Below are positions 1 to 64,000 of a stretch of 64,000 bases of DNA, piece after piece. Every line of letters begins with the position of its first letter. The stretch's first letter is position 1. The notes under the pieces were generated by a model. The model had not been told where the DNA came from. It did not search any database and saw only the letters and a list, made by a program, of their open reading frames with translations. The position numbers and the translations under genes were made by a program. The DNA comes from Arthrobacter sp. UKPF54-2 (GTDB lineage: Bacteria > Actinomycetota > Actinomycetes > Actinomycetales > Micrococcaceae), in contig NZ_CP040174.1 of NCBI RefSeq assembly GCF_007858535.1, positions 124,001 through 188,000 of the forward strand, written 5' to 3'.

Positions 1-2
1 TC

Positions 3-605
3 GGCACCATCCGCTCCGTGCTGACCAAGGAGGGCAAGCGCGCCCTGGTCCTGGGCGCCCGCACCCACTACTACGAGGGCAAGGGCGTCCGCGCCGTCGT
101 CCACGGCGTCCGCACCGCGGCCGCCGCCGGCTGCAAGACCCTGGTCCTGACCAACGGCTGCGGCGGACTCAACGAGGACTGGGCGCCGGGCACCCCGGTG
201 CTGATCAGCGACCACATCAACCTCACCGCCACGTCACCGCTTGAGGGCGCCACCTTCGTAGACCTCACCGACCTCTACTCCTCGCGGATCCGCGGCCTGG
301 CCCGCGAAGTGGACCCCAGCCTGGACGAGGGCGTCTACGCCCAGTTCACCGGCCCGCACTACGAGACCCCGGCCGAGGTGCAGTACGCCAAGCGGATCGG
401 CGCGTCCCTGGTGGGCATGTCCACCGCTTTGGAAGCCATCGCCGGCCGCCACGCCGGCATGGAGGTCTTCGGCATCTCGCTGGTGACCAACCTCGCCGCC
501 GGCATCAGCCCGGTGCCGCTGAGCCACGAGGAGGTCCTCGAGGCCGGCCAGTCCGCGGGACCGCGCATCTCCAAGCTGCTCGCGGAGATCATCGCCAAGC
601 TCTGA
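3..605 (+). CDS. punA: Purine nucleoside phosphorylase, 3' part (gene begins before the window)
   Basis: Phosphorolysis of purine (deoxy)nucleosides to base plus (deoxy)ribose-1-phosphate in the cytosol. The visible 200 residues show the family's phosphate-binding region (GARTHYYEG), the TNGCGGLN strand, the [11 protein letters not shown] purine-site segment and the GMST segment, all typical of trimeric PNPs. The reading frame is open to the window edge, so the N-terminus, probably 60-80 residues, is missing. The GTG at 18 is internal, not a start. It ends 1 nt from the end of the convergent Rrf2 gene. A phosphosugar mutase and deoC nearby fit a nucleoside-salvage role: pentose-1-phosphate, then 5-phosphate, then aldolase. 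The family call is sure; the symbol is by analogy. Confidence 0.93.
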
Positions 606-606
606 G

Positions 607-1095
607 TTAGCCCGCGGCGCTCAGGTGCCGGACGGCCTTCTCCCGGTCCCCGGGGAACCGGCGCTCCATGGACTCGGCGATCCCGGCAATGGTCTGCCGC
701 GCCAGCGCCTGCCGCCAGGCCAGTTCCGCCTGCCGCATGGTCTGGGAAATCAGGCAGGTCCGCACGAAGTTTTCCTGCCGGTCCGCCTCCGGGACGCTGC
801 CCAGGATGCCTTCGCAGCGGAACGCCGGCTCCTGTCCCTCCAGAGCCAGCACCACATCGAGCACCGTGATGTTTTCCGGCCGGCGCGCCAGGTGGAAGCC
901 GCCGCGCGGGCCGGAAACCGAGGTCAGGATGCCGGCCCGGACCAAGGCCTGGAGCTGCTTGTTCAGGTACGCCGCAGGGAGGCGGTAGAACGCCGCGAGC
1001 CGGGCACTGTTCACGGCCTCCCCCGGCGGCGTCCAGGACATGTTGACGCAGGAGTGCAGAGCCCACTCCACCCCGCGTCCCATTTTCATATTCAA
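607..1095 (-). CDS. Rrf2-family transcriptional regulator
   Basis: 162-residue winged-helix DNA-binding protein. It has the Rrf2 pattern: a recognition helix around LPAAYLNKQLQALVRAGIL (residues ~39-57), then the GPRGGFHLAR wing (~63-72) and ITVLDVVLALEG. IscR/NsrR-type members ligate an Fe-S cluster with three closely spaced cysteines. Here only two occur in that loop (FRCEG and RTCLIS, 19 apart), plus one near the N-terminus, so cluster binding is uncertain. An alternative start is the internal Met at codon 3. It converges on the phosphorylase gene and is divergent from the mutase across a 169-bp gap. Its target is unknown; redox, NO or cysteine sensing are the usual roles in the family. 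Confidence 0.85.
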   Translation of the reverse strand: MNMKMGRGVEWALHSCVNMSWTPPGEAVNSARLAAFYRLPAAYLNKQLQALVRAGILTSVSGPRGGFHLARRPENITVLDVVLALEGQEPAFRCEGILGSVPEADRQENFVRTCLISQTMRQAELAWRQALARQTIAGIAESMERRFPGDREKAVRHLSAAG

Positions 1096-1264
1096 GACGT
1101 TACGTGTCCGGAAAATTTGGTGTCAATGGCCCGCGGCTGCACCGGCTGCGGTCTTGAGCCGATCCTTCGGAAGTCCTGCGCCGGGCCTGAGTGTGACGGA
1201 ACTGTAAGCCCGCACCGCGCTTGTCGGGGCGCGCGGGCCCGCATTTGCCGCTAGTTTGGTACCC

Positions 1265-3004
1265 ATGACGTCTTCCGATGCCGCCGTGACCCAACTGTTG
1301 AGCGACGCCCGCACCTGGGCCGCCCAGGACCCGGACCCCGCAACCGCCGCCGCCCTGACCGAGCTGGTCCGCCTCGCGGAGGAGGGCGCTCCCGGAGCCC
1401 GGCACGAGCTGGCGGACAGCTTCAACGGCACCCTCCAGTTCGGCACCGCGGGACTGCGGGCAGCCCTCGGCGCAGGCCCCAACCGGATGAACCGCGTGGT
1501 GGTGCGCCGCGCCGCCGCCGGCCTCGCCGCCTTCCTGGTCAGCACCGTCGGAAAGGCATCGCCGGGAACCCGGCCACGCGCCGTCGTCGGCTATGACGCC
1601 CGCTACAACTCCGACATCTTCGCCGAAGAGACGGCCGCGATCTTCACCGCCGCCGGCATCGAGACGTTCCTGATGCCCGCCGCACTGCCCACCCCGCTGC
1701 TCGCCTACGCGGTGCGCGCCCTCGACTGCGACGGCGGCGTGATGGTCACCGCCAGCCACAACCCGCCGCAGGACAACGGCTACAAGGTCTACCTGGGCCG
1801 GCACGCCGTCGAGGACAGCGGCCGCGGCGCCCAGATCGTCGCACCCTACGACGCGCTGATCGCCGCGGAGATCGACGCGGTCGGCGCCCTGGACTCGATC
1901 GCGCTGGCACCGGAGGGATGGACGGTGCTGGATCCGTCCATCGCCGCCGACTATGAGGCCGCCGTTGCCGCCCTCGCCGCCGCGGACCGCTTCCCCGCCC
2001 GGGAGCTGCAGATTGTCTTGACCCCCATGCACGGCGTGGGCGGGGAAACGGCCGTGGCCGTGCTCAACGCCGCGGGCTTCGCCGACGTCACGCTGGTCGC
2101 CGAACAGGCCGAACCGGACCCGGACTTCCCCACCGTGAACTTCCCCAACCCGGAGGAACCCGGTGCCCTGGACCTCGCCCTGGAAACCGCGGCCCGGGTG
2201 GACGCGGACATTGTGATCGCCAACGACCCCGACGCCGACCGCGCCGCCGTCGCCGCCAAGGACCCGGACACCGGCGCCTGGCGGATGCTGCGCGGAGACG
2301 AGGTGGGCGCCCTGCTGGGGGCGCACGTCGTGGCGCGGCTGGCCGCCGGCGACGTCGCGGCGGAGGGCGTCTTCGCCAATTCGATCGTCTCCTCCCGGCT
2401 GCTGGCCCGCATTGCCGCCGCCGCCGGCTACGCCCACGAGGAAACCCTCACCGGGTTCAAGTGGATCGCCCGGGTGCCGGGCCTGCTCTACGGCTACGAG
2501 GAGGCGCTGGGATACTGCGTCGCACCCTCGCTGGTGCGGGACAAGGACGGAATTTCGGCCGCCGTGCTGATCGCCGAGCTCGCCGCGGCCGCGAAGGCCG
2601 AGGGCAAGACCATCTTCGACACCCTGGACGAGCTCTACCTGGTGCACGGGCTGCACGCCAGTGACCAGCTCAGCATCCGGGTGGCCGACCTGGGCCTGCT
2701 GGACGCCATGATGAACCGGCTGCGGGTCAGCCCGCCGGACTCCTTCGGCGGCTCCGCCGTCGAAACCGCGGCGGACCTGGCGGAGGGCAGCGAACAGCTC
2801 CCGCCCACCGACGGGCTGCTCTACCTAACCAAGGACGGCACCCGCGTGATCATCCGCCCCAGCGGCACCGAGCCGAAGCTCAAGTGCTACCTCGAAGTGA
2901 TCCGCAGCGTGGGGTCCGCCGCCGAACTGCCGCAGGCGCGGCTCGAGGCCCGGGCGGCCCTTGACAGTGTCCTGGCCGACGTGCGCGAGGCGCTGGGGCT
3001 CTAG
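1265..3004 (+). CDS. Phosphosugar mutase (phosphoglucomutase/phosphomannomutase family)
   Basis: 579-residue alpha-D-phosphohexomutase family enzyme that interconverts sugar-1-phosphates and sugar-6- or 5-phosphates through a phosphoserine. The active-site serine is Ser164 in TASHNPP. The metal-binding loop is DPDADR (Asp321, 323, 325), the sugar-binding loop is GFKWIARVPG and EEALGYCVAP follows; the C-terminal phosphate-binding loop is RPSGTEPKLK. The ATG at 1265 is chosen over the in-frame TTG at 1256 because the family begins close to MTSSDAA. Length agrees with the long PGM2/PmmB-like group, some of which act on pentose phosphates. With purine nucleoside phosphorylase upstream and deoC downstream, ribose-1-phosphate is a likely substrate (inference). 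Its 3' end overlaps the nirD stop by 4 bp. Confidence 0.9.
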   Translation: MTSSDAAVTQLLSDARTWAAQDPDPATAAALTELVRLAEEGAPGARHELADSFNGTLQFGTAGLRAALGAGPNRMNRVVVRRAAAGLAAFLVSTVGKASPGTRPRAVVGYDARYNSDIFAEETAAIFTAAGIETFLMPAALPTPLLAYAVRALDCDGGVMVTASHNPPQDNGYKVYLGRHAVEDSGRGAQIVAPYDALIAAEIDAVGALDSIALAPEGWTVLDPSIAADYEAAVAALAAADRFPARELQIVLTPMHGVGGETAVAVLNAAGFADVTLVAEQAEPDPDFPTVNFPNPEEPGALDLALETAARVDADIVIANDPDADRAAVAAKDPDTGAWRMLRGDEVGALLGAHVVARLAAGDVAAEGVFANSIVSSRLLARIAAAAGYAHEETLTGFKWIARVPGLLYGYEEALGYCVAPSLVRDKDGISAAVLIAELAAAAKAEGKTIFDTLDELYLVHGLHASDQLSIRVADLGLLDAMMNRLRVSPPDSFGGSAVETAADLAEGSEQLPPTDGLLYLTKDGTRVIIRPSGTEPKLKCYLEVIRSVGSAAELPQARLEARAALDSVLADVREALGL

Positions 3005-3378
3005 AGCTCCACCTCGACGAAGCCGTCCGCGACCCGGGCGGCGTAGGTGCCCAGGCGCAGTTCCGGGTTGCCCAGGCACTCCCCCGTGCCGAGGTCATAG
3101 ACCTCCTTGTGCAGGGGCGAGGCCAGCGTGGGGCGGGTTCCGCGGGACCCCGTGATGCCGCGGGCCATCACGTGCGCGCCGGTGGCCGGATCGGCCTGTT
3201 CCACCGCGAACACGCCGGTGGCGGTGCGGAACAGCGCCACCTGGCGCCCCGCGATAAGCGCGGCCTCGCCCCAGCCCGGCTCCAGGTCCTCGACGGCGCA
3301 GACCCGGTGCCACGCGGGTCCGGCGCCTGCGGTGCGCTCCACAAAGCTGCGGGCTGCGCTCTCCAGTACGGCAGTCAT
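3001..3378 (-). CDS. nirD: Assimilatory nitrite reductase [NAD(P)H], small subunit
   Basis: 125 residues, a Rieske-fold small subunit partnering NirB in reducing nitrite to ammonium. Family signatures are WHRVCAVEDLEPGWG at the start, GVFAVEQADP, and the C-terminal PLHKEVYDLGTGECLGNPE block. As is usual for NirD it lacks the Cys/His ligands of true Rieske clusters. The open frame extends upstream to 3492. The ATG at 3378 is preferred because it has a GAGGGG ribosome site 6-8 nt upstream and starts where the family does. It is transcribed divergently from nirB across a 295-bp region with GlnR-like boxes facing each way. In many bacteria nirD follows nirB, so separate divergent transcription is a variation. 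Confidence 0.93.
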   Translation of the reverse strand: MTAVLESAARSFVERTAGAGPAWHRVCAVEDLEPGWGEAALIAGRQVALFRTATGVFAVEQADPATGAHVMARGITGSRGTRPTLASPLHKEVYDLGTGECLGNPELRLGTYAARVADGFVEVEL

Positions 3379-3427
3379 GATGGCCCCTCTCAGAATTTTC
3401 GCGGCCACCGCTGCGGCCACACCCCCC

Positions 3428-3470
3428 ACGCTAGGACCGCGGTGTTTCAACCGCGTGCGGCCAATGTGTC
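3428..3470 (-). promoter_or_regulatory. Candidate GlnR-type promoter of nirD
   Basis: Read on the minus strand, a GAAAC box (3444-3448) lies exactly 10 nt before a TAGCGT -10 element (3428-3433). Weaker 5-mers ending in AC (CGCAC, GACAC) sit 11 and 22 bp further upstream. The GAAAC-N10-TAnnnT geometry is the same as in the nirB promoter on the other strand. GlnR of actinobacteria binds 11-bp-phased GTnAC/GAAAC boxes (known for the family). Assignment here rests on pattern only. Confidence 0.55.
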
Positions 3471-3521
3471 CGGCCGGTAAAAGAGACCTCACGCGGCCGG
3501 AAACGCAGCCGTGATGCAGAA

Positions 3522-3575
3522 GTTAAGATCACGAAACAAAAGGGAAACTGAAGCGAAACTGCCCGTCCCTAGGCT
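3522..3575 (+). promoter_or_regulatory. GlnR-type operator and -10 element of nirB
   Basis: Four 5-bp boxes lie in exact 11-bp register: GTTAA (3522-3526), GAAAC (3533-3537), GAAAC (3544-3548) and GAAAC (3555-3559), each separated by 6 bp. Ten bp after the last box is TAGGCT (3570-3575), a plausible -10 about 100 bp before the nirB start; no good -35 is visible, as expected for an activated promoter. The array matches the published GlnR a-site/b-site layout (GTnAC-n6-GAAAC repeated) that activates nitrite assimilation in actinobacteria. Binding is inferred. Confidence 0.8.
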
Positions 3576-3673
3576 GAACGGACCAGCTCACCCCGGATGA
3601 CTCCCCGGGCAGATCACCGCAGCTGGATCGAACCGTTGCAGCGCACCGCCTGCGGCCCAACGAAAGGCCACCC

Positions 3674-6361
3674 GTGACCGGACAGACCGCCAGCCCCGAA
3701 AACGCTAGTCCCACTGCCGCATCCGGGCAGAGCCCCCGCCGCGTCGTCGTCGCCGGCGGCGGACCCGCGGCGCACCGCTTCGCCGAGGCGATGCACGCCC
3801 GCGGCCTGGACGGCTGGCAGGTCACCGTCCTCACCGAGGAAGCCCACCTGCCCTACGACCGCGTCGCGCTCAGCAGGGCCCTCACCGACGCCGACGTCGA
3901 CCTCACCCTCGGCACCGCCTCAATGTGGGACCACGACGCGCTCACCCTCAGGACCGGCGAGCGCGTCACGGGCCTCGACGCCGCCGGCAAAACCGTGCAG
4001 ACCGCGGCCGGCACCGAATACCCCTACGACGAACTGGTGGTCGCTACCGGCTCGGACGCGGCCCGCCTGCCCATCCCCGGCGCCGAACTCACCCACGTCT
4101 ACCGCACCCTGGAGGACGTTCGGGCCATCAACCAGGCGATCGCGGAGCTCACCGTGAAGCTGGGCCGCAAGGTCAACGCCGTCACGATCGGCGGCGGGCT
4201 GCTGGGCCTGGAATCCGCGGCAGGCACCGAACAGCTCGGCGCCACCCCGATCGTCATCAACGGCTCCCCCTGGCTGATGAACACCCAGCTGGACGAGGGC
4301 GCCGGGCAGGCCCTGGGTCGGCTGATCGAGGCCAAGGGCTTCACCGTCCACGGCGGCGTCTTCCCCGCCGAGGTCCTCGCCGACGCCGACGGCCAGGTCA
4401 CCGGTGTGCTGATGGCCGACGGCCGGATCATCGACGCCGACCTCGTCATCGTCGCGATCGGCGTGAAGCCTCGCGACGAGCTGTTCCGCACGGCCAACGA
4501 GGCCGGCCCGGCCGGGGACCAGCTGTTCGACCTCGGCCCGCGCGGCGGCGTCGTCATCTCCGACGGCTGCGAAACGCAGGTCCCCGGCATCTGGGCCATC
4601 GGAGAGGTCGCCAACTTCGGCGGCATGTGCCTGGGCCTCGTGGCACCCGCCAACACGATGGCCGAAATCGTCGCGGACCGGCTGCACGGCGGCGCGGCGA
4701 CCTTCCCGGGGTTCGACACCGCCACGAAGCTCAAGCTCTCCGGCGTCGACGTCGCCAGCTTCGGCGACGCCTTCGCCCGCACCGAACACGCCCTCGAAAT
4801 CGTCTACGCCGACCCCGCCCGCGGCGTCTACCAGAAGATCGTCACCACGGACGACGCCAAGACCCTCCTCGGGGGCATCTTCGTCGGCGACGCGGCCCCC
4901 TACACGTCGCTGCGCCCCCTGCTGGGCCGCGAACTCCCGGCCGAGCCCGGCGCCTACCTCACCGCGGCCGGCGGCGGGGACGACGTACCGGACACCGAAC
5001 TCCCGGACGACGCCATCCTGTGCTCCTGCAACAACGTCACGGCCGGATCCATCCGCGACGCCGTCAACGGCTGCGGCGCCTGCGACGGCGACGCGCCGGT
5101 CCGGGACCTCGGCGAGCTCAAGGGCTGCACCCGCGCCGGGACCAGCTGCGGATCCTGTGTCCCGATGCTCAAGAAGCTGCTCGAAACCGAGCTGACCAAG
5201 TCCGGCGTCGAGGTCTCCAAGGCGCTCTGCGAGCACATCGAGCTCTCCCGCCAGGAGCTCTTCGAGACCATCCGGGTGCTGGAACTGGACTCCTTCGAGC
5301 AGGTCATGGCCAGGTACGGCACCGGGGACGGCTGCGACATCTGCAAACCGACCATCGCCAACATCCTGGCCAGCCAGAACAGCGCCTATGTCCTGGACGC
5401 CGGCCGCGGCACCCTGCAGGACACCAACGACCGTGCCCTGGCCAACATGCAGAAGGACGGCAGCTACTCGGTGGTCCCGCGCATCGCCGGCGGCGAGATC
5501 ACCCCCAAGAAGCTCGGTGTGATCGCCGCGGTCGCGGAAAAGTACGGTCTGTACACCAAAATCACCGGCGGGCAGCGGATCGACATGTTCGGCGCCCGGC
5601 TGGAGCAGCTGCCGGAGATCTGGAAGGAACTGGTGGACGCCGGCTTCGAATCCGGCCAGGCCTACGGCAAGAGCCTGCGGACCGTGAAGTCCTGCGTCGG
5701 CTCCACCTGGTGCCGCTTCGGCGTGCAGGACTCGGTGGCGATGGCCATCGCGCTGGAGCTCCGCTACCGGGGCCTGCGCAGCCCGCACAAGTTGAAGATG
5801 GGCGTCTCCGGCTGCGCCCGCGAATGCGCCGAGGCCCGGGGCAAGGACGTGGGCGTGATCGCCACCGCGGACGGCTGGAACCTCTACGTCGGCGGCAACG
5901 GCGGCGCCACCCCGGCCCACGCCCAGCTGCTGGCCAAGGACCTCGACGACGCCACCCTGGTCAAGTACATCGACCGCTACTTTATGTACTACATCCGCAC
6001 CGCCGACCGGCTGCAACGCACCGCCCGCTGGCAGGAGGAGCTCGACGGCGGCATCAAGCACGTGGCGGACGTGGTGGTGCACGACACCCTCGGCATCGCC
6101 GCGGACCTCGAAGCGGCCATGGCCAAGCACGTGGACACCTACATCGACGAATGGGCCGACACCCTGAAGGACCCCGACCGGCTGCGCCGCTTCCGTTCCT
6201 TCGTCAACGCCCCGGACCAGCGGGACGACTCGATCACGCATCTCCCCGACGAACGCGGCCAGATGCGCCCCGCCACCGCGGAAGAAAAAGCCGCCGGCAG
6301 GCAACCCGTGCTCATCGGCGCCAGCATTCCGGTCCGGTCCAGCAACGAAAACGAGGTTTAA
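3674..6361 (+). CDS. nirB: Assimilatory nitrite reductase [NAD(P)H], large subunit
   Basis: 895 residues, full length for the family; reduces nitrite to ammonium with NAD(P)H in the cytosol. Order of parts: FAD-binding Rossmann segment (VVVAGGGPAAHR, ~19-30), NAD-binding segment (TIGGGLLGLES, ~174-184), FAD loop (VPGIWAIGEVA, ~303), a BFD-like [2Fe-2S] domain with CSCNN (~451) and GCTRAGTSCGSC (~485-497), then the nitrite/sulfite reductase ferredoxin-like repeat. Last comes the sirohaem/[4Fe-4S] site with CVGSTWC (~674-680) and GCARECAEARG (~713). The GTG start has a GAAAGG site 6 nt upstream. cobA follows after 2 nt and hemD overlaps cobA, so the enzyme is co-expressed with sirohaem synthesis. 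The upstream GlnR-type array suggests nitrogen control. Confidence 0.97.
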   Translation: MTGQTASPENASPTAASGQSPRRVVVAGGGPAAHRFAEAMHARGLDGWQVTVLTEEAHLPYDRVALSRALTDADVDLTLGTASMWDHDALTLRTGERVTGLDAAGKTVQTAAGTEYPYDELVVATGSDAARLPIPGAELTHVYRTLEDVRAINQAIAELTVKLGRKVNAVTIGGGLLGLESAAGTEQLGATPIVINGSPWLMNTQLDEGAGQALGRLIEAKGFTVHGGVFPAEVLADADGQVTGVLMADGRIIDADLVIVAIGVKPRDELFRTANEAGPAGDQLFDLGPRGGVVISDGCETQVPGIWAIGEVANFGGMCLGLVAPANTMAEIVADRLHGGAATFPGFDTATKLKLSGVDVASFGDAFARTEHALEIVYADPARGVYQKIVTTDDAKTLLGGIFVGDAAPYTSLRPLLGRELPAEPGAYLTAAGGGDDVPDTELPDDAILCSCNNVTAGSIRDAVNGCGACDGDAPVRDLGELKGCTRAGTSCGSCVPMLKKLLETELTKSGVEVSKALCEHIELSRQELFETIRVLELDSFEQVMARYGTGDGCDICKPTIANILASQNSAYVLDAGRGTLQDTNDRALANMQKDGSYSVVPRIAGGEITPKKLGVIAAVAEKYGLYTKITGGQRIDMFGARLEQLPEIWKELVDAGFESGQAYGKSLRTVKSCVGSTWCRFGVQDSVAMAIALELRYRGLRSPHKLKMGVSGCARECAEARGKDVGVIATADGWNLYVGGNGGATPAHAQLLAKDLDDATLVKYIDRYFMYYIRTADRLQRTARWQEELDGGIKHVADVVVHDTLGIAADLEAAMAKHVDTYIDEWADTLKDPDRLRRFRSFVNAPDQRDDSITHLPDERGQMRPATAEEKAAGRQPVLIGASIPVRSSNENEV

Positions 6362-6363
6362 CC

Positions 6364-7398
6364 ATGCAGCTCACCCTTGACCTCACCGGCCGGGACGTCC
6401 TGGTCACCGGTGCGGACCCCGCCGCCCGCCAGGCCGTCCGCCGCTACCGGGCGGCCGGCGCCGTCGTCTCCCGGCTAAGTTCCCCGCAGGGCGGACCGCA
6501 CGACGGACCGCTGCCGGAGCGGCCCTTCCTGGTCGCCGCCGTCGACGACGGCCAGCCCGGCTGGGACGCGCTGCTGGGGCGCTGCCGGGACACCGGCATC
6601 CCCGTGGCCGTGGAGCCCGCCGCCGGCCCGGCCGGCCACGTGACCCTGGTGGGCGGCGGCCCCGGCACCGCCGAGCTGCTCACCGTCGCCGCCGTGGCGG
6701 CCCTGCGGGACGCAGACGTCGTCTTCTACGACCGGCTCGCCCCGTACCAGGACCTGCCGTCCCTGACCTCTGCCGAGCTGGTGGACGTGGGCAAACAGCC
6801 CGGCCACCACAAGGTCAGCCAGTCCGGGATCGAGGAGCTGATGGTGGATGCCGCGCTGGCCGGCCACAACGTGGTCCGGCTCAAGGGCGGGGACCCGTAC
6901 GTCTTTGGCCGCGGCGGGGAGGAGGTGGCCGCCTGCGTGAAAGCCGGCGTGCCCGTCCGCGTGATCTCCGGCGTCACCAGCGCCATTTCCGTCCCGGCCG
7001 CCGCGGGCATCCCGGTCACGCACCGGGACGTCAGCCACCTGTTCACCGTGGTCTCCGGCCACGCCCCGCTGACCGAGCAGGAACACACGCACCTGGCCGG
7101 CCTGGGCGGGACAATCGTGGTGCTGATGGGCATCGGCACGCTGCACCAGCTCGCCGCCGGCCTGCGCCGGGCCGGGATGCGCGCGGACATGCCGATGGCC
7201 GTGGTGGAACGCGGCTACCGGCCCGGCCAGCGGACCACCATCGCGGACCTCGGCACCATCACAAGCGCCGCCTCAGACTGCAGCAACCCGGCCGTGCTGG
7301 TGATCGGCGAGGTGGTCAGGGTGGCCGAGGTCAACCGGGGCTGCGCGGAAGCCGAGGCCGAGCTCAACCGCCTGGCCGCGTCCCTGATGGGGGCGTGA
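6364..7398 (+). CDS. cobA: Uroporphyrinogen-III C-methyltransferase (SUMT)
   Basis: 344 residues. Makes precorrin-2 from uroporphyrinogen III with two SAM molecules, the first step to sirohaem. The methyltransferase domain runs from VTLVGGGPGTAELLT (~98) through VVFYDRLAP, VVRLKGGDPYVFGRGGEE and VVLMGIG to about residue 335. The first ~90 residues (VLVTGADPAARQAVRRYRAAGA) resemble a worn CysG-type N-terminal Rossmann domain but are too short and lack a clear catalytic region. Dehydrogenase/ferrochelatase activity must therefore come from elsewhere unless this piece retains some. The ATG is 2 nt after the nirB stop, and the 3' end overlaps the next start as GTGA, indicating coupled translation with nirB and hemD. 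Confidence 0.94.
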   Translation: MQLTLDLTGRDVLVTGADPAARQAVRRYRAAGAVVSRLSSPQGGPHDGPLPERPFLVAAVDDGQPGWDALLGRCRDTGIPVAVEPAAGPAGHVTLVGGGPGTAELLTVAAVAALRDADVVFYDRLAPYQDLPSLTSAELVDVGKQPGHHKVSQSGIEELMVDAALAGHNVVRLKGGDPYVFGRGGEEVAACVKAGVPVRVISGVTSAISVPAAAGIPVTHRDVSHLFTVVSGHAPLTEQEHTHLAGLGGTIVVLMGIGTLHQLAAGLRRAGMRADMPMAVVERGYRPGQRTTIADLGTITSAASDCSNPAVLVIGEVVRVAEVNRGCAEAEAELNRLAASLMGA

Positions 7399-8579
7399 GC
7401 GACGTGAGCGCACTCCACGCCGCCGCCCCCGCCGCCGCGCCGGCGCCAACGGCCCCGGCCCCGGCCGCCGCCGAAGAGGCCGCAGCTGAGCTGCCGCTGG
7501 AGGGCTTCCGGATCGGGGTCACCTCACACCGCCGCTCGCAGGACCTGATCGAGGCCTTGGAACGGCGCGGCGCCGAGGTGCTGCATGCCCCGGCGCTGAA
7601 GATCGCCCCGGTCCAGGAGGACCTGCGGCTGATCGAGGACACCCGCGCCATCATCGAGGCCCGGCCGGAACTGTGCATCGCCACCACCGCCTACGGCATG
7701 CGCCGCTGGTGCGAGGCGGCGGACACCTTCGGCATCGGCGAACAGCTGCTGGAAACCCTCGGCGCCACCCGGATGTTCGTCCGCGGCCCCAAGGCCCGCG
7801 GCGCCGTGCGCGCCGCGGGCCTGGCCGACGTCGGGATCAGCAGCGACGAAACCACGGCCACCCTGGTGGACATGCTGCTCGCCGAGGGGGTGCGCGGCAA
7901 GACCGTCGCGGTGCAGCTGCACGGCTACACCGACGTCCGCCAGCTGGAGCGGCTGCGGATGTCCGGCGCGAACGTTATGACGGTCACGCCCTACCGGTGG
8001 GTCAAGCCGGACGGCGCGGACCGGCTGCCGAAGCTGATCGAGGCCGCGTGCGCCGGCAACCTGGATGTCCTGACGTTCACGTCCGCCCCCGCCGTGGACG
8101 CCCTGTGGAGCACCGCGCACGAGATGGGCCTCTACAAGCAGCTCGTGCAGAGCCTCAAGACCACGGTGGCCACCGCCGTCGTCGGGCCCATCACCGCCCA
8201 GCCGCTGCTCGACGCCGGGGTGCAGCCGCTGATCCCGGAACGGTTCCGAATGGGCGCCCTGATCAGGCTGGTCGTCGAACACCTGGCCCTGAACCACGTC
8301 CGCCGCCTGGACACCGCCTCGGGCGCGGTGGAGCTGCGCGGCCGGTCGCTGCGGATCGACGGCGAGGCGGTGGACCTGGCCCCGGCGCCGCTGCTGCTGC
8401 TGCGGGCGCTGCTGGGCGCCGGCGGGGCCGTGCTCTCCCGCGACGCGCTCTCGGACCTGCTGGAACTGCGCGGATCGGTCCACGCCCTGGACATGACCGT
8501 CAGCCGGCTCCGGTCTGCCCTGCCGGACGGGGCCCTGGTGGAAACGGTGGTGAAGCGCGGCTACCGGATCCGGGTGTGA
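7395..8579 (+). CDS. hemD: Uroporphyrinogen-III synthase fused to an OmpR/PhoB-type winged helix
   Basis: 394 residues. The N-terminal ~290 residues are HemD: FRIGVTSHRRSQDLIEALERRGAEVLHAPAL, VAVQLHGYTD, VMTVTPYRW and VLTFTSAPAVDALW. This domain closes hydroxymethylbilane to uroporphyrinogen III, the substrate of CobA. The last ~95 residues form a C-terminal response-regulator-type winged helix: LRGRSLRIDGEAVDLAPAPLLLLRAL, then LSRDALSDLLELRG, TVSRLRSALPDG and VKRGYRIRV. The start overlaps the cobA stop (GTGA at 7395); a second GTG at 7404 is possible. An Ala/Pro-rich linker of ~30 residues precedes HemD. The fusion is known in actinobacteria, but what the DNA-binding domain does is not established. 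Confidence 0.92.
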   Translation: MSDVSALHAAAPAAAPAPTAPAPAAAEEAAAELPLEGFRIGVTSHRRSQDLIEALERRGAEVLHAPALKIAPVQEDLRLIEDTRAIIEARPELCIATTAYGMRRWCEAADTFGIGEQLLETLGATRMFVRGPKARGAVRAAGLADVGISSDETTATLVDMLLAEGVRGKTVAVQLHGYTDVRQLERLRMSGANVMTVTPYRWVKPDGADRLPKLIEAACAGNLDVLTFTSAPAVDALWSTAHEMGLYKQLVQSLKTTVATAVVGPITAQPLLDAGVQPLIPERFRMGALIRLVVEHLALNHVRRLDTASGAVELRGRSLRIDGEAVDLAPAPLLLLRALLGAGGAVLSRDALSDLLELRGSVHALDMTVSRLRSALPDGALVETVVKRGYRIRV

Positions 8580-8588
8580 CCCACGGCA

Positions 8589-8673
8589 TTACCAGCTGGT
8601 AACAACTGGCGAACGGGCCGGGAAAATACCGCAACACCACCGAAACCTGCCCGAAAAACCGGCCCCCTACGCT
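8589..8673 (+). promoter_or_regulatory. Promoter region of the NirB-like FAD protein with GlnR-like boxes and a palindrome
   Basis: Boxes in 11-bp register, GCAAC (8631-8635), GAAAC (8642-8646) and GAAAA (8653-8657), stand 10 nt before TACGCT (8668-8673). The spacing is identical to that of the nirB promoter. Further upstream, GTAAC (8599-8603), 6 bp, then CGAAC (8610-8614) is a second GlnR-like pair. It overlaps a perfect 14-bp palindrome, TTACCAGCTGGTAA (8589-8602). Regulation by GlnR is inferred from the pattern. Confidence 0.6.
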
Positions 8674-8730
8674 GGGGAACATCAAGAACACGGGCCACAT
8701 CCACCGGCCCACCAGCGAAAGGGCCAGCAC

Positions 8731-9606
8731 ATGTCCGTCACGGAAGCCGCCGCCATCTCCACCGTCTCCGCCACCTCCCAGACCCGGCCGCGGATCGTGA
8801 TTGCCGGCGCCGGCCCGGCGGCGCAGGCGCTGGTCCGCCAGCTCACCCGCACCCCGTTCGCCGGCGCCATCACGGTGCTCAGCAACCGCGACGACGCCCC
8901 GGAGGAACTCCTGGAGCTCGCCGCACTGCCCCAGGTCTCGGTCCGTTTCGGTCAGCCGGCCAGCTACATCGACGCCGCCGGCCGGCGGGTCACCACGGCG
9001 GACGGCCTTGAGTTCAGCTACGACCAGCTGGTGATCGCCACCGGCTCGGCGCCGGCCCTGGCCCCGATCGAGGGCGCGGGCCGGTGCCTGAGCTACTCCA
9101 CGATCGACGACGCCACCCGGCTCGGCGACGCCGTCAAGGACGTCACCCGGGTCCTGGGCCGCCGGCCGCTGGGCATCCTGGTGGGTACCGGCACGGCCGC
9201 GGGCCAGGCCGAGGCCGTGCTGCGGGCCCGCGGGGTCCGGCCGGTCCGCACCACGCTGCGCCCGTCCGCCGTCGTCCCCACCCTCGCCGGGTCCACGCTG
9301 CCGGCCGCCGGCCTTGTCTTCGAGGACGGCGCCCGGATGAGCGGGGACCTGGTGGTCCTCGCCGAAGAGCGCGTCTCCCGCGACAGCCTGGCCCACACGG
9401 CCGGCCTGGCCACCGCCCCGCAGGGCGGGATTGTGGTGGGCACAGACTACCGCACCTCGGTGCCCGGGATCTGGGCAATCGGGGACGCCGCGGCGTACGA
9501 CGGCGTCCGGCTCGGCCTGCTCGTGGCAGCCGGATCCGCCGCCGGGGTCTGCGCCTCCCACCTGCTCCGCGCCTCCCTGTCCGCGCCGCTCGCGACGGCG
9601 GCGTAG
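8731..9606 (+). CDS. NirB-like FAD-dependent oxidoreductase without iron-sulfur or sirohaem domains
   Basis: 291 residues aligning with the flavin half of NirB. It has the N-terminal FAD fold (RIVIAGAGPAAQALVRQL, ~22-39), the YDQLVIATGS strand and the C-terminal TSVPGIWAIGDAA FAD loop. The central NAD-binding motif is altered (ILVGTGTAAGQAEA instead of GxGxxG), and the domain is shorter than the ~400 residues of the NirB flavin part. No cysteine cluster is present. The ATG has a GAAAGGG site 6-9 nt upstream. It lies just after the nirB-cobA-hemD operon with its own promoter of the same design. Possible roles are an electron-transfer partner or a redox sensor in nitrogen assimilation; it may not use NAD(P)H efficiently. 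Family sure, function open. Confidence 0.8.
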   Translation: MSVTEAAAISTVSATSQTRPRIVIAGAGPAAQALVRQLTRTPFAGAITVLSNRDDAPEELLELAALPQVSVRFGQPASYIDAAGRRVTTADGLEFSYDQLVIATGSAPALAPIEGAGRCLSYSTIDDATRLGDAVKDVTRVLGRRPLGILVGTGTAAGQAEAVLRARGVRPVRTTLRPSAVVPTLAGSTLPAAGLVFEDGARMSGDLVVLAEERVSRDSLAHTAGLATAPQGGIVVGTDYRTSVPGIWAIGDAAAYDGVRLGLLVAAGSAAGVCASHLLRASLSAPLATAA

Positions 9607-9720
9607 GGCCCGCTGCCGCCGGTGGCGTTATGGCAAGATGGTTCACTGAGAAGCCACGACATACGCCGTGTCAGCAGGCCGGCCCGGCCACGAACCAGGC
9701 CCGCCAGGAAAGGGACCACC

Positions 9721-10455
9721 ATGAGCAACGAAGCCACCACGGACGGCACGGCTGCCGGCACCGACAACACCGCCGGCCAGGCCGCGGGCAGCATCGCCTC
9801 GTACATCGACCACACCCTGCTCAAGCCGGAGGCCAGCGAGGCCGAGGTCCTGAAGGTCTGCGCCGAGGCGGCCGAGTACCACTTCAAGTCCGTTTGCGTG
9901 AACCCCATCTGGGTCAAGACCGTCAAGACCGCGCTTAGGGGTTCCGGTGTGCTGACCTGCTCCGTGATCGGGTTCCCGCTGGGCGCCACCCCGAGCGACG
10001 TCAAGGCGTTCGAGGCCCGCGGCGCGGTGCTGGACGGCGCGGACGAGATCGACATGGTGATCAACATCGCCGCCGCGCGCGCCAATGACAAGGGTGCCCT
10101 GGTGGACGACATCCGCGCGGTGGCGGACTCGGTCCACGCCGGCGGCGCCATCCTGAAGGTCATCATCGAGACCGCGCTGCTCGACGACGCCCAGAAGGTC
10201 CTCGCCTGCGAGGCCGCCGTCGAGGCCGGGGCAGACTTCGTGAAGACCTCCACCGGCTTCAACGGCGGCGGGGCCACCGTGGAGGACGTCGCCCTGATGC
10301 GCCGCACCGTGGGTCCCGGGCTCGGCGTCAAGGCCTCGGGCGGCGTGCGGTCCCTCGCCGACGCGCAGGCTATGATTGCTGCAGGTGCAACACGTATTGG
10401 CGCCAGCTCCGGCATCGCGATCGTCAAGGGTGAACAGGGTTCGTCCGCGTACTGA
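9721..10455 (+). CDS. deoC: Deoxyribose-phosphate aldolase
   Basis: 244 residues. Splits 2-deoxyribose-5-phosphate into glyceraldehyde-3-phosphate and acetaldehyde. Signatures: [14 protein letters not shown] at the start, [27 protein letters not shown], the Schiff-base lysine Lys175 in FVKTSTGF, and [13 protein letters not shown] with the second catalytic lysine. The frame is open from 9622, but the ATG at 9721 has AGGAAAGGGA just upstream and starts where the family does. A ~20-residue Thr/Gly/Ala-rich leader precedes the catalytic domain. It completes the nucleoside-salvage set with the phosphorylase and mutase at the start of the window, with the nitrite genes in between. Confidence 0.96.
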
Positions 10456-10519
10456 CCGCATACCGTAACAGCCGCTGACGCCACAGTTTTTTGAGCCCCG
10501 CGGGGCCGAGGAGGAACGA

Positions 10520-10744
10520 ATGTCCAGCAACACCACCAAGACCCCGCAGGGCGAGAGCAGCCTGGCATCCAGCGTCGTGCTGTTTGTCCTGATGATGGCC
10601 CTGTTCTTCGGCGCCCTGTACTCGCTGTCGTTCCTCAGCCTGGGCAACCCCTGGCCGATGGCCGCCTGCCTGGGCCTGTTCGCCCTGGCGTTCTGGATCC
10701 CGCAGACGCTGCTGGGCCGCTCGGATTCCGCCGGCGAGAACTAG
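10520..10744 (+). CDS. Small membrane protein of unknown function, two predicted helices
   Basis: 74 residues; I do not recognise the family. A polar 14-residue N-terminus is followed by two hydrophobic stretches (SSVVLFVLMMALFFGALYSL, ~15-34, and MAACLGLFALAFWIP, ~48-62) with a short Ser/Leu/Asn loop between, so a hairpin in the membrane is likely. GAGGAAC lies just before the ATG. It follows deoC after 64 nt on the same strand and is closed by a clear terminator hairpin, so it may be the last gene of that transcript. Codon use is like the neighbours. Confidence 0.75.
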   Translation: MSSNTTKTPQGESSLASSVVLFVLMMALFFGALYSLSFLSLGNPWPMAACLGLFALAFWIPQTLLGRSDSAGEN

Positions 10745-10754
10745 ACACTCCCGG

Positions 10755-10790
10755 CTGTTGCCCCGGTTCTTGCCGGGGCAACAGTTGTTT
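10755..10790 (+). terminator. Rho-independent terminator after the small membrane protein
   Basis: A perfect 12-bp stem CTGTTGCCCCGG (10755-10766) / CCGGGGCAACAG (10773-10784) with a 6-nt loop, followed by TTGTTT. It lies 10 nt after the stop codon at 10744, and probably ends the deoC transcript. Confidence 0.85.
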
Positions 10791-10879
10791 AAGCGGCCGA
10801 ACGGCCCAGGCAGGCGTCATAGCCGCCCCGGACGGCCGAGGCTCAGGCGTCGCCGTCGACGTCGCCGCAGCCTGCGGCA

Positions 10880-11707
10880 CTAACCCCCGACGGCGGCCAG
10901 CAGGCGGTTGACCAGCGCAGTGCCCAGCGCGAGGGCCGCCGGGAAATGCCCCTTGGCCAGGGCCAGGGCGGCGGACAACATGCCGACCATGGCGTAGGCG
11001 CTGACCGGGATCAGCACCAGCCATTCCCGCCGCGACCCGGCCCGGCCCAGCAGCGGGATCGAGAACGCGCCGTTGGCCTTCCACACGTCTTTGACCAGCG
11101 GCAGTTTGCGCAGGAACTTCGGCGGCTTGACCACCAGCGGCCAGAGCAGCGGCACTCCCCCGGTGGTGATCATGTCCCCGATAATGTGCACGATGACGCC
11201 GGCGAGCATGGACACCGGCAGCCAGGACCACTGGTGCGGCGCGAACCAGGTCACCAGCGACGCCATGGCCAGGGCGAATATCCAGTTGCTGATCCAGCCG
11301 TACTTGGGAAACAGCTTCAGCGCCTTCGCGGCGATGTTGATCAAGAACATGCACAGCAGCCCGGCGCCGACGGACAGCTGGCCCCAGCTGGTCTGCAGCT
11401 GGAGCTGCCCGGCGAACGCGGCGAGGAGCACAAAGAACGCCGCGCCGAGCACCGAGTGGGTGCCCTGGCGGTGGCCGCCGGAGGCGTTCTCGATCCCGAC
11501 GGCGATCAGGTTGGAGAGCGGCGGCAGGGCGTGCGCCACCGTGGACGAGCGGTGGTCCCAGTCGCAGACCAGGGCCGTGCCCGCCGTCGCCATCCCGCCG
11601 ATCAGGATCCCGGTGGCGTCCAGCGGGTACCAGCCCAGCGTGTACGGCCCGGTCGAGGCAATAGCCACCCACGCCGCGGCCCCGGACGCGGCGTGGTGTC
11701 CTCCCAT
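10880..11707 (-). CDS. Membrane-bound metal-dependent hydrolase (YdjM/DUF457 type)
   Basis: 275 residues with an N-terminal His/Asp motif: MGGHHAASGAAAW at the start and CDWDHRSSTVAH at ~48-59, followed by HRQGTHSVLG. This is the conserved pattern of the YdjM-like inner-membrane hydrolases. Several hydrophobic helices follow, including VHIIGDMITTGGVPLLWPL, where a conserved H/D pair sits. The substrate is unknown; these proteins are often called LexA-regulated membrane hydrolases. The ATG at 11707 (or the GTG at 11710) lies 3-6 nt beyond the mfd stop on the same strand, so it is probably co-transcribed with mfd. That DNA-repair link fits the damage-response association of YdjM, but is only suggestive. 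Confidence 0.8.
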   Translation of the reverse strand: MGGHHAASGAAAWVAIASTGPYTLGWYPLDATGILIGGMATAGTALVCDWDHRSSTVAHALPPLSNLIAVGIENASGGHRQGTHSVLGAAFFVLLAAFAGQLQLQTSWGQLSVGAGLLCMFLINIAAKALKLFPKYGWISNWIFALAMASLVTWFAPHQWSWLPVSMLAGVIVHIIGDMITTGGVPLLWPLVVKPPKFLRKLPLVKDVWKANGAFSIPLLGRAGSRREWLVLIPVSAYAMVGMLSAALALAKGHFPAALALGTALVNRLLAAVGG

Positions 11708-11713
11708 CACGGG

Positions 11714-14700
11714 CTAGCCCACGGAGAGCGGGGCGTCGGAGAAGATCGCCTCGATCACCGTATTGGCCCAGGCCAGAATCTCGGCGTCCTGCAGGTCGCG
11801 GCCGCCGATCCTGGCCGTCTTGGGCTTGGGGATCAGCACCGCGTCCAGGGCCGGTTTGGCCTGCGAGCCGGGGTACATCCGGGCCAGCCGCATCAGTTTG
11901 GACTCCGGGAGCTGGGCGGGCGAGAACTTGATGAAGTTCCCCTGCAGCGCGACGTCGGTGAGGCCCGCCTCGCGGGCGCCCACCCGGAACCGGGCCACGG
12001 CTACCAGGTTTTTCGCCGGCAGCGGCAGCTCGCCGTAACGGTCCACAAGTTCGGCCTCGACCTCGTCGATCGCCTCGTTGCTGAGCGCGGCGGCCAGCTT
12101 CCGGTACGCCTCCAGGCGCAGCCGCTCGCCGGGCACGTAGTCGTGCGGCAGGTGCGCGTTGACCGGCAGCTCGATCTTCATCTCCGCAGCCTTCTCCTCG
12201 GCCTCGCCGCGGTAGTCCGCCACAGCCTCGCCCACCAGCCGGATGTACAGGTCAAAGCCGACGCCCTGGATGTGGCCCGACTGTTCCCCGCCGAGCAGGT
12301 TGCCGGCGCCGCGGATCTCCAGGTCCTTCATGGCCAGCTGCATGCCGGCGCCGAGCTCGTTGTGGGTGGCGACCGCCTTGAGCCGCTCCAGCGCCACCTC
12401 GCCGAGGGGTTTCTCCGAGGGGTACAGGAAGTAGGCATAGGCCCGTTCCCGGCCGCGGCCCACCCGCCCGCGCAGCTGGTGCAGCTGCGAGAGCCCGTAC
12501 TTGTCCGCGCCGTCCACGATCAGGGTGTTGGCGTTGGAGATGTCCAGGCCGGTCTCGATGATGGTGGTGCAGACCAGCACGTCGAAGCGCTTCTCCCAGA
12601 AGTCCACGATGATCTGCTCCAGCCGGCCCTCGGACATCTTGCCGTGCGCAACCTCCACGCGGGCCTCCGGCACCAGTTCGCGGATCTTCGCCGCAGTCCG
12701 GTCAATCGTGGAGACCCGGTTGTGCACAAAGAAGACCTGGCCCTCGCGCATCAGCTCGCGCCGGATCGCGGCCGAGGTCTGCTTGTCCGTGTACGGGCCC
12801 ACGTAGGTCAGCACCGGGTGGCGTTCCTCCGGCGGGGTGGCCAGCGTGGAGGTCTCCCGGATGCCGGTCAGCGACATCTCCAGGGTGCGCGGGATCGGGG
12901 TGGCGCTCATGGCCAGGACGTCCACGTTGGTGCGCATCTTCTTGAGCGCTTCCTTGTGTTCGACGCCGAAGCGCTGCTCCTCGTCCACGATCACCAGGCC
13001 GAGGTCCTTGAACGCGAAGTCCTTGGACAGCAGCCGGTGCGTGCCGATCACGACGTCCACGGCGCCGCTCTTGACGCCCTCGGCCGTCTCCTTGGCCTCC
13101 TTGGCGCCCTGGAAACGGGACAGCGGCTTGACCCGCAGCGGGAAGCCGGAGAAGCGTTCGGTGAAGGTCTCGTAGTGCTGCTGTGCCAGCAGGGTGGTGG
13201 GGACCAGCACGGCGACCTGCTTGCCGTCCTGGACCGCCTTGAACGCGGCACGGACCGCGATTTCGGTCTTGCCGTAGCCGACGTCGCCGGAGACCAGGCG
13301 GTCCATCGGGATCTCCCGCTCCATGTCCGCCTTCACCTCGTTGATGGTGGTCAGCTGGTCCGGGGTCTCCACATAGGGGAAGGCCTCCTCCAACTCGCGC
13401 TGCCACGGGGTGTCCGGGCCGAAGGCGTGGCCGCGGGAGGCCATCCGGGCCGAGTACAGCCGGATCAGTTCGCCGGCGATCTCCTTGACCGCCTTGCGGG
13501 CCTTGGACTTGGTGCTGGCCCAGTCCGAGCCGCCCATCTTGCTCAGCACGGGGGTGTCGCCGCCGACGTACCGGGTGACCTGGTCCAGCTGGTCGGTGGG
13601 CACAAAGAGCCGGTCGCCCGGGGCGCCGCGCTTGGACGGCGCGTATTCGAGCACCAGGTATTCGCGCACCCCGTCGCCCCCGCCGGCCACCTTGCGCTGG
13701 ATCAGCTCGACGAACCGGCCGATGCCGTGCTGTTCGTGCACCACAAAGTCGCCGGCCAGCAGCTGCAGCGGGTCCACCGCGTTGCGCCGTTTGGACGGCA
13801 TCCGGCGCATGTCCTTGGTGGACCCGGCGGACGTTCGGCCCAGCAGGTCCGCCTCGGTCAGCAGGGCCAGCTTCAGCGTGTCCAGGACAAAGCCGCGGCC
13901 GACGGCGGCGGTGGTCACCTCGATCAGGCCCGGCTGCGGCTCCGCGTCCAGGGTTTCCACCCGGGCGCAGGGGATGTCGTTGTCGTGGAAGAGCTCGGCG
14001 AGGCGTTGCGCCGGGCCGGGGCCCTCGGTGGCGACGACGATCCGCCACTGCTCCCGCACGTGCGAGCCGATGAAGTCCATCATCTCCGCCACGTCGCCCT
14101 GGTAGCCGCGCGGTTCGCGGGCGTGCAGGTTCAGCACGTCGATCTCGGGCAGCAGCTCTTCGTCGCTGGCGAGCGAGCTGATGGACCACCAGGACACGCC
14201 GTGCGCGAGCGCGGTGGAGCGGGTCTCGCCCAGCGAGCGGAAGCTCGCCGAATGCAGCGCCTCGGAGGCGGCGGCGCTAAGATCCAGCGGCGCGGCGCCG
14301 CCGTCGGACGCGGTGGACCAGGCCGCTTCGAGGAACTCCTCGTTGGTGGCGGCGAGGTCGTGGGCGCGGGTGCGGACCTTTTCGGGTTCGATGACGACGG
14401 AGATGGAGCCGGCCGGGAACTGGTCAAGGAACGGCACCATGGAATCGACCAGCACCGGGGCGAGGGACTCCATGCCTTCGACGGCGATGCCGCCGGCGAT
14501 TTTCTCCAGCATGTCCGCCGCGGCCGGCAGCTGGGATTTCAGCGTGGCGGCCCGGGACATGACCGAGGGCGTGATCAGGATTTCGCGGCACGGCGGGGCG
14601 TGCAGTTCGGTGGGGTGGTGCACGCCGGGGGCCGTCAGCGAGCGCTGGTCGGCGACGGCGAACCAGCGCATCTGCTCGACCTCGTCGCCGAAGAACTCGA

Positions 14701-15352
14701 CCCGGATCGGGTGGTCCTCGGTGGGCGGGAAGACATCCAGCATGCCGCCGCGGACGGCGAATTCGCCGCGCCGGGTGACCATGTCCACCCGGGCGTACGC
14801 GGCGCCGGCGAGGCTCTTTACGACGTCGCCGAACGGGGCGTCCTGGCCCACCGTGAGGGTCACCGGGACCAGCTCGCCCAGGCCTGCCACGATCGGCTGC
14901 ACGACGGCGCGGACCGGGGCGACCACCACGCGCAGGGCACCGCCGGCGGTTTCCGGGTGGGCGAGGCGGCGCAGCACGGAGAGCCGGCGGCCCACGGTGT
15001 CCGAGCGGGGCGAGAGCCGTTCGTGCGGCAGGGTCTCCCAGCTGGGGAATTCGGTGACCGCCTCGGCCGGCAGGAAGGCACGCAGGGCGGCGGCCAGGTC
15101 CTCGGCCTCGCGGCCGGTGGCGGTGACGGCCAGCACCACCGGCGTGGCGCCGCCGTCGGATGCGCCGCCGGCGGCGAGCCCGTCGGCCATCTCCGCGAGC
15201 AGCGCGGCCCGCAGCCCGGCCGGGGCGCTGAGCTGGTAGTCCTCGCTGCGCACTGTGAACGGCCGGGACGCTTCGGCCTGCACGCGGGCGAACGTCTTGT
15301 CCTCGGCGAGGGCGCGCCGCAGGCCGGTGAGAGAAGGGCCGTTGAGGCTCAT
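11714..15352 (-). CDS. mfd: Transcription-repair coupling factor Mfd
   Basis: 1212 residues, normal for actinobacterial Mfd. Removes RNA polymerase stalled at DNA lesions and recruits UvrA. N-terminal UvrB-like region (~1-480), RNA-polymerase-interacting domain with FVVHEQHGIGRFVELIQR (~530-548), SF2 translocase with Walker A GDVGYGKTEIAVRAA (~686-700) and DEEQRFGVEHKE (~789-800). Helicase motifs GRVGRGRERAYAY and GAGNLLGGEQSGH come next, then the C-terminal TRCF domain. The frame is open to 15595, but the ATG at 15352 has AGGAGTTCC upstream and starts at the family position. Long open frames on the opposite strand across this gene are composition shadows. Confidence 0.98.
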   Translation of the reverse strand: MSLNGPSLTGLRRALAEDKTFARVQAEASRPFTVRSEDYQLSAPAGLRAALLAEMADGLAAGGASDGGATPVVLAVTATGREAEDLAAALRAFLPAEAVTEFPSWETLPHERLSPRSDTVGRRLSVLRRLAHPETAGGALRVVVAPVRAVVQPIVAGLGELVPVTLTVGQDAPFGDVVKSLAGAAYARVDMVTRRGEFAVRGGMLDVFPPTEDHPIRVEFFGDEVEQMRWFAVADQRSLTAPGVHHPTELHAPPCREILITPSVMSRAATLKSQLPAAADMLEKIAGGIAVEGMESLAPVLVDSMVPFLDQFPAGSISVVIEPEKVRTRAHDLAATNEEFLEAAWSTASDGGAAPLDLSAAASEALHSASFRSLGETRSTALAHGVSWWSISSLASDEELLPEIDVLNLHAREPRGYQGDVAEMMDFIGSHVREQWRIVVATEGPGPAQRLAELFHDNDIPCARVETLDAEPQPGLIEVTTAAVGRGFVLDTLKLALLTEADLLGRTSAGSTKDMRRMPSKRRNAVDPLQLLAGDFVVHEQHGIGRFVELIQRKVAGGGDGVREYLVLEYAPSKRGAPGDRLFVPTDQLDQVTRYVGGDTPVLSKMGGSDWASTKSKARKAVKEIAGELIRLYSARMASRGHAFGPDTPWQRELEEAFPYVETPDQLTTINEVKADMEREIPMDRLVSGDVGYGKTEIAVRAAFKAVQDGKQVAVLVPTTLLAQQHYETFTERFSGFPLRVKPLSRFQGAKEAKETAEGVKSGAVDVVIGTHRLLSKDFAFKDLGLVIVDEEQRFGVEHKEALKKMRTNVDVLAMSATPIPRTLEMSLTGIRETSTLATPPEERHPVLTYVGPYTDKQTSAAIRRELMREGQVFFVHNRVSTIDRTAAKIRELVPEARVEVAHGKMSEGRLEQIIVDFWEKRFDVLVCTTIIETGLDISNANTLIVDGADKYGLSQLHQLRGRVGRGRERAYAYFLYPSEKPLGEVALERLKAVATHNELGAGMQLAMKDLEIRGAGNLLGGEQSGHIQGVGFDLYIRLVGEAVADYRGEAEEKAAEMKIELPVNAHLPHDYVPGERLRLEAYRKLAAALSNEAIDEVEAELVDRYGELPLPAKNLVAVARFRVGAREAGLTDVALQGNFIKFSPAQLPESKLMRLARMYPGSQAKPALDAVLIPKPKTARIGGRDLQDAEILAWANTVIEAIFSDAPLSVG

Positions 15353-15539
15353 GGCTGGAACTCCTGAAGTGATCACGGGCATGCAGGCAACACGAATACC
15401 CGAAATTCGCAAGAATCCCGGGTGCTTCCAGCCTACCGCGACCCGGCGCCGGGGCGGCACCCGGGGATAAGCTGGAATGGTCCCAGTCCGGCGGGTTCGG
15501 CGCTCCGAATGGCTTGTATCCGCAACGAGAAGGAGCACC

Positions 15540-17087
15540 ATGAACGGCACCCCCAAGGCTGCAAACCCGAAGACGGTGCTCGTGACCGGCGCCACCGGCT
15601 ACATCGGCGGCCGGCTGGTCCCCCGGCTGCTCGAGGCCGGGCACCGGGTGAAGGTCCTGGTCCGCACCCCGGCGAAGATCGCCGGCGTCCCGTGGCTGGA
15701 CGACGTCGACGTCGTCCAAAGCAGCCTCGACGACGGCGCGGCACTCCGGGAGGCGCTCGAAGGCGTCGACGTGCTCTACTACCTCGTCCACTCGATGGCG
15801 GGCGGCTCCGGGTTTGAAGCCAAGGAGAAGGCCATGGCGCAGACGGCGGCACAGGCTGCCGCCGGGGCCGGCGTCGGGCGGATTGTCTACCTCGGCGGGC
15901 TGCACCCCGCCGGCGCCGAGCTCTCCACCCACATGCGGTCCAGGGAGGCCGTGGGCAAGGTCTTCCTCGACAGCCCGGTCGATGCAGTGGTTTTCCAGGC
16001 GGGCGTGGTGATCGGCTCCGGCTCGGCGTCGTTCGAGATGATCCGGCACCTGTCCGAGACGCTGCCGCTGATGCCGGCCCCGAGCTGGGTGCGGAACAAG
16101 ATCGAGGCGATCGCGGTGCGGGACGTGCTGCACTACCTCGTTGGGGCCGCGGCGCTGGAAGGCCCGATCAACCGCACCTTCGACATCGGCTCCCGGCAGG
16201 TGCTCAGCTACGCCGGCATGATGCAGGAGTACGCCGCGGAGGCCGGGCTGCCCCACCGGCTGGTGCTGGCGCTGCCCATCCCGGCCCCCAGGCTTGCCGG
16301 GATGTGGGTGGCGCTGACCACCCCGATCCCGCTGTCCATGTCGCTGCCGCTGGTGGAGTCGTTGCAGCACGACGCCGTGTCGCGGGAGCATGACATCGAC
16401 GCCTTCATCCCGCTGCCCGAGGGCGGGCTCACCCCCTACCGGCGTGCGGTGGCCCTGGCCCTGGGAAAGGAACGCGACGGCCAGGTGGAGACCATCTGGG
16501 CCAACGCCGGAGCCGACGCCGATCCGCTCCCGAGCGACCCGGACTGGGCCGGCCACCGCGTCTACGTGGACGAGCGCAGCTACTCCAGCGCGGTGGACCC
16601 GAAGTACGTCTGGACGATCATCGAGGGCATCGGCGGCGGCAACGGCTGGTATTCGCTGCCGCTGGCCTGGAGCGTGCGCGGCTGGCTGGACAAGCTCACC
16701 GGCGGCGCGGGGCTGGCGCGCGGCCGGCGGCACCCGCACCTGCTGGCCGAAGGCGAGGTGGTGGACTGGTGGCGGGTGGAGCGGATTGACCGCGGCCGGC
16801 TGCTCCGCCTGCGCGCCGAAATGCGGGCGCCCGGCCGGGCCTGGCTGGAACTGTCGGTGGAGCCGGAGGGGGCCGGCAGCCGCTACCGGCAGCGGGCCAT
16901 CTTCTTCCCGAAGGGGCTCAGCGGCAAGCTCTACTGGCTCGCCGTGCTGCCGTTCCACAGCCTGATTTTCCCCGCCATGTCGCGGAACATCGCCGCGGCG
17001 GCGCAGCACCTCGCAGAGACGGAGCCGGAGACGGAGCCGGGGACGGAGCCGGCGGCCGAATCGAAACCGGCCGGGCCCACCGCGTAG
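15540..17087 (+). CDS. NAD(P)-binding NmrA/SDR-type protein with C-terminal DUF2867
   Basis: 515 residues. An atypical short-chain dehydrogenase/NmrA domain comes first: VLVTGATGYIGGRLV with the dinucleotide loop at 17-23, VLVRTPAKIAG, LYYLVHSMAGG and RIVYLGGLHP. It continues to ~330, then DUF2867 (WWRVERIDRGRLLRLRAEM, FFPKGLSGKLYW) fills the rest. The C-terminus is an acidic Glu-Pro-Thr repeat (ETEPETEPGTEP). The ATG at 15540 has AGAAGGAGC upstream. This architecture is common in actinobacteria; its substrate is not known. It is divergent from mfd over a 187-bp gap and begins a + strand run that continues to ugd. Confidence 0.87.
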   Translation: MNGTPKAANPKTVLVTGATGYIGGRLVPRLLEAGHRVKVLVRTPAKIAGVPWLDDVDVVQSSLDDGAALREALEGVDVLYYLVHSMAGGSGFEAKEKAMAQTAAQAAAGAGVGRIVYLGGLHPAGAELSTHMRSREAVGKVFLDSPVDAVVFQAGVVIGSGSASFEMIRHLSETLPLMPAPSWVRNKIEAIAVRDVLHYLVGAAALEGPINRTFDIGSRQVLSYAGMMQEYAAEAGLPHRLVLALPIPAPRLAGMWVALTTPIPLSMSLPLVESLQHDAVSREHDIDAFIPLPEGGLTPYRRAVALALGKERDGQVETIWANAGADADPLPSDPDWAGHRVYVDERSYSSAVDPKYVWTIIEGIGGGNGWYSLPLAWSVRGWLDKLTGGAGLARGRRHPHLLAEGEVVDWWRVERIDRGRLLRLRAEMRAPGRAWLELSVEPEGAGSRYRQRAIFFPKGLSGKLYWLAVLPFHSLIFPAMSRNIAAAAQHLAETEPETEPGTEPAAESKPAGPTA

Positions 17088-17135
17088 GATGTTGGGAGCC
17101 CGAAACGACCAGTCCCACCCCATGGAGGACCCCCA

Positions 17136-17633
17136 ATGGCCCTGAGTGCATCCACCACCCTTCCGCACAGCGTTGAGAGCGTCACGGCGGTTTTCGTCAA
17201 CGAGGACTTCCTGCGCCACACCAGCGAACTCGTAGGCGGAACCCTCGAATCGTTTGCCGTCGACGGCGATCCGGCCGGCGCTTTCACCACCACCACCGTC
17301 CGCACCATCCCGACCACCCGGATGCCGGACCTGGCCCGCAAGTTCGTCGGCGAGAGCCTCAAGGTGACGCAGCTGGAGAGCTGGGAGGCCCCGGCCGCCG
17401 ACGGCTCCCGCCAGAGCAGCATCTCGCTGAAGGTCGCCGGCGCCCCGCTGGATGTCAATGCCGTGCAGCGCCTGGTCGCCGACGGCGGCAGCACCCGCAT
17501 CGAGCTGGAGGGCACCGTGACCTCCTCGGTGCCGCTGCTGGGCGGCAAGATCGCCGACGCGGCCGAGCCGATGGTCGGCAAGGCCCTCAACATCCAGTCC
17601 ACCCAGGCGCAGGCCTGGCTCGAAAGCCACTAG
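17136..17633 (+). CDS. DUF2505 family protein
   Basis: 165 residues matching the actinobacterial DUF2505 family in length and pattern. It begins ALSASTTLPHSVESVTAVFVNEDF, has the central WEAPAADGSR and LEGTVTSSVPLLGGKI, and ends AEPMVGKALNIQSTQAQAW. The fold is thought to resemble the START/SRPBCC hydrophobic-pocket proteins. No signal peptide or catalytic motif is visible. AUG with GGAGGACCC upstream. The next gene starts 3 nt after its stop, so the two are probably co-translated. Cytosolic; the ligand is unknown. Confidence 0.85.
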   Translation: MALSASTTLPHSVESVTAVFVNEDFLRHTSELVGGTLESFAVDGDPAGAFTTTTVRTIPTTRMPDLARKFVGESLKVTQLESWEAPAADGSRQSSISLKVAGAPLDVNAVQRLVADGGSTRIELEGTVTSSVPLLGGKIADAAEPMVGKALNIQSTQAQAWLESH

Positions 17634-17636
17634 CCG

Positions 17637-17858
17637 GTGGAACTCCCCGCGTTCCTCGCCATTGTGCTGGTGGTGGCCGGCGTCTGGTCCCTGGCCGTCT
17701 GGCCGCAGTTCCTGCGCCGGGTTATGAAGGACCCGCGGGCGCGCGACGCCGGCGGCCAGGCCACCCGCTTCCTCACCGTCCACGTGGTGCTGGTCAGCAT
17801 CTCGATGCTGCTCGGCGCGGCGACGGCCGCCATCGGGATCGCCGGCCTGCTGAACTGA
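17637..17858 (+). CDS. Small integral membrane protein, SCO4848-like
   Basis: 73 residues with two hydrophobic helices (FLAIVLVVAGVWSLAVWPQF, ~5-24, and VHVVLVSISMLLGAATAAIG, ~49-68) separated by a charged loop (RRVMKDPRARDAGGQATRFL). The pattern of a Trp-rich first helix, a charged loop ending in a TxFLxVH motif and a second helix matches the SCO4848 family of small actinobacterial membrane proteins. The function of that family is not known. GTG start at 17637, 3 nt after the DUF2505 stop. A long inverted repeat follows 21 nt downstream of its stop. Confidence 0.75.
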   Translation: MELPAFLAIVLVVAGVWSLAVWPQFLRRVMKDPRARDAGGQATRFLTVHVVLVSISMLLGAATAAIGIAGLLN

Positions 17859-17879
17859 CCGGGGTCTCCCCCGCCCGGC

Positions 17880-17927
17880 TGGCCCGCAGTTGTTGACTTT
17901 CCCCGGAACGACAACAACTGCGGGCCA
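17880..17927. terminator. 16-bp perfect inverted repeat, probable terminator
   Basis: TGGCCCGCAGTTGTTG (17880-17895) is repeated inverted at 17912-17927 with a 16-nt spacer. No U-tract follows either arm. It lies between the SCO4848-like gene and VanZ, and could be a transcription end for the upstream genes. The long loop and missing U-tract leave a dispersed repeat or operator possible. Confidence 0.6.
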
Positions 17928-17993
17928 ACTGGGTTAAAACGCGGGCGGTGCGGGGCTAGAATCAGGAAAACGCCCGCCGACTGCTGAAGGGGG

Positions 17994-18443
17994 ATGCCTG
18001 TGCGGCCCCATCGCGTGGCCAGCTGGGGACTCACGGCCTACGTCGCGGTGCTGGCCGCGGTGGCCCTGTGGCCGCAGCCGGTGGACCGGCCTATCGGCGA
18101 ACTCCTGCACCGGGCGCTTAGGGCTCTGCACCGCCGCGGGATTCCGGACTGGGTCGACTACCCCCTGGTGGAATCCGTCTCCAACGTGCTGCTGTTCGTG
18201 CCGCTCGGCGCCCTCGTGGCCTGGATCATCGGCCGCAGCTACTGGTGGGTGGGTGCTGCGGCCGGCCTGCTCACCTCCTGCGTCATCGAGCTCGCGCAGC
18301 TCCTTTTCCTCCCGGCCCGCGTCCCCACCCTCGCCGATGTCCTGGCCAACACCATCGGCGCGCTCCTGGGCGCCCTGCTCGTGCTGCCAATAATGCGCCG
18401 CCGCAGGCCTGTCCGAAACCGGGCGGCAGCACGTACTCTGTGA
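17994..18443 (+). CDS. VanZ-like membrane protein
   Basis: 149 residues, a VanZ-type integral membrane protein. Hydrophobic helices lie at ~10-27 (GLTAYVAVLAAVALWPQP), ~60-80 (VSNVLLFVPLGALVAWII), ~84-102 and ~117-134. The hallmark residues are NVLLFVPLG and the later IELAQLLFLPARVPTLADVLANTIGA. VanZ relatives are linked to glycopeptide tolerance and cell-envelope functions, but without van genes nearby no resistance role is implied. A possible -10 (TAGAAT, 17957-17962) lies upstream; the start at 17994 is weakly supported. It sits 27 nt before ugd on the same strand. Confidence 0.85.
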   Translation: MPVRPHRVASWGLTAYVAVLAAVALWPQPVDRPIGELLHRALRALHRRGIPDWVDYPLVESVSNVLLFVPLGALVAWIIGRSYWWVGAAAGLLTSCVIELAQLLFLPARVPTLADVLANTIGALLGALLVLPIMRRRRPVRNRAAARTL

Positions 18444-18470
18444 ACACACCCTTGGCGGGAGGACCTTGGA

Positions 18471-19784
18471 ATGCGGATCTCGGTTATCGGCTGCGGCTAT
18501 CTTGGCGCGGTCCACGCGGCGTGCATGGCGAAACTGGGCCATGAGGTGGTCGGCATCGACGTCGACGCGGCCAAGGTGGAGCACCTCTCCCGGGGACGGG
18601 CCCCGTTCTACGAACCCGTGCTCGATGAGCTCCTGTCCGAACTCGAAGAATCCGGACGGCTCCGGTTCACCACCGAGATGTCCGCCGCCCACGGGGCGGA
18701 GGTCCACTTTATCTGCGTGGGAACCCCGCAAAAACGGGGCGAGAACGGCGCGGATCTGCGCTTCGTCGACGCGGCCGTGGAGGCCCTGGCCGGCTATGTG
18801 TCCCCCGGCGACGTGATCGCCGGAAAATCCACCGTTCCGGTGGGCACCGCCGCCCGGCTCGCCGAGCTGCTCGCGGAGACGGAGCCGGGCGCCACCCTGG
18901 TCTGGAATCCCGAATTCCTCCGGGAGGGCCACGCCGTCACGGACACCCTGAACCCCGACCGTTTCGTCTACGGCGTCCCGGACGGCCGCGAAGACCACCC
19001 CGCCGTCGCCGTCCTGGACCGGGTCTACGCGACGCCGCTGGCGGGCGGAACACGGCGGCTCATCACCGACTACGCCACGGCCGAGCTGGTCAAGGCAGCC
19101 GCGAACTCCTTCCTCGCCACCAAGATCTCGTTCATCAACGCGATGGCCGAGGTCTGCGAGGCCACCGGAGCGGACGTCACCCGGCTGGCCGACGCGATCG
19201 GCATGGACGAGAGGATCGGGCGGAAGTTCCTGAACGCCGGGATCGGCTTCGGCGGCGGCTGCCTGCCCAAGGACATCCGGGCGTTTATGGCCCGCGCCGG
19301 CGAGCTGGGGGCGGACCAGGCCCTGACGTTCCTGCGCGAGGTGGACGCGATCAACATGCGCCGCCGCACCCGCGTCGTCGAGCTCACCCGGGAACTGTGC
19401 GGCGGCTCGCTGATGGGGCAGCGGATCGCGGTGCTGGGCGCCGCTTTCAAACCCGAGAGCGACGACGTCCGGGACTCGCCCGCGCTGAGCGCCGCGGCCC
19501 AGCTGCAGCTCCAGGGCGCCGTGGTAACCGTGACCGACCCGCAGGCGCTGGCCAACGCCGCCAAGCGTTTCCCGGAACTGCCCCTGGAGCCGGACCTGGA
19601 CGCGGCCCTGCACAAGGCCGACGCGGTGCTGCTGCTGACGGAGTGGCGGCAGTACCGCGAGCTGGACCCGCACGACACCCTGGCCCTGGTCTCGTCCCCG
19701 CGGATCCTGGACGGCCGGAACGTGCTGGATCCGGCCAAATGGCGTGCCGCCGGCTGGACCTACAAGGGCCTCGGCCGGCCCTAG
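18471..19784 (+). CDS. ugd: UDP-glucose 6-dehydrogenase
   Basis: 437 residues. Oxidises UDP-glucose to UDP-glucuronate with 2 NAD+, giving an acidic sugar for surface polysaccharide. NAD-binding GCGYLGAVHA (7-16), VGTPQKRGENGADL, KSTVPVGT, EFLREG, and the catalytic Cys264 in GFGGGCLPKD. The C-terminal UDP-binding part has LGAAFKPESDDVRDSPAL. RBS GGGAGGA 7 nt before the ATG. Its stop codon overlaps the stop of the convergent sufU. It is the nearest sugar-nucleotide gene to the polysaccharide island that starts ~2 kb on, so it is a likely precursor source (inference). Confidence 0.95.
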   Translation: MRISVIGCGYLGAVHAACMAKLGHEVVGIDVDAAKVEHLSRGRAPFYEPVLDELLSELEESGRLRFTTEMSAAHGAEVHFICVGTPQKRGENGADLRFVDAAVEALAGYVSPGDVIAGKSTVPVGTAARLAELLAETEPGATLVWNPEFLREGHAVTDTLNPDRFVYGVPDGREDHPAVAVLDRVYATPLAGGTRRLITDYATAELVKAAANSFLATKISFINAMAEVCEATGADVTRLADAIGMDERIGRKFLNAGIGFGGGCLPKDIRAFMARAGELGADQALTFLREVDAINMRRRTRVVELTRELCGGSLMGQRIAVLGAAFKPESDDVRDSPALSAAAQLQLQGAVVTVTDPQALANAAKRFPELPLEPDLDAALHKADAVLLLTEWRQYRELDPHDTLALVSSPRILDGRNVLDPAKWRAAGWTYKGLGRP

Positions 19785-20296
19785 TCCGCGGGGTCCTCGT
19801 TAGCGAGGTCCTCGTTAGCGGGGTCCTGGCTAGCGGGGTCCTGGTGTGACTCCGCCTGGCCCAGCGCGTCCTCGGCGGCCACCCAGGAGAGCATGGCGCA
19901 CTTCACCCGGGCCGCGTACCGGGACACCCCTTCGAAGGCCGCTGCGTCGCCGAGGATCTCCGGATCGGCCGGCACCTTGCCGCGGGAGCGCAGCACCTCG
20001 CGGAAACTGTCGATCACCTGGTGCAGCTCTGCCGGGTCCAGGCCTTCGGCCAGGTCCGTCAGCACGGACGCGGACGCCATCGAGATGGAGCAGCCCTCGC
20101 CGTCCCAGCGCAGTTCGCTGACCTTGCCGCCGGCCACCGACACCCGCAGCGTGATCTCGTCGCCGCAGACGGGGTTGAGCTGGTGCGACTGGCCGCTGCT
20201 GGCGCCCTCCGGGACGCCGGCGTCGGCCAGGCCGCTGCCGTGGCGCGCCTTGGAATGCTCGAGGATGATCTGTTGGTACAGCTGGTCAAGACTCAT
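19781..20296 (-). CDS. sufU: SUF-system NifU-type Fe-S assembly protein
   Basis: 171 residues. SufU accepts sulfur from SufS by a Zn-assisted exchange. The conserved ligands are present: Cys44 and Asp46 (NPVCGDE), Cys69 (GEGCSIS) and Cys133 (RVKCAML). The catalytic domain ends near residue 148. The last ~23 residues are a low-complexity Glu/Asp/Asn/Ala/Pro tail built from pentapeptide repeats, encoded by a 15-bp tandem repeat. The ATG is 12 nt from the sufS stop on the same strand, the usual sufS-sufU pairing. It converges on ugd with overlapping stops. The rest of the SUF operon is not in the window. Confidence 0.93.
   Translation of the reverse strand: MSLDQLYQQIILEHSKARHGSGLADAGVPEGASSGQSHQLNPVCGDEITLRVSVAGGKVSELRWDGEGCSISMASASVLTDLAEGLDPAELHQVIDSFREVLRSRGKVPADPEILGDAAAFEGVSRYAARVKCAMLSWVAAEDALGQAESHQDPASQDPANEDLANEDPAD
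19788..19847. repeat. Four 15-bp tandem repeats inside the 3' end of sufU
   Basis: Units at 19788-19802, 19803-19817, 19818-19832 and 19833-19847 are variants of GCGGGGTCCTCGTTA, differing at one to a few positions. On the minus strand they encode successive copies of a (H/S/N)(Q/E)D(P/L)A pentapeptide. In-frame 15-bp units suggest slippage expansion; copy number may vary between strains. Confidence 0.85.
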
Positions 20297-20308
20297 GCAG
20301 GGCCGTCC

Positions 20309-23280
<2,972 letters not shown>

Positions 23281-23304
23281 GGTCTCCCCCGGTGCGCGCC
23301 GGGC

Positions 23305-24624
23305 TCAGCCGGCCGAAGCCGTGCGCGCGGGCGCCGGGGCCCGGGGGGCCGCGGCCGCCAGGGCTGCCGCTGCCTCGTCGCGCCGGATCCGCTCGCGGCG
23401 TTCATCCCCGGCGATCACCACCATCGCCAGCACGGTCCAGACCAGGATCCCGGCCGCGGACCGCGTGGCGAGCGAGCTGTAGGTCTGCGGAATCACCAGG
23501 GCCATGACCCCGGCCAGCGCCAGGCCGGGGTAGCCCAGGCGGAACCCGCTGCGGGCCACCAGCACCAGCATGGAGCCGAAGTAGAGACCGGCCGCGACGA
23601 TCCCGATGTCGACGCTGTACATCAGCAGCGGATTTTCCAGGCTGCTCTGCAGCCCGGCGTGGAAGGCCAGCCTGAAGCTGGTGCCGATTCCGCCGCCGCC
23701 GAGGAGGTAGTCGTTCCAGCGGGCCAGGAAATAGTCCAGGGCGACTTCGCGGGCCTGCGCGGAACCGGAGTCGTCGGCCAGGCGGGCCGTCACGCCGTCG
23801 ATCAGCGGGGAGGAGACGATGGCGGCCCCGACACCGGCGATGCCCGCCAGCATCACCGCTTTCACCCAGACCCGTCCCTGGGCCAGCAGAATGGCGGCGA
23901 CGGCCGAGACGGCGACGGCAATGATGCCGACCCTCGACTGGGTGATCAGGCTCCCGACCACCATCAGGACCAGCAGCGCCGCCTGCACGAGCTTGTTCCG
24001 GAGGCCGGCCACCAGCGGCGCGGCCACCGAAATCGCCAGCGACAGGGCGAGGGGCTGGTCCAGGGTACCCATCCAGCGTCCCGACTGCCGCTCGAACCAG
24101 TACTGGGTGCTGTAGCCGGAGCCGTAGAACAACACGTCCTTCGCCTGCCACTGCAGCACCGCGGCCACGCAGGCCAGCGCGACAAACAGCAGCAGCGTGC
24201 CGCGGAGGGTTCGAACGAGGCCGCTGCCGCGGGAGGCCTCGGAGAGCAGGAGCAGGAAGAACAGCACCGGGATCAGGATCTGGTCCACCAGGACCACCAG
24301 GCCGCCGGCGGTGCTGGTGCTGACGGAGGCGAGGAAGGCCGCGATGAGCACCACGGCGAGGACCAGGAACAGGAGGAAACGCCGGGCCAGCGCCTGGTGG
24401 ACGCTCCACGGGTCATGCAGCATGCGGACCGCGAAGGCGCAGAGGACCAGCCACGTCGCCGGGTGGAAGCCCAGGGGTCCGGCATCCACGCCGGTCACGA
24501 CCCCGGCGCCGACGGCGGGAACCAGGATCCAGAGCCCGATCACCAGGACAATCAGCACCCGGGCGTGGCGCCGGAGCACCAGCGCCGCGGCCAGGCACAG
24601 CCCGATCCAGAGTGCCAGCTGCAT
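23305..24624 (-). CDS. Polysaccharide polymerase/O-antigen-ligase-like membrane protein
   Basis: 439 residues, roughly eleven hydrophobic helices. The long periplasmic-type loop (RWNDYLLGGGGIGTSF, ~300-316) is typical of Wzy/WaaL proteins, as is the GTLDQPLALSLAISVAAPL stretch with QSRVG. A charged, Ala/Arg-rich cytosolic tail (~405-439) ends it. It likely joins or polymerises undecaprenyl-linked repeat units. Its stop is 24 nt before the diesterase start and its start is 53 nt after the chain-length gene stop, all on one strand, so the three may be co-transcribed. I cannot tell polymerase from ligase by sequence alone. Confidence 0.82.
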   Translation of the reverse strand: MQLALWIGLCLAAALVLRRHARVLIVLVIGLWILVPAVGAGVVTGVDAGPLGFHPATWLVLCAFAVRMLHDPWSVHQALARRFLLFLVLAVVLIAAFLASVSTSTAGGLVVLVDQILIPVLFFLLLLSEASRGSGLVRTLRGTLLLFVALACVAAVLQWQAKDVLFYGSGYSTQYWFERQSGRWMGTLDQPLALSLAISVAAPLVAGLRNKLVQAALLVLMVVGSLITQSRVGIIAVAVSAVAAILLAQGRVWVKAVMLAGIAGVGAAIVSSPLIDGVTARLADDSGSAQAREVALDYFLARWNDYLLGGGGIGTSFRLAFHAGLQSSLENPLLMYSVDIGIVAAGLYFGSMLVLVARSGFRLGYPGLALAGVMALVIPQTYSSLATRSAAGILVWTVLAMVVIAGDERRERIRRDEAAAALAAAAPRAPAPARTASAG

Positions 24625-24677
24625 TCAGACCACCTGCCCCGCGTTCCTGTCCGTTGCGCCGCCCATTGAGTGCGACC

Positions 24678-26150
24678 CTAAGGCCGGCGGGACGCGCTCG
24701 CGACCGGTTTACCGGCTTGCGGGGAGGCCGGCAGGCCCGGGGCCGGCTGGCGGGCGTTGGCGGTCAACGGGAATTTGGCGCGGAGCCCGCGGCGGCCTTC
24801 CGCGAGGCGTCCCGGCAGGGCGTTCAGCACCACGCCGGCGACGGTGCCGTTGACCAGCTCCAGATTGCGCAGCGCCGCCCGGAGCGTGTCGCGGGTGACC
24901 GTCCGGTGCCGGACCACCAGCACCGTGCAGTCAGCGGCCGCGGCAATCACGGCGGCGTCGCTGTAGGGCTCCATGGCCGGCGCATCCAGGACCACCCGGG
25001 CGTAGCTGCCCCGCAGCTCCTGAAGCGCGGCCGGCAGCGCCCGGCTGCCGAGCAGTTCGGTGGGGTTCGGGGGCACGTCGCCCGCCGCGACGGCGTGAAG
25101 GCCTTCGACGGCGGTGTGCTGGATGACCTGGTCCAACGGCAGCCGGCCGGAGAGGACGTCGGTGAGCCCCGTGCCCGCGCCCAGGCCAAGGTCGGCGGCG
25201 AGCCGCGGCGAGCGCAATCCCGCCTCGACCAGCAGCACCCGCTCCCCCGCTTCGGCCCACGCCCGCGCCAGCATCAGCGCCACGCTGGTGCTGCCTTCAC
25301 CGCTCCCGGCGGCGGTCACCGCGACGACGCCGCCGGTCCCCATGGCGGGGAAATGGTCAATGTTGGTGCGGAGCCGGCGCCCGGCCTCATCCAGCAGCGT
25401 CCCCCCGCTTTGGTCCAGGATCCGGGCCGGCGGCCGGACGGCGGTGCTGAGCGGGATGCGGGCCAGCACCGGCAGCCCGGATGCGTCCTCGACCTCCTGC
25501 GCCGTCCGCAGCGACTTATCGGAGAGCCGGCGGGCGACCGGGATCGCGATGCCCGCGGCGAGGCCCAGGAGCGCGCCGACGGCCAGGTTCAGCGGCACCT
25601 TGGGCGAAACAGGCGCCGGATCGTTGGTGGGTCCTGCCACGACGGTCAGGTTGGTCACGGCTCCGCCGGTATCGAGTTCCCCGGCCGCGCTGCCGAGGTT
25701 GTTGGCGATGGACCGGGCGATCGCGAAGGCCTTGGCCTGTTCAGGCTGGCTCACGATGACGGAGAGCGTCAGGGTGTCCCGGTCAGCGGACGCGCCGATG
25801 CTGTCGACGAGGTCCTTGCCGGAGATACCGGCGCCGCTGTCCCGGACCAGGCGGCCGAGGAAGCCTTCGCTCTTGACGAGGTTGGCGTAGGAGGTGATGC
25901 GGTTCCGCGAGAGTTCCTGGGCCTGCAAGGTTGATTGGCCCGCGGCCGACGGAGTGACGGCGAAGAACTTGATGGTGCTCTGGTACACCGGAGCCGTCCT
26001 GGCCGTGACGAGGGCTGCCGCCCCAAGACCCGCCAGCAGGCACACCAGCAGGATCCACCACCCCCGCGCGATCGCCCGGCCGTATTCTGCAAGCTCCAAG
26101 GGAACCCCCATGCGGTTCCCATGCCATGCCGCGCCGGCACGGTCCTTCAC
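24678..26150 (-). CDS. Wzc/CapB-like chain-length protein with a degenerate BY-kinase domain
   Basis: 490 residues. Wzz domain: LELAEYGRAIARGWWILLVCLLAGLGAAALV (first membrane helix ~31-49), VYQSTIKFF, and a second helix at ~188-205. The C-terminal domain aligns with bacterial tyrosine kinases, but the Walker A lysine is absent (GSGEGSTS, 282-289, against GxGEGK[ST]T). Walker A' reads VEAGLRSP (308-315) instead of [ILV]DADLRxP, and Walker B reads VVLDAPAM (386-393). No tyrosine cluster exists at the C-terminus. So ATP hydrolysis and autophosphorylation are doubtful. GTG at 26150 has AAGGGGA just upstream; an ATG at 26111 is an alternative. Divergent from the glycosyltransferase gene. Confidence 0.85.
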   Translation of the reverse strand: MKDRAGAAWHGNRMGVPLELAEYGRAIARGWWILLVCLLAGLGAAALVTARTAPVYQSTIKFFAVTPSAAGQSTLQAQELSRNRITSYANLVKSEGFLGRLVRDSGAGISGKDLVDSIGASADRDTLTLSVIVSQPEQAKAFAIARSIANNLGSAAGELDTGGAVTNLTVVAGPTNDPAPVSPKVPLNLAVGALLGLAAGIAIPVARRLSDKSLRTAQEVEDASGLPVLARIPLSTAVRPPARILDQSGGTLLDEAGRRLRTNIDHFPAMGTGGVVAVTAAGSGEGSTSVALMLARAWAEAGERVLLVEAGLRSPRLAADLGLGAGTGLTDVLSGRLPLDQVIQHTAVEGLHAVAAGDVPPNPTELLGSRALPAALQELRGSYARVVLDAPAMEPYSDAAVIAAAADCTVLVVRHRTVTRDTLRAALRNLELVNGTVAGVVLNALPGRLAEGRRGLRAKFPLTANARQPAPGLPASPQAGKPVASASRRP

Positions 26151-26447
26151 GGTCCCCTTGGTGCACCATTATTGACTGCAAAGGTGCCCGGCGGAAGCTT
26201 TTAACCGGCACCGGTTTGCTGCGCATTCGGGAGCCGCCGGCGGCGTGCTGCCTGGCGTAATCCGCGGCTGCACCGGAACCGGCCCGGAATCCTAGCCAAA
26301 GCCGGGCGCCGGCCGTAGTCTTTCCCTAAGCCTGGGCGGATTCCGTGGGTCTCAACGGCTCCTCGCCAGGACCGGGACCGCGCATGCGGCCGCCCGGCCC
26401 TGCCGATGAGCTTCCCGTCCGCCGGGGCACGGATCCGCGGGGGAACG
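26151..26447. promoter_or_regulatory. Divergent intergenic region between the two arms of the polysaccharide island
   Basis: 297 bp between the chain-length gene (minus) and the glycosyltransferase gene (plus). It must hold both promoters. I see an AT-rich patch near 26160-26205 (ATTATTGACTGC, TTTTAACC) suited to the minus-strand gene. TAGTCT (26316-26321) is a possible -10 for the plus-strand gene. No strong palindrome or repeat was seen, and no further gene. Confidence 0.4.
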
Positions 26448-27608
26448 ATGGACGAGACCGGGCGCAGTTTCACAGTGCTGGTGGCGCATCCCAGTGCCGA
26501 CCTCTACGGGTCCGACCGTGTCCTGCTGGAAACCATCGACGGCCTGAGCGGCGCCGGCGCCCGGGTCCTGGTGGCACTGCCGGAACCGGGGCCGCTGGTC
26601 CCCGAACTGGAACGCCGCGGCGCCGCCGTCGTCCTGTCGCCGACTCCGGTATTGCGCAAGAGCCTGCTCTCGGGCGCCGGGCTGCTCCGGCTGGCGGCCG
26701 AATCGGCCCGTGGCCTGCCCCGCAGCGTGGGCGTGATCCGCGGGGCCCGGCCCGACGTGATCCTCGCCAACACCATCACGGTGCCGCTGTGGACCCTCGC
26801 CGGCCGGCTCACCGGTGTCCCGGTGGTCACCCACGTCCACGAGGCGGAGGCGAAGGCGCCGCGCCTGCTGCGCGCCGCGCTAGCCGCGCCACTGCTGCTG
26901 TCCCGGGGCATCCTGACCAACAGCCAGTTCAGTGCCGACACGCTGGCCGCTTCCCTGCCGGCCCTGCGCGGGCGCTCCACGGTGGTCTACAACGGGGTGC
27001 CGGGCCCGGCGGAGCCCGTCCGGCCCCGGGAGAAGCTGCTCGGCGGGCTGCGGATCGCCTACGTGGGCCGGCTCTCACACCGCAAGGGCGTGGACGTCGC
27101 GGTCGAGGCGCTGCTGCAGCTGCGCCGCCGCGGCATCGACGCGGAGCTCTCGATCGTGGGAGCCGTCTTCCCCGGCTACGAGGACTATGAAGCCGCGCTG
27201 CGCGGCCAGGTCGCCGACGGCGGTGCCGCCGCGCACGTGAAGTTCCACGGGTTCCAGGCCAACGTCTTTCCGTTCCTGGCCGACGCCGACGTCGTGGTGG
27301 TGCCGTCCCGGCTGGAGGAGCCGTTCGGGAACACGGCCGTGGAAGCGCTGCTGGCCTCCCGGCCCGTTGTGGTCAGCAACACCTCCGGGCTGCGGGAGGC
27401 CGCGGGCGGCTACCGCTCGGCCCAGTTCGTGGAGCCCGGCGACGCCGCGGGCCTCGCCGCCGCGCTCGCGCGGGTGGCCGCCGCGTGGCCGGAGTTCGCC
27501 GCCAAGGCCCGGGCCGACTCCGCCGAGGCGGAATTCCGGCACAGCCCGGAGCGCTACGGAAAGGTGATGGCCGACCACCTTGCCCAGGCTGCCGGCGGCC
27601 GACAATGA
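26448..27608 (+). CDS. Glycosyltransferase family 4
   Basis: 386 residues, GT-B fold. N-terminal acceptor half begins VLVAHPSADLYGSDRVLLETI with VTHVHEAEAKAP. The C-terminal donor half has IAYVGRLSHRKGVDVAVEAL, KFHGFQ, and the E-x7-E region EEPFGNTAVEALLASRPVVVS. It transfers a sugar from a nucleotide donor to the lipid-linked repeat unit; the sugar is not predictable. An ATG at 26406 is in frame, but the ATG at 26448 has GGGGGAACG upstream and is favoured. The stop overlaps the flippase start (ATGA at 27605). Confidence 0.88.
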   Translation: MDETGRSFTVLVAHPSADLYGSDRVLLETIDGLSGAGARVLVALPEPGPLVPELERRGAAVVLSPTPVLRKSLLSGAGLLRLAAESARGLPRSVGVIRGARPDVILANTITVPLWTLAGRLTGVPVVTHVHEAEAKAPRLLRAALAAPLLLSRGILTNSQFSADTLAASLPALRGRSTVVYNGVPGPAEPVRPREKLLGGLRIAYVGRLSHRKGVDVAVEALLQLRRRGIDAELSIVGAVFPGYEDYEAALRGQVADGGAAAHVKFHGFQANVFPFLADADVVVVPSRLEEPFGNTAVEALLASRPVVVSNTSGLREAAGGYRSAQFVEPGDAAGLAAALARVAAAWPEFAAKARADSAEAEFRHSPERYGKVMADHLAQAAGGRQ

Positions 27609-29170
27609 CAACCGACCTCGCCGGGAGAGCGGCCCGCAGCGTGCGCTGGAGCTTCGGCGCCGTGCTGGCCCGGCAGGGATTCCAGATCGGCTGCGCCGTG
27701 GTGCTGGCCCGGCTGCTGGGCCCTCAAAGCTACGGCACCATCGCTGCCGCGACCGTCTACATCAGCCTGGTCGCGCTGCTGCTCGACCAGGGCCTGTCCG
27801 CGGCGCTCATCCAGCGCCCGGACATCACCCGGCGGCTGGCCGGCGCCACCGCCACGCTGAACCTGCTGGTGGCCGCAGCCCTCGCGGCGGGGACCTGGTT
27901 CGCTGCCCCGGCGGTGGCGGGGTTCTTCGCGGTGGCCGAGCTGGACCCGATCCTGCGGGTGCTGGCGTTCGCCATCCCGGTCAAGGCGCTCGCGATCACG
28001 CCCCGGGCCATGCTGGCCCGGGACCTGCAGTTGCACCGGGTCGGCGCGGCGGACATCGCCGCGGCGGCCGCCGGCAGCGCGGCGGGCATCGGCGCCGCCC
28101 TCGCCGGGGCCGGGGCCTGGTCCATGGTCTACCAGGTGGCGGTCACCGACGTCGTCTGTGCCGCCATGCTGCTGGCCGCCAGCCGCGGTCCCGCACCGAA
28201 CTTCGCGCTCCGCGCGGTGGGCCCGCTGCTGGGATTCAGCCTGAGCGTCTTCGCGACCGATTGCCTCGCCTACTTCTCCCGCAACCTGGACAACATCCTG
28301 GTGGGCCGGGTACTGGGCGTCACAGCCCTGTCGATCTACGGAATGGCCTACCGGATCCTGGTGGTTCCGGTCCAGCTGATCGGGCAGACCGTCAACCGGG
28401 TCATGTTTCCCGCCTTTGCCAGATCGGCACAGGAACCCGAGCGGGTGGCAGCGAGCCTCGTCGCCGCCACCCGCGTCCTGGCGATTCTGGCCGTTCCCCT
28501 GATGGTCTTCGTGTCCTGCGCCGCGCCGGAACTGGTGCACCTGGTGCTGGGACCGGAATGGATGCCGGCGGCGGCGCTGGTCAGTGTCCTGGCGATCGGC
28601 GGCGCGCGCGAGACGATCTTCTACATCACCCCCTCGCTGATGAAAGGGCTGGGCCGCGGGGCGCTGATCGTGCGCTACGAGATCCTCGCCGCCGTGGTGC
28701 AGGTCGGCGGCATCGTCATCGGCCTGCAATACGGGGTGTTCGGCGTCGCCGTCGGCTACACCGCGGCCGGCTTCCTGCTGACCCCCGTGCTGCTGCGGAT
28801 CCAGACCCGGCTGACCGGGGTGAGCGCCCGGTCCCAGCTTGCCTCGATCCTGCCGGCGGTCCACGCCGCGCTGTGGGGGGCCGCCGGCTACGCCCTGTGG
28901 CAGCTCGGGGACGCGGGCAGGCTGTGGCATCTCTTGGGCGGTCTGGTGATCTTTTTCGCCCTCGCGGCGGGGGCGCTGTGGCTCTTCCACCGGCGGCTGC
29001 TGGCAGCCTTCCTGGCCCAGGCGCGCAGCCTCGCCGGGCGCGGCCGGAACCGAACGAACAGCGACGGCAGCCCCGGCGCCCGGACAGGCCGGCCCGCACC
29101 AATCGAGCCGGAAACCCCGGACATCCCTCACCCGGACATCCCTCATAAGGCAGGAGGCCTTCATGGCTAA
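27605..29170 (+). CDS. Wzx-type polysaccharide flippase (MOP superfamily)
   Basis: 521 residues, 12-14 hydrophobic helices, no signal peptide. Pattern of the lipopolysaccharide biosynthesis/MATE-Wzx-like family: SVRWSFGAVLARQGFQIG, LLGPQSYGTIAAATVYISL, LDNILVGRVLGVTALSIYGMAYR, and VNRVMFPAFARSAQEP. It flips lipid-linked repeat units to the outer face. The C-terminal ~50 residues are polar and Pro-rich with a duplicated PDIPHPDIPH. Start overlaps the upstream glycosyltransferase by 4 bp, and its stop overlaps the next start by 8 bp, so translation of the three genes is coupled. Confidence 0.9.
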   Translation: MTTDLAGRAARSVRWSFGAVLARQGFQIGCAVVLARLLGPQSYGTIAAATVYISLVALLLDQGLSAALIQRPDITRRLAGATATLNLLVAAALAAGTWFAAPAVAGFFAVAELDPILRVLAFAIPVKALAITPRAMLARDLQLHRVGAADIAAAAAGSAAGIGAALAGAGAWSMVYQVAVTDVVCAAMLLAASRGPAPNFALRAVGPLLGFSLSVFATDCLAYFSRNLDNILVGRVLGVTALSIYGMAYRILVVPVQLIGQTVNRVMFPAFARSAQEPERVAASLVAATRVLAILAVPLMVFVSCAAPELVHLVLGPEWMPAAALVSVLAIGGARETIFYITPSLMKGLGRGALIVRYEILAAVVQVGGIVIGLQYGVFGVAVGYTAAGFLLTPVLLRIQTRLTGVSARSQLASILPAVHAALWGAAGYALWQLGDAGRLWHLLGGLVIFFALAAGALWLFHRRLLAAFLAQARSLAGRGRNRTNSDGSPGARTGRPAPIEPETPDIPHPDIPHKAGGLHG

Positions 29171-30128
29171 CGACGACCGCTCCGCCGGGGAGGTGGTGAT
29201 CGCGGTCCTGACCTACCGCCGGCCCGGGGACATCAGCCTTGCGCTCCCCCGGCTCGCCGCGCAGGCCACGACCCTCGCCGCCGGTGACCGGCCGCCGGCC
29301 ACCGTGCTGGTGATCGACAACGACCCGGCCGCCAGCGCCCAGGCGGCCGTGCAGGATATTGCCGGCACGCTGGGTCCCGGCCTGGTCCGCTATGCGCACG
29401 AACCGCGGCCCGGCATCGCCGCCGCACGGAACCGCGCCCTCGCCGACGCCGGAACCGCGGCGCTACTGGCCTTCATCGACGACGACGAAGTGCCCTCCGA
29501 ACACTGGCTCGCCCAGCTGGTGGAGCTGCAGCAGCGGACCGGGGCGGCCGCCGTCGTGGGTCCGGTGATCAGCGAGTACGAACACGAGCCGGAACCCTGG
29601 ATCCAGGCCGGGCGGTTCTTCCGCCGCCGCAGGCTCGCCACCGGCACGCCGCTGACCGTCGCGGCGACCAACAACCTGCTTCTGGACCTGGACCAGGTCC
29701 GGGCCCTGGGGCTGAGCTTCGACGAGCGGTTCGGCCTCAGCGGAGGCTCTGACACGCTCTTCACCCGCCAGCTCGTGCAGCGCGGCGGGTCCATGCTGTG
29801 GTGCGACGAGGCGGTGGTGGTGGACCGTGTCCCGGCGTCCCGGCTGACCCGCGGCTGGGTGCTGCGCCGGGCACTCCGGAGCGGGAACTCGGCGGCCCGG
29901 GTCAACCTCGAGCTCGCCGCCGCCGCGGCCCCGCGGCTGGCGGCGGCGCGGGCCTCGTCACTGGCCGCGGGTTCGCTCCGGCTGCTCGGCGGCGCCGCCC
30001 GCCTCGGCGCGGGGCTTCTGACTGGCTCGACGGCGCACCAGGCCATGGGCCTGCGCACCGCGGCACGCGGCCTCGGGATGGCCTCCGCGGCCTTCGGCTA
30101 TGTCTACAGCGAGTACCGCCGGAAGTAG
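29163..30128 (+). CDS. Glycosyltransferase family 2
   Basis: 321 residues, GT-A fold. VVIAVLTYRRPGDISLALPRL at the start, VLVIDND (49-54), ARNRALADAG (~88-97), and the metal-binding FIDDDEVP (104-111). The acceptor-side region LSFDERFGLSGGSDTLFTRQ and MLWCDEAVVVDRVPASR carry the ED-type residues of the family. The C-terminal ~80 residues are Ala/Leu-rich and may form membrane-associated helices (AARLGAGLLTGSTAHQAM). ATG at 29163 overlaps the flippase end by 8 bp. GGAGGCC lies 6 nt upstream. Likely builds the repeat unit; donor not predictable. Confidence 0.9.
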   Translation: MANDDRSAGEVVIAVLTYRRPGDISLALPRLAAQATTLAAGDRPPATVLVIDNDPAASAQAAVQDIAGTLGPGLVRYAHEPRPGIAAARNRALADAGTAALLAFIDDDEVPSEHWLAQLVELQQRTGAAAVVGPVISEYEHEPEPWIQAGRFFRRRRLATGTPLTVAATNNLLLDLDQVRALGLSFDERFGLSGGSDTLFTRQLVQRGGSMLWCDEAVVVDRVPASRLTRGWVLRRALRSGNSAARVNLELAAAAAPRLAAARASSLAAGSLRLLGGAARLGAGLLTGSTAHQAMGLRTAARGLGMASAAFGYVYSEYRRK

Positions 30129-30156
30129 TCCTCCACCCCGCCGGGGCACCGCGGCC

Positions 30157-30186
30157 TTGGTAAGCGGCCCCGGACTCGGCTAGCGT
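30157..30186 (+). promoter_or_regulatory. Putative sigma-70-type promoter of the beta-helix protein gene
   Basis: TTGGTA (30157-30162), an 18-bp spacer, then TAGCGT (30181-30186), 70 bp before the ATG at 30256. It fits an actinobacterial housekeeping promoter. A GGAGG site (30240-30244) precedes the start by 11 nt. Not tested. Confidence 0.5.
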
Positions 30187-30255
30187 GGAGGCAGGTCTCA
30201 GCCGCAGTGTCCCGCCCCGGCGGGGCCCATGACGAGACCCCGGAGGTAACCGAGC

Positions 30256-31395
30256 ATGGCCCGTCCGACCCGCAGCACCGGCGCCGCGCTTGCCGCGGCG
30301 GTGCTGGCAGCGGCCCTGACGGCCGGGTGCGGCCAGCCCGCCGCGCCGCCCCCCGCCGCCCGGGACGCCGCCCCCGTCACACCGCCGCCGCCGGTGCCCG
30401 CCCCCGCAACTGCGCCTGAGAGGACTCCGGCTCCCGCCGCCGCTGACTCACCGCCACCGGCGCCTGCTCCGGCGCCGCGGTCGGAACTCGTGGCCGGCAG
30501 CTACCGCCCCTCGGAAACCACCACCGGGGTGCCCGCCGGAACCGTGGTGAAGCCGCTCAACCCCGGCGCGGCCGAGCTGGTAATTACGCAGGACGGCACG
30601 GTCCTTGACGGCCTCGAGATCTACGGCGACGTCAAGGTCCGCGCCAGGAACGTGACGATCAGGAACAGCCGGCTCCACGGCGGCCCGGGCATCCCGGCCT
30701 CGAACACGGGCATCATCGACGCCACCGGCGCCGGCGTCGTGAACCTCGTGATCGAGGACAACACGATCATCCCGGACCGTCCCTCCTACTACCGGGACGG
30801 CATCGTCGGCCACGACTACACCGCCCGGCGCAACCACATCCAGGGCACCAACGACGGCCTCGGCATCTTCAACCGCCCCGGCGGACCACCCGGCGCCAAC
30901 GTCACGGCCGAGGCAAACTACATCCATTCGCTGACGTTCTGGTCCAACGACCCGGCCCACACCGACGGCACCCACAACGACGGCATCCAGGTGCAGGGCG
31001 GCGAGAACATCCGCATTGCCGGCAACACCATCGTGGCCAGCGCCAGTCCCGGCCGCGGCAGCGGCCCCAACCCCCGCGGCGGCCACGCCGGGATCGGCAT
31101 CATGCTGCAGCAAAACGTCGCCCGGCTGGGCAATGTGGTGGTCGAGCGGAACTGGGTGGACGACGGGCAGACCTCCATCAACATCGACCACGGCAAGTTC
31201 GCGACCATCACGGTGACGGTCGCGGCCAACTATCTGGGCCGAAACCAGTTCGACTTCGGCAACGGCTCGAAGTACCCCGTCCGCGTCATCAACCGCGCCG
31301 CCAGTTCGGTCCCGGGCCTGGCGACGAACCGCTGGGCGGACAGCCTCAACCCCCTGGCCGAGGGGCCCGCCGGCGGGATCCGTTTCAACGGCTGA
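30256..31395 (+). CDS. Secreted lipoprotein with right-handed beta-helix
   Basis: 379 residues. Lipobox LTAGC at Cys25 after a hydrophobic core (ALAAAVLAAALTAG) shows lipoprotein export. A Pro/Ala linker of ~50 residues follows, then a parallel beta-helix from ~80: short repeated strands such as VLDGLEIYGDVKVRARNVT, NLVIEDNTI, ARRNHIQG, NIRIAGNTI and VVVERNWVDD. This fold is common to polysaccharide lyases and hydrolases, and surface Asp/His residues (HTDGTHNDGIQVQGG) could form an active site. Function is unproven; a polysaccharide-active or -binding role suits the locus. It ends 23 nt from the convergent propeller gene. Confidence 0.82.
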   Translation: MARPTRSTGAALAAAVLAAALTAGCGQPAAPPPAARDAAPVTPPPPVPAPATAPERTPAPAAADSPPPAPAPAPRSELVAGSYRPSETTTGVPAGTVVKPLNPGAAELVITQDGTVLDGLEIYGDVKVRARNVTIRNSRLHGGPGIPASNTGIIDATGAGVVNLVIEDNTIIPDRPSYYRDGIVGHDYTARRNHIQGTNDGLGIFNRPGGPPGANVTAEANYIHSLTFWSNDPAHTDGTHNDGIQVQGGENIRIAGNTIVASASPGRGSGPNPRGGHAGIGIMLQQNVARLGNVVVERNWVDDGQTSINIDHGKFATITVTVAANYLGRNQFDFGNGSKYPVRVINRAASSVPGLATNRWADSLNPLAEGPAGGIRFNG

Positions 31396-31418
31396 GGCGC
31401 CGGCGGCTGCCGGCCGCC

Positions 31419-33149
31419 TTACCGGGCCGTCAGGCTGACCGTGGTGGAGTATTTGGAGTTGCCGAACGGATCCGTCACCACCACCCGGTAGCTGTGCGTT
31501 GTCCCGGGGGCGACGGTGTCCCTGAACTCCATCATCGGCCGCTTCCAGAAGGTGGTGGACAGCGTCTGGGTGCTGATCAACCGCCCGTCCCGTGAGAGCC
31601 GGTAGCTCAGCGTGCCGTTGTCCCGGTCCCAGTTGGACTGCCACTTGACCGTGATGACCCCCGGCGACGGGGAGGTCAGCGCCGGGTTGGTTGACGCGGA
31701 CGAGGAGCGGGCCCCCTCCTTGTTCGGGGCCGCGGAGCTGACCGCGAACCGGACCAGGCCCTGCTGGCCCTTGAAATTGACGTTTTTGAACTCCCCGCCC
31801 ATCACCACGTAGCTGTTGTTGCCGGTCACGGACCAGGGCCCCTGGCTCTGGCCGGTGGCGGTCCCGGTGTCCAGGTCCGGGTACCAGACCAGCAGCGAGG
31901 GCGCCGGCTTGCCCGTGAAGCTCGGATACCCGTGGATGTCCTTCGTCAGCGTGCCGGTGGCCTCCCTGCTGTAGGCCAGTCCCCGGTGCCAGGTCCGCGG
32001 CGTCGTCTCCGGGAAGCCCAACAAATTGCCGCAATAGTGGGAGTGGCCGGCCTTGTACACCGCGGTGTTGCTGGCGAACACACTGTAGGAGTCGCCGTGG
32101 CAGTCGTCGATCCACTTGACCCCCAGGTCCGTCCAGTTCGCGGCGAAGGAGCCTTCCAGGGTGCCGGTGCCGTTCATCTTCGAGTCGATGAAGCCCGTCC
32201 CGTACCAGTTCGTCCCGTCGCTGGAGAGCGAGGTGATGCCGGAGCCGGCGCCCGCATTCCGGACGACGTCGTTGACCGGCGTCACGATGTTCGCCCCCGA
32301 GAGGGCGTCGACGGCACCGAGCCCGAAACCCGGCTTGTTGGTGCCGTTCAGGGTGGTGAACAGCCCTCCCGCAACCACCTTGCTGCCATCGGGCGCCAGC
32401 ACCAGCGCGTTGACCCTGCCACCGGCAGCGATCGGTTTCCAGGGCAGCAGCGTCCCGTTGCTGGCGCGGACCGCGGCCAGCTTGGACCGGGAGGTGGACC
32501 CGACGGTGCTGAACAGGCCACCCAGGTAGACCGTCGCGGAGGTGGCTGCGATCGCCCGGACGGTCGAGGACATCCGCGGCGCCCACCCGGGGATCGTGGC
32601 GCCGGTCTGCGGGTTGAGGGCCACCACCTTGCTGGCAGGCTGGCCGTTGGCCTCGGTGAAGTCCCCGCCGACGTAGAGCCTGCTGCCGTCCGGCGAGGCA
32701 GCGACGGCCAGGGCCTGGGCGTTCAGCGAGGCCGTGAACCCGGTAAGCAGCTGCCCGGTGCTCAGGCTGTAAGCCAGGATGTTCTTGCGCTCGGTGGTCT
32801 GGGTTCCTGCGGCGGCCCCGGCCGGCCTGGCGGTGTCAAATTTGCCCACCGCATACACGGTGTCGCCGATGATGGTCTGCTGCCAGACGACGCCGTCAAT
32901 CTGCACCGTGGGCAGAGCGTCCGCGGAGACGGTGACCGGGGTGGCCGGGTCCGCCGGATCAAGAGGCGCAGTGTCCGCGGAGGCGGGAAGGGCGCCCGCT
33001 AGGACGAGCGCGGCGGCCAGCGCCGCGCTCGATGCGGCGGCCAGGCTCCGCGGGCGCCGGCCGCCCGCACGGCGACGGCCGGTGGCGCGACGCGGCACTC
33101 CGTGGGGGCCCTGCCGCGGCAGGCCCCAATTCCTCCAGGAACAGTTCAT
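31419..33149 (-). CDS. Secreted beta-propeller protein with fibronectin-like C-terminus (shorter paralogue)
   Basis: 576 residues. Arg-rich N-region followed by a hydrophobic signal (LAAASSAALAAALVLAGALPASA, cleaved near ~57). Beta-propeller blades with repeated motifs AVAASPDGSRLYVGGDFTEANGQ, VYLGGLFSTVGSTSRSKLAAV and GLFTTLNGTNKPGFGLGA, and a conserved WIDDCHGDSYSVFASNT and HSHYCGNLLGFPET. The last ~95 residues are Fn3-like (ITVKWQSNWDRD, YRVVVTDPFGNSKYS). The ATG at 33149 has GAGGAATGCC upstream. It is a close paralogue of the N-terminal 570 residues of the next protein upstream. Probably extracellular; ligand unknown. Confidence 0.85.
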   Translation of the reverse strand: MNCSWRNWGLPRQGPHGVPRRATGRRRAGGRRPRSLAAASSAALAAALVLAGALPASADTAPLDPADPATPVTVSADALPTVQIDGVVWQQTIIGDTVYAVGKFDTARPAGAAAGTQTTERKNILAYSLSTGQLLTGFTASLNAQALAVAASPDGSRLYVGGDFTEANGQPASKVVALNPQTGATIPGWAPRMSSTVRAIAATSATVYLGGLFSTVGSTSRSKLAAVRASNGTLLPWKPIAAGGRVNALVLAPDGSKVVAGGLFTTLNGTNKPGFGLGAVDALSGANIVTPVNDVVRNAGAGSGITSLSSDGTNWYGTGFIDSKMNGTGTLEGSFAANWTDLGVKWIDDCHGDSYSVFASNTAVYKAGHSHYCGNLLGFPETTPRTWHRGLAYSREATGTLTKDIHGYPSFTGKPAPSLLVWYPDLDTGTATGQSQGPWSVTGNNSYVVMGGEFKNVNFKGQQGLVRFAVSSAAPNKEGARSSSASTNPALTSPSPGVITVKWQSNWDRDNGTLSYRLSRDGRLISTQTLSTTFWKRPMMEFRDTVAPGTTHSYRVVVTDPFGNSKYSTTVSLTAR

Positions 33150-33240
33150 GGCATTCCTCAGCTCAGTGGCCGGGGACGGCGGCTGCCGCCCCCGGCGCCG
33201 GACCCCGGCATCGAACGGCGTTCTGAGCAACGCCCAGCGT

Positions 33241-33258
33241 GCCGCTTCGCGAAGCGGC
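33241..33258. promoter_or_regulatory. Perfect 18-bp palindrome upstream of the shorter propeller gene
   Basis: GCCGCTTCGCGAAGCGGC (33241-33258) reads the same on both strands with no spacer. It is 92 bp upstream of the start at 33149 and next to the terminator hairpin. It could be an operator or part of a second hairpin. No regulator is assigned. Confidence 0.45.
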
Positions 33259-33269
33259 GTTGTACAAAC

Positions 33270-33311
33270 GGGGCCGATGACGGCGGCTCCCCCGCCGCCG
33301 TCATCGGCCCC
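33270..33311 (-). terminator. Strong terminator hairpin after the long propeller gene
   Basis: 18-bp perfect stem (33270-33287 against 33294-33311) with a 6-nt loop, followed on the minus strand by GTTTGTAC. It is 21 nt after the stop of the large secreted protein gene and separates it from its paralogue. Confidence 0.8.
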
Positions 33312-33331
33312 GGATCATCAGCTCCCTCCCG

Positions 33332-36300
33332 CTACGGCCTGGCCACGGACAACTCGTCGAACCTGACGGCCACCGGCGCGTTGGTGGCGGTACTCCAGAG
33401 GTAGCTCAGCAGGCCGATGCCGCCGGCCGCCTGCAGTGACGGCGTCGAATCCGTTGCCGTCAGCCCCCAGGTGGCCGGCTCGGCCGCCCCGTCCCGCCAG
33501 ATCTTGGCCCGCACCGTGGTGGGGTTGGTTCCGGTGACCTGCACCCTAAGCCGGAGCTGGTCGTTCGCGGCCACCGTCAAGCCGGCCACCGCGGCGGACT
33601 GCAGCGTCGTCTCCGTGCCGCCGGACACCCGGGTCAGGAAGAGCGTCGCCGCCCCGGTCGCCGCGATCCGCAGCTTGGCCCGGTATTCGTCGTCGCCGAC
33701 CTTACGCCCGACCGCACCGACGTAGGTGCCGCCGCCGGTGGCGATCTTGTCCTGCGAGACCTTCACCGAGAGGTCGGTCGCGGTGGCGGAGACACCGGCC
33801 AGGGTGGCCAGCCGGGCGATCCCGCCGGAGCGGGTGGTGATGATGCCCGCGCCGCCGGCCACCGTGTAATTGGCGGCCGTACCGGCCAACGTCCAGGCGC
33901 CGCCGGTGTCTGCGGATCCCCAGCTGCCCACGAGGTCACGCCCAAACGTGTCCGCCGCGAGCAGGCCCGCCGGGGGGTTCCCGCCGACGGTGACGGCCCG
34001 GGTGACGGTGCCGGTGGCACCGGCGTTGTCGGTAACCGTGAGCGTCACCTGGTAGGTCCCGGCGGCCGCGTAGCCGTGCGAGGCCGTGGCGCCGCTTCCG
34101 GTGGCGCCGTCGCCGAAGTTCCAGGCGTACCCGGCCACGGTCCCGTCGGTGTCGGTGGAGCCGCTGCCGTCGAAACTGGCCTGCAGGCCCGTGGCGGTGG
34201 AGCTGAAGGCCGCCGCCGGGGCCGCGTTGGGGGCGGGGGCCGCGCCGCCGGCGGTGATGTTCAGGTTGTCCAGCCGCAGGACCACCGGCAGGTTGGTGGA
34301 GGAACCGGAGACGTAGCCGCCGGCGCCGGCGGCGCCCGCGGCCTGCAGGGCGGCCGTCGCGTCGCTGACAGTCAGCTGCCAGGCGGCGGGCTCGGCCGCC
34401 GAAGCGCGCCAGACCTTGCCGCTGACCGCGGTCGGCGCGGTGCCGTCCAGCTTGAGCCGGATGATCACCGGGTCGTTGGCCGCCAAGGTCAGCCCGCCCA
34501 CGGCCAACGGCCCGGCGATGGTCGTTTCGGCGCCGGCCACCACCTTGGTCAGGTAGAGCGAGACGGCGCCGTTGGCGGCCACCTTGATCTTGGCCCGGTA
34601 CTCGTTGTTGTTGGCCCGCCGGCCCACCAGCGTGGCGAACATGCCGCCGCCGTTGGGGACCTTGTCGGCCGAGACGGTGATCCGGCCGTCGTAGGCTGCC
34701 GTCGCGACGCCGTTCAGGTACGCGTACCTGCTGGCTCCGGCGGTGCCGATCGTGGCCGCTCCCGCTCCGTTGGCAACGGAGAAGTTGCTGCCGCCGCCGG
34801 CCACGGTCCAGGCTCCGCCGACGTCCGCGGTGCCAAAGCCACCGGTGGCGGTCCGGCCGAATGCGTCGGCGGCCACCACGGTGTCGGCCGGCGGGGCCGT
34901 GACTGTGACGGTGCGGGTGAGCTGGCCGGTGGCGCCGTCGTCGTCCGTCACCGTGAGGGTCACCTGGTAGCTGCCCGCCGCGGCGTAGCTGTGCGATGCG
35001 GTGGTGCCGGTTCCGGTGCCGCCGTCCCCGAAGTCCCAGGCGTAGCCGCTGATGGTGCCGTCGGCATCCGCGGAGCCGGCGGCGTCGAAGGCGGCCGTCA
35101 GGTTGTTCACGGCCGAGGTGAAGGCGGCCGTCGGGGGCTTGTTGGGCGGCGGCGCGGTGACCGTGACGGTGTTCGTCACGCTCGCGGTGCTGCCGGAGTT
35201 GTCCGTCACCGTCAGCCGCACGTTGTAGCTGCCGGTGGCCGCGTAGCTGTGCTCCGCGGTTACCCCGGTTCCGCTGGAACCGTCGCCGAAGTCCCAGGCG
35301 TAGCCGGCGATGGGTCCGTTGGCGTCGGAGGAGGTGCTGGCGTCCACCGTTGCGGTCAGGCCGCTCACGACGGAGGTGAAGGCCGCCACCGGCGGGGACG
35401 GCGGCGCGTTCACGGTGCGGCCGGAGGCCACGTAGTGGGCCTGGATCCGGGCTAGCGGAAGCACCGTGGGGTAGAGCGCGACGTCGTCGATCTGCCCGCT
35501 GAGGAAGCTGCTGTAGGGCGGCTGGCCCTTGGGCACCGTGGGCCAGTTGGGCCAGCCGGTGAGGCTGTCGCCGCCGACCCGCCAGTACCCGTCGAACGGC
35601 CAGGCGGTGGTGGTGGCCGCCCGGTTCGCAACGGTGACCCCGTCGATGGTGAGCTTCATCCCGTCGGCGCCGAGCGAGGCGACAACATGGTGCCACTGGT
35701 TGTCGTTGAAGGTCGCCGTCGAGTTGATGGCGATGCGGGTGCCGGCACTGCCGCCGGGCCGGACGCCGAAGAAGATGCGCCCGGCGGGGTCCATGTACAC
35801 GGTCCGGTCCAGGTCGGCCGAGAGGTCTGCCGGGCTGTTCCCGTAGCCGATGATCTGCCCGCCCGCGGTGGAGTCGGTGCGGATCCACGCCTCGGTGCTG
35901 AAGATGTTGGGCCGGGCGGCCAGGGTCGGGTTGCTCGCGACCGCGTCCGGGCTTCCGTTGAGGCTGATGGCGGTGTCCGCGTCGCTGTTCAGGGCGCCGG
36001 TGGCGCCGAAGCCGGCACCGGGCTGAAGTTGCAGGTCATCGTTGCCGGCCAGGTCCACGGCCGTGGAACCGGCGCCGTCTCCGAGCCGCCAGTAGTTTCC
36101 GGGCTTGTCTGCCAGGACCTGCTGGGCGTAGTTGCCCGGCGATGCCACGGAGCCCGGCACGGTAATGGTGGCGTTGTCGCTGCGGGCTTCGTTGCCGAAA
36201 GGATCCCGGACGAAGATGCGGTAGGTGTAGCTCTGGCCCGGCACCCGGGAGGTGTCCAGGTAGCTCATCCCGGGCCGCCGCCAGAAGGTGGATGCCTGGT

Positions 36301-37882
36301 TGATGGTCGCGATCACGGCGCCGTTGCGCCGGACCTCGTAGACCAGGTTCTCGTTGTCCTGGTCCCAGTTGGCCTGCCAGCGGACCCGGACGGTGCCGGC
36401 GGTCGGGCTGGACAGGGTGGGCGTCAGGTTCGCGCCGGTGACCCGGGGCCCGCGCTGGTTCGGGGCGATACTGCTTCGGGCGAAGCGGACCAGGCCCTGC
36501 TGTCCGTTGAGGTTGACGTTCTTGAACTCGCCGCCCATCGCCACGTAGTTGCCGTTGCCGGTCACGGACCAGGGCCCCTGATCCTGACCGGTGGCAGTGC
36601 CCGTGTCCAGGTCCGGGTACCAGGCCAGCAGCGACGGGGCCGGTTTGCCCGTGAGGCTCGGATACCCGTGCGCGTCATTCGTCAACGTCCCGGTGGCCTC
36701 CTTGCTATAAGCCAGCCCCCGGTGCCAAGCGCGGGGCGCCGTCTCCGGGAAGCCGGCCAGGTTCCCGCAGTAATGCGAGTGGCCGGCCTTGTATACCGCG
36801 GTGTCGTTTGCGAACATGCTGTAGGAGTCACCGTGGCAGTCGTCAATCCATTTCACCCCCAGGTCGGACCAGTTCGCGGCAAAGGAACCCTCCAAGGTTC
36901 CCTTTCCATTGTTACCGAAGTGGATATAGGCCGTCCCGTACCAGCTCGTCCCATCGCTGGACAGCGAGGTGACGCCGGCCGCGAGGCCGGCGTTGCGGAC
37001 TACGTCGTTGGCAGGCGTCGGAATGCTGGCCCCCGTGAGGGCGTCGACGGCGCCGAGTCCGAAGCCGGGCCTGTCGCTGCCGTTCAGGGTAGTGAACATG
37101 CCGCCCACGACCAGCTTGCTCCCGTCGGGGGAGAGAACGAGCGCGTCGACCCGGCCGCCGGCGGCGATCGGCTTCCATGGCAGCAGCGTACCGTTGCTGG
37201 CCCGGACGGCGGCCAGCTTGGACCGCGAGGTGGACCCTACGGTGCTGAACAGGCCGCCTAGGTAGACCGTCCCGGAGGTGGCCACGATGGCCCGGACAGT
37301 CGACGACATCTGCGGGGCCCATCCGGAGATGGTGGCGCCGGTCTTCGGGTCCAAGGCCACAACCCTGCTGGCTGGCTGGCCGTTGGCCTCGGTGAATTCT
37401 CCGCCAACGTAGAGCCTGCCGCCGTCCGGCGAGGCGGCGACGGCGAGGGCCTGGTTGTTCAAAGATGCCGTGAACCCTGTGATCAGCTCGCCGGTGCTCA
37501 GGCTGTAGGCGAGGATGTTCGCGCGCGGGGTCGTCTGGGTGCCTGTGGGTGCGCCGGCGGGCCGTGCGGTAGCGAACTTCCCCACCGCATATACTGTGTC
37601 CCCGATGACGGTCTGCTGCCAGACGACACCGTCAATCTGCACGGTGGGAAGCGCGTCGGCGGAGACCGTGACCGGCGTGGACGGGCTGGCCGGATCGGCC
37701 GGCGCAGTGTCTGCGGATGACGGCGGGGCGCCCACCAGTACCAGTGAGAGCGCCAGCGCCGTGCCGAGCAACACCGCCAGCAGTCGTTGTAGTTGATTCC
37801 ATACGGCGCCTCCCGGCGCCGGGTAGGGCGCAAACCCCGCAGCTTTCGTCTGAGCGCTCCCCAGCGTGGCGTTCCGGAACAT
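33332..37882 (-). CDS. Very large secreted adhesin-like protein: propeller, Fn3, LamG, PKD and jelly-roll repeats
   Basis: 1516 residues. Signal peptide (LLAVLLGTALALSLVLVGAPPSSA) cleaved near ~57. Order: beta-propeller ~80-470, Fn3-like ~485-575, LamG/concanavalin ~585-820 (YWRLGDGAG, WHHVVASLGADGMKLTIDG), PKD ~825-905 and ~910-990 (GYAWDFGDG twice), a jelly-roll unit ~995-1210 (DAFGRTATGGFGTADVGGAW), a third PKD ~1215-1305 (GYAWNFGDG) and a second jelly-roll unit to the end. No sortase motif, membrane anchor or catalytic residue is obvious. The ATG at 37882 has GAGGGGAAG upstream; the frame is open further to 38548. Likely binds surface carbohydrate. The first ~570 residues duplicate the adjacent 576-residue protein. 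Confidence 0.88.
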   Translation of the reverse strand: MFRNATLGSAQTKAAGFAPYPAPGGAVWNQLQRLLAVLLGTALALSLVLVGAPPSSADTAPADPASPSTPVTVSADALPTVQIDGVVWQQTVIGDTVYAVGKFATARPAGAPTGTQTTPRANILAYSLSTGELITGFTASLNNQALAVAASPDGGRLYVGGEFTEANGQPASRVVALDPKTGATISGWAPQMSSTVRAIVATSGTVYLGGLFSTVGSTSRSKLAAVRASNGTLLPWKPIAAGGRVDALVLSPDGSKLVVGGMFTTLNGSDRPGFGLGAVDALTGASIPTPANDVVRNAGLAAGVTSLSSDGTSWYGTAYIHFGNNGKGTLEGSFAANWSDLGVKWIDDCHGDSYSMFANDTAVYKAGHSHYCGNLAGFPETAPRAWHRGLAYSKEATGTLTNDAHGYPSLTGKPAPSLLAWYPDLDTGTATGQDQGPWSVTGNGNYVAMGGEFKNVNLNGQQGLVRFARSSIAPNQRGPRVTGANLTPTLSSPTAGTVRVRWQANWDQDNENLVYEVRRNGAVIATINQASTFWRRPGMSYLDTSRVPGQSYTYRIFVRDPFGNEARSDNATITVPGSVASPGNYAQQVLADKPGNYWRLGDGAGSTAVDLAGNDDLQLQPGAGFGATGALNSDADTAISLNGSPDAVASNPTLAARPNIFSTEAWIRTDSTAGGQIIGYGNSPADLSADLDRTVYMDPAGRIFFGVRPGGSAGTRIAINSTATFNDNQWHHVVASLGADGMKLTIDGVTVANRAATTTAWPFDGYWRVGGDSLTGWPNWPTVPKGQPPYSSFLSGQIDDVALYPTVLPLARIQAHYVASGRTVNAPPSPPVAAFTSVVSGLTATVDASTSSDANGPIAGYAWDFGDGSSGTGVTAEHSYAATGSYNVRLTVTDNSGSTASVTNTVTVTAPPPNKPPTAAFTSAVNNLTAAFDAAGSADADGTISGYAWDFGDGGTGTGTTASHSYAAAGSYQVTLTVTDDDGATGQLTRTVTVTAPPADTVVAADAFGRTATGGFGTADVGGAWTVAGGGSNFSVANGAGAATIGTAGASRYAYLNGVATAAYDGRITVSADKVPNGGGMFATLVGRRANNNEYRAKIKVAANGAVSLYLTKVVAGAETTIAGPLAVGGLTLAANDPVIIRLKLDGTAPTAVSGKVWRASAAEPAAWQLTVSDATAALQAAGAAGAGGYVSGSSTNLPVVLRLDNLNITAGGAAPAPNAAPAAAFSSTATGLQASFDGSGSTDTDGTVAGYAWNFGDGATGSGATASHGYAAAGTYQVTLTVTDNAGATGTVTRAVTVGGNPPAGLLAADTFGRDLVGSWGSADTGGAWTLAGTAANYTVAGGAGIITTRSGGIARLATLAGVSATATDLSVKVSQDKIATGGGTYVGAVGRKVGDDEYRAKLRIAATGAATLFLTRVSGGTETTLQSAAVAGLTVAANDQLRLRVQVTGTNPTTVRAKIWRDGAAEPATWGLTATDSTPSLQAAGGIGLLSYLWSTATNAPVAVRFDELSVARP

Positions 37883-37893
37883 GTGCTTCCCCT

Positions 37894-38808
37894 CTAGTCC
37901 ATTCGGTGTCTGGCGGCGCTGCTGGTCAGCACAGCCACGTCTTCGGCCGTGAAGAGGCCTCGGATCCAGTGGTCGTTTCGGCTTTCGCCGACATTCGTTG
38001 TCATCAGTGCTTCGCCCTGGCTTCCCGGGATCATTGGGAAGTGCCGAGGCGCCGGGCGGACCTGACGGACCGGTATCCCGGCGCGCAGGGCCACCCACTT
38101 GAGCCAGATGTCGTCGGCGCCCGGGCAGGCGGCGGCGAAACCGGTGCCGTGCCCTCTCAGCGCCTGGAGCATCGCCGGAGGGTAGATGACCCCGGAGACG
38201 CCGACGGCGAAATTGGCCGTCCGGGCGGCGGTGTCCCGGGCCCGCGCCCAGGTGGCGTAGTCGGCTATCCCGTCCACGGAGGGGCCGATGATGCTGATCC
38301 AGTGCCCGCAGACGGCATCCGGGTGCCGGCGGTTGGCGTCGGCGAGCAGCGCCAGCCAGTTCCGCGGGTAGATGATGTCGTCGTCGGCGGTCACGAGCGG
38401 CACGGTGTGCCGTTCCACCGAGGCAACGTACGGGTAGTACTTGGTGTGGGGGCCGTAGTCCGGGCTGAACATGATTTCCACGCCCCGGCGTTCGAGCCGG
38501 CGCAGGGCGGCCGGAGCGTTCCTTAGCTGCTCGGGCGTCTGCAGCCACAGCAACAGCCGTTGCGGCCTGGTGCTGCCGCGCGCAATCGATTCGAGCGCGG
38601 CCGCCACGGACTTCAGCCTTGCCCCGTGCGTCGTCATGGAGACCACGACGGGCGCGGTGCCGGTGGCCGGGCGGCGGAGCAGCCGGTTGCGGAGCCGCAG
38701 GTACCCGAGGGCGGCGGCGGCCCGGAGCCGCTTCGCCGCTTTCCTTCCCCGCCGGGCCGTGGTCCGGACCAGCAGAAGCGATGGCAGGCTGTCCAGTTGT
38801 GTTGCCAT
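37894..38808 (-). CDS. GT-A-type glycosyltransferase-like protein
   Basis: 304 residues, cytosolic. The N-terminus is Arg/Ala-rich (~18-46), then VVVSMTTHGARLKSVAAALESIARGS, which resembles the start of GT2/GT32-like enzymes. LLLWLQTPEQL is followed by the metal-binding ADDDIIYPRNW (141-151). CPGADDIWLKWVALRAG (~227) is the acceptor-side motif common in this group. Donor and product are not predictable. Its stop is 11 nt from the start of the large secreted protein on the same strand. Since that protein follows directly, glycosylation of it is one possibility (inference). Confidence 0.8.
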   Translation of the reverse strand: MATQLDSLPSLLLVRTTARRGRKAAKRLRAAAALGYLRLRNRLLRRPATGTAPVVVSMTTHGARLKSVAAALESIARGSTRPQRLLLWLQTPEQLRNAPAALRRLERRGVEIMFSPDYGPHTKYYPYVASVERHTVPLVTADDDIIYPRNWLALLADANRRHPDAVCGHWISIIGPSVDGIADYATWARARDTAARTANFAVGVSGVIYPPAMLQALRGHGTGFAAACPGADDIWLKWVALRAGIPVRQVRPAPRHFPMIPGSQGEALMTTNVGESRNDHWIRGLFTAEDVAVLTSSAARHRMD

Positions 38809-38865
38809 GGCCTGGATCCTTTCCTGTGATTCAACGGTCAGTTCTGATGCGTCGGCCGGGTCGGC

Positions 38866-39636
38866 TCAGGCCGGGACCTTGCCCGCAAACGTCGCCACCG
38901 GCGTCTCGGCCTCAAGGTTGAGATGGATCTTGACGTTGTCGCGGGCATCCAGCGGCACCGCGAAGACGAACACGCCGACGCCGCTGGTCCCGGGCGCCAC
39001 CAGGGACGGGAAGGCGGCCGTGTCCGGGCCGCTCAGGGCGCCGGCCGGTTCGTCGTCCCGGCCGAACGTCACGTCAACGACGGCGGAGTCCAGGGAGATG
39101 GTCCCCGCGGTGCTGTTGGTCACGGTGACCTTGAAACGCACGGCCGGGCCGGCGATTTCACCGATGCCCTTCGCCTCGCCCTGAACGGACTGGACGTCCG
39201 TGATGGACGCCGAGACGCCGCCCTTGACCGCTTTCTTGTCCTTCAGATCCACGGGGGCGGCGGTGGGCTGCGGTATTTCGGCGAGCTGCTGCTCGGACTT
39301 GCCCTGGCGGTCCACCGGGCTCGGATCGGGCCTGGCTTCGGCGGGCGCCGGGGCCGGCGCGGATCCGGCCTCGGTGGTGGCCGCCGGTGCCCCTGTCGCG
39401 GCGGCCTTGGCCGCTGCGGGGCCGGCCGGGCCCGCCGTCTCCGGTTTCGGGCCGGCGGGCCGGGCAACGGTGTCCTGGCCGGGCCGCTCCCCTGCCGCCC
39501 GGGCGACGGTGTCCTGGCCCGTGGCCCAGACGGTGCCGCCCAGGGCGAGCAGTGCGGAAATGCCGATCGAGGTGGCGAGCAGGCGCCGGCGCCGGCCGGC
39601 GCTGTGGGCTCCTGGCCCGTGGTGTGCGGTGTTCAT
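38866..39636 (-). CDS. Exported/membrane-anchored DUF4352-like protein with Ala/Pro-rich stalk
   Basis: 256 residues. Short cytosolic Arg cluster (AGRRRRLLATS), one hydrophobic segment (IGISALLALGGTVWATG, ~25-41), a Pro/Ala/Thr-rich stalk to ~115, then a beta-sandwich-like domain (GVSASITDVQSVQGEAKGIGEIAGPAVRFKVTVTNSTAGTISL) with the look of DUF4352/telokin-like domains. A GQDTVAR[AP]AG element is duplicated in the stalk (~42-63). No catalytic motif. The start overlaps the phosphotransferase stop as ATGA, so it is translated with the CDP-alcohol genes. Possibly a surface component of the same system. Confidence 0.7.
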   Translation of the reverse strand: MNTAHHGPGAHSAGRRRRLLATSIGISALLALGGTVWATGQDTVARAAGERPGQDTVARPAGPKPETAGPAGPAAAKAAATGAPAATTEAGSAPAPAPAEARPDPSPVDRQGKSEQQLAEIPQPTAAPVDLKDKKAVKGGVSASITDVQSVQGEAKGIGEIAGPAVRFKVTVTNSTAGTISLDSAVVDVTFGRDDEPAGALSGPDTAAFPSLVAPGTSGVGVFVFAVPLDARDNVKIHLNLEAETPVATFAGKVPA

Positions 39637-40475
39637 TGCGGGACCCCAGTTCCAGTGGTGTTGCCGGTTGGTGCGGACGGTTCCGTGAGGCTGTGCCGGC
39701 CCGCCCGGCCGGGCGCCGGCGGGAAGGCGGAGATTTCTCGGAACCACTTGATGGATGCCAGCAGCAGGAAGCCTGCCGTTGCGGCGACGATCAGGGTGTA
39801 GAGGGCGAGGAAGAGCGGGACCACGCCGTAGAAGGCAAAGCAGAGGCAGAGGACCCCGTAGTCCATCGGGACCACCAGCACCGAGCGGAGCCAGGACCGG
39901 CGGCCGGGGGCGGCCATGGAGACCAGGCCCCGCTGGCGGCGCAACTGCTCGGTGAGGATCATGCTGAAGAACAGCACGGCCGAGATGACGGCGGCGGCTA
40001 GCGGAACCAGCAGCCAGCGCCGGTCCACGGTGCCGAAGCGGTACAGCCCGACGGCGAGCGCCAGCGGAAGGGCGGAGGTTTTCACCGCGTCCACCATGTG
40101 GTCCAGCCACTCCCCCGCAGCCGATCCGCTGCCCTGCATCCGTGCGACCTGTCCGTCGGCCGAGTCCAGGGCGTAGCCGACCACCAGCAGCAGGGCCACC
40201 CCGATCCCCAGGGCTCCGGACGGCGGGAACATCATCAACAGGGCGATCCCCGAAAAGGTGAAGACCGCGCTGACCGCCGTGACGGTGTTGGGCCCCAGCC
40301 CGGCATGCAGGGCCACCGCGGCCAGCAGCCGGCCCAGCCGGCGGTTGACGTAGCGGGAGTACGCCGGAGCCCCGCGGGCCGCCGTCTTCTGCGCCGCGGC
40401 GAGCCGCTTCACGGTGTCCCGGTAGCCGGTGCTGGCCGGGGCGGCCGCCCCGATGCCCGGATCGACGGCGGTCAT
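39633..40475 (-). CDS. CDP-alcohol phosphotransferase
   Basis: 280 residues, five or six hydrophobic helices. The catalytic signature is complete: DSADGQVAR (Asp104, Asp107, Gly108, Ala111, Arg112), Gly121, Asp125 and Asp129 in GEWLDHMVD. Such enzymes displace CMP from a CDP-alcohol with an acceptor alcohol, usually to make a phospholipid. The acceptor is unknown. The gene lies between an exported protein and a glycosyltransferase/cytidylyltransferase pair, with 4-bp overlaps on both sides. This suggests it uses a CDP-polyol made by that cytidylyltransferase to modify a glycan or make a special lipid (inference). Confidence 0.9.
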   Translation of the reverse strand: MTAVDPGIGAAAPASTGYRDTVKRLAAAQKTAARGAPAYSRYVNRRLGRLLAAVALHAGLGPNTVTAVSAVFTFSGIALLMMFPPSGALGIGVALLLVVGYALDSADGQVARMQGSGSAAGEWLDHMVDAVKTSALPLALAVGLYRFGTVDRRWLLVPLAAAVISAVLFFSMILTEQLRRQRGLVSMAAPGRRSWLRSVLVVPMDYGVLCLCFAFYGVVPLFLALYTLIVAATAGFLLLASIKWFREISAFPPAPGRAGRHSLTEPSAPTGNTTGTGVPQ

Positions 40476-41656
40476 TGTCCGGCCCCCAGGCTGCGACGCG
40501 GCGCCCGCCGCCGGTCCCCGGCGCCCGCTTCGGGACGCGTCCGGGCGGTCCGCGTCCGGCGGCCCAGGAGCGTCTCGCAGAGTTGTTCGTAACCGGCCGC
40601 GACGTCGCCCCAGTTGTACCGGCGGGCCAGCTGCTGCGCGTGCCGGCCGCGGTCCTCGGCGTCGGAACCGGGGGCCTCGGCCTCGTCCACCAGCCGGGCG
40701 ACGTCGGCAGGGCCGGCGAAGTACCGGCCGGCGGTCTCGAGCACCTCGCGGTTGAACCCGACGTCGAACGCGTTGGTGGCCGTGCCGGACCCGAGGGCCC
40801 GCAGCAGCGAGGGGTTGGTGCCGCCGACGGAGTGCCCGTGCCAGTACACCAGCGCGTTTGCGTACAGCTGGTCCAGCAGCGTCTGGTCCCAGACGCCGCC
40901 GACAAAGCGGACCCTCTCGTCGCCGAGGGCGTGGACCTCGCGGGTGTACCGGTCCGAGTAGGGTGCGGAGCCGACGACGACGAGCGGCAGCCGGGCGGCG
41001 CTCCGGGCGAACCCTTCGACGATGAGGTGGACGTGGTTTTCGGGCTCGAAGCGGGCGACGACGAGGTGGTAGCCGCGCGGCGCCAGGCCCAGTTCCGGGA
41101 GCCTGTCCGAGCCGGCGTCTGCCTGGATCGGCGCCCCGTAGGCCAGGTACACCGTGTCGGCGTCGAACTTCTCCCGGTAGTAGTCCTGGATGCTGACCGC
41201 GTCGGCGATCAGCGCGTCGGACCACCGGACCGCGAGCCGTTCAACGAGCTGGTAGTAATTCCGGCCCGCCCTGCCCCACTTGGCGCGCTTCCATTCCAGC
41301 CCGTCGACGTGGGTGGCCACGGGGATGCCGGCGGCCTTGATCGCGGGCAGGTAGGGGGCGTTGGCCGCGTTGAAGACGATGGCGGCGTCCGGCCGGTGCC
41401 GGAGCAGGTGGGCGACGGACAGCCCAGTGTGGCTGAGGGTCTCCAGGGACCGTTTGCGCAGCGCCGGCAGGTGCACCAGGTCCATCCCGAGGTGCCGGTC
41501 CGGCCGGTCGCCGCCGCCCGTCTCACGGCAGTAGACGGTGACGCGGTGGCCGCGCTGCACGAGCCGCTGGCCGATTTCCTCGATGGCCGTCTCGAATCCG
41601 CCGTACCGGGCCGGGACACCGCGCGTTCCGACCATCGCGATGTGCAGCCCGCTCAC
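40472..41656 (-). CDS. Glycosyltransferase (GT4, DUF1972/rhamnosyltransferase-like)
   Basis: 394 residues. N-terminal DUF1972-type domain: IAMVGTRGVPARYGGFETAIEEIG, VTVYCRE, HVDGLEWKRAKWG. The C-terminal part has YHLVVARFEPENHVHLIVEGF, VVVGSAPYSDRYT, VRFVGGVWDQTLLDQLYANAL and GHSVGGTNPSLLRAL, the donor-site region. This family includes rhamnosyl- and mannosyl-transferases of capsule and teichoic-like polymers. The GTG at 41656 overlaps the cytidylyltransferase stop (GTGA); an ATG at 41635 is an alternative. The 3' end overlaps the CDP-alcohol phosphotransferase start. Confidence 0.88.
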   Translation of the reverse strand: MSGLHIAMVGTRGVPARYGGFETAIEEIGQRLVQRGHRVTVYCRETGGGDRPDRHLGMDLVHLPALRKRSLETLSHTGLSVAHLLRHRPDAAIVFNAANAPYLPAIKAAGIPVATHVDGLEWKRAKWGRAGRNYYQLVERLAVRWSDALIADAVSIQDYYREKFDADTVYLAYGAPIQADAGSDRLPELGLAPRGYHLVVARFEPENHVHLIVEGFARSAARLPLVVVGSAPYSDRYTREVHALGDERVRFVGGVWDQTLLDQLYANALVYWHGHSVGGTNPSLLRALGSGTATNAFDVGFNREVLETAGRYFAGPADVARLVDEAEAPGSDAEDRGRHAQQLARRYNWGDVAAGYEQLCETLLGRRTRTARTRPEAGAGDRRRAPRRSLGAGQ

Positions 41657-42114
41657 AGCCGCACCCCGTGGAGCCGGTGCCCGGGTTCGGGGGAACGGTT
41701 GATCAGTTCGAGGGCGGTGCGCAGGGCGGAGCTGGACGTCTGCACGGTGTACGGGAAGAAGACAACGTCGACGCCGACCGCCCGGAACGCCGCTTCCAGC
41801 CTGTCGCCCTTGGGGGTGCCCTTCCAGTCGTCGCCCTTGAAAAAGACGTTGAACCGCAGTTCCTCCCAGACCTGGAGCTTGTCCGGGACGGTTTCGGCGT
41901 AGACCTTGTCCACGTAGCCGATGCTGGCGACAATCTCCATCCGCTCGGCCAGCGGGATCACGGGCAGCCGGCCCTTGGCCTGTTCCAGCATTTCGTCCGA
42001 GACGACCCCGGCGACCAGGAAGTCGCACTGGCTCCGGGCGTGCTTGAGGATGTTGAGATGCCCGATGTGGAACAAATCGAACGCCCCCGGCGCGTAACCG
42101 ATTCTGAGACCCAT
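41653..42114 (-). CDS. Glycerol-3-phosphate cytidylyltransferase-like nucleotidyltransferase
   Basis: 153 residues. The HxGH catalytic motif is His16-Ile-Gly-His19 in YAPGAFDLFHIGHLNIL. DEMLEQAKGRLPVIPLAERMEIV and VFFKGDDWKGTPKGD match TagD-type cytidylyltransferases. The terminal loop TVQTSSSALR corresponds to the T-x-x-I-S-S/T-T nucleotide-binding loop. It would make CDP-glycerol or CDP-another-polyol from the polyol phosphate plus CTP. ATG preceded closely by AGGAA. Overlaps the following glycosyltransferase by 4 bp. It starts 39 nt after the priming transferase stop. Exact substrate is not proven by sequence. Confidence 0.88.
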   Translation of the reverse strand: MGLRIGYAPGAFDLFHIGHLNILKHARSQCDFLVAGVVSDEMLEQAKGRLPVIPLAERMEIVASIGYVDKVYAETVPDKLQVWEELRFNVFFKGDDWKGTPKGDRLEAAFRAVGVDVVFFPYTVQTSSSALRTALELINRSPEPGHRLHGVRL

Positions 42115-42153
42115 TTCCTGCCCTTTCAATTCACCGCCGGCCCTCACCAGCGT

Positions 42154-43728
42154 TTAGTAAGCCCCCACCGGGTTCAGGATGACCTTGACGGTTCGCCAGA
42201 GGATCATGATGTCTCCGGTCAACGACCAGTTCTCCACGTAGTAGAGGTCCCAGCGGACACTCTCTTCCCAGCCAAGATTTGACCGGCCGTTCACCTGCCA
42301 CAGCCCGGTGATGCCGGGTTTGATCAGCAGCCGGCGGGTCACGTCGCCCTCGTAGCCCTCCACCTCGCAGGGCAGCTGCGGACGCGGCCCCACCAGGCTC
42401 ATGTCCCCCTTGAGCACGTTCCAGAACTGCGGCAGCTCATCGAGCGAATACTTCCGGAGCCAGCGTCCGCACTTGGTGACCCGCGGATCCTGCTTCATTT
42501 TGAACAGCAGGCCGGCCCCCTCGTTCAGCTCCCTGAGCAGCGCCAGGTCATCCTCCGCGGTCACCACCATGGAGCGGAACTTGATCATCTTGAACCGTTC
42601 GCCGTTGCGGCCGACCCGCTCCTGCTGGAAGAAGACCGGACCCTTGCTGTCACGGGCGATCACCCAGGCCAGGATGCACAGCAGGGGCGAGAGGAGCAGC
42701 AGCGCCGCGGCCGAGGCAACCACGTCGACGAGGCGTTTGAGCGTGTGTTTGCCGCCGCTGAACTCCGGCAGCTCCACGTGCATCAGCGGCAGGCCCTCGA
42801 CGGGCCGCCAGTGGATCCGGGGACCGGCGACGTCGGTCAGGCTGGCGGCCAGGACCAGGCTGGCGTGCGTGCCCTCCAGAGCCCAGCCGAGCTGGCGGAT
42901 CGCCCGGCTTCCGCCGTGCAGCTGTCCGGCGACGACGACGGCGTCGGCCCCGGTCTCCGTGACCTTCCCGGCCACCGAGTCGACATCGCAGAGCACGGGC
43001 ACCCGGGTCGCGGAAATCTGCAGGTGGCTAGCGGTGTAGCCGGCCGGCAGGGCCGCCCCCACCACTTCGTAGGCGGCACCGGACACCTTGCCGAACTGGC
43101 GGATGACGTATTCGACGTCGGCGGGTTCGCCCACCACAATCACTTTGGAGAGGTAGTGGCCGAAGTTGCGCTGGCGGTTCAGCCAGGCCCGCCACCGCCA
43201 CCGGCTCAGCAGGAGCAGCAGCGAACCGGCTGGGAGGGCGATCGCGAAGTGGCTGCGCACCACATCGATTCCCAGCAGCAGGACCACGATGGCGATGCCA
43301 CCGAAGACCCCCACGGTGGCATCCATGACCCGCTTGTATTCCTCGGCCCCGACCCCGAGGACGGTCTCCTCCCGGGTGCGGTGCACTTCGAGGGCGACGA
43401 TCCAGGCCAGGAGGATGGCGATGCTGAGCGAAACGTAGGTGCTGACTGCGGGGGTCCGGGCGAGCACGCCCTCGGCGTCGAGGCGGACCGCGTAGGCCAC
43501 GGCAACCGCACTGGTCACGATGGTGATGTCGGTGAACCGCAGCCAGCGGCGGTAGCGCCGCGCCCAGGACATTCCCGAGTCCACGGGCCGGGCCGCTGCA
43601 GGTTGCCGCCCCGCGGTTGCGGGGTGATCAAACGCCCCGCCTGCGGGCCTTAGGACCCGGGCGGGGCGTCGATTCCAACGACTGCCTCTTTTTCTGTAGC
43701 CGGCGCGGTGTTCGTCTACCGCGCTCAC
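42154..43728 (-). CDS. Polyprenyl-phosphate sugar-1-phosphate transferase (priming enzyme)
   Basis: 524 residues. Four-helix N-terminal membrane region (~65-180), a Rossmann-like middle with VIVVGEPADVEYVI (~200), then a fifth helix and the bacterial sugar-transferase domain: KRLVDVVASAAALLLLSP, FFQQERVGRNGERFKMIKFRSM, KYSLDELPQFWNVLKGDMSLVGPRP, KPGITGLWQVNGRSN and WSLTGDIMILWRTV. This starts the repeat unit by putting a sugar-1-phosphate on undecaprenyl phosphate. GTG at 43728 with GGAATTGCC upstream; the first ~60 residues are polar. First gene of the minus-strand unit; the long leader region upstream is its control region. Confidence 0.93.
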   Translation of the reverse strand: MSAVDEHRAGYRKRGSRWNRRPARVLRPAGGAFDHPATAGRQPAAARPVDSGMSWARRYRRWLRFTDITIVTSAVAVAYAVRLDAEGVLARTPAVSTYVSLSIAILLAWIVALEVHRTREETVLGVGAEEYKRVMDATVGVFGGIAIVVLLLGIDVVRSHFAIALPAGSLLLLLSRWRWRAWLNRQRNFGHYLSKVIVVGEPADVEYVIRQFGKVSGAAYEVVGAALPAGYTASHLQISATRVPVLCDVDSVAGKVTETGADAVVVAGQLHGGSRAIRQLGWALEGTHASLVLAASLTDVAGPRIHWRPVEGLPLMHVELPEFSGGKHTLKRLVDVVASAAALLLLSPLLCILAWVIARDSKGPVFFQQERVGRNGERFKMIKFRSMVVTAEDDLALLRELNEGAGLLFKMKQDPRVTKCGRWLRKYSLDELPQFWNVLKGDMSLVGPRPQLPCEVEGYEGDVTRRLLIKPGITGLWQVNGRSNLGWEESVRWDLYYVENWSLTGDIMILWRTVKVILNPVGAY

Positions 43729-44244
43729 GGCAATTCCACATCTCTCAGTGGTGCAGACCGTTTAAGGGAGCCGGCGGCGGCTGGGGGGAGAGCCTCGGTC
43801 TCAGAAGGCTCTGACGCCGCCGGCTCCGTCTTTGGGGTACGGCTGCCGGCTGGGGCACCGTACGGTTCCAATGAAGGAGTTCGGATATGGGAGGTGTCGA
43901 CGCGGCCACCGTTGCTGGTGGCTCTGGCAATTGCGGCGCTGGAGCTCAGGCTTGTGGCCTTGCTCCTCCGCGGGCGCTGCCCGCAGTCGAATACCGCCCT
44001 GTAGTTACTCATTTTGAGACCTTTGTGAGTCGTTCCTGGGACTGACTTAAGTCAATCGCGGGGGCCTCATCTGCACACGAGTAGGGGTTACCCGACTTCT
44101 CTTGAGGTCGACTCCGGCGAACTACTTAGGCATACTCCCGGGGGGCGCCCGGGTCACGCAGTAGATACGCGGGATCCCCCGTGGCACCAGCGAAAAACCC
44201 TTGAATGGCGCACTCGCGCCCTGCCGGTGCCTGCCCCGCCGCGC
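43729..44244. promoter_or_regulatory. 516-bp control region between the polysaccharide operon and the LAL genes
   Basis: No convincing gene. It holds a 52-codon candidate reading frame (43887-44045, see separate entry), a perfect 12-bp palindrome TGACTTAAGTCA (44043-44054), ACTACTT (44121-44127, the minus-strand AAGTAGT word shared with other LAL upstream regions), and CGAGTA (44078-44083). AT content is higher than its neighbours around 44000-44060. It must contain the promoter for the polysaccharide operon that starts at 43728. Confidence 0.6.
43887..44045 (+). CDS. Possible 52-residue peptide gene
   Basis: A small open frame, with AAGGAG 7 nt before the ATG, coding for a Gly/Ala-rich peptide with Cys16 and Cys23 (GNCGAGAQACG) and ending in FETFVSRSWD. 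No family recognised. It is opposite in direction to the flanking genes and its stop overlaps the TGACTTAAGTCA palindrome. It has a good ribosome site but short length and GC-rich composition make chance plausible. Confidence 0.2.
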   Translation: MGGVDAATVAGGSGNCGAGAQACGLAPPRALPAVEYRPVVTHFETFVSRSWD

Positions 44245-46887
44245 TCACGGCAGCGGAAGATCGCGCTGGATGTCCATCAGCTCGCCGCGGCGGCTGACGC
44301 CGAGCTTGCCGAAGATGCGGTACAGGTGACCTTCGACGGTCCGCTGGGACAGGGTCAGGCGGGCGGCGATTTCGGCGTTCGTGGCCCCGCCGGCCACCAG
44401 CTTCAGGATCTCGGTTTCGCGGGCGGTGAGGTCGGCGTAGTGCTCGCCGCGGACGATGTTCATCTGCCCCGACATGCCGGCGGCGACCATGCGGTGGTGC
44501 ACCTTGCGCTGGACCGCGGTGAGTTTCCATTTGTCCGGGTCATGTTCGAGCAGGTGCGCGGCCTGCTGGGCGGCTTCGAGCGCCAAGAGCAGGTAACCGG
44601 CGCTCAGGGCCTGGTCGCTGAGCGCCATCAGCCGGTTCGAGTCAGAGGCGGCGACGGCGAGCGCGTAGTCCCGCAGCAGGCCCGCCTCCGGGCCCTCCAC
44701 GGCGCCGCTGCTGGCCGCCAGGGCCTCCGCGGCCCCGGTGTCCCCGCCGCGCAGCGCGAGCCGCCTGATGTCCGTTTCCACGGCCCGCAGCCCCTGCCGC
44801 TGTGCCTCGGCGGCGAGCCGGTCAAGTTCCCGGCGGCCGTCGCCGGGAACTTGACCGGAGGCGACCTCCGCGGCAGCGCAGTAGGCCTCCGCGAGGAGCC
44901 GGAGCGTCGCCGGCTCACGGTACCCGGTGCTGCGGAAAGCCAGCGTCTGCTCCGCCGCGTCACCGGGGTGCCCGGCCGCGGCGGCGGCGTAGGCTGCCAC
45001 GGCGTGCGCGAAGGCAAGCAGTTCCCAGGGGTCGGCGATCCGGAGTTCTTCCACCCCCAGCAGCAGCTCGGCGTGGCTCTCCGGGATCCGGCCCTGACGC
45101 AGCCTGGAGTAGCCGCGCATCACGTGCAGCATGCCCCCGCTGTACAGCAGGCGGGGCGACAGGACGGCGGTGTAGTCGTCCAGGGCGGAGGCGAGTTCCT
45201 CCCATTCGCCGGCGCGGATCAGGTTCAGGCAGTGCCGGGCCAGTACGTCCTCATAAACCAGCGGCAGAGCCAGGCCGGTGCCCTGTACCCCGTGCCACGC
45301 TTCCCGGTCGATGCCGAGTCCCGCCAGCACCCGGCCCTGCGCGGTCAGCACCTCCGCCAGGCGGGACACCGCCGGGAGCCGGATTTCCGGGTTGCCCTCC
45401 GCAGCGGCGGCCAGCCCCTGCAGCCGCTCCTTCAGTTCGGCGGTGCGGCCGTCCCAACGCTCCAGCAGCAGGCCGGTGGCCAGGCCCACGGCCGGGCCAC
45501 CCCAGCGCAGCTGATCGGGACCGCCGGTTTCCGCTTCACCGCTGCCGGCGTCGCGCGGAAGGTCAAGGGCAGCGGCGAGGGGCCCGAGCCGGGCGGCCAG
45601 GAGGGCGGCAAGATACGAGGCCCGGCCGTAGCGCACAGGCTGCGCGGCCTCGAGGTAGCCGGCCGACGCCTCGCGCCGGCCCAGGATGTAGTTGGCGTAG
45701 GCCAGTTGGATCCGGCCCTCCGGCAGGAAGCTGTCCTCCCGGATGGCGCCCGCGGCCCGCAGCGCCGTCGCGGCATCCAGGTCGATGTTCGCCGCCGTCG
45801 CCGCCCGGAGCAGCTCCGGGTCCGGGACGTCCGCGCCCGAGTCCAGAGACCAGCGCAGCTGGTTCAGGAAGGCGTCCGGGTGCACCGTGCCCGCCCACGG
45901 CAGCGCCAGCAGGCTGGCCCGGAGACTGGCGCTCCGGCCTGCGGGGACACGGCGGCGGATGATCTCGCCGATGAGCGGGCTGGCGGGCCTGACGATCCGG
46001 TCGCGGTCCCGCGAGACGGTGATGATCCCGGCCATCTCGAGCGCGTCGACGGCCCGGGGGCTGCTGAACCTGAGGATCTGGCCGAGCGAGAGCGGCCCGG
46101 CCAGGGCGACGATCGCTGCGGCCGTCTTTTCCTCCGGGGACATGGAGCGGACCTGGTGGTCCAGCAGGTCCGCGGCCGGAACGTCGCCCAGCTCGGGCGG
46201 AGCCAGGAGGAACCACGCGCCGCGGCGCTGGCCGATGGCTCCGGTGGCGCGGGCGTGCTCGATCAGGGACATCAGCATAAACGGGTTGCCCTCGGTCAGT
46301 TTGGCGAAGAGTTCGCTCACCCAGGGGGACACCTCGGCCCGCAGCACTTGTTCGCAGAGCTGATGCACCTCGGCGCGGCTGAGCGGCGCCAGGTCGAACT
46401 TCGCGATGATGCCGTCATCCCACAGGGCCAGGAACTCCTCGGGGATCAGCGGCCCGGGACGGCAGGTGGCGAGCAGCCGGGCCGCGCCGGTGGCTACCGC
46501 CTGCGCGATGAGCTGGACGGTCCCCCGGTCCAGGCTTTGAGCGTCGTCAACCACGAACAGCGCCAGCGTCGGCTCGGCCCTCAGGCTGGCGGTGACGGCG
46601 CCCAGCACGGCCGTGTAGGAGTCGAGGTCGTGGGCCGGGAGGCCCGCAAGGTAGGGGGTGAGGGCACCGAACGGGACGGCGGCGAGCGCCGGGGTGGCCG
46701 CGAGCCTGATCACCGTTCCGTGGGGGTGCAGTTCCGCCAGGACGGCCTTGACGACGGCGGTTTTGCCGGACCCGGAGCTGCCGACAATCAGAGCCCCGGC
46801 CCTGCCCTCGTCGCGGAGGCAGCGCACCACCTCTTTGACGACGCCGGACCGGCCGATCAGGGTCGCGGCATCAGTCAGGCTTTCCAC
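44245..46887 (-). CDS. LAL-type LuxR-family regulator (fourth of four in transcription order)
   Basis: 880 residues. N-terminal AAA/STAND ATPase: Walker A GSSGSGKT (36-43), VPFGALTPYLAGLP (71-84), Walker B LFVVDDA (110-116). The middle is alpha-helical, TPR-like. C-terminal GerE-type HTH: LTARETEILKLVAGGATNAEIAA then QRTVEGHLYRIFGKLGVSRR. Such proteins activate transcription when bound to ATP and an inducing sugar or other ligand (MalT model). GTG start with GGGAG 10 nt upstream. It is the one nearest to the polysaccharide operon; its stop is 516 bp from that operon's first gene. Gap to the previous regulator is 58 nt, so co-transcription is likely. Confidence 0.92.
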   Translation of the reverse strand: MESLTDAATLIGRSGVVKEVVRCLRDEGRAGALIVGSSGSGKTAVVKAVLAELHPHGTVIRLAATPALAAVPFGALTPYLAGLPAHDLDSYTAVLGAVTASLRAEPTLALFVVDDAQSLDRGTVQLIAQAVATGAARLLATCRPGPLIPEEFLALWDDGIIAKFDLAPLSRAEVHQLCEQVLRAEVSPWVSELFAKLTEGNPFMLMSLIEHARATGAIGQRRGAWFLLAPPELGDVPAADLLDHQVRSMSPEEKTAAAIVALAGPLSLGQILRFSSPRAVDALEMAGIITVSRDRDRIVRPASPLIGEIIRRRVPAGRSASLRASLLALPWAGTVHPDAFLNQLRWSLDSGADVPDPELLRAATAANIDLDAATALRAAGAIREDSFLPEGRIQLAYANYILGRREASAGYLEAAQPVRYGRASYLAALLAARLGPLAAALDLPRDAGSGEAETGGPDQLRWGGPAVGLATGLLLERWDGRTAELKERLQGLAAAAEGNPEIRLPAVSRLAEVLTAQGRVLAGLGIDREAWHGVQGTGLALPLVYEDVLARHCLNLIRAGEWEELASALDDYTAVLSPRLLYSGGMLHVMRGYSRLRQGRIPESHAELLLGVEELRIADPWELLAFAHAVAAYAAAAAGHPGDAAEQTLAFRSTGYREPATLRLLAEAYCAAAEVASGQVPGDGRRELDRLAAEAQRQGLRAVETDIRRLALRGGDTGAAEALAASSGAVEGPEAGLLRDYALAVAASDSNRLMALSDQALSAGYLLLALEAAQQAAHLLEHDPDKWKLTAVQRKVHHRMVAAGMSGQMNIVRGEHYADLTARETEILKLVAGGATNAEIAARLTLSQRTVEGHLYRIFGKLGVSRRGELMDIQRDLPLP

Positions 46888-46945
46888 TCAGGGCCACTCC
46901 CGCCGCCGTGGACCGCGTCCGGGGCCGCGGAGGGCCCCGCGCGGG

Positions 46946-49690
46946 TCAACCGATGCGGGCGCTGGCCGCCGGTCCCGAGATGACATCTTTGAGCTCCGAT
47001 CGGCTGGCGACATGGAGTTTTGCGTACACCTGGTACAGGTGGCCCTCGACTGTGCGGACCGAGACGTGCATCTGTTCGGCGATCTTGCGGTTCGAGATTC
47101 CGGCGGCGGCCCGGACGGCGACTTCGCACTCCCGGGCGGTCAGGGTGGAGGTGGTCAGCGAGTGAAGGCCGTTTTTCGGGCTGCCGAACCGGTCGTCCAG
47201 GGACTGTTCGGTGCGTTGGGAGACACGGAGCGCAATCCGGTTTCCGGCTTCGTTGGCGCAGTAGACGGCGCGGCGGGCCACATCCCGGGCGAACACCGCG
47301 TTCCCCGAGGCGTCGGCGTCCCTGGCAACGGCCAGCAGCTGCTCGCTGGCGCAGTCCTTCACACCGTCGGCCAGCCGCAGGCAGAGCAGGGCGAACTGCC
47401 CGGTCACCCGGCCGGCGAGGCCGGCGAGCTTCTGGCACAGCTGCCGGTCCCCGAGCCTGGCCGCGGCGGACAGGAAGAGCAGCGCGGTGGCCGTGGCGCC
47501 GGCGTCGGCGTCGGCGTCCGAATCGGTGACGAGGCTGCGGATCGCCGCGGGCCGCTGGCCGAGTTCGGCCAGCGCGCACAGTTCGAAGTACCGGGTCATC
47601 CGGTCCACCAGCCAGGGGCTGGCCAGCTGGGGCTGTCCCGCCTCGGCGAGCAGCAGGCTGGCCCGTTCCTCGTCCCCGGCGAGTCCGGCGGCGTAGGCGC
47701 AGGCCGCCGTGGCCAGTCCGGACAGGGCATCGGGGTCCTGCATCCGCAACTGCCACATCCCGGCCTCGAGCCACGGGCCGGCGGCCTCCAGGTTGCCGGC
47801 GTGCAGGTCGATCACGCCTTGGACGATCTCGAACATCCCGCCGAGGCGCGTCTGCGGCTCGGCGGTGCCCGACGTGGCCGTGAGGAAGGCTGACGCCTCG
47901 CGGAACTTCGCCGAGAGCAACATCAGCAGCAGGAACCTCCCCCTGATCTCACGGACGGCCCGGTCGGACATCGGCACGGTGGAGGCCGCGGCTACGACCT
48001 GCTTGCCCAGGGCCATGGCCCCAAGGACGTTGCCGGTGACGGACATCGCCTCGCAGAAGATGCTGGCGGTCAGGAGCCCGGTTTCGGTTCCCAGCTCGGT
48101 GTCCATCCCGGCCTGCACGGCCAGGACGTCGGCGTAGCGGCCCTCGAAGGCTGCCAGTTTCACCTCGGCCAGCCGCAGCTGTTCCCGGGCCGGCTCCAGT
48201 CCCTCCGCCTCGTCCGCGGCGGGTCCGTAGAGACGGTCGCGGACCACGTCCAGCCTGGCCCGGGCACCGGCCGCGGTGGCGGCGCTGCGCAGGTCCAGGT
48301 CCACCCGCAGCAGCTGCAGGGCAACCCACTCGGCCAGCGGGCGCCCGGCGCCGCCGGAGCCGTCGGAGCTGTCAAGGTTATGGAGCAGTCGCCGCGCGGA
48401 TTCGTCGTTGTTGACCCCCAGCTGGGCGTGCACGGATTCGATGGCGACTCCGGCGAGCGCCTCGCCGCCGTCGATTTCGTGGATAAACCGCAGCGCCGAG
48501 GTTGGATCCGAGGCGTTGTTGGCCAGGTGGGCGGCGGCCAGGGCGGTGGCGGAGCTGATCTGTTCCCCGCAGTCCAGGGCCCACGCGACGTCGGCGGAGC
48601 CGGTGGGTTCGCCCGGGTCAGTATCGGCCAGCACCGCGGTCAGGCGGCGCCGGAGCTCGGCGCTGCGGCCCGGCGGGACGACGCTGGCGACGATCGCGGC
48701 GGTCACCGTGTTGGCGACGCTGACCATGGGCGGGTGGTCGTGGCTGACCTGGATCAGCGCCCGCTCCTGCAGGTTGTCCATGTCCTGCGGGTTGAAGATC
48801 CGCATGAGCGTCTGCAGCGGCACCGCGCCGGCGAGGGAGAGGAGTTCAAAAACATCGCGCTGGCCGGGGCTGAGCCGGTTCAGCCGCGCTTTGACGACAT
48901 CGCGCACTTCCCCCGTCAGGGCGATGGAGCGGCCGCCCTGGACCCATGCGCCCTCCTGCCGCACGATCGTGCCGAGCTTGATCTGTTCCCGGGCCAGGGA
49001 ATGCAGGAACAGGGCGTTTCCGCCGCTGGCACTCCAGAGCGCGCGGGCAGCCGTGTGGGAAAAGTGGCCGCCGTATTCCTGGTTCAGCGTGGCGGCCGTC
49101 TCGGCGAAATCGAACGGCTCCAGGTCCACGCGGCGGAGCAGGTCATCCTTCCAGAGCCCCATGATGTCGCCGCCCACATGGGGCAGGTCAACGCACGCGG
49201 CCAGCAGGGTCACGTGGCCACCGGCGCTGAGCTGGGCGACCATCATGCAGGACAAGTCATCCAGGTCGTGGGCGTTGTCCACGAACAGGACAATGGCGCG
49301 CCCCTGGGCTTTGGCGTGCAGGAGCTGGGTGAGACCGCGCAGCACCATCAGCGGGTGTTCCAGATGGGAGGCGTCGAGGTCGTTGAGCAGCACACTCAGT
49401 GCGCCGTACGGGAGTTTGGATGAAATGGAACTGCCCCGGACCTGGACAACCAGGTAGTCGTCGCCGAGTTGCTCAAGGGTGCGCTGGGCGATGAAGGATT
49501 TTCCGGCCCCGTGCTCCCCCACCAGGACGACGCCGCAGCCCGATCCTGAGGTCAGGGTTTCAAGGACGTCCGCCACGATGTGCTGGCGGGTAAAGGGTTT
49601 TTCCTGCCGCCCCTGCGGGGGGCGTTGCGCTGGTGGAATCGCGTCCGTTTTGCCGCTGCCCGCGGGCACGCCGGCTTCTTGCTGAAACAT
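46946..49690 (-). CDS. LAL-type LuxR-family regulator (third of four)
   Basis: 914 residues. Walker A GEHGAGKS (58-65), LPYGALSVLLNDLD (93-106), Walker B VLFVDNAHD (134-142). A ~650-residue helical region with no recognised domain follows, then the GerE HTH at the C-terminus: LTARECEVAVRAAAGISNRKIAE and VRTVEGHLYQVYAKLHVASR. The ATG at 49690 is preferred over an in-frame TTG at 49711; GAAGG lies ~11 nt upstream. It has its own 225-bp upstream region carrying two AAGTAGT and two TACTCG words. Ligand and targets unknown. Confidence 0.92.
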   Translation of the reverse strand: MFQQEAGVPAGSGKTDAIPPAQRPPQGRQEKPFTRQHIVADVLETLTSGSGCGVVLVGEHGAGKSFIAQRTLEQLGDDYLVVQVRGSSISSKLPYGALSVLLNDLDASHLEHPLMVLRGLTQLLHAKAQGRAIVLFVDNAHDLDDLSCMMVAQLSAGGHVTLLAACVDLPHVGGDIMGLWKDDLLRRVDLEPFDFAETAATLNQEYGGHFSHTAARALWSASGGNALFLHSLAREQIKLGTIVRQEGAWVQGGRSIALTGEVRDVVKARLNRLSPGQRDVFELLSLAGAVPLQTLMRIFNPQDMDNLQERALIQVSHDHPPMVSVANTVTAAIVASVVPPGRSAELRRRLTAVLADTDPGEPTGSADVAWALDCGEQISSATALAAAHLANNASDPTSALRFIHEIDGGEALAGVAIESVHAQLGVNNDESARRLLHNLDSSDGSGGAGRPLAEWVALQLLRVDLDLRSAATAAGARARLDVVRDRLYGPAADEAEGLEPAREQLRLAEVKLAAFEGRYADVLAVQAGMDTELGTETGLLTASIFCEAMSVTGNVLGAMALGKQVVAAASTVPMSDRAVREIRGRFLLLMLLSAKFREASAFLTATSGTAEPQTRLGGMFEIVQGVIDLHAGNLEAAGPWLEAGMWQLRMQDPDALSGLATAACAYAAGLAGDEERASLLLAEAGQPQLASPWLVDRMTRYFELCALAELGQRPAAIRSLVTDSDADADAGATATALLFLSAAARLGDRQLCQKLAGLAGRVTGQFALLCLRLADGVKDCASEQLLAVARDADASGNAVFARDVARRAVYCANEAGNRIALRVSQRTEQSLDDRFGSPKNGLHSLTTSTLTARECEVAVRAAAGISNRKIAEQMHVSVRTVEGHLYQVYAKLHVASRSELKDVISGPAASARIG

Positions 49691-49765
49691 GGGAGAGACC
49701 TTCGCAATCAATGTTTAACCAGTGATAGGTCAACGCTAGGGACCGGCCGCGGCGAAGGCATCCGT

Positions 49766-49858
49766 AAGTAGTACTCGATTGCCAGGCGGGTACGGCGCGG
49801 GTGCCTACGCGGCTGTACTCGGATTCCGCCGGCCTCCCGGGACCGCGGACCAAGTAGT
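49766..49858. promoter_or_regulatory. Repeated AAGTAGT / TACTCG words upstream of the third LAL gene
   Basis: AAGTAGT occurs at 49766-49772 and 49852-49858. TACTCG occurs at 49772-49777 and 49816-49821, each followed by an ATT. The first pair overlaps as AAGTAGTACTCG. The words recur near the other LAL genes (ACTACTT at 44121, CGAGTA at 44078, AAGTAG at 55436). They lie in the 225-bp space between two LAL genes and may be operators of a LuxR-type protein. Inferred from recurrence only. Confidence 0.5.
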
Positions 49859-49915
49859 CACCGACGGACTTCGAGTGCTCCCGGCCGTAGTGCGCCGGGG
49901 CCGGGCAGGCAACAC

Positions 49916-52642
49916 CTACTCCTCGGCCATCCGGCGGAGTTCCTCGCGCCCCTTGACGTTCAGCTTGGCGTAGCTGCGGTACAGGTGGCCCTCTACGGTG
50001 CGGACGGAGACCTGCAGATCGGCGGCGATCTGCCGGTCGCTCAGGCCCCGGACCGCCAGCGCCACGATGTCGCGTTCCCGGCGGGTCAAGAGCCCGAGGG
50101 TGTCGTCCTGGCCGGCGGGTTCATCCCCGGGAGCGCTGTCGGCACGATCACGGCACCGCTGCCGCTGGGCCGCGGCCATCCGCTCCCGCAGGCTGTCTCC
50201 GGCGGCATGGTAGGCAGTGGCGGCGTCACCGTACGCCAGCGCTGCGAAGCCCCACAGTTCGGCTTCCTCGCAGGTCTTGGCGGCGTCGAGCAGCTCGCCG
50301 GGGAGCCCGGTTCCGATCGCCGCGGCGTACCCGCAGATGGCCCCCGCCCGGCGTCCTTCCAGTTCTGGTTTGAGTTCGCGCAGCCGCACCGCGGCCTCCG
50401 TGTCGCCGAGGGCCAGCCGGAGGGTCAGCGAATCGAACTCCAGTCCCGCGGTGTTGCCGTCGCCGTCGGGGTTTCCGAGCCGTTGCAGTTCCTCCGCCGC
50501 GCGGCGGTAGCCGCCGAGCCGGGCCTTGCCGTACACCACGGCCATGGCGGCGAGGGCGCGCAGGTAGCGGGAGACGGGCGGGCGGGCGGATTCGTAGTCC
50601 GCCAGGAACCCGGCGGCCTTTTCCGTGAAGCCGGCGTCGGCGGCGGCGGCAAACGCCATCGCGGCGGTCAGCGAGAACAGCTGCTGGGGGTCGGCCAGCC
50701 GCAGGGCTTCGAGGGCTGCCCGCAGCGTGCGTTTGGCCTCGGCGGCCCGGCCCTGGTAGAGCAGCACGATCCCGGCGGCGGTGTGGACGCCGCCGCCGAA
50801 GGTGATCAGGCTGGGCCCGAACCCGGCCACGAAGCCCTCGAGCAGGCTGTCCGCGGCGTTCCAGTCCCCGCCGTGGATCGCCGCCGTGACGGCGCGGACC
50901 ACCAGGAAATCGGAGAGGAAGTACAGTTCGTCGTGTTCGGTCCCGGCCGCCTGCAGGGCGGCGGCGGCCACCGTGTAGGCGCTCTCCGGCTTCCCCGCAA
51001 CCAGCAGTTGTTCCGCTTCCAGCGCCAGCCCGAAGGCCCCCTCGAGGTTACTGGCCGGCGGCTGCCCCTCGTCCGGACCGGCCGCGCCGGCAGCGTCCGC
51101 GTCCCCGGCGAGGGCCAGGACCATCGCGCGGATGGTCCGCACCCGCTCCCGCGTCGCGGCGAGGATGCCCTCGGCGTCGGCGGGGTTGTCCGCGGCCAGC
51201 CGTTCGCCGGCGCGGAGCAGCGCCTCGGCGCGCTGCATGATGTCCGCCGGGGTGTGTCCGAGCGCGGAGAGGACCGCCGCCCACAGCAGCGAGCCCGTCA
51301 GCAGGCTGTCCACGGTGCGTCCCTTGGCGAAATCCACCTCCAGGATGTCCCGTGCCGCCGCGTGGTTGGAGGTGTTGTAATACGTCCGGGCGATCACCGC
51401 CCGGGCCGTGATCTGCAGTTCAGGGTCCTTGACCTGCGCGGCCGCCTTGCGGGCAAGTTCGTCTTCGAAGAGCCTGCCGGCCAGGATCGCGGCCCGGAGC
51501 AGCTGGCGGTCTTCGACCTCGACGCCGCATTCCATCGACCAGCTCACCTGCCGCAGGAGCCCCTCGGCCGAGGCGGGTTCCCGGTCCATCAGCCGCAGCA
51601 GGCTCTGGCGGAGCTGCAGGCTGCGTGCGGGGGAAACCAGGTTCCGCAGCGTGTCGCCGTAGACGGTGTGCCAGAGCCGCAGTTCGGGCTCAGACCCCTC
51701 GGAGATGCGGAGGAGTTCCTGTTCGACCAGCCCCGCGACGGTGGATTCGTCCACCATGGCCTCGATCAGGGCCTTGGACACCGGCTCGGCCAGCGCCACG
51801 AGGTTCAGTGCCTTGCGTTCGTCGGCGGGGCGCCGGAGCAGCTGGCGGCGGACGACGTCGGTGAGCCGTTCGCCGTGGCTGTTCAGCGGCCGGGCGAGCA
51901 GCCACACCCCGTTGCGCTGGAGCAGGGTGCCGTCGCTGATCGCGTCGTCCACCAGGCAGCTCAGCAGCAGCGGGTTGCCGCCGGAGGCCTCCCACAGAAC
52001 CTCGGCGACATTGGGCAGGACCTGGCGCCCGAGCCGGTGCGCCAAGGCTTCGGTCGTTTGCTCCCGGGTGAGCGGGCGCAGGTCGTGGCGTTCGGCGATG
52101 CCCTCGAACCAGAGCTGCAGGAGTGGCTCGGGCAGGCCAGGGCGGGCCGCCGCGCCCACCAGCAGCTTGGCCCAGCCGGCGGCGGCGAGTTCCACCAGCA
52201 CCCCCGCCGTTGCCTCGTCCAGGTCGTGGGCATCGTCGACAATCAGCAGCAGCGGCTTCTGCGTTGTCCGCCGTTGCCCTTCCAGGTAGCTCCAAAAGGT
52301 CCGGAGCACGGCCAGTTGGGAGGTGGCGTCCTCCACGGGCAGGTCCACGATGAACGGCGCGAGCACGCCGTAGGGCACGTGGCTCAGCGCCGGGCTGCCG
52401 TGCAGACGCACCGGGGTCACCTGGCCGCGGAGCTCCTCGGCCACGGCCTCCATCAGCTGCGATTTGCCGATTCCGTGGTCACCGAGCAGCAGCACGGCCC
52501 CGTGCGTGCCGCCCTGGAGTGCCTCCACCGCGGATGCGAGGTCTTCCGAGCGTCCGGCCAGGACACCCTGCCGGGCTTCGCCGGGAGCGGCTGCCGCTGC
52601 GGCTGCGGCTGTGCGGACCCTAGATGAGTCCAAGCAGATCAC
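49916..52642 (-). CDS. LAL-type LuxR-family regulator (second of four)
   Basis: 908 residues. After a poly-Ala N-terminus (~11-19): Walker A GDHGIGKS (54-61), VPYGVLAPFIVDLP (89-102), Walker B LLLIVDDAHD (131-140). It has the standard long helical middle, and the C-terminal GerE HTH: LTRRERDIVALAVRGLSDRQIAA then VRTVEGHLYRSYAKLNVKGR. GTG at 52642 is the only reasonable start I see. It overlaps the 3' end of the first LAL gene by 23 bp, so translation of the two is coupled. Ligand and targets unknown. Confidence 0.9.
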   Translation of the reverse strand: MICLDSSRVRTAAAAAAAAPGEARQGVLAGRSEDLASAVEALQGGTHGAVLLLGDHGIGKSQLMEAVAEELRGQVTPVRLHGSPALSHVPYGVLAPFIVDLPVEDATSQLAVLRTFWSYLEGQRRTTQKPLLLIVDDAHDLDEATAGVLVELAAAGWAKLLVGAAARPGLPEPLLQLWFEGIAERHDLRPLTREQTTEALAHRLGRQVLPNVAEVLWEASGGNPLLLSCLVDDAISDGTLLQRNGVWLLARPLNSHGERLTDVVRRQLLRRPADERKALNLVALAEPVSKALIEAMVDESTVAGLVEQELLRISEGSEPELRLWHTVYGDTLRNLVSPARSLQLRQSLLRLMDREPASAEGLLRQVSWSMECGVEVEDRQLLRAAILAGRLFEDELARKAAAQVKDPELQITARAVIARTYYNTSNHAAARDILEVDFAKGRTVDSLLTGSLLWAAVLSALGHTPADIMQRAEALLRAGERLAADNPADAEGILAATRERVRTIRAMVLALAGDADAAGAAGPDEGQPPASNLEGAFGLALEAEQLLVAGKPESAYTVAAAALQAAGTEHDELYFLSDFLVVRAVTAAIHGGDWNAADSLLEGFVAGFGPSLITFGGGVHTAAGIVLLYQGRAAEAKRTLRAALEALRLADPQQLFSLTAAMAFAAAADAGFTEKAAGFLADYESARPPVSRYLRALAAMAVVYGKARLGGYRRAAEELQRLGNPDGDGNTAGLEFDSLTLRLALGDTEAAVRLRELKPELEGRRAGAICGYAAAIGTGLPGELLDAAKTCEEAELWGFAALAYGDAATAYHAAGDSLRERMAAAQRQRCRDRADSAPGDEPAGQDDTLGLLTRRERDIVALAVRGLSDRQIAADLQVSVRTVEGHLYRSYAKLNVKGREELRRMAEE

Positions 52643-55382
52643 TCCGCGAGGACACTCCGAGCTTCGTGAATACCTGGTACAAGTGCCCCTCCACTGTCCG
52701 AACCGAGATGCCCACTTCCAGGGCGATGTCTTTGTTGGAAACCCCGTTGCCAGCGAGCGCCGCGATTTGCCGCTCCCGCTCGGTCAGCAGCGGACCCTTG
52801 TTGCGCGGAACGACCGGCAGGGCCGGGACCGAGTCGGACAAGGATTCCAGCATGCTGTGCGCTGCCGTGGCGCTGCCGGCCAGCCCTGCGGCCTTGGCAA
52901 AATCGAAGGCGAGGGCCGCGCACCTGGCCTGGACGGCGTCGAGCTCCAGGGCGGCGGCGAGCTCCGCCGCTTCGAGCATGGTCACGGCGTCCTTTTTGCG
53001 GCTGCCGACCGCCACCACCCGGGACAGCTCCGCCAGCGGGCCCTCCCGCAGCGCGGCGATCTCCTCCAGGAACTGGAAGTCCTTGACGGTGCCGTTGACG
53101 GTTGCGCCGAACATACTGATGCCGGCCAGGGTGTAGAGCCCGTTCCGGAAGTGCCGCTCGGCGGCGTGGACCAGCCGGTCCTTCGCGTCGGGGTCGCCCA
53201 GCCACCGGGAGGCCATGTCCATGCAGAACTCCGCCGAACTGCTGACGACAAAGCGCGCCGGGCCATCCGCGGACCGGGCACGCTCCAGGTAGACGGTGGC
53301 CTGCACGGAGTTCCCCATCTGTGCGTAGGCAAAGGCGGTGGCGGCGTAGGCCTGGCGCAGCGCGTGCAGGCTGGTCCTGACTTCCAGCTGGGCGATCGCG
53401 GCCAGCAGCGGGTCCAGTGCCAGGTAGCCGCGGCCGGCATACACGTAGGCGAGTCCGACGGCGAGGTCGGTGGCGGCGCTGCCGGAGTGCAGGCCGTGCC
53501 CGGCGCGGCCGCTCGCGTCCTTGAGCATGTCGATGCTCTGGCGCCACTGGCCGGAGAGCAGCAGGACATTAAAGGAACGCCAGGCGAAGTTCTCCCTGAT
53601 CCGCGGGACGTTGGCCCATTCACCAAGCCGTCCGCCGATGTCCCGCATCAGCGCCCGGGCCTGCAGTTCCTTGCCCGTCAGGCACAGGGCCTCCATCAGG
53701 ATGATCGAGGTGCGCAGCCGGTGCACCGGGTCGATGGCGTCAGTATCGGCACTCGATGCGGCGGCGAGCCGGTCCATCATCGGCTCGTAGTCGCCGATGA
53801 AGGACAGGTAGTTGAACTCGCTGAGGTCAAGGCACAGGCCGGCGCGGGCCAGCGCCGCGGCGTCGGCGTCGGCGTCGGGGTCACTGTCCGCCTTTTCGCG
53901 GCGGAACTCCTGCAGCCGCAGGCGGGCCTGCCGGATCAGCTCCGGGACCTTCCCGCTGCGGTCCTCCAGCCAGGCCATGCAGTCAGCCTTGGCCGCGATC
54001 AGCTCGGCAAAGGCCTCGGGGGCGAGGGCATTGATCTGCGCCTCGGTGACGTCGTCGAGGGCGGACATCGCCTGCAGCGGCAGGCCCAGCTGCAGGTACG
54101 CGGCGGCTTTCTGCAGCTGCCCCCCGGGCCATTCGCTGTCGCCCGGTGCGATGCTCCCGGCGCATTTGAGCGCGAATTTCGGGTCGAAGAGGCGGACGGC
54201 TGCCTGGGCGGCAGCCAGTGCGTGGGCAGGCGCCAGCTCGGCGTGGCAGTCGTGGGTCCACGCCGCGTAGGCGAGCAGGTCCTCCACGGTCAGTTCCCCG
54301 AGTTGGTGGACCTGGTGGCCGGGGACCTTGTCGCGCAGTTCGAGCCGCCGTTCCACGCTGAGCCAGTTCCGCACGATGTCGCCCAGGTACCGGTCACCGA
54401 GCGTCACGAAGTGCCGGTCGGTGCGGTCGACGACGATCTGCCCCGCCTCCTCCATGTCCGCGATCAGTCCCGGCCCGTACATTCTTGCCAGCCGCGACAG
54501 CGACATGCTGCGGGCGCAGGAGAGAACCTCGATGACCTCGCGCGCCTCGGGCGACTCCCGGGCGTAGCGCGCCCTGACGATGTCCTCCAGCGCGGTTTTG
54601 CCCTCCAGCACCACCTCGTCGAGAAGGGTCCAGACCGAACCGGAGAGCACGAGGTTGCCGCGTTCGATCTGCTCGGAGACAACGGCCTGCAGGAGGGTGG
54701 GGCTGCCGCCGACCAGCTCGTGCATCTGGGTGGCCAGGGCGGTCGACACCCGGTGCCCGAGTGCCGCCTGGAGCACCTCGCGGGTTTCGATCTCGGTCAT
54801 GCCGGCGAGCCGGACCTCGGCGAGCTGCCCGGAGGTGATGAGCCAGTAGAAGTCCGGCGGAAGATCGGTGGCGCGCTGCGCGGTGGCGATCAGCCGGGCG
54901 GTGCCGGTCTGCAGCAGGTTCAGCAGCACCCCGGTGCTTTGCTCGTCGAGGGAGCCCGCATTGTCCACCAGGATCACGCACTTGCGTCCCGCCGCGTCGT
55001 TGCGGATCAGCGAGGTGATCCCGTGCAGGATCGCCGTCGGCGAGCCGAGCGAGCTCTGCGGGAGGCGGGCGAGGGTGAACGCGAGGCAGCCGTAGGGGGT
55101 GGCGGCGCCGGGGCCGGAGGTGCGCAGCTGCAGGCTGTAGACGTCGGGGCCGAAGCCGGCGAGGGCGCTGCGGCCGACGAGGGATTTCCCGACGCCGCGG
55201 TCCCCGGTGATGACCACGCCCATGCTCTCGGGCGCGGTGAGGGCAGACCGGACACGGTCGGCGTCTGCGCCGCGGGCCAGTCCTGACCACGCGTGTCTGT
55301 TCACCGGCCCCGCGGCGTGCTGATCTTCGGCGGGCGCCAATGTAATGGAAACATTCCCCCAGCCCAGCGAATCCCTCGACAT
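52620..55382 (-). CDS. LAL-type LuxR-family regulator (first of four)
   Basis: 920 residues. Walker A GDRGVGKS (60-67), TPYGCLAFTLARLP (95-108), Walker B VILVDNA (136-142); the canonical second Walker B acid (DD) is DN here, as also in the third copy. Helical middle region, then GerE HTH: LTERERQIAALAGNGVSNKDIAL and VRTVEGHLYQVFTKLGVSSR. ATG with AAAGGAA upstream. It begins the four-gene run; the 141-bp region between it and pth is presumably the run's promoter. Ligand and targets unknown. Confidence 0.92.
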   Translation of the reverse strand: MSRDSLGWGNVSITLAPAEDQHAAGPVNRHAWSGLARGADADRVRSALTAPESMGVVITGDRGVGKSLVGRSALAGFGPDVYSLQLRTSGPGAATPYGCLAFTLARLPQSSLGSPTAILHGITSLIRNDAAGRKCVILVDNAGSLDEQSTGVLLNLLQTGTARLIATAQRATDLPPDFYWLITSGQLAEVRLAGMTEIETREVLQAALGHRVSTALATQMHELVGGSPTLLQAVVSEQIERGNLVLSGSVWTLLDEVVLEGKTALEDIVRARYARESPEAREVIEVLSCARSMSLSRLARMYGPGLIADMEEAGQIVVDRTDRHFVTLGDRYLGDIVRNWLSVERRLELRDKVPGHQVHQLGELTVEDLLAYAAWTHDCHAELAPAHALAAAQAAVRLFDPKFALKCAGSIAPGDSEWPGGQLQKAAAYLQLGLPLQAMSALDDVTEAQINALAPEAFAELIAAKADCMAWLEDRSGKVPELIRQARLRLQEFRREKADSDPDADADAAALARAGLCLDLSEFNYLSFIGDYEPMMDRLAAASSADTDAIDPVHRLRTSIILMEALCLTGKELQARALMRDIGGRLGEWANVPRIRENFAWRSFNVLLLSGQWRQSIDMLKDASGRAGHGLHSGSAATDLAVGLAYVYAGRGYLALDPLLAAIAQLEVRTSLHALRQAYAATAFAYAQMGNSVQATVYLERARSADGPARFVVSSSAEFCMDMASRWLGDPDAKDRLVHAAERHFRNGLYTLAGISMFGATVNGTVKDFQFLEEIAALREGPLAELSRVVAVGSRKKDAVTMLEAAELAAALELDAVQARCAALAFDFAKAAGLAGSATAAHSMLESLSDSVPALPVVPRNKGPLLTERERQIAALAGNGVSNKDIALEVGISVRTVEGHLYQVFTKLGVSSRSDLLGLI

Positions 55383-55523
55383 CTAGTTTCCTTTGTACCG
55401 CTTTGCGGACGGCAAACCCGTCTCCGTCCGCCTAGAAGTAGCGTAACCCTATCCCCCGACAAGAGAGTAGACAGATCATAGCGGCACAGCGGACGCTTGG
55501 AAAGGAACCAGCGACGGCGCCTG
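55383..55523 (-). promoter_or_regulatory. Upstream region of the LAL run
   Basis: 141 bp between the first LAL gene and the pth stop. AAGTAG (55436-55441) and GTAAC (55442-55446) lie next to each other, and GAGAGTAG at 55463-55470. The AAGTAG word is one base short of the AAGTAGT seen upstream of the third LAL gene. It must contain the promoter of the run. Region is less GC-rich than surroundings. Confidence 0.45.
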
Positions 55524-56111
55524 CTACGTCGCCTTCGCGGGGTGGAACTTCTGCTGGGCGGCCTGCAGCCCGTCGCGGACCAACGCCTCGACGGCGTCGG
55601 CAGCGGTGTCAATCAGGAACGGCAGTTCCTTCTTCTCCGCCGTCGCGAAGTCCCGCAGCACAAAGTCGGCGGTGTCCATCCGGCCCGGCGGCCGGCCCAC
55701 CCCGACGCGGACCCGCAGGTAGTCCTTGGTGGCCAGCGCCTTGGAGATGTCGCGGAGGCCGTTGTGGCCGCCTTCGCCGCCGCCGATCTTCAGTTTGACC
55801 GTATTAAAAGGAATGTCGATCTCGTCGTGGACGGCAATGACGTGGGCGGGGTCGACGTCATAGAACTTCGCCAGCGCGGAGACCGGGCCGCCGGAGACAT
55901 TCATGTAACTCAGCGGCTTGGCCAGCACCACCCGCGGGCCGCCGATGCCCAGTCTGCCTTCGAGGACCTGGGCGCGGGACTTGTGCGACTTGAAACCGCC
56001 GCCGACCCGGGCCGAGAGTTCATCGAGCACCATCTGGCCGACGTTGTGCCGGTTGTGGGCGTACTCGGTGCCCGGATTGCCGAGGCCTACGATCAGCCAG
56101 GTGTCGGTCAT
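55524..56111 (-). CDS. pth: Peptidyl-tRNA hydrolase
   Basis: 195 residues. Releases tRNA from stalled peptidyl-tRNA. The family signature is complete: [21 protein letters not shown] with catalytic His22, then [46 protein letters not shown] and FVLRDF. The frame is open to 56204, but the ATG at 56111 has AAGGATGG upstream and starts where the family does. It is the last of the rplY-pth pair; core gene order is typical of actinobacteria. It is also the boundary to the accessory LAL/polysaccharide island. Confidence 0.97.
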
Positions 56112-56221
56112 GGGTCCATCCTTCTCATGGGCGGCGGGCAGGGGGTCGGGCAGGGCGGCGGGCGCGGAGACGACGGCGGCCGGGCCCCATCGGGACCCGG
56201 CCACCTGAGAATACGCCGGAA

Positions 56222-56851
56222 TTACTCGGCTGCAGCCTCGGAGGACTCTTCGCCTTCCGCGGCTTCGGCGGCCGGGGCAGCCTCTTCCGTGGTCTCTTCT
56301 TCTTCGAGGGCGATTTCAACGGCCTCGGAGATGTTCACGACCAGGGCGTCGGCGTCGGCCAGCAGGACGGTGCCCTTCGGCAGCACGACGTCGGAGGCGT
56401 GGATGTGCTCGCCGGCGGCGCGGCCTTCGATGCTGACCTCGACGGCGGTCGGCAGGTGGGTTGCCTCGGCCTCGAGCGAGATGGTGGTCATCTCGAGGTT
56501 GTGCACGTTGCCCGGGGCGACATCGCCGGTGACGTGCACGGGGACGTCGACGGTGACCTTTTCGCCCTTGCGGACGGTCAGCAGGTCGAGGTGCTCAACG
56601 ATCTGCTTGATCGGGTTGCGCTGGATGTCCTTGACCAGGGCCAGGTGCTCTTCACCGTTGATGTCCAGGGACAGCAGGGCGTTGGCGGTGCGGACGGCCA
56701 GGGTGGTGGCCTTGGCCGGCAGGGTGATGTGGATCGGCTCGGCGCCGTGGCCGTAGATGACAGCCGGGATCTGGTTGGCCATGCGGGCGCGGCGGGCAAA
56801 ACCCTTGCCGAATTCGGTGCGTACTTCTGCTGCGAGCTTCTGCTCAGCCAT
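56222..56851 (-). CDS. rplY: 50S ribosomal protein L25 (Ctc form)
   Basis: 209 residues. N-terminal L25 domain ([32 protein letters not shown]), which binds 5S rRNA, and the C-terminal TL5/Ctc beta domain ([22 protein letters not shown] segment, [22 protein letters not shown]). The last ~30 residues are an acidic Glu/Ala tail ([20 protein letters not shown]), common in actinobacterial Ctc proteins. AGAGGAG 9 nt before the ATG. It precedes pth on the same strand by 110 nt. Confidence 0.95.
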
Positions 56852-57034
56852 GGAAATCTCCTCTGGGACGAACGGTGTTCAGCAAGGGCGGAGGTCTGTC
56901 AGCGACCTTCAACGCCGGGCGGCCGGGCCGCCCCTCAGAAGGGAGATTCAGACCCAGTCGATTACGGAGACCAGCAGTCCGGCTGTCACAGCCGGCGCTC
57001 TCCCTCGCCAAGGTATCGGATCGAGTTTAGCAGT

Positions 57035-57065
57035 GCCGGGCCCCGTCGCGAAAACGGGGCCCGGC
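57035..57065 (-). terminator. Terminator-like hairpin between prs and rplY
   Basis: 12-bp perfect stem GCCGGGCCCCGT (57035-57046) / ACGGGGCCCGGC (57054-57065) with a 7-nt loop. It is 10 nt after the prs stop. No U-run follows on the minus strand, so it may only attenuate. Confidence 0.6.
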
Positions 57066-57075
57066 CGGGCGGCTG

Positions 57076-58056
57076 CTACGCGTTGCCGTCGAAGAGGCTC
57101 GTCACGGAACCGTCGTCGAACACTTCACGGATCGCGCGGGCGATCAGCGGCGCGATGGAGAGCACGGTGAGCTGCGGGAAGTGCTTGCTCGCGGAGATCG
57201 GCAGCGTGTTGGTGACCACTACTTCGCGGGCGCCGGATTCGGCGAGGCGCTGCGACGCCGGGTCGGAGAACACCGCATGGGTGGCGGCGATGATGACGTC
57301 CTTGGCGCCGGCGTTCTTGAGCACCTGGACGGCGCCGGAGATGGTTCCGCCGGTGTCGATCATGTCGTCGATCAGCACGCAGGTGCGGCCTTCGATCTGG
57401 CCGACGACGGTCTTGGAGACCGCCTGGTTGGGGACCGTGAGGTCGCGGCTCTTGTGCACGAAGGCCAGCGGAGCGCCGCCGAGGCGCTCGGCCCACTGTT
57501 CGGCGACGCGGACGCGACCGGTGTCCGGGGAGACGACCGTGATGTTGTCCGAGCCCACCCGGGTGCGGATGTAGTCGGCGAGGAGCGGGATGGCCATCAG
57601 GTGGTCCACGGGGCCGTCGAAGAAGCCCTGGATCTGCGAGGTGTGCAGGTCAACGCTCATGATCCGGTCGGCGCCGGCCGTCTTGTACAGGTCGGCGACC
57701 AGACGCGCGGAGATCGGCTCGCGGCCGCGGCCTTTCTTGTCCTGGCGGGCGTAGGGGTAGAAGGGCGAGACCACGGTGATGCGCTTGGCGGAGGCCCGCT
57801 TGAGCGAATCGATCATGATCAGCTGCTCCATTAGCCAGTTGTTCAGCGGGGCCGGGTGCGCCTGGATGACGAAGGCGTCGGTGCCGCGGACGCTCTCCCC
57901 GGCGCGGACGTAGATCTCGCCGTTGGCGAAGTCGTAGGCGTCCAGCGGCAGCAGCTCGGTGCCCAGCTCCTTGGCGATTTCGCGCGCCAGCTCCGGGTGC
58001 GCCCGCCCGGCGGCAAGTACCAGCTTCTTCTCGCCGTGTGCCGTAATTTCGCTCAT
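57076..58056 (-). CDS. prs: Ribose-phosphate pyrophosphokinase
   Basis: 326 residues. Makes PRPP from ribose-5-phosphate and ATP. Family motifs: LVLAAGRAHPELAREIAKELG, FSD-type loop, PFYPYARQDKKGRGREPISARLVADL, DLHTSQIQGFFDGPVDHL and the PRPP loop CVLIDDMIDTGGTI. ATG at 58056; glmU stops 5 nt upstream, so the two form an operon. The gene order glmU-prs is shared by many Gram-positive bacteria. Confidence 0.98.
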   Translation of the reverse strand: MSEITAHGEKKLVLAAGRAHPELAREIAKELGTELLPLDAYDFANGEIYVRAGESVRGTDAFVIQAHPAPLNNWLMEQLIMIDSLKRASAKRITVVSPFYPYARQDKKGRGREPISARLVADLYKTAGADRIMSVDLHTSQIQGFFDGPVDHLMAIPLLADYIRTRVGSDNITVVSPDTGRVRVAEQWAERLGGAPLAFVHKSRDLTVPNQAVSKTVVGQIEGRTCVLIDDMIDTGGTISGAVQVLKNAGAKDVIIAATHAVFSDPASQRLAESGAREVVVTNTLPISASKHFPQLTVLSIAPLIARAIREVFDDGSVTSLFDGNA

Positions 58057-58061
58057 GATTG

Positions 58062-59552
58062 CTAGCCCTGTTCTGTCGATGCCGGAGGAGTGGAGGATGT
58101 CGGGGTGGCGCCGGCCGCCTCGGCCAGCGCCGCGGAAAGGGAGCCCGGGCGGTTCGCCACGACCCAGCCCTCGGAGTTCCGCTGCTTGGCCAGGGACACG
58201 GCCAGGGCCCCGGCGGGTACGTCGCTGCGGATCACGGCGCCCGCGCCGCTGTACGCGCCGTCGCCGACCCGGACGGGGGCGACGAACACGGTGTTGGAGC
58301 CGGTGCGGACGCCGGAACCGATCACGGTACGGTGCTTCTTCTCGCCGTCGTAGTTGGCCGTGATGTTCCCGCAGCCGATGTTGGTGTCCTCGCCGATCTC
58401 CGCGTCGCCGGCGTAGCCGAGGTGGGAGAGCTTGGAGCCGCGGCCGATCGTGACGTTCTTCGTCTCGTAGAACGCGCCGATCTTGCCGGTTTCGCCCAGG
58501 ACGGTGCCGGGGCGCAGGTAGGTGAAGGGGCCGACGCTGGCGTTCGCGCCGATGCGCGAGCCCGAACCGTGGGTGCGGATCACCGTGGCGCCCTCCCCCA
58601 CCTGGACGTCGGTCAGGGTGGTGTCGGGGCCGACGACGGCGTCGCGCGCCACCGTGGTGGCGCCGTGCAGCTGGGTGTTGGGCAGCAGGCGGACGTCCTC
58701 GTCGAGCGTGACGGTGGCGTCGATCCAGGTGGTGGCGGGGTCGACGACGGTGACGCCGGCGCGCATCCAGGCCTCGACCGTGCGGCGGTTGTGCTCGGCG
58801 CCGAGGGCGGAGAGCTGGACGCGGTCGTTGGCGCCTTCGACCTGCCAGCGGTCTTCGGTGACGACGGCGGCGACCCGGCCGCCCGCGGCGCGGGCCAGGG
58901 CGAGGACGTCGGTCAGGTACTTTTCGCCCTGGGCGTTGTCTGTGGTGACGTGGGCAAGGGCGTCCCGCAGCACGGCGGCGTCGAAGGCGTAGATGCCGGA
59001 GTTGATTTCGCGGATGCCGCGCTCCGCGTCGCTGGCGTCCTTGTGCTCGCGGATACCGGTCACGGTGCCGTCGTCGGCGCGGAGGATGCGGCCGTAGCCG
59101 GTGGCGTCGTCGAGGACGGCGGTGAGGACGGTGACGGCGTTGCCCTCCGCCTCGTGCGCGGCGACAAGTTCGGCGAGCAGCCCGCCGGTGAGCAGGGGCA
59201 CGTCGCCGTAGGTCACGACGACGGTTCCGGCCAGCTGCGCCTGGGGGTGCTGCGCGTCGAGGGCCTCGAGGGCGGCTTCGACGGCGCGCCCGGTGCCGGG
59301 CACCTCATCCTGGTCGACGATCAGCGCCTTCGGGTCGAGCGCGGCGATGTGCGCGGCGACCTGGTCACGTTCGTGCCGGACCACCAGGGCGAGTTCGCGC
59401 GGCTGGAGCGAACGGGCGGCGTTCAGCGCGTGGCCGACGAGGGAGCGTCCGCCGATTTCGTGGAGGATCTTGGGGGTACGGGATTTCATCCGGGTACCGG
59501 CACCTGCAGCTAGGACAATGACGGCGGCGGGGCCGGTGTTCTCGGGGCTCAC
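58062..59552 (-). CDS. glmU: Bifunctional UDP-GlcNAc pyrophosphorylase / glucosamine-1-phosphate acetyltransferase
   Basis: 496 residues. N-terminal uridylyltransferase with IVLAAGAGTRMKSRTPK (12-27), then VTYGDVPLL and NSGIYAFDA. The left-handed beta-helix acetyltransferase begins near ~260 with hexapeptide repeats (DVRLLPNTQL, VGPFTYLRPG, GEDTNIGCGNITANYDGEKKHRT, DVPAGALAVS). Supplies UDP-GlcNAc for peptidoglycan and surface glycans. GTG start with AAGGAG upstream. The Ala/Thr/Ser-rich C-terminal tail is beyond the usual helix. Confidence 0.97.
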   Translation of the reverse strand: MSPENTGPAAVIVLAAGAGTRMKSRTPKILHEIGGRSLVGHALNAARSLQPRELALVVRHERDQVAAHIAALDPKALIVDQDEVPGTGRAVEAALEALDAQHPQAQLAGTVVVTYGDVPLLTGGLLAELVAAHEAEGNAVTVLTAVLDDATGYGRILRADDGTVTGIREHKDASDAERGIREINSGIYAFDAAVLRDALAHVTTDNAQGEKYLTDVLALARAAGGRVAAVVTEDRWQVEGANDRVQLSALGAEHNRRTVEAWMRAGVTVVDPATTWIDATVTLDEDVRLLPNTQLHGATTVARDAVVGPDTTLTDVQVGEGATVIRTHGSGSRIGANASVGPFTYLRPGTVLGETGKIGAFYETKNVTIGRGSKLSHLGYAGDAEIGEDTNIGCGNITANYDGEKKHRTVIGSGVRTGSNTVFVAPVRVGDGAYSGAGAVIRSDVPAGALAVSLAKQRNSEGWVVANRPGSLSAALAEAAGATPTSSTPPASTEQG

Positions 59553-59752
59553 GTACGGGCTCTCCTTGCTCAGTGGCCTGACTCAGTGCCGCTGCTCGGT
59601 CGATCTCGGTTGGCCCGTGGACGACAGCCAGGTGGTCTACCTCGTTGCCGGCTCCGCGCGGCCGAGCCGGACCACATTCCGGCCGCGGCATCCTCTTCAT
59701 CCTACTGGACACACGCCGGGCAGGTTCCTCCGGCCGCGGCCGCCCGCGGCAG

Positions 59753-59824
59753 TTCCGCCCATAGGACTCGAACCTATACTCCACGGCTCCAAAGGCCGGG
59801 GTGCTGCCATTACACCAGAGCGGA
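59753..59824 (-). tRNA. tRNA-Gln (anticodon UUG)
   Basis: Minus-strand cloverleaf of 72 nt. 7-bp acceptor stem (TCCGCTC 59824-59818 with GGGCGGA 59760-59754, one G-U pair), D-arm TGGTGTAATGGCAGCAC, anticodon loop CTTTGGA giving UUG, and a T-arm TATAG-GTTCGAG-CTATG pattern. The discriminator base is A; CCA is not encoded. The 27-43 pair of the anticodon stem is a C-U mismatch, which is minor. It lies upstream of glmU on the same strand. Confidence 0.93.
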
Positions 59825-59935
59825 CCGTGCCCGGGCGTCAAGCCTGTGGCACAAGAGACAATTCTGCCACGAAGGATGTTGCTCGTGCGACCCGGCGCCC
59901 CGGGGGCGGGCGGGCCCGTAGGGCATGATGGTGCT

Positions 59936-60622
59936 GTGAGCAACAGCGCAGGCGTGTCCGGAGGGGCGGACCACTTCACCGGCAGGCCGGTGCGGTCCCC
60001 CGGCCACATCCCCAGGGCCCGGATGACCGGCCCGCAGCGCCGCACCCAGCTGATTGGCGTCGGCCGCGGCCTCTTCGCCCTCCGCGGCCTGGACGGCACC
60101 ACCATCGAGGAGATTGCCTCCGCCGCGGGTGTTTCGAAGCCGGTGATCTACGAGCACTTCGGCTCCAAGGAGGGCCTGTACACCCAGGTGGTGGAGTGCG
60201 AATTCCGGATCCTGCTCGGCTCGATCAACGATGCCCTGTCCGCGGAGGCCAAGCCGCGCGTCCTGGTCGAACGCGCCGCCCTGGCGCTGCTGGGCTACAT
60301 CGAGGACCGCACCGACGGCTTCCGGATCCTGATGCGCGATGCGCCGCCGTCGCAGCCCGAGGGCGCGTTCTCCAGCCTGCTCTCGCAGGTGGCCGCCCGC
60401 GTCGAGTACATCCTGGCCGACGAGTTCGCCCGCCGCGGTTTCAGTGCGGCCGACGGCGCCATGTACGCCCAGATGCTGGTGGGGATGGTCGCGATGACCG
60501 GCCAGTGGTGGCAGGACAGCCGGACCCCCGACAAGCGCGAAGTGGCCGCGCACCTGGTGAACCTCGCCTGGAACGGCCTCACCGGCCTGAGCAAGGAACC
60601 TGAGCTCAAGACAGAGGACTGA
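59936..60622 (+). CDS. TetR-family transcriptional regulator
   Basis: 228 residues. N-terminal HTH after a ~30-residue extension: RRTQLIGVGRGLFALRGLDG then TTIEEIASAAGVSKPVIYEHFGSKEGLY (~54-82). The helical C-terminal ligand domain starts ~90. GTG at 59936 chosen; an internal Met (residue 30) is possible. It is divergent from tRNA-Gln and faces the ABC-F gene. Ligand unknown. Whether it controls the ABC-F gene cannot be decided from sequence. Confidence 0.87.
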   Translation: MSNSAGVSGGADHFTGRPVRSPGHIPRARMTGPQRRTQLIGVGRGLFALRGLDGTTIEEIASAAGVSKPVIYEHFGSKEGLYTQVVECEFRILLGSINDALSAEAKPRVLVERAALALLGYIEDRTDGFRILMRDAPPSQPEGAFSSLLSQVAARVEYILADEFARRGFSAADGAMYAQMLVGMVAMTGQWWQDSRTPDKREVAAHLVNLAWNGLTGLSKEPELKTED

Positions 60623-60866
60623 GACTCATCTCCGTGGTCACCCTCGCAGCGCAGGGGCCCTTCGCCGCTATTGCCGACAGCCCCATTCCGAAACTGTTGG
60701 CGCTGTAGGGTGACGATCCATGCGCCGGAGGCGGTCCTTCCGAAAGGAGCGCATCGCAGCGCCTCGGGGTCCGGAGGTCGCCCAGCGACCGAAGGGCTCC
60801 GAGTTGCCGTGTCTAAGCGAGGTGGAAGGGCCGGCTGCGGCACCCAACCCAACCACGCGGAAGGGG
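60623..60866. other. Intergenic region between TetR and ABC-F genes (convergent)
   Basis: 244 bp with no convincing gene. It holds short inverted and repeated GC-rich elements, such as CCTTCCGAAAGG (60736-60747) and related GGAGG/GCGACC words (60730-60800). Probably terminator and dispersed-repeat material for the two convergent genes. Confidence 0.4.
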
Positions 60867-62693
<1,827 letters not shown>

Positions 62694-62773
62694 GGGGAAC
62701 TGCTTTCCTAGATGAAATGGTCGAGCTGGGGGCGCTGATGGCCCGGGTGGTGCCGCCGCTGCGGCGAAAGCTA

Positions 62774-63736
62774 TTAAAGGAGCGTATCGGAGATGATGCG
62801 GGCCCCGTGCACCGGTCCGTGGACCGCCTGGGCGTCCAGGCCGTGATGCCGCAGCTCCCCGGCGAGTGACTCGGCGGCCGCCGCGCCGTGGGCGAGCAGC
62901 GCCACGGTAGGACCGGACCCGGAGACGAGGCCGGCGATCGCACCGCAGGATTCACCGAGGCCCAGCACGTCGCGCAGCCCGGGGGCCAGCTCAATTGAGG
63001 CGCGCTGCAGGTCGTTGACGAGGACCCGGCTCAGCGCGTCGGCGTCGCCGCCGCGGAGGGCCGCGAGGACGCGCGGATCCACCGAAGTGGGCTCCTCGAT
63101 CTCGACGCCCTCGGCGGCGCGCAGCCGGTCCAGGGTGCGGAACACCTCCGGGGTGGACAGGCCGAAGTCGGCGGTGACGAGGACCCAGTCCGTCTGCGCC
63201 TTGACCAGGGCGGGCGAGAGGTCATCCCCGACCCCGAGCCCGACGGCGGTGCCTCCGAGCAGTGCGAACGGCACGTCGGCGCCGAGTTCGGCAGCCAGGT
63301 GGGCCAGTTCGTCGCGCGAGAGCCCGCTGTTCCAGAGCGCGTCGCAGGCCAGCAGGGTGGCCGCGGCATCGGCCGATCCGCCACCCATGCCGCCGGCGAC
63401 CGGCACGCGTTTGGTGATCTCCAGGTGGACGCCGGTGGAGTGCTCCGAGACGTCGGCCATGATGGCGGCCGCCTTGTGGGCGAGGTTGCGCTCGTCGAGC
63501 GGGATGTCGACGCCGTCGAGGTCCAGGGTGCTGGCCGGGCTGATACTGACAGTGATCCCGGGGGTGTCCGTGCTGGTGGCCGCGACTTCCTCGTAGAGCG
63601 AGACCGCCAGGTAAACGCTGGCCACCGAGTGGTAGCCGTCGGCGCGCAACGGCCCGACGTCCAGTGAGACGTTGACCTTGCCGGGTGCCTTGACCCGGAC
63701 GGTCCTCGCGGAAAAGCGCCCTCTCACTGCGTTCAT
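62774..63736 (-). CDS. ispE: 4-diphosphocytidyl-2-C-methyl-D-erythritol kinase
   Basis: 320 residues. Phosphorylates CDP-ME in the MEP isoprenoid pathway. GHMP kinase: VKAPGKVNVSLDVGPLRADGYH with the catalytic lysine Lys20, ATP loop PVAGGMGGGSADAA (112-125), and the C-terminal GLVSGSGPTVALL motif. ATG at 63736, 70 nt after the rsmA stop, same strand. rsmA-ispE pairing is the usual actinobacterial order. Confidence 0.96.
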   Translation of the reverse strand: MNAVRGRFSARTVRVKAPGKVNVSLDVGPLRADGYHSVASVYLAVSLYEEVAATSTDTPGITVSISPASTLDLDGVDIPLDERNLAHKAAAIMADVSEHSTGVHLEITKRVPVAGGMGGGSADAAATLLACDALWNSGLSRDELAHLAAELGADVPFALLGGTAVGLGVGDDLSPALVKAQTDWVLVTADFGLSTPEVFRTLDRLRAAEGVEIEEPTSVDPRVLAALRGGDADALSRVLVNDLQRASIELAPGLRDVLGLGESCGAIAGLVSGSGPTVALLAHGAAAAESLAGELRHHGLDAQAVHGPVHGARIISDTLL

Positions 63737-63806
63737 GGCTCCACGCTATGGCATGGCGACCCGTGGCTCCAAGCAGGGCCGGCAGCTCCGGCGGCGGGGA
63801 CTGCGC

Positions 63807-64000
63807 TCAGGAGGCGGGCCGGGCGTGCGCCTCGGCGATCCGGGCAAAGGCGGCAATGTCGAGCACTTCGCCGCGGGCGGTGGGATCGACGCCGGCGGCC
63901 CGGAGGCAGCGTTCGGCTTCGGCGGCGCTGCCGGCCCAGCCGGCCAAGGCGGCCCGGAGGGTCTTGCGCCGCTGGGCGAAGGCCGCGTCGATGACGGCGA
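63807..64000 (-). CDS. rsmA: 16S rRNA dimethyladenosine transferase, C-terminal part (continues beyond the window)
   Basis: Only the last ~64 residues are in the window. [19 protein letters not shown] is the conserved RsmA/KsgA C-terminal signature, followed by a weakly conserved tail ending [18 protein letters not shown]. The enzyme dimethylates two adjacent adenosines near the 3' end of 16S rRNA. The catalytic domain is outside the window. Placed before ispE as in other actinobacteria. Confidence 0.93.

Follow-up and report, generated by a model that had tools for sequence, protein, structure and literature searches.

The four consecutive LAL genes of Arthrobacter sp. UKPF54-2, flanked by pth on one side and by an exopolysaccharide (EPS) operon on the other, are two tandem copies of a coupled two-gene unit, in each of which a type I gene is followed by a type II gene (D-C and B-A). 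Comparison of sequences suggests, with a probability that we put at about 0.57, that these I-II pairs are MalT-like heteromeric STAND switches that drive EPS and envelope genes through a shared promoter box.

The window (the whole 64,000-nucleotide stretch of contig NZ_CP040174.1 that was analysed) contains all four of the giant LAL reading frames, in one direction, that the first-pass annotation described; they are on the minus strand and encode proteins of 880–921 aa:

55524..56204, minus strand: pth, upstream neighbour of pair 1, with rplY, prs and glmU further upstream
52620..55382, minus strand: LAL D, 920 aa, type I, first gene of pair 1; Walker A GDRGVGKS, Walker B VDNA
49916..52642, minus strand: LAL C, 908 aa, type II, second gene of pair 1; Walker A GDHGIGKS, Walker B VDDA
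46946..49711, minus strand: LAL B, 921 aa, type I, first gene of pair 2; Walker A GEHGAGKS, Walker B VDNA
44245..46887, minus strand: LAL A, 880 aa, type II, second gene of pair 2; Walker A GSSGSGKT, Walker B VDDA

For LAL B the true start may be a later ATG, and gene c8 is presumably mfd. The annotated 58 bp gap between A and B and 23 bp overlap of C and D stand, but the B-C gap measures 204 bp rather than 225 bp. Walker A, P[YF]GxL and RTVEGHLY[RQ] are each present in A, B, C and D as had been claimed, and the reported DD/DN difference also holds (VDDA in A and C, VDNA in B and D), with same-type relatives in agreement. The residue after HLY is R in A and C and Q in B and D, as is common in same-type relatives (Q in 136 of 153 type I and R in 150 of 151 type II proteins of the Arthrobacter set); as a universal mark of type it was rejected, as ten type I proteins of another family have R or K there.

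The features by which LALs are recognized, a very large protein with an N-terminal Walker A ATPase and a C-terminal LuxR/GerE HTH, are found in A–D: Pfam GerE (PF00196) scores 50–55 bits in them (cut-off 23.5; E 2.4e-13 to 5.9e-15), and AAA_16/AAA_22 matches are present in all four, for A and D under the Pfam cut-offs. Walker A plus both Walker B acids, the mark of STAND proteins, is found in A and C, and the second Walker B acid is missing from B and D. Eight GerE matches occur in the 3.52-Mb, single-contig genome; four are A–D and the other four are in frames of 246–326 aa. B, C and D are only 25–31% identical to A. The array is not a chance arrangement, since D and C are adjacent in 36 of 36 same-genus relatives and pth is upstream of D in 35 of them (in the remaining one, G032, the contig begins at D). 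In one genome, G030, the LAL genes are in pieces.

The first-pass annotation took the four proteins to be independent sensors; gene order, gene spacing and the tree give two copies of a I-II pair instead and rule out four unrelated regulators. Among 112 unique runs of LAL genes, 46 are I-II and 39 are I-II-I-II, where the type I/type II split was taken from a midpoint-rooted FastTree tree in which 8 of 369 LAL ORFs stayed untyped (the large tree holds 312 distinct LALs after removal of near-identical copies and of proteins below 780 aa, or 321 under a slightly different identity rule). The I>II junctions (n = 143) have a median gap of -4 bp and 124 of them are at ≤60 bp; the II>I junctions (n = 44) have a median of 237 bp and none is at ≤60 bp. 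The tree of the LALs that the annotation had proposed as a check was run with 55 proteins (IQ-TREE, mixture model, quick search mode; L182 and L133 are long-branched), and in it pair-first proteins (25 of 25) fall on one side of a branch and pair-second proteins (24 of 24) on one side, with SH-aLRT support of 100 and 99 for the two branches. Names in this tree follow gene order, which equals the earlier type, except that the five-gene run of L177 was named by profile type. A clade of A plus B, picked as a rival after the first tree had been seen, was rejected by the AU test (p-AU 1e-6). Types I and II are old, separate lineages. Homomeric action of each member is compatible with this order, spacing and tree.

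The two types also differ at the ATPase site. The second Walker B acid, the residue thought to be needed for ATP hydrolysis, is absent in 130 of 153 type I proteins (the other 23 keep an acid) and is kept in 152 of 159 type II proteins (absent in 7), and the Walker A Lys is kept in 150 of the 153 type I proteins. Type I has mostly lost the second acid, and type II retains it. In one clade it is the type II partner that is without the Walker A Lys instead (19 of 19). A class-wide type I profile search of 296 genomes gave many matches; eight of these (L197–L204) were read one by one, and all eight have DD.

Downstream of the array is a cluster with the priming phosphotransferase, Wzx, Wzz/kinase and Wzy that define a Wzx/Wzy-type EPS cluster:

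43725..44012, minus strand: small ORF of 95 aa between the box (below) and the sugar transferase, overlapping the transferase start; 99 aa in four relatives
42154..43728, minus strand: EPS polyprenyl glycosylphosphotransferase (PF02397; TIGR03025 414 bits, cut-off 295.55)
40472..42028, minus strand: glycosyltransferase of GT4 type; its top NCBIfam model is a rhamnosyltransferase, under cut-off
33332..38548, minus strand: large PKD/laminin-G protein that recurs in related clusters
29163..30128, plus strand: GT2 glycosyltransferase
27485..29170, plus strand: Wzx-type flippase; Polysacc_synt_3 above cut-off
26406..27608, plus strand: GT4 glycosyltransferase
24678..26150, minus strand: Wzz / EPS tyrosine autokinase; TIGR01007 and Wzz above cut-off
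23305..24624, minus strand: Wzy-like polymerase; Wzy_C slightly under cut-off, many hydrophobic segments
20309..21724, minus strand: SufS-type aminotransferase; in relatives that have no EPS insert, this gene follows the LALs

A long RNA hairpin (z -4.79) precedes the transferase. It is not called regulatory, as it sits inside the 95–99 aa reading frame that is common to relatives and as Rfam at the gathering threshold found nothing but a tRNA in the window.

Such an EPS operon is a frequent but not obligatory neighbor of LAL pairs, because D and C occur together in 36 of 36 same-genus genomes and an EPS-type transferase lies no more than 10 kb downstream, and ahead of any sufS, at 24 of 103 pair runs. 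These 103 runs are an uneven sample of loci picked by similarity, and the 24 include the remnant of L102 and count L103 twice (a transferase splits its run). A ugd-gmd-deacetylase cluster is found within the same limits at 20 of the 103, and 51 lead to sufS with no such EPS or ugd-gmd cluster between. Within another family, a PF02397 transferase lies 1.2–11.9 kb downstream on the same strand in 23 of 26 genomes with type I matches. The surface glycan link proposed in the first-pass annotation is supported by the transferase and ugd-gmd runs, the other family and the shared element before the EPS operon and some other envelope genes (below). Its question whether the run accompanies polysaccharide genes in other strains is answered positively at the 24 transferase runs but not at the 51 that lead to sufS, and a location far from polysaccharide loci, which it had named as contrary evidence, is found in part, at those 51 runs and in G018, which has all four LAL genes and in which a PF02397 gene was not found.

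A conserved element consisting of GTA-N5-TACTCGTG and, after exactly 20 bp, a -10-like TWRNNT stands before the EPS operon and some pairs. The window has two versions of it:

49733..49774, minus strand: degenerate box GTA-N5-TACGGATG-N20-TAGCGT before B, within a stretch where relatives share conserved blocks
44050..44091, minus strand: box GTA-N5-TACTCGTG-N20-TTGACT before the EPS operon

Loci near pairs were used to derive the box, and GTA was joined to the pattern after the consensus of the sites had been seen. In 80 genomes GTA-N5-TACTCGTG-N20-TWRNNT has 78 matches, all in genomes with pairs, versus 0 for the reversed control. The box is absent from 6 same-family genomes without a type I match (pair absence was scored from three candidates per genome), and no exact box was found in 13 of 43 same-genus genomes, 3 of 5 from other genera of the family and 9 of 9 from the other family that do bear pairs. 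The N20 spacing is seen in 40 of 111 distinct sites, and every other offset in ≤7. The sole exact match in its own 3.5-Mb genome is the EPS promoter box; allowing one mismatch adds three sites, one of them before the PelF operon. This operon and the relocated EPS transferase of G024 have box sites outside those used to build the pattern. Thirteen of the 78 matches are ≤1 kb from a LAL and 65 are elsewhere, many of the latter being orthologous copies of few sites. Off-locus boxes, likewise not used to build the pattern, stand before GH16, LysM, nucleotide-sugar and deacetylase genes, and an ANTAR regulator gene also bears one; among 14 kinds of gene scanned after such boxes, 7 seem related to the envelope and the other 7 are unrelated to it or ambiguous. 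Away from the LAL loci, envelope and other genes follow the box in about equal number. In 37 same-genus genomes, only 6 of 54 PF02397 matches are ≤5 kb from a box (exact, or with one mismatch in the five genomes where this was allowed).

Without GTA, the octamer-N19-21-hexamer gave 39 matches versus 41 for the reversed control in 25 genomes and was rejected as an element, and a first, looser motif, CGAGTASNNNTTAC, gave 26 matches in 16 genomes versus 43 for its reversed control and was replaced by the N20 element (one CGAGTASNNNTTAC match, in G010, falls inside an ORF). When the EPS, C-B and Pel upstream regions of this genome are simply compared in pairs, they score no better than shuffles. 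The 7-mer TACTCGT is present in 11 of the 16 LAL-to-transferase gaps counted, against an expected 0.62, and GGTCTCA is likewise frequent (12 of 16, expected 1.11), with 16 of 20 gaps kept (L101, L021, L029 and L102 were dropped as near copies of the window clade); the 7-mer count alone is not decisive, because in shuffles some GC-rich 7-mer reached 13 of 16 gaps.

The box might instead belong to another regulator or an alternative sigma factor that targets both pairs and EPS genes, with the pairs lower in the network. The tie between the box and the LAL HTH is inferred, many pair-bearing genomes have no box, and the ANTAR regulator gene bears one, all of which would suit this explanation; however, the 20-bp octamer-hexamer spacer exceeds the usual sigma-70 spacer of ~17 bp, and searched genomes without a pair match have no box, and we consider it unlikely, though the most plausible of the alternatives. 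Ordinary tandem duplication yielding four independent MalT-like LALs, each homomeric with its own ligand, is less probable still: the Walker A Lys and HTH present in all four and the 25–31% identity of B, C and D to A fit it, but the I-II order, tight spacing within I>II only, two deep lineages and the rejected A+B clade do not.

We give slightly less credence again to the idea of an insertion hot spot between pth and sufS, where an EPS cluster landed beside housekeeping LALs with another role. LALs are present in every same-genus genome inspected and the EPS cluster is not, and all that is left between A and sufS in G032 is the remnant of a transferase, as might be expected of a hot spot. Against it, pairs adjoin transferases at loci without pth (L135, L133 and L182), the transferase is downstream in 23 of 26 genomes of the other family with no pth at the nine loci inspected there, and the box recurs at unlinked envelope genes.

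On the preferred reading, each I-II pair would form a MalT-like heteromeric STAND switch in which a sugar or envelope cue may bind the TPR-like sensors of the LALs. ATP-bound I and II would then assemble, in the geometry of class II activators, on boxes that overlie the -35 region at roughly -48 to -33, and would recruit RNA polymerase to EPS genes, envelope genes and the pair promoters; the hydrolysis-poor type I subunit might prolong the ATP state, and type II might reset it. A stronger version, that the heteromer is obligate (an ATP-binding, hydrolysis-poor type I with an intact type II) and that the stacked pairs (D-C over B-A plus the EPS operon) form a two-tier envelope switch with its own promoter code, a counterpart of paired NLRs, is tentative and somewhat short of an even chance. 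Neither estimate is higher, because no more than half of the targets scanned seem related to the envelope and because the shorter pattern is not in excess of its control.

Like A–D, MalT of E. coli (STAND, the LAL prototype) is a large LuxR-type HTH protein with an ATPase, and over positions 484–685 the type II profile aligns with MalT chain 1hz4 (E 2.1e-7). MalT is one gene product that binds maltotriose, whereas here two neighboring paralogues differ at the hydrolysis motif. Orthologue models score far below their cut-offs: 26–31 bits for MalT (NCBIfam PRK04841, cut-off 537), 36–42 bits for IniR in A, C and D (NF038181, cut-off 750; B not listed) and 81–111 bits for AbsR2 (NF050132, cut-off 850). 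The available text on MalT describes multimerization with ATP and cooperative binding to boxes (PMC4381067, PMC10427625). Mycobacterial IniR, also an actinobacterial regulator with an ATPase, is described in the accessible part of its paper as a STAND regulator that has a MalT-III-like domain and, in response to trehalose, controls an operon of the cell envelope, and as a single regulator with no pair mentioned there (PMC5760070), unlike the pairs here. PikD, RapH, NysRI/NysRIII and AmphRI/AmphRIII are LALs inside the antibiotic clusters they regulate, according to the portion available (PMC3282765); they are a precedent for more than one LAL per cluster, but their targets are antibiotic clusters rather than EPS or envelope candidates. 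Plant paired NLRs are, in the text at hand, genetically linked STAND pairs that work together (PMC12405136); they are immune receptors and not transcription activators, and resemble I-II pairs in logic only.

In the titles and abstract openings retrieved from the open-licence PMC literature there is no description of the I-II pair or the box, and LALs are handled in the available literature as single-gene regulators whose ligands are mostly not known. The comparison made here supplies the pair unit, a likely division of labor at the ATPase site, a fixed-geometry promoter element and candidate targets, and makes EPS control in this group and obligate STAND heteromers in bacteria directly testable in soil bacteria. 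The available text on AirR of Arthrobacter sp. UMCV2 has no mention of pairs, the pth locus or an EPS link (polysaccharide and peptidyl-tRNA occur 0 times); it reports that the larger AirR proteins (507–916 aa) group with LALs and that airR3 and airR5 are among the genes induced >10-fold by dimethylhexadecylamine (PMC9659744).

The four giant genes for large ATP-binding LuxR regulators (LALs) all lie on the minus strand, in transcription order D, C, B and A, with glmU-prs-rplY-pth upstream and an exopolysaccharide (EPS) operon downstream:

55382-52620, minus strand: LAL D, GerE and AAA_16/AAA_22 matches, AAA below cut-off
52642-49916, minus strand: LAL C, GerE and AAA_16/AAA_22 matches
49711-46946, minus strand: LAL B, GerE and AAA_16/AAA_22 matches
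46887-44245, minus strand: LAL A, GerE and AAA_16/AAA_22 matches, AAA below cut-off

The first-pass annotation's observation of four tandem LALs holds, since each of these open reading frames has a GerE match and Walker A, P[YF]GxL and RTVEGHLY are found in A, B, C and D alike. Genome-wide (3.52 Mb, one contig) there are eight GerE matches, the four outside the array falling in frames of 246-326 aa. A tRNA gene near glmU (window 59753-59824, minus strand) is the sole Rfam match in the window at the gathering threshold.

The array is best read as a pair of LAL/STAND regulators present in two copies, together with a candidate promoter code. The 312 distinct LAL proteins of at least 780 aa that we gathered from loci split into two old lineages, type I (including D and B), the first member of a pair, and type II (including C and A), the second. 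The 112 unique runs were made up as I-II (46), I-II-I-II (39) and I-II-II (9), with few of any other kind. Junctions from type I into type II are tight (n = 143, median -4 bp, 124 at ≤60 bp), and those from type II into type I are loose (n = 44, median 237 bp, none at ≤60 bp). In an IQ-TREE tree of 55 proteins (mixture model, quick search), one branch (SH-aLRT 100) sets apart all 25 pair-first proteins and a second branch (SH-aLRT 99) all 24 pair-second proteins; six LALs from outside pairs fall next to type II. A and B as one clade was ruled out (p-AU 1e-6). Run order, junction spacing, the tree and this rejection thus make it near certain that the duplicated unit is the I-II pair, and the four sensors proposed earlier give way to two copies of a paired regulator. 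At L104:9158-11776 (minus strand) the pair is followed by a third STAND protein, type II-like, which stands in the same position at loci L061, L065, L067, L091, L106-L108, L187 and L188; Pfam found no GerE domain in the L104 copy, the one scanned, and this protein is possibly a partner that would not bind DNA.

The ATPase site is asymmetric within the pair. Of 153 type I proteins, 130 have another residue in place of the second Walker B acid (N 100, T 24, G 4, K 1, S 1), and 150 keep the Walker A lysine (the remaining three are gaps); among 159 type II proteins, 152 keep the acid and 137 the lysine. The exceptions are 23 type I proteins that retain the acid and one clade in which it is the type II partner that has lost a residue, the Walker A lysine (19 of 19). 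Another family has N in 10 of 10 type I proteins read and the acid in 8 of 10 type II proteins read. Because DD is found in all eight LALs (L197-L204, read at the protein level) that come from other families of the class, the type I state looks derived. A heteromer of type I and type II with divided ATPase roles is a plausible prediction. One report on MalT (PMC4381067) describes its return to rest as brought about by ATP hydrolysis, so a hydrolysis-poor type I subunit should, by analogy, prolong the active state.

D and C are adjacent in 36 of 36 same-genus genomes, and pth was seen upstream in 35 (the G032 contig begins at D, and the LAL genes of G030 are in pieces). A and B accompany them in 10 of the 36, both close relatives (G024, G018, G010, G014, G019, G032, G031) and distant ones (G020, G012, G022). 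The commonest gene order is glmU-prs-rplY-pth-LALs-sufS-sufU and, farther along, a gene for a protein of ~1240 aa that we take to be mfd; in the window A and sufS (20309-21724) are separated by the polysaccharide genes (about 22-44 kb). Among 103 unique pair-bearing runs, 24 have an EPS-type transferase ≤10 kb downstream or within the run, ahead of any sufS, and 20 have a ugd-gmd-deacetylase cluster; in 51 sufS is reached first, and 8 were other or too short to class. Glycan genes are common, not obligatory, neighbours of LAL pairs. In G031 an EPS-type transferase (L103:8320-9918) lies between C and B, dividing the two pairs, and beyond A the opposite strand encodes a large malectin-domain protein. 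The EPS cluster was probably lost in G032, since a transferase remnant (L102:12165-12632) remains there between A and sufS.

In a genus of another family the type I profile matched 26 of 41 genomes (in G219 a fragment only); proteins of both types were read in nine genomes of this set. All but one of the 26 have a PF02397 transferase, which in 23 shares contig and strand with the LALs and lies 1.2-11.9 kb past the last LAL match, and in G297 and G307 is on a different contig; 6 of the 15 genomes with no type I match also have one. No pth was found in the nine pair loci read. Within the family, pair and transferase occur together away from pth in the second copy of G024 (L135) and in G253 (L182). 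Partnerless LALs (L186, L191, L192, L193, L194, L196) gave no transferase match within their 20 kb. It is likely, judging from gene neighbourhoods and sites, that LAL pairs control EPS and some envelope genes.

Footprinting found conserved blocks ahead of B and ahead of the EPS operon. TACTCGT is present in 11 of 16 LAL-to-transferase gaps against 0.62 expected, the top ratio among the 40 commonest 7-mers. Of 111 distinct sites of the octamer TACTCGTG, which include orthologous copies, 40 are followed downstream by a T[AT][AG][AG]NT hexamer at a distance of exactly 20 bp; any other offset has at most 7, and scrambled octamers (60 tried) gave 10 at best. With an upstream GTA taken from the consensus of those 40 sites, the candidate element GTA-N5-TACTCGTG-N20-TWRNNT has 78 matches in 80 genomes (reversed pattern, 0). 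It is found in full in 30 of 43 same-genus genomes (the exact form is absent from 13), 2 of 5 pair-bearing genomes of other genera in the family, none of the 6 same-family genomes that lack a type I match, 0 of 19 other-family genomes (9 with pairs) and 0 of 7 remaining genomes. The pattern without GTA showed no excess (39 matches against 41 for the control, 25 genomes), and the three own-genome promoters compared pairwise were not better than shuffles. With the hexamer as -10, the box would extend from about -48 to -33 and overlie the -35 region, a placement that suits an activator.

The only exact match in the own genome is the EPS promoter (window 44050-44091), 38 bp ahead of the start of a 95-aa ORF, and the operon probably starts near 44012. 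This ORF (43725-44012, minus strand; 99 aa in four relatives) heads the operon, and its DNA also forms a strong predicted hairpin. Allowing one mismatch and narrowing the hexamer to TAGNNT gave four own-genome sites, the EPS site among them. One is 161 bp ahead of an operon of three genes that lies a little to the left of the window (L206:3465-7886 = G000:C1:117465-121886) for a protein of ~11 hydrophobic segments, which had no match among the 23 relatives searched, PelF (NF038011, 244 bits against a cut-off of 100) and a GHL15 hydrolase; no nameable gene follows those at 909533 and 2530661. The second transferase of this genome (1.43 Mb) did not coincide with an element. Box-like sites that resemble one another occur at L262:1501 (own genome), L214:1892 (G024) and L215:2163 (G018), the latter two followed by a small, unnamed reading frame.

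Among relatives, G024 has its EPS transferase on another contig with a one-mismatch site about 208 bp ahead of the ORF, and the adjoining pair B2-A2 has an exact site. The sites of G007, G017 and G021 are 2.9-4.2 kb from the transferase and oriented away from it, the G010 transferase (4.05 Mb) did not coincide with an element, and 6 of 54 PF02397 matches in 37 same-genus genomes are ≤5 kb from a box. Of 14 gene kinds scanned after off-locus sites, seven are envelope-like, with secretion judged by eye (LysM; GH16; epimerase plus UDP-sugar dehydrogenase; polysaccharide deacetylase; LGFP/lyase-like; a related protein without a Pfam match; GDSL hydrolase), and seven are not so or unclear (ANTAR, small membrane protein, SSB, enolase-like, alpha/beta-hydrolase, tetrapyrrole methylase, thymidylate-kinase-like). 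In eight genomes (at L231:1598-2350 and seven further loci) related genes begin 46-99 bp past the box's first base; L231 and L251, the two that were scanned, both encode ANTAR-domain regulators, and such box-linked genes hint at an antitermination layer.
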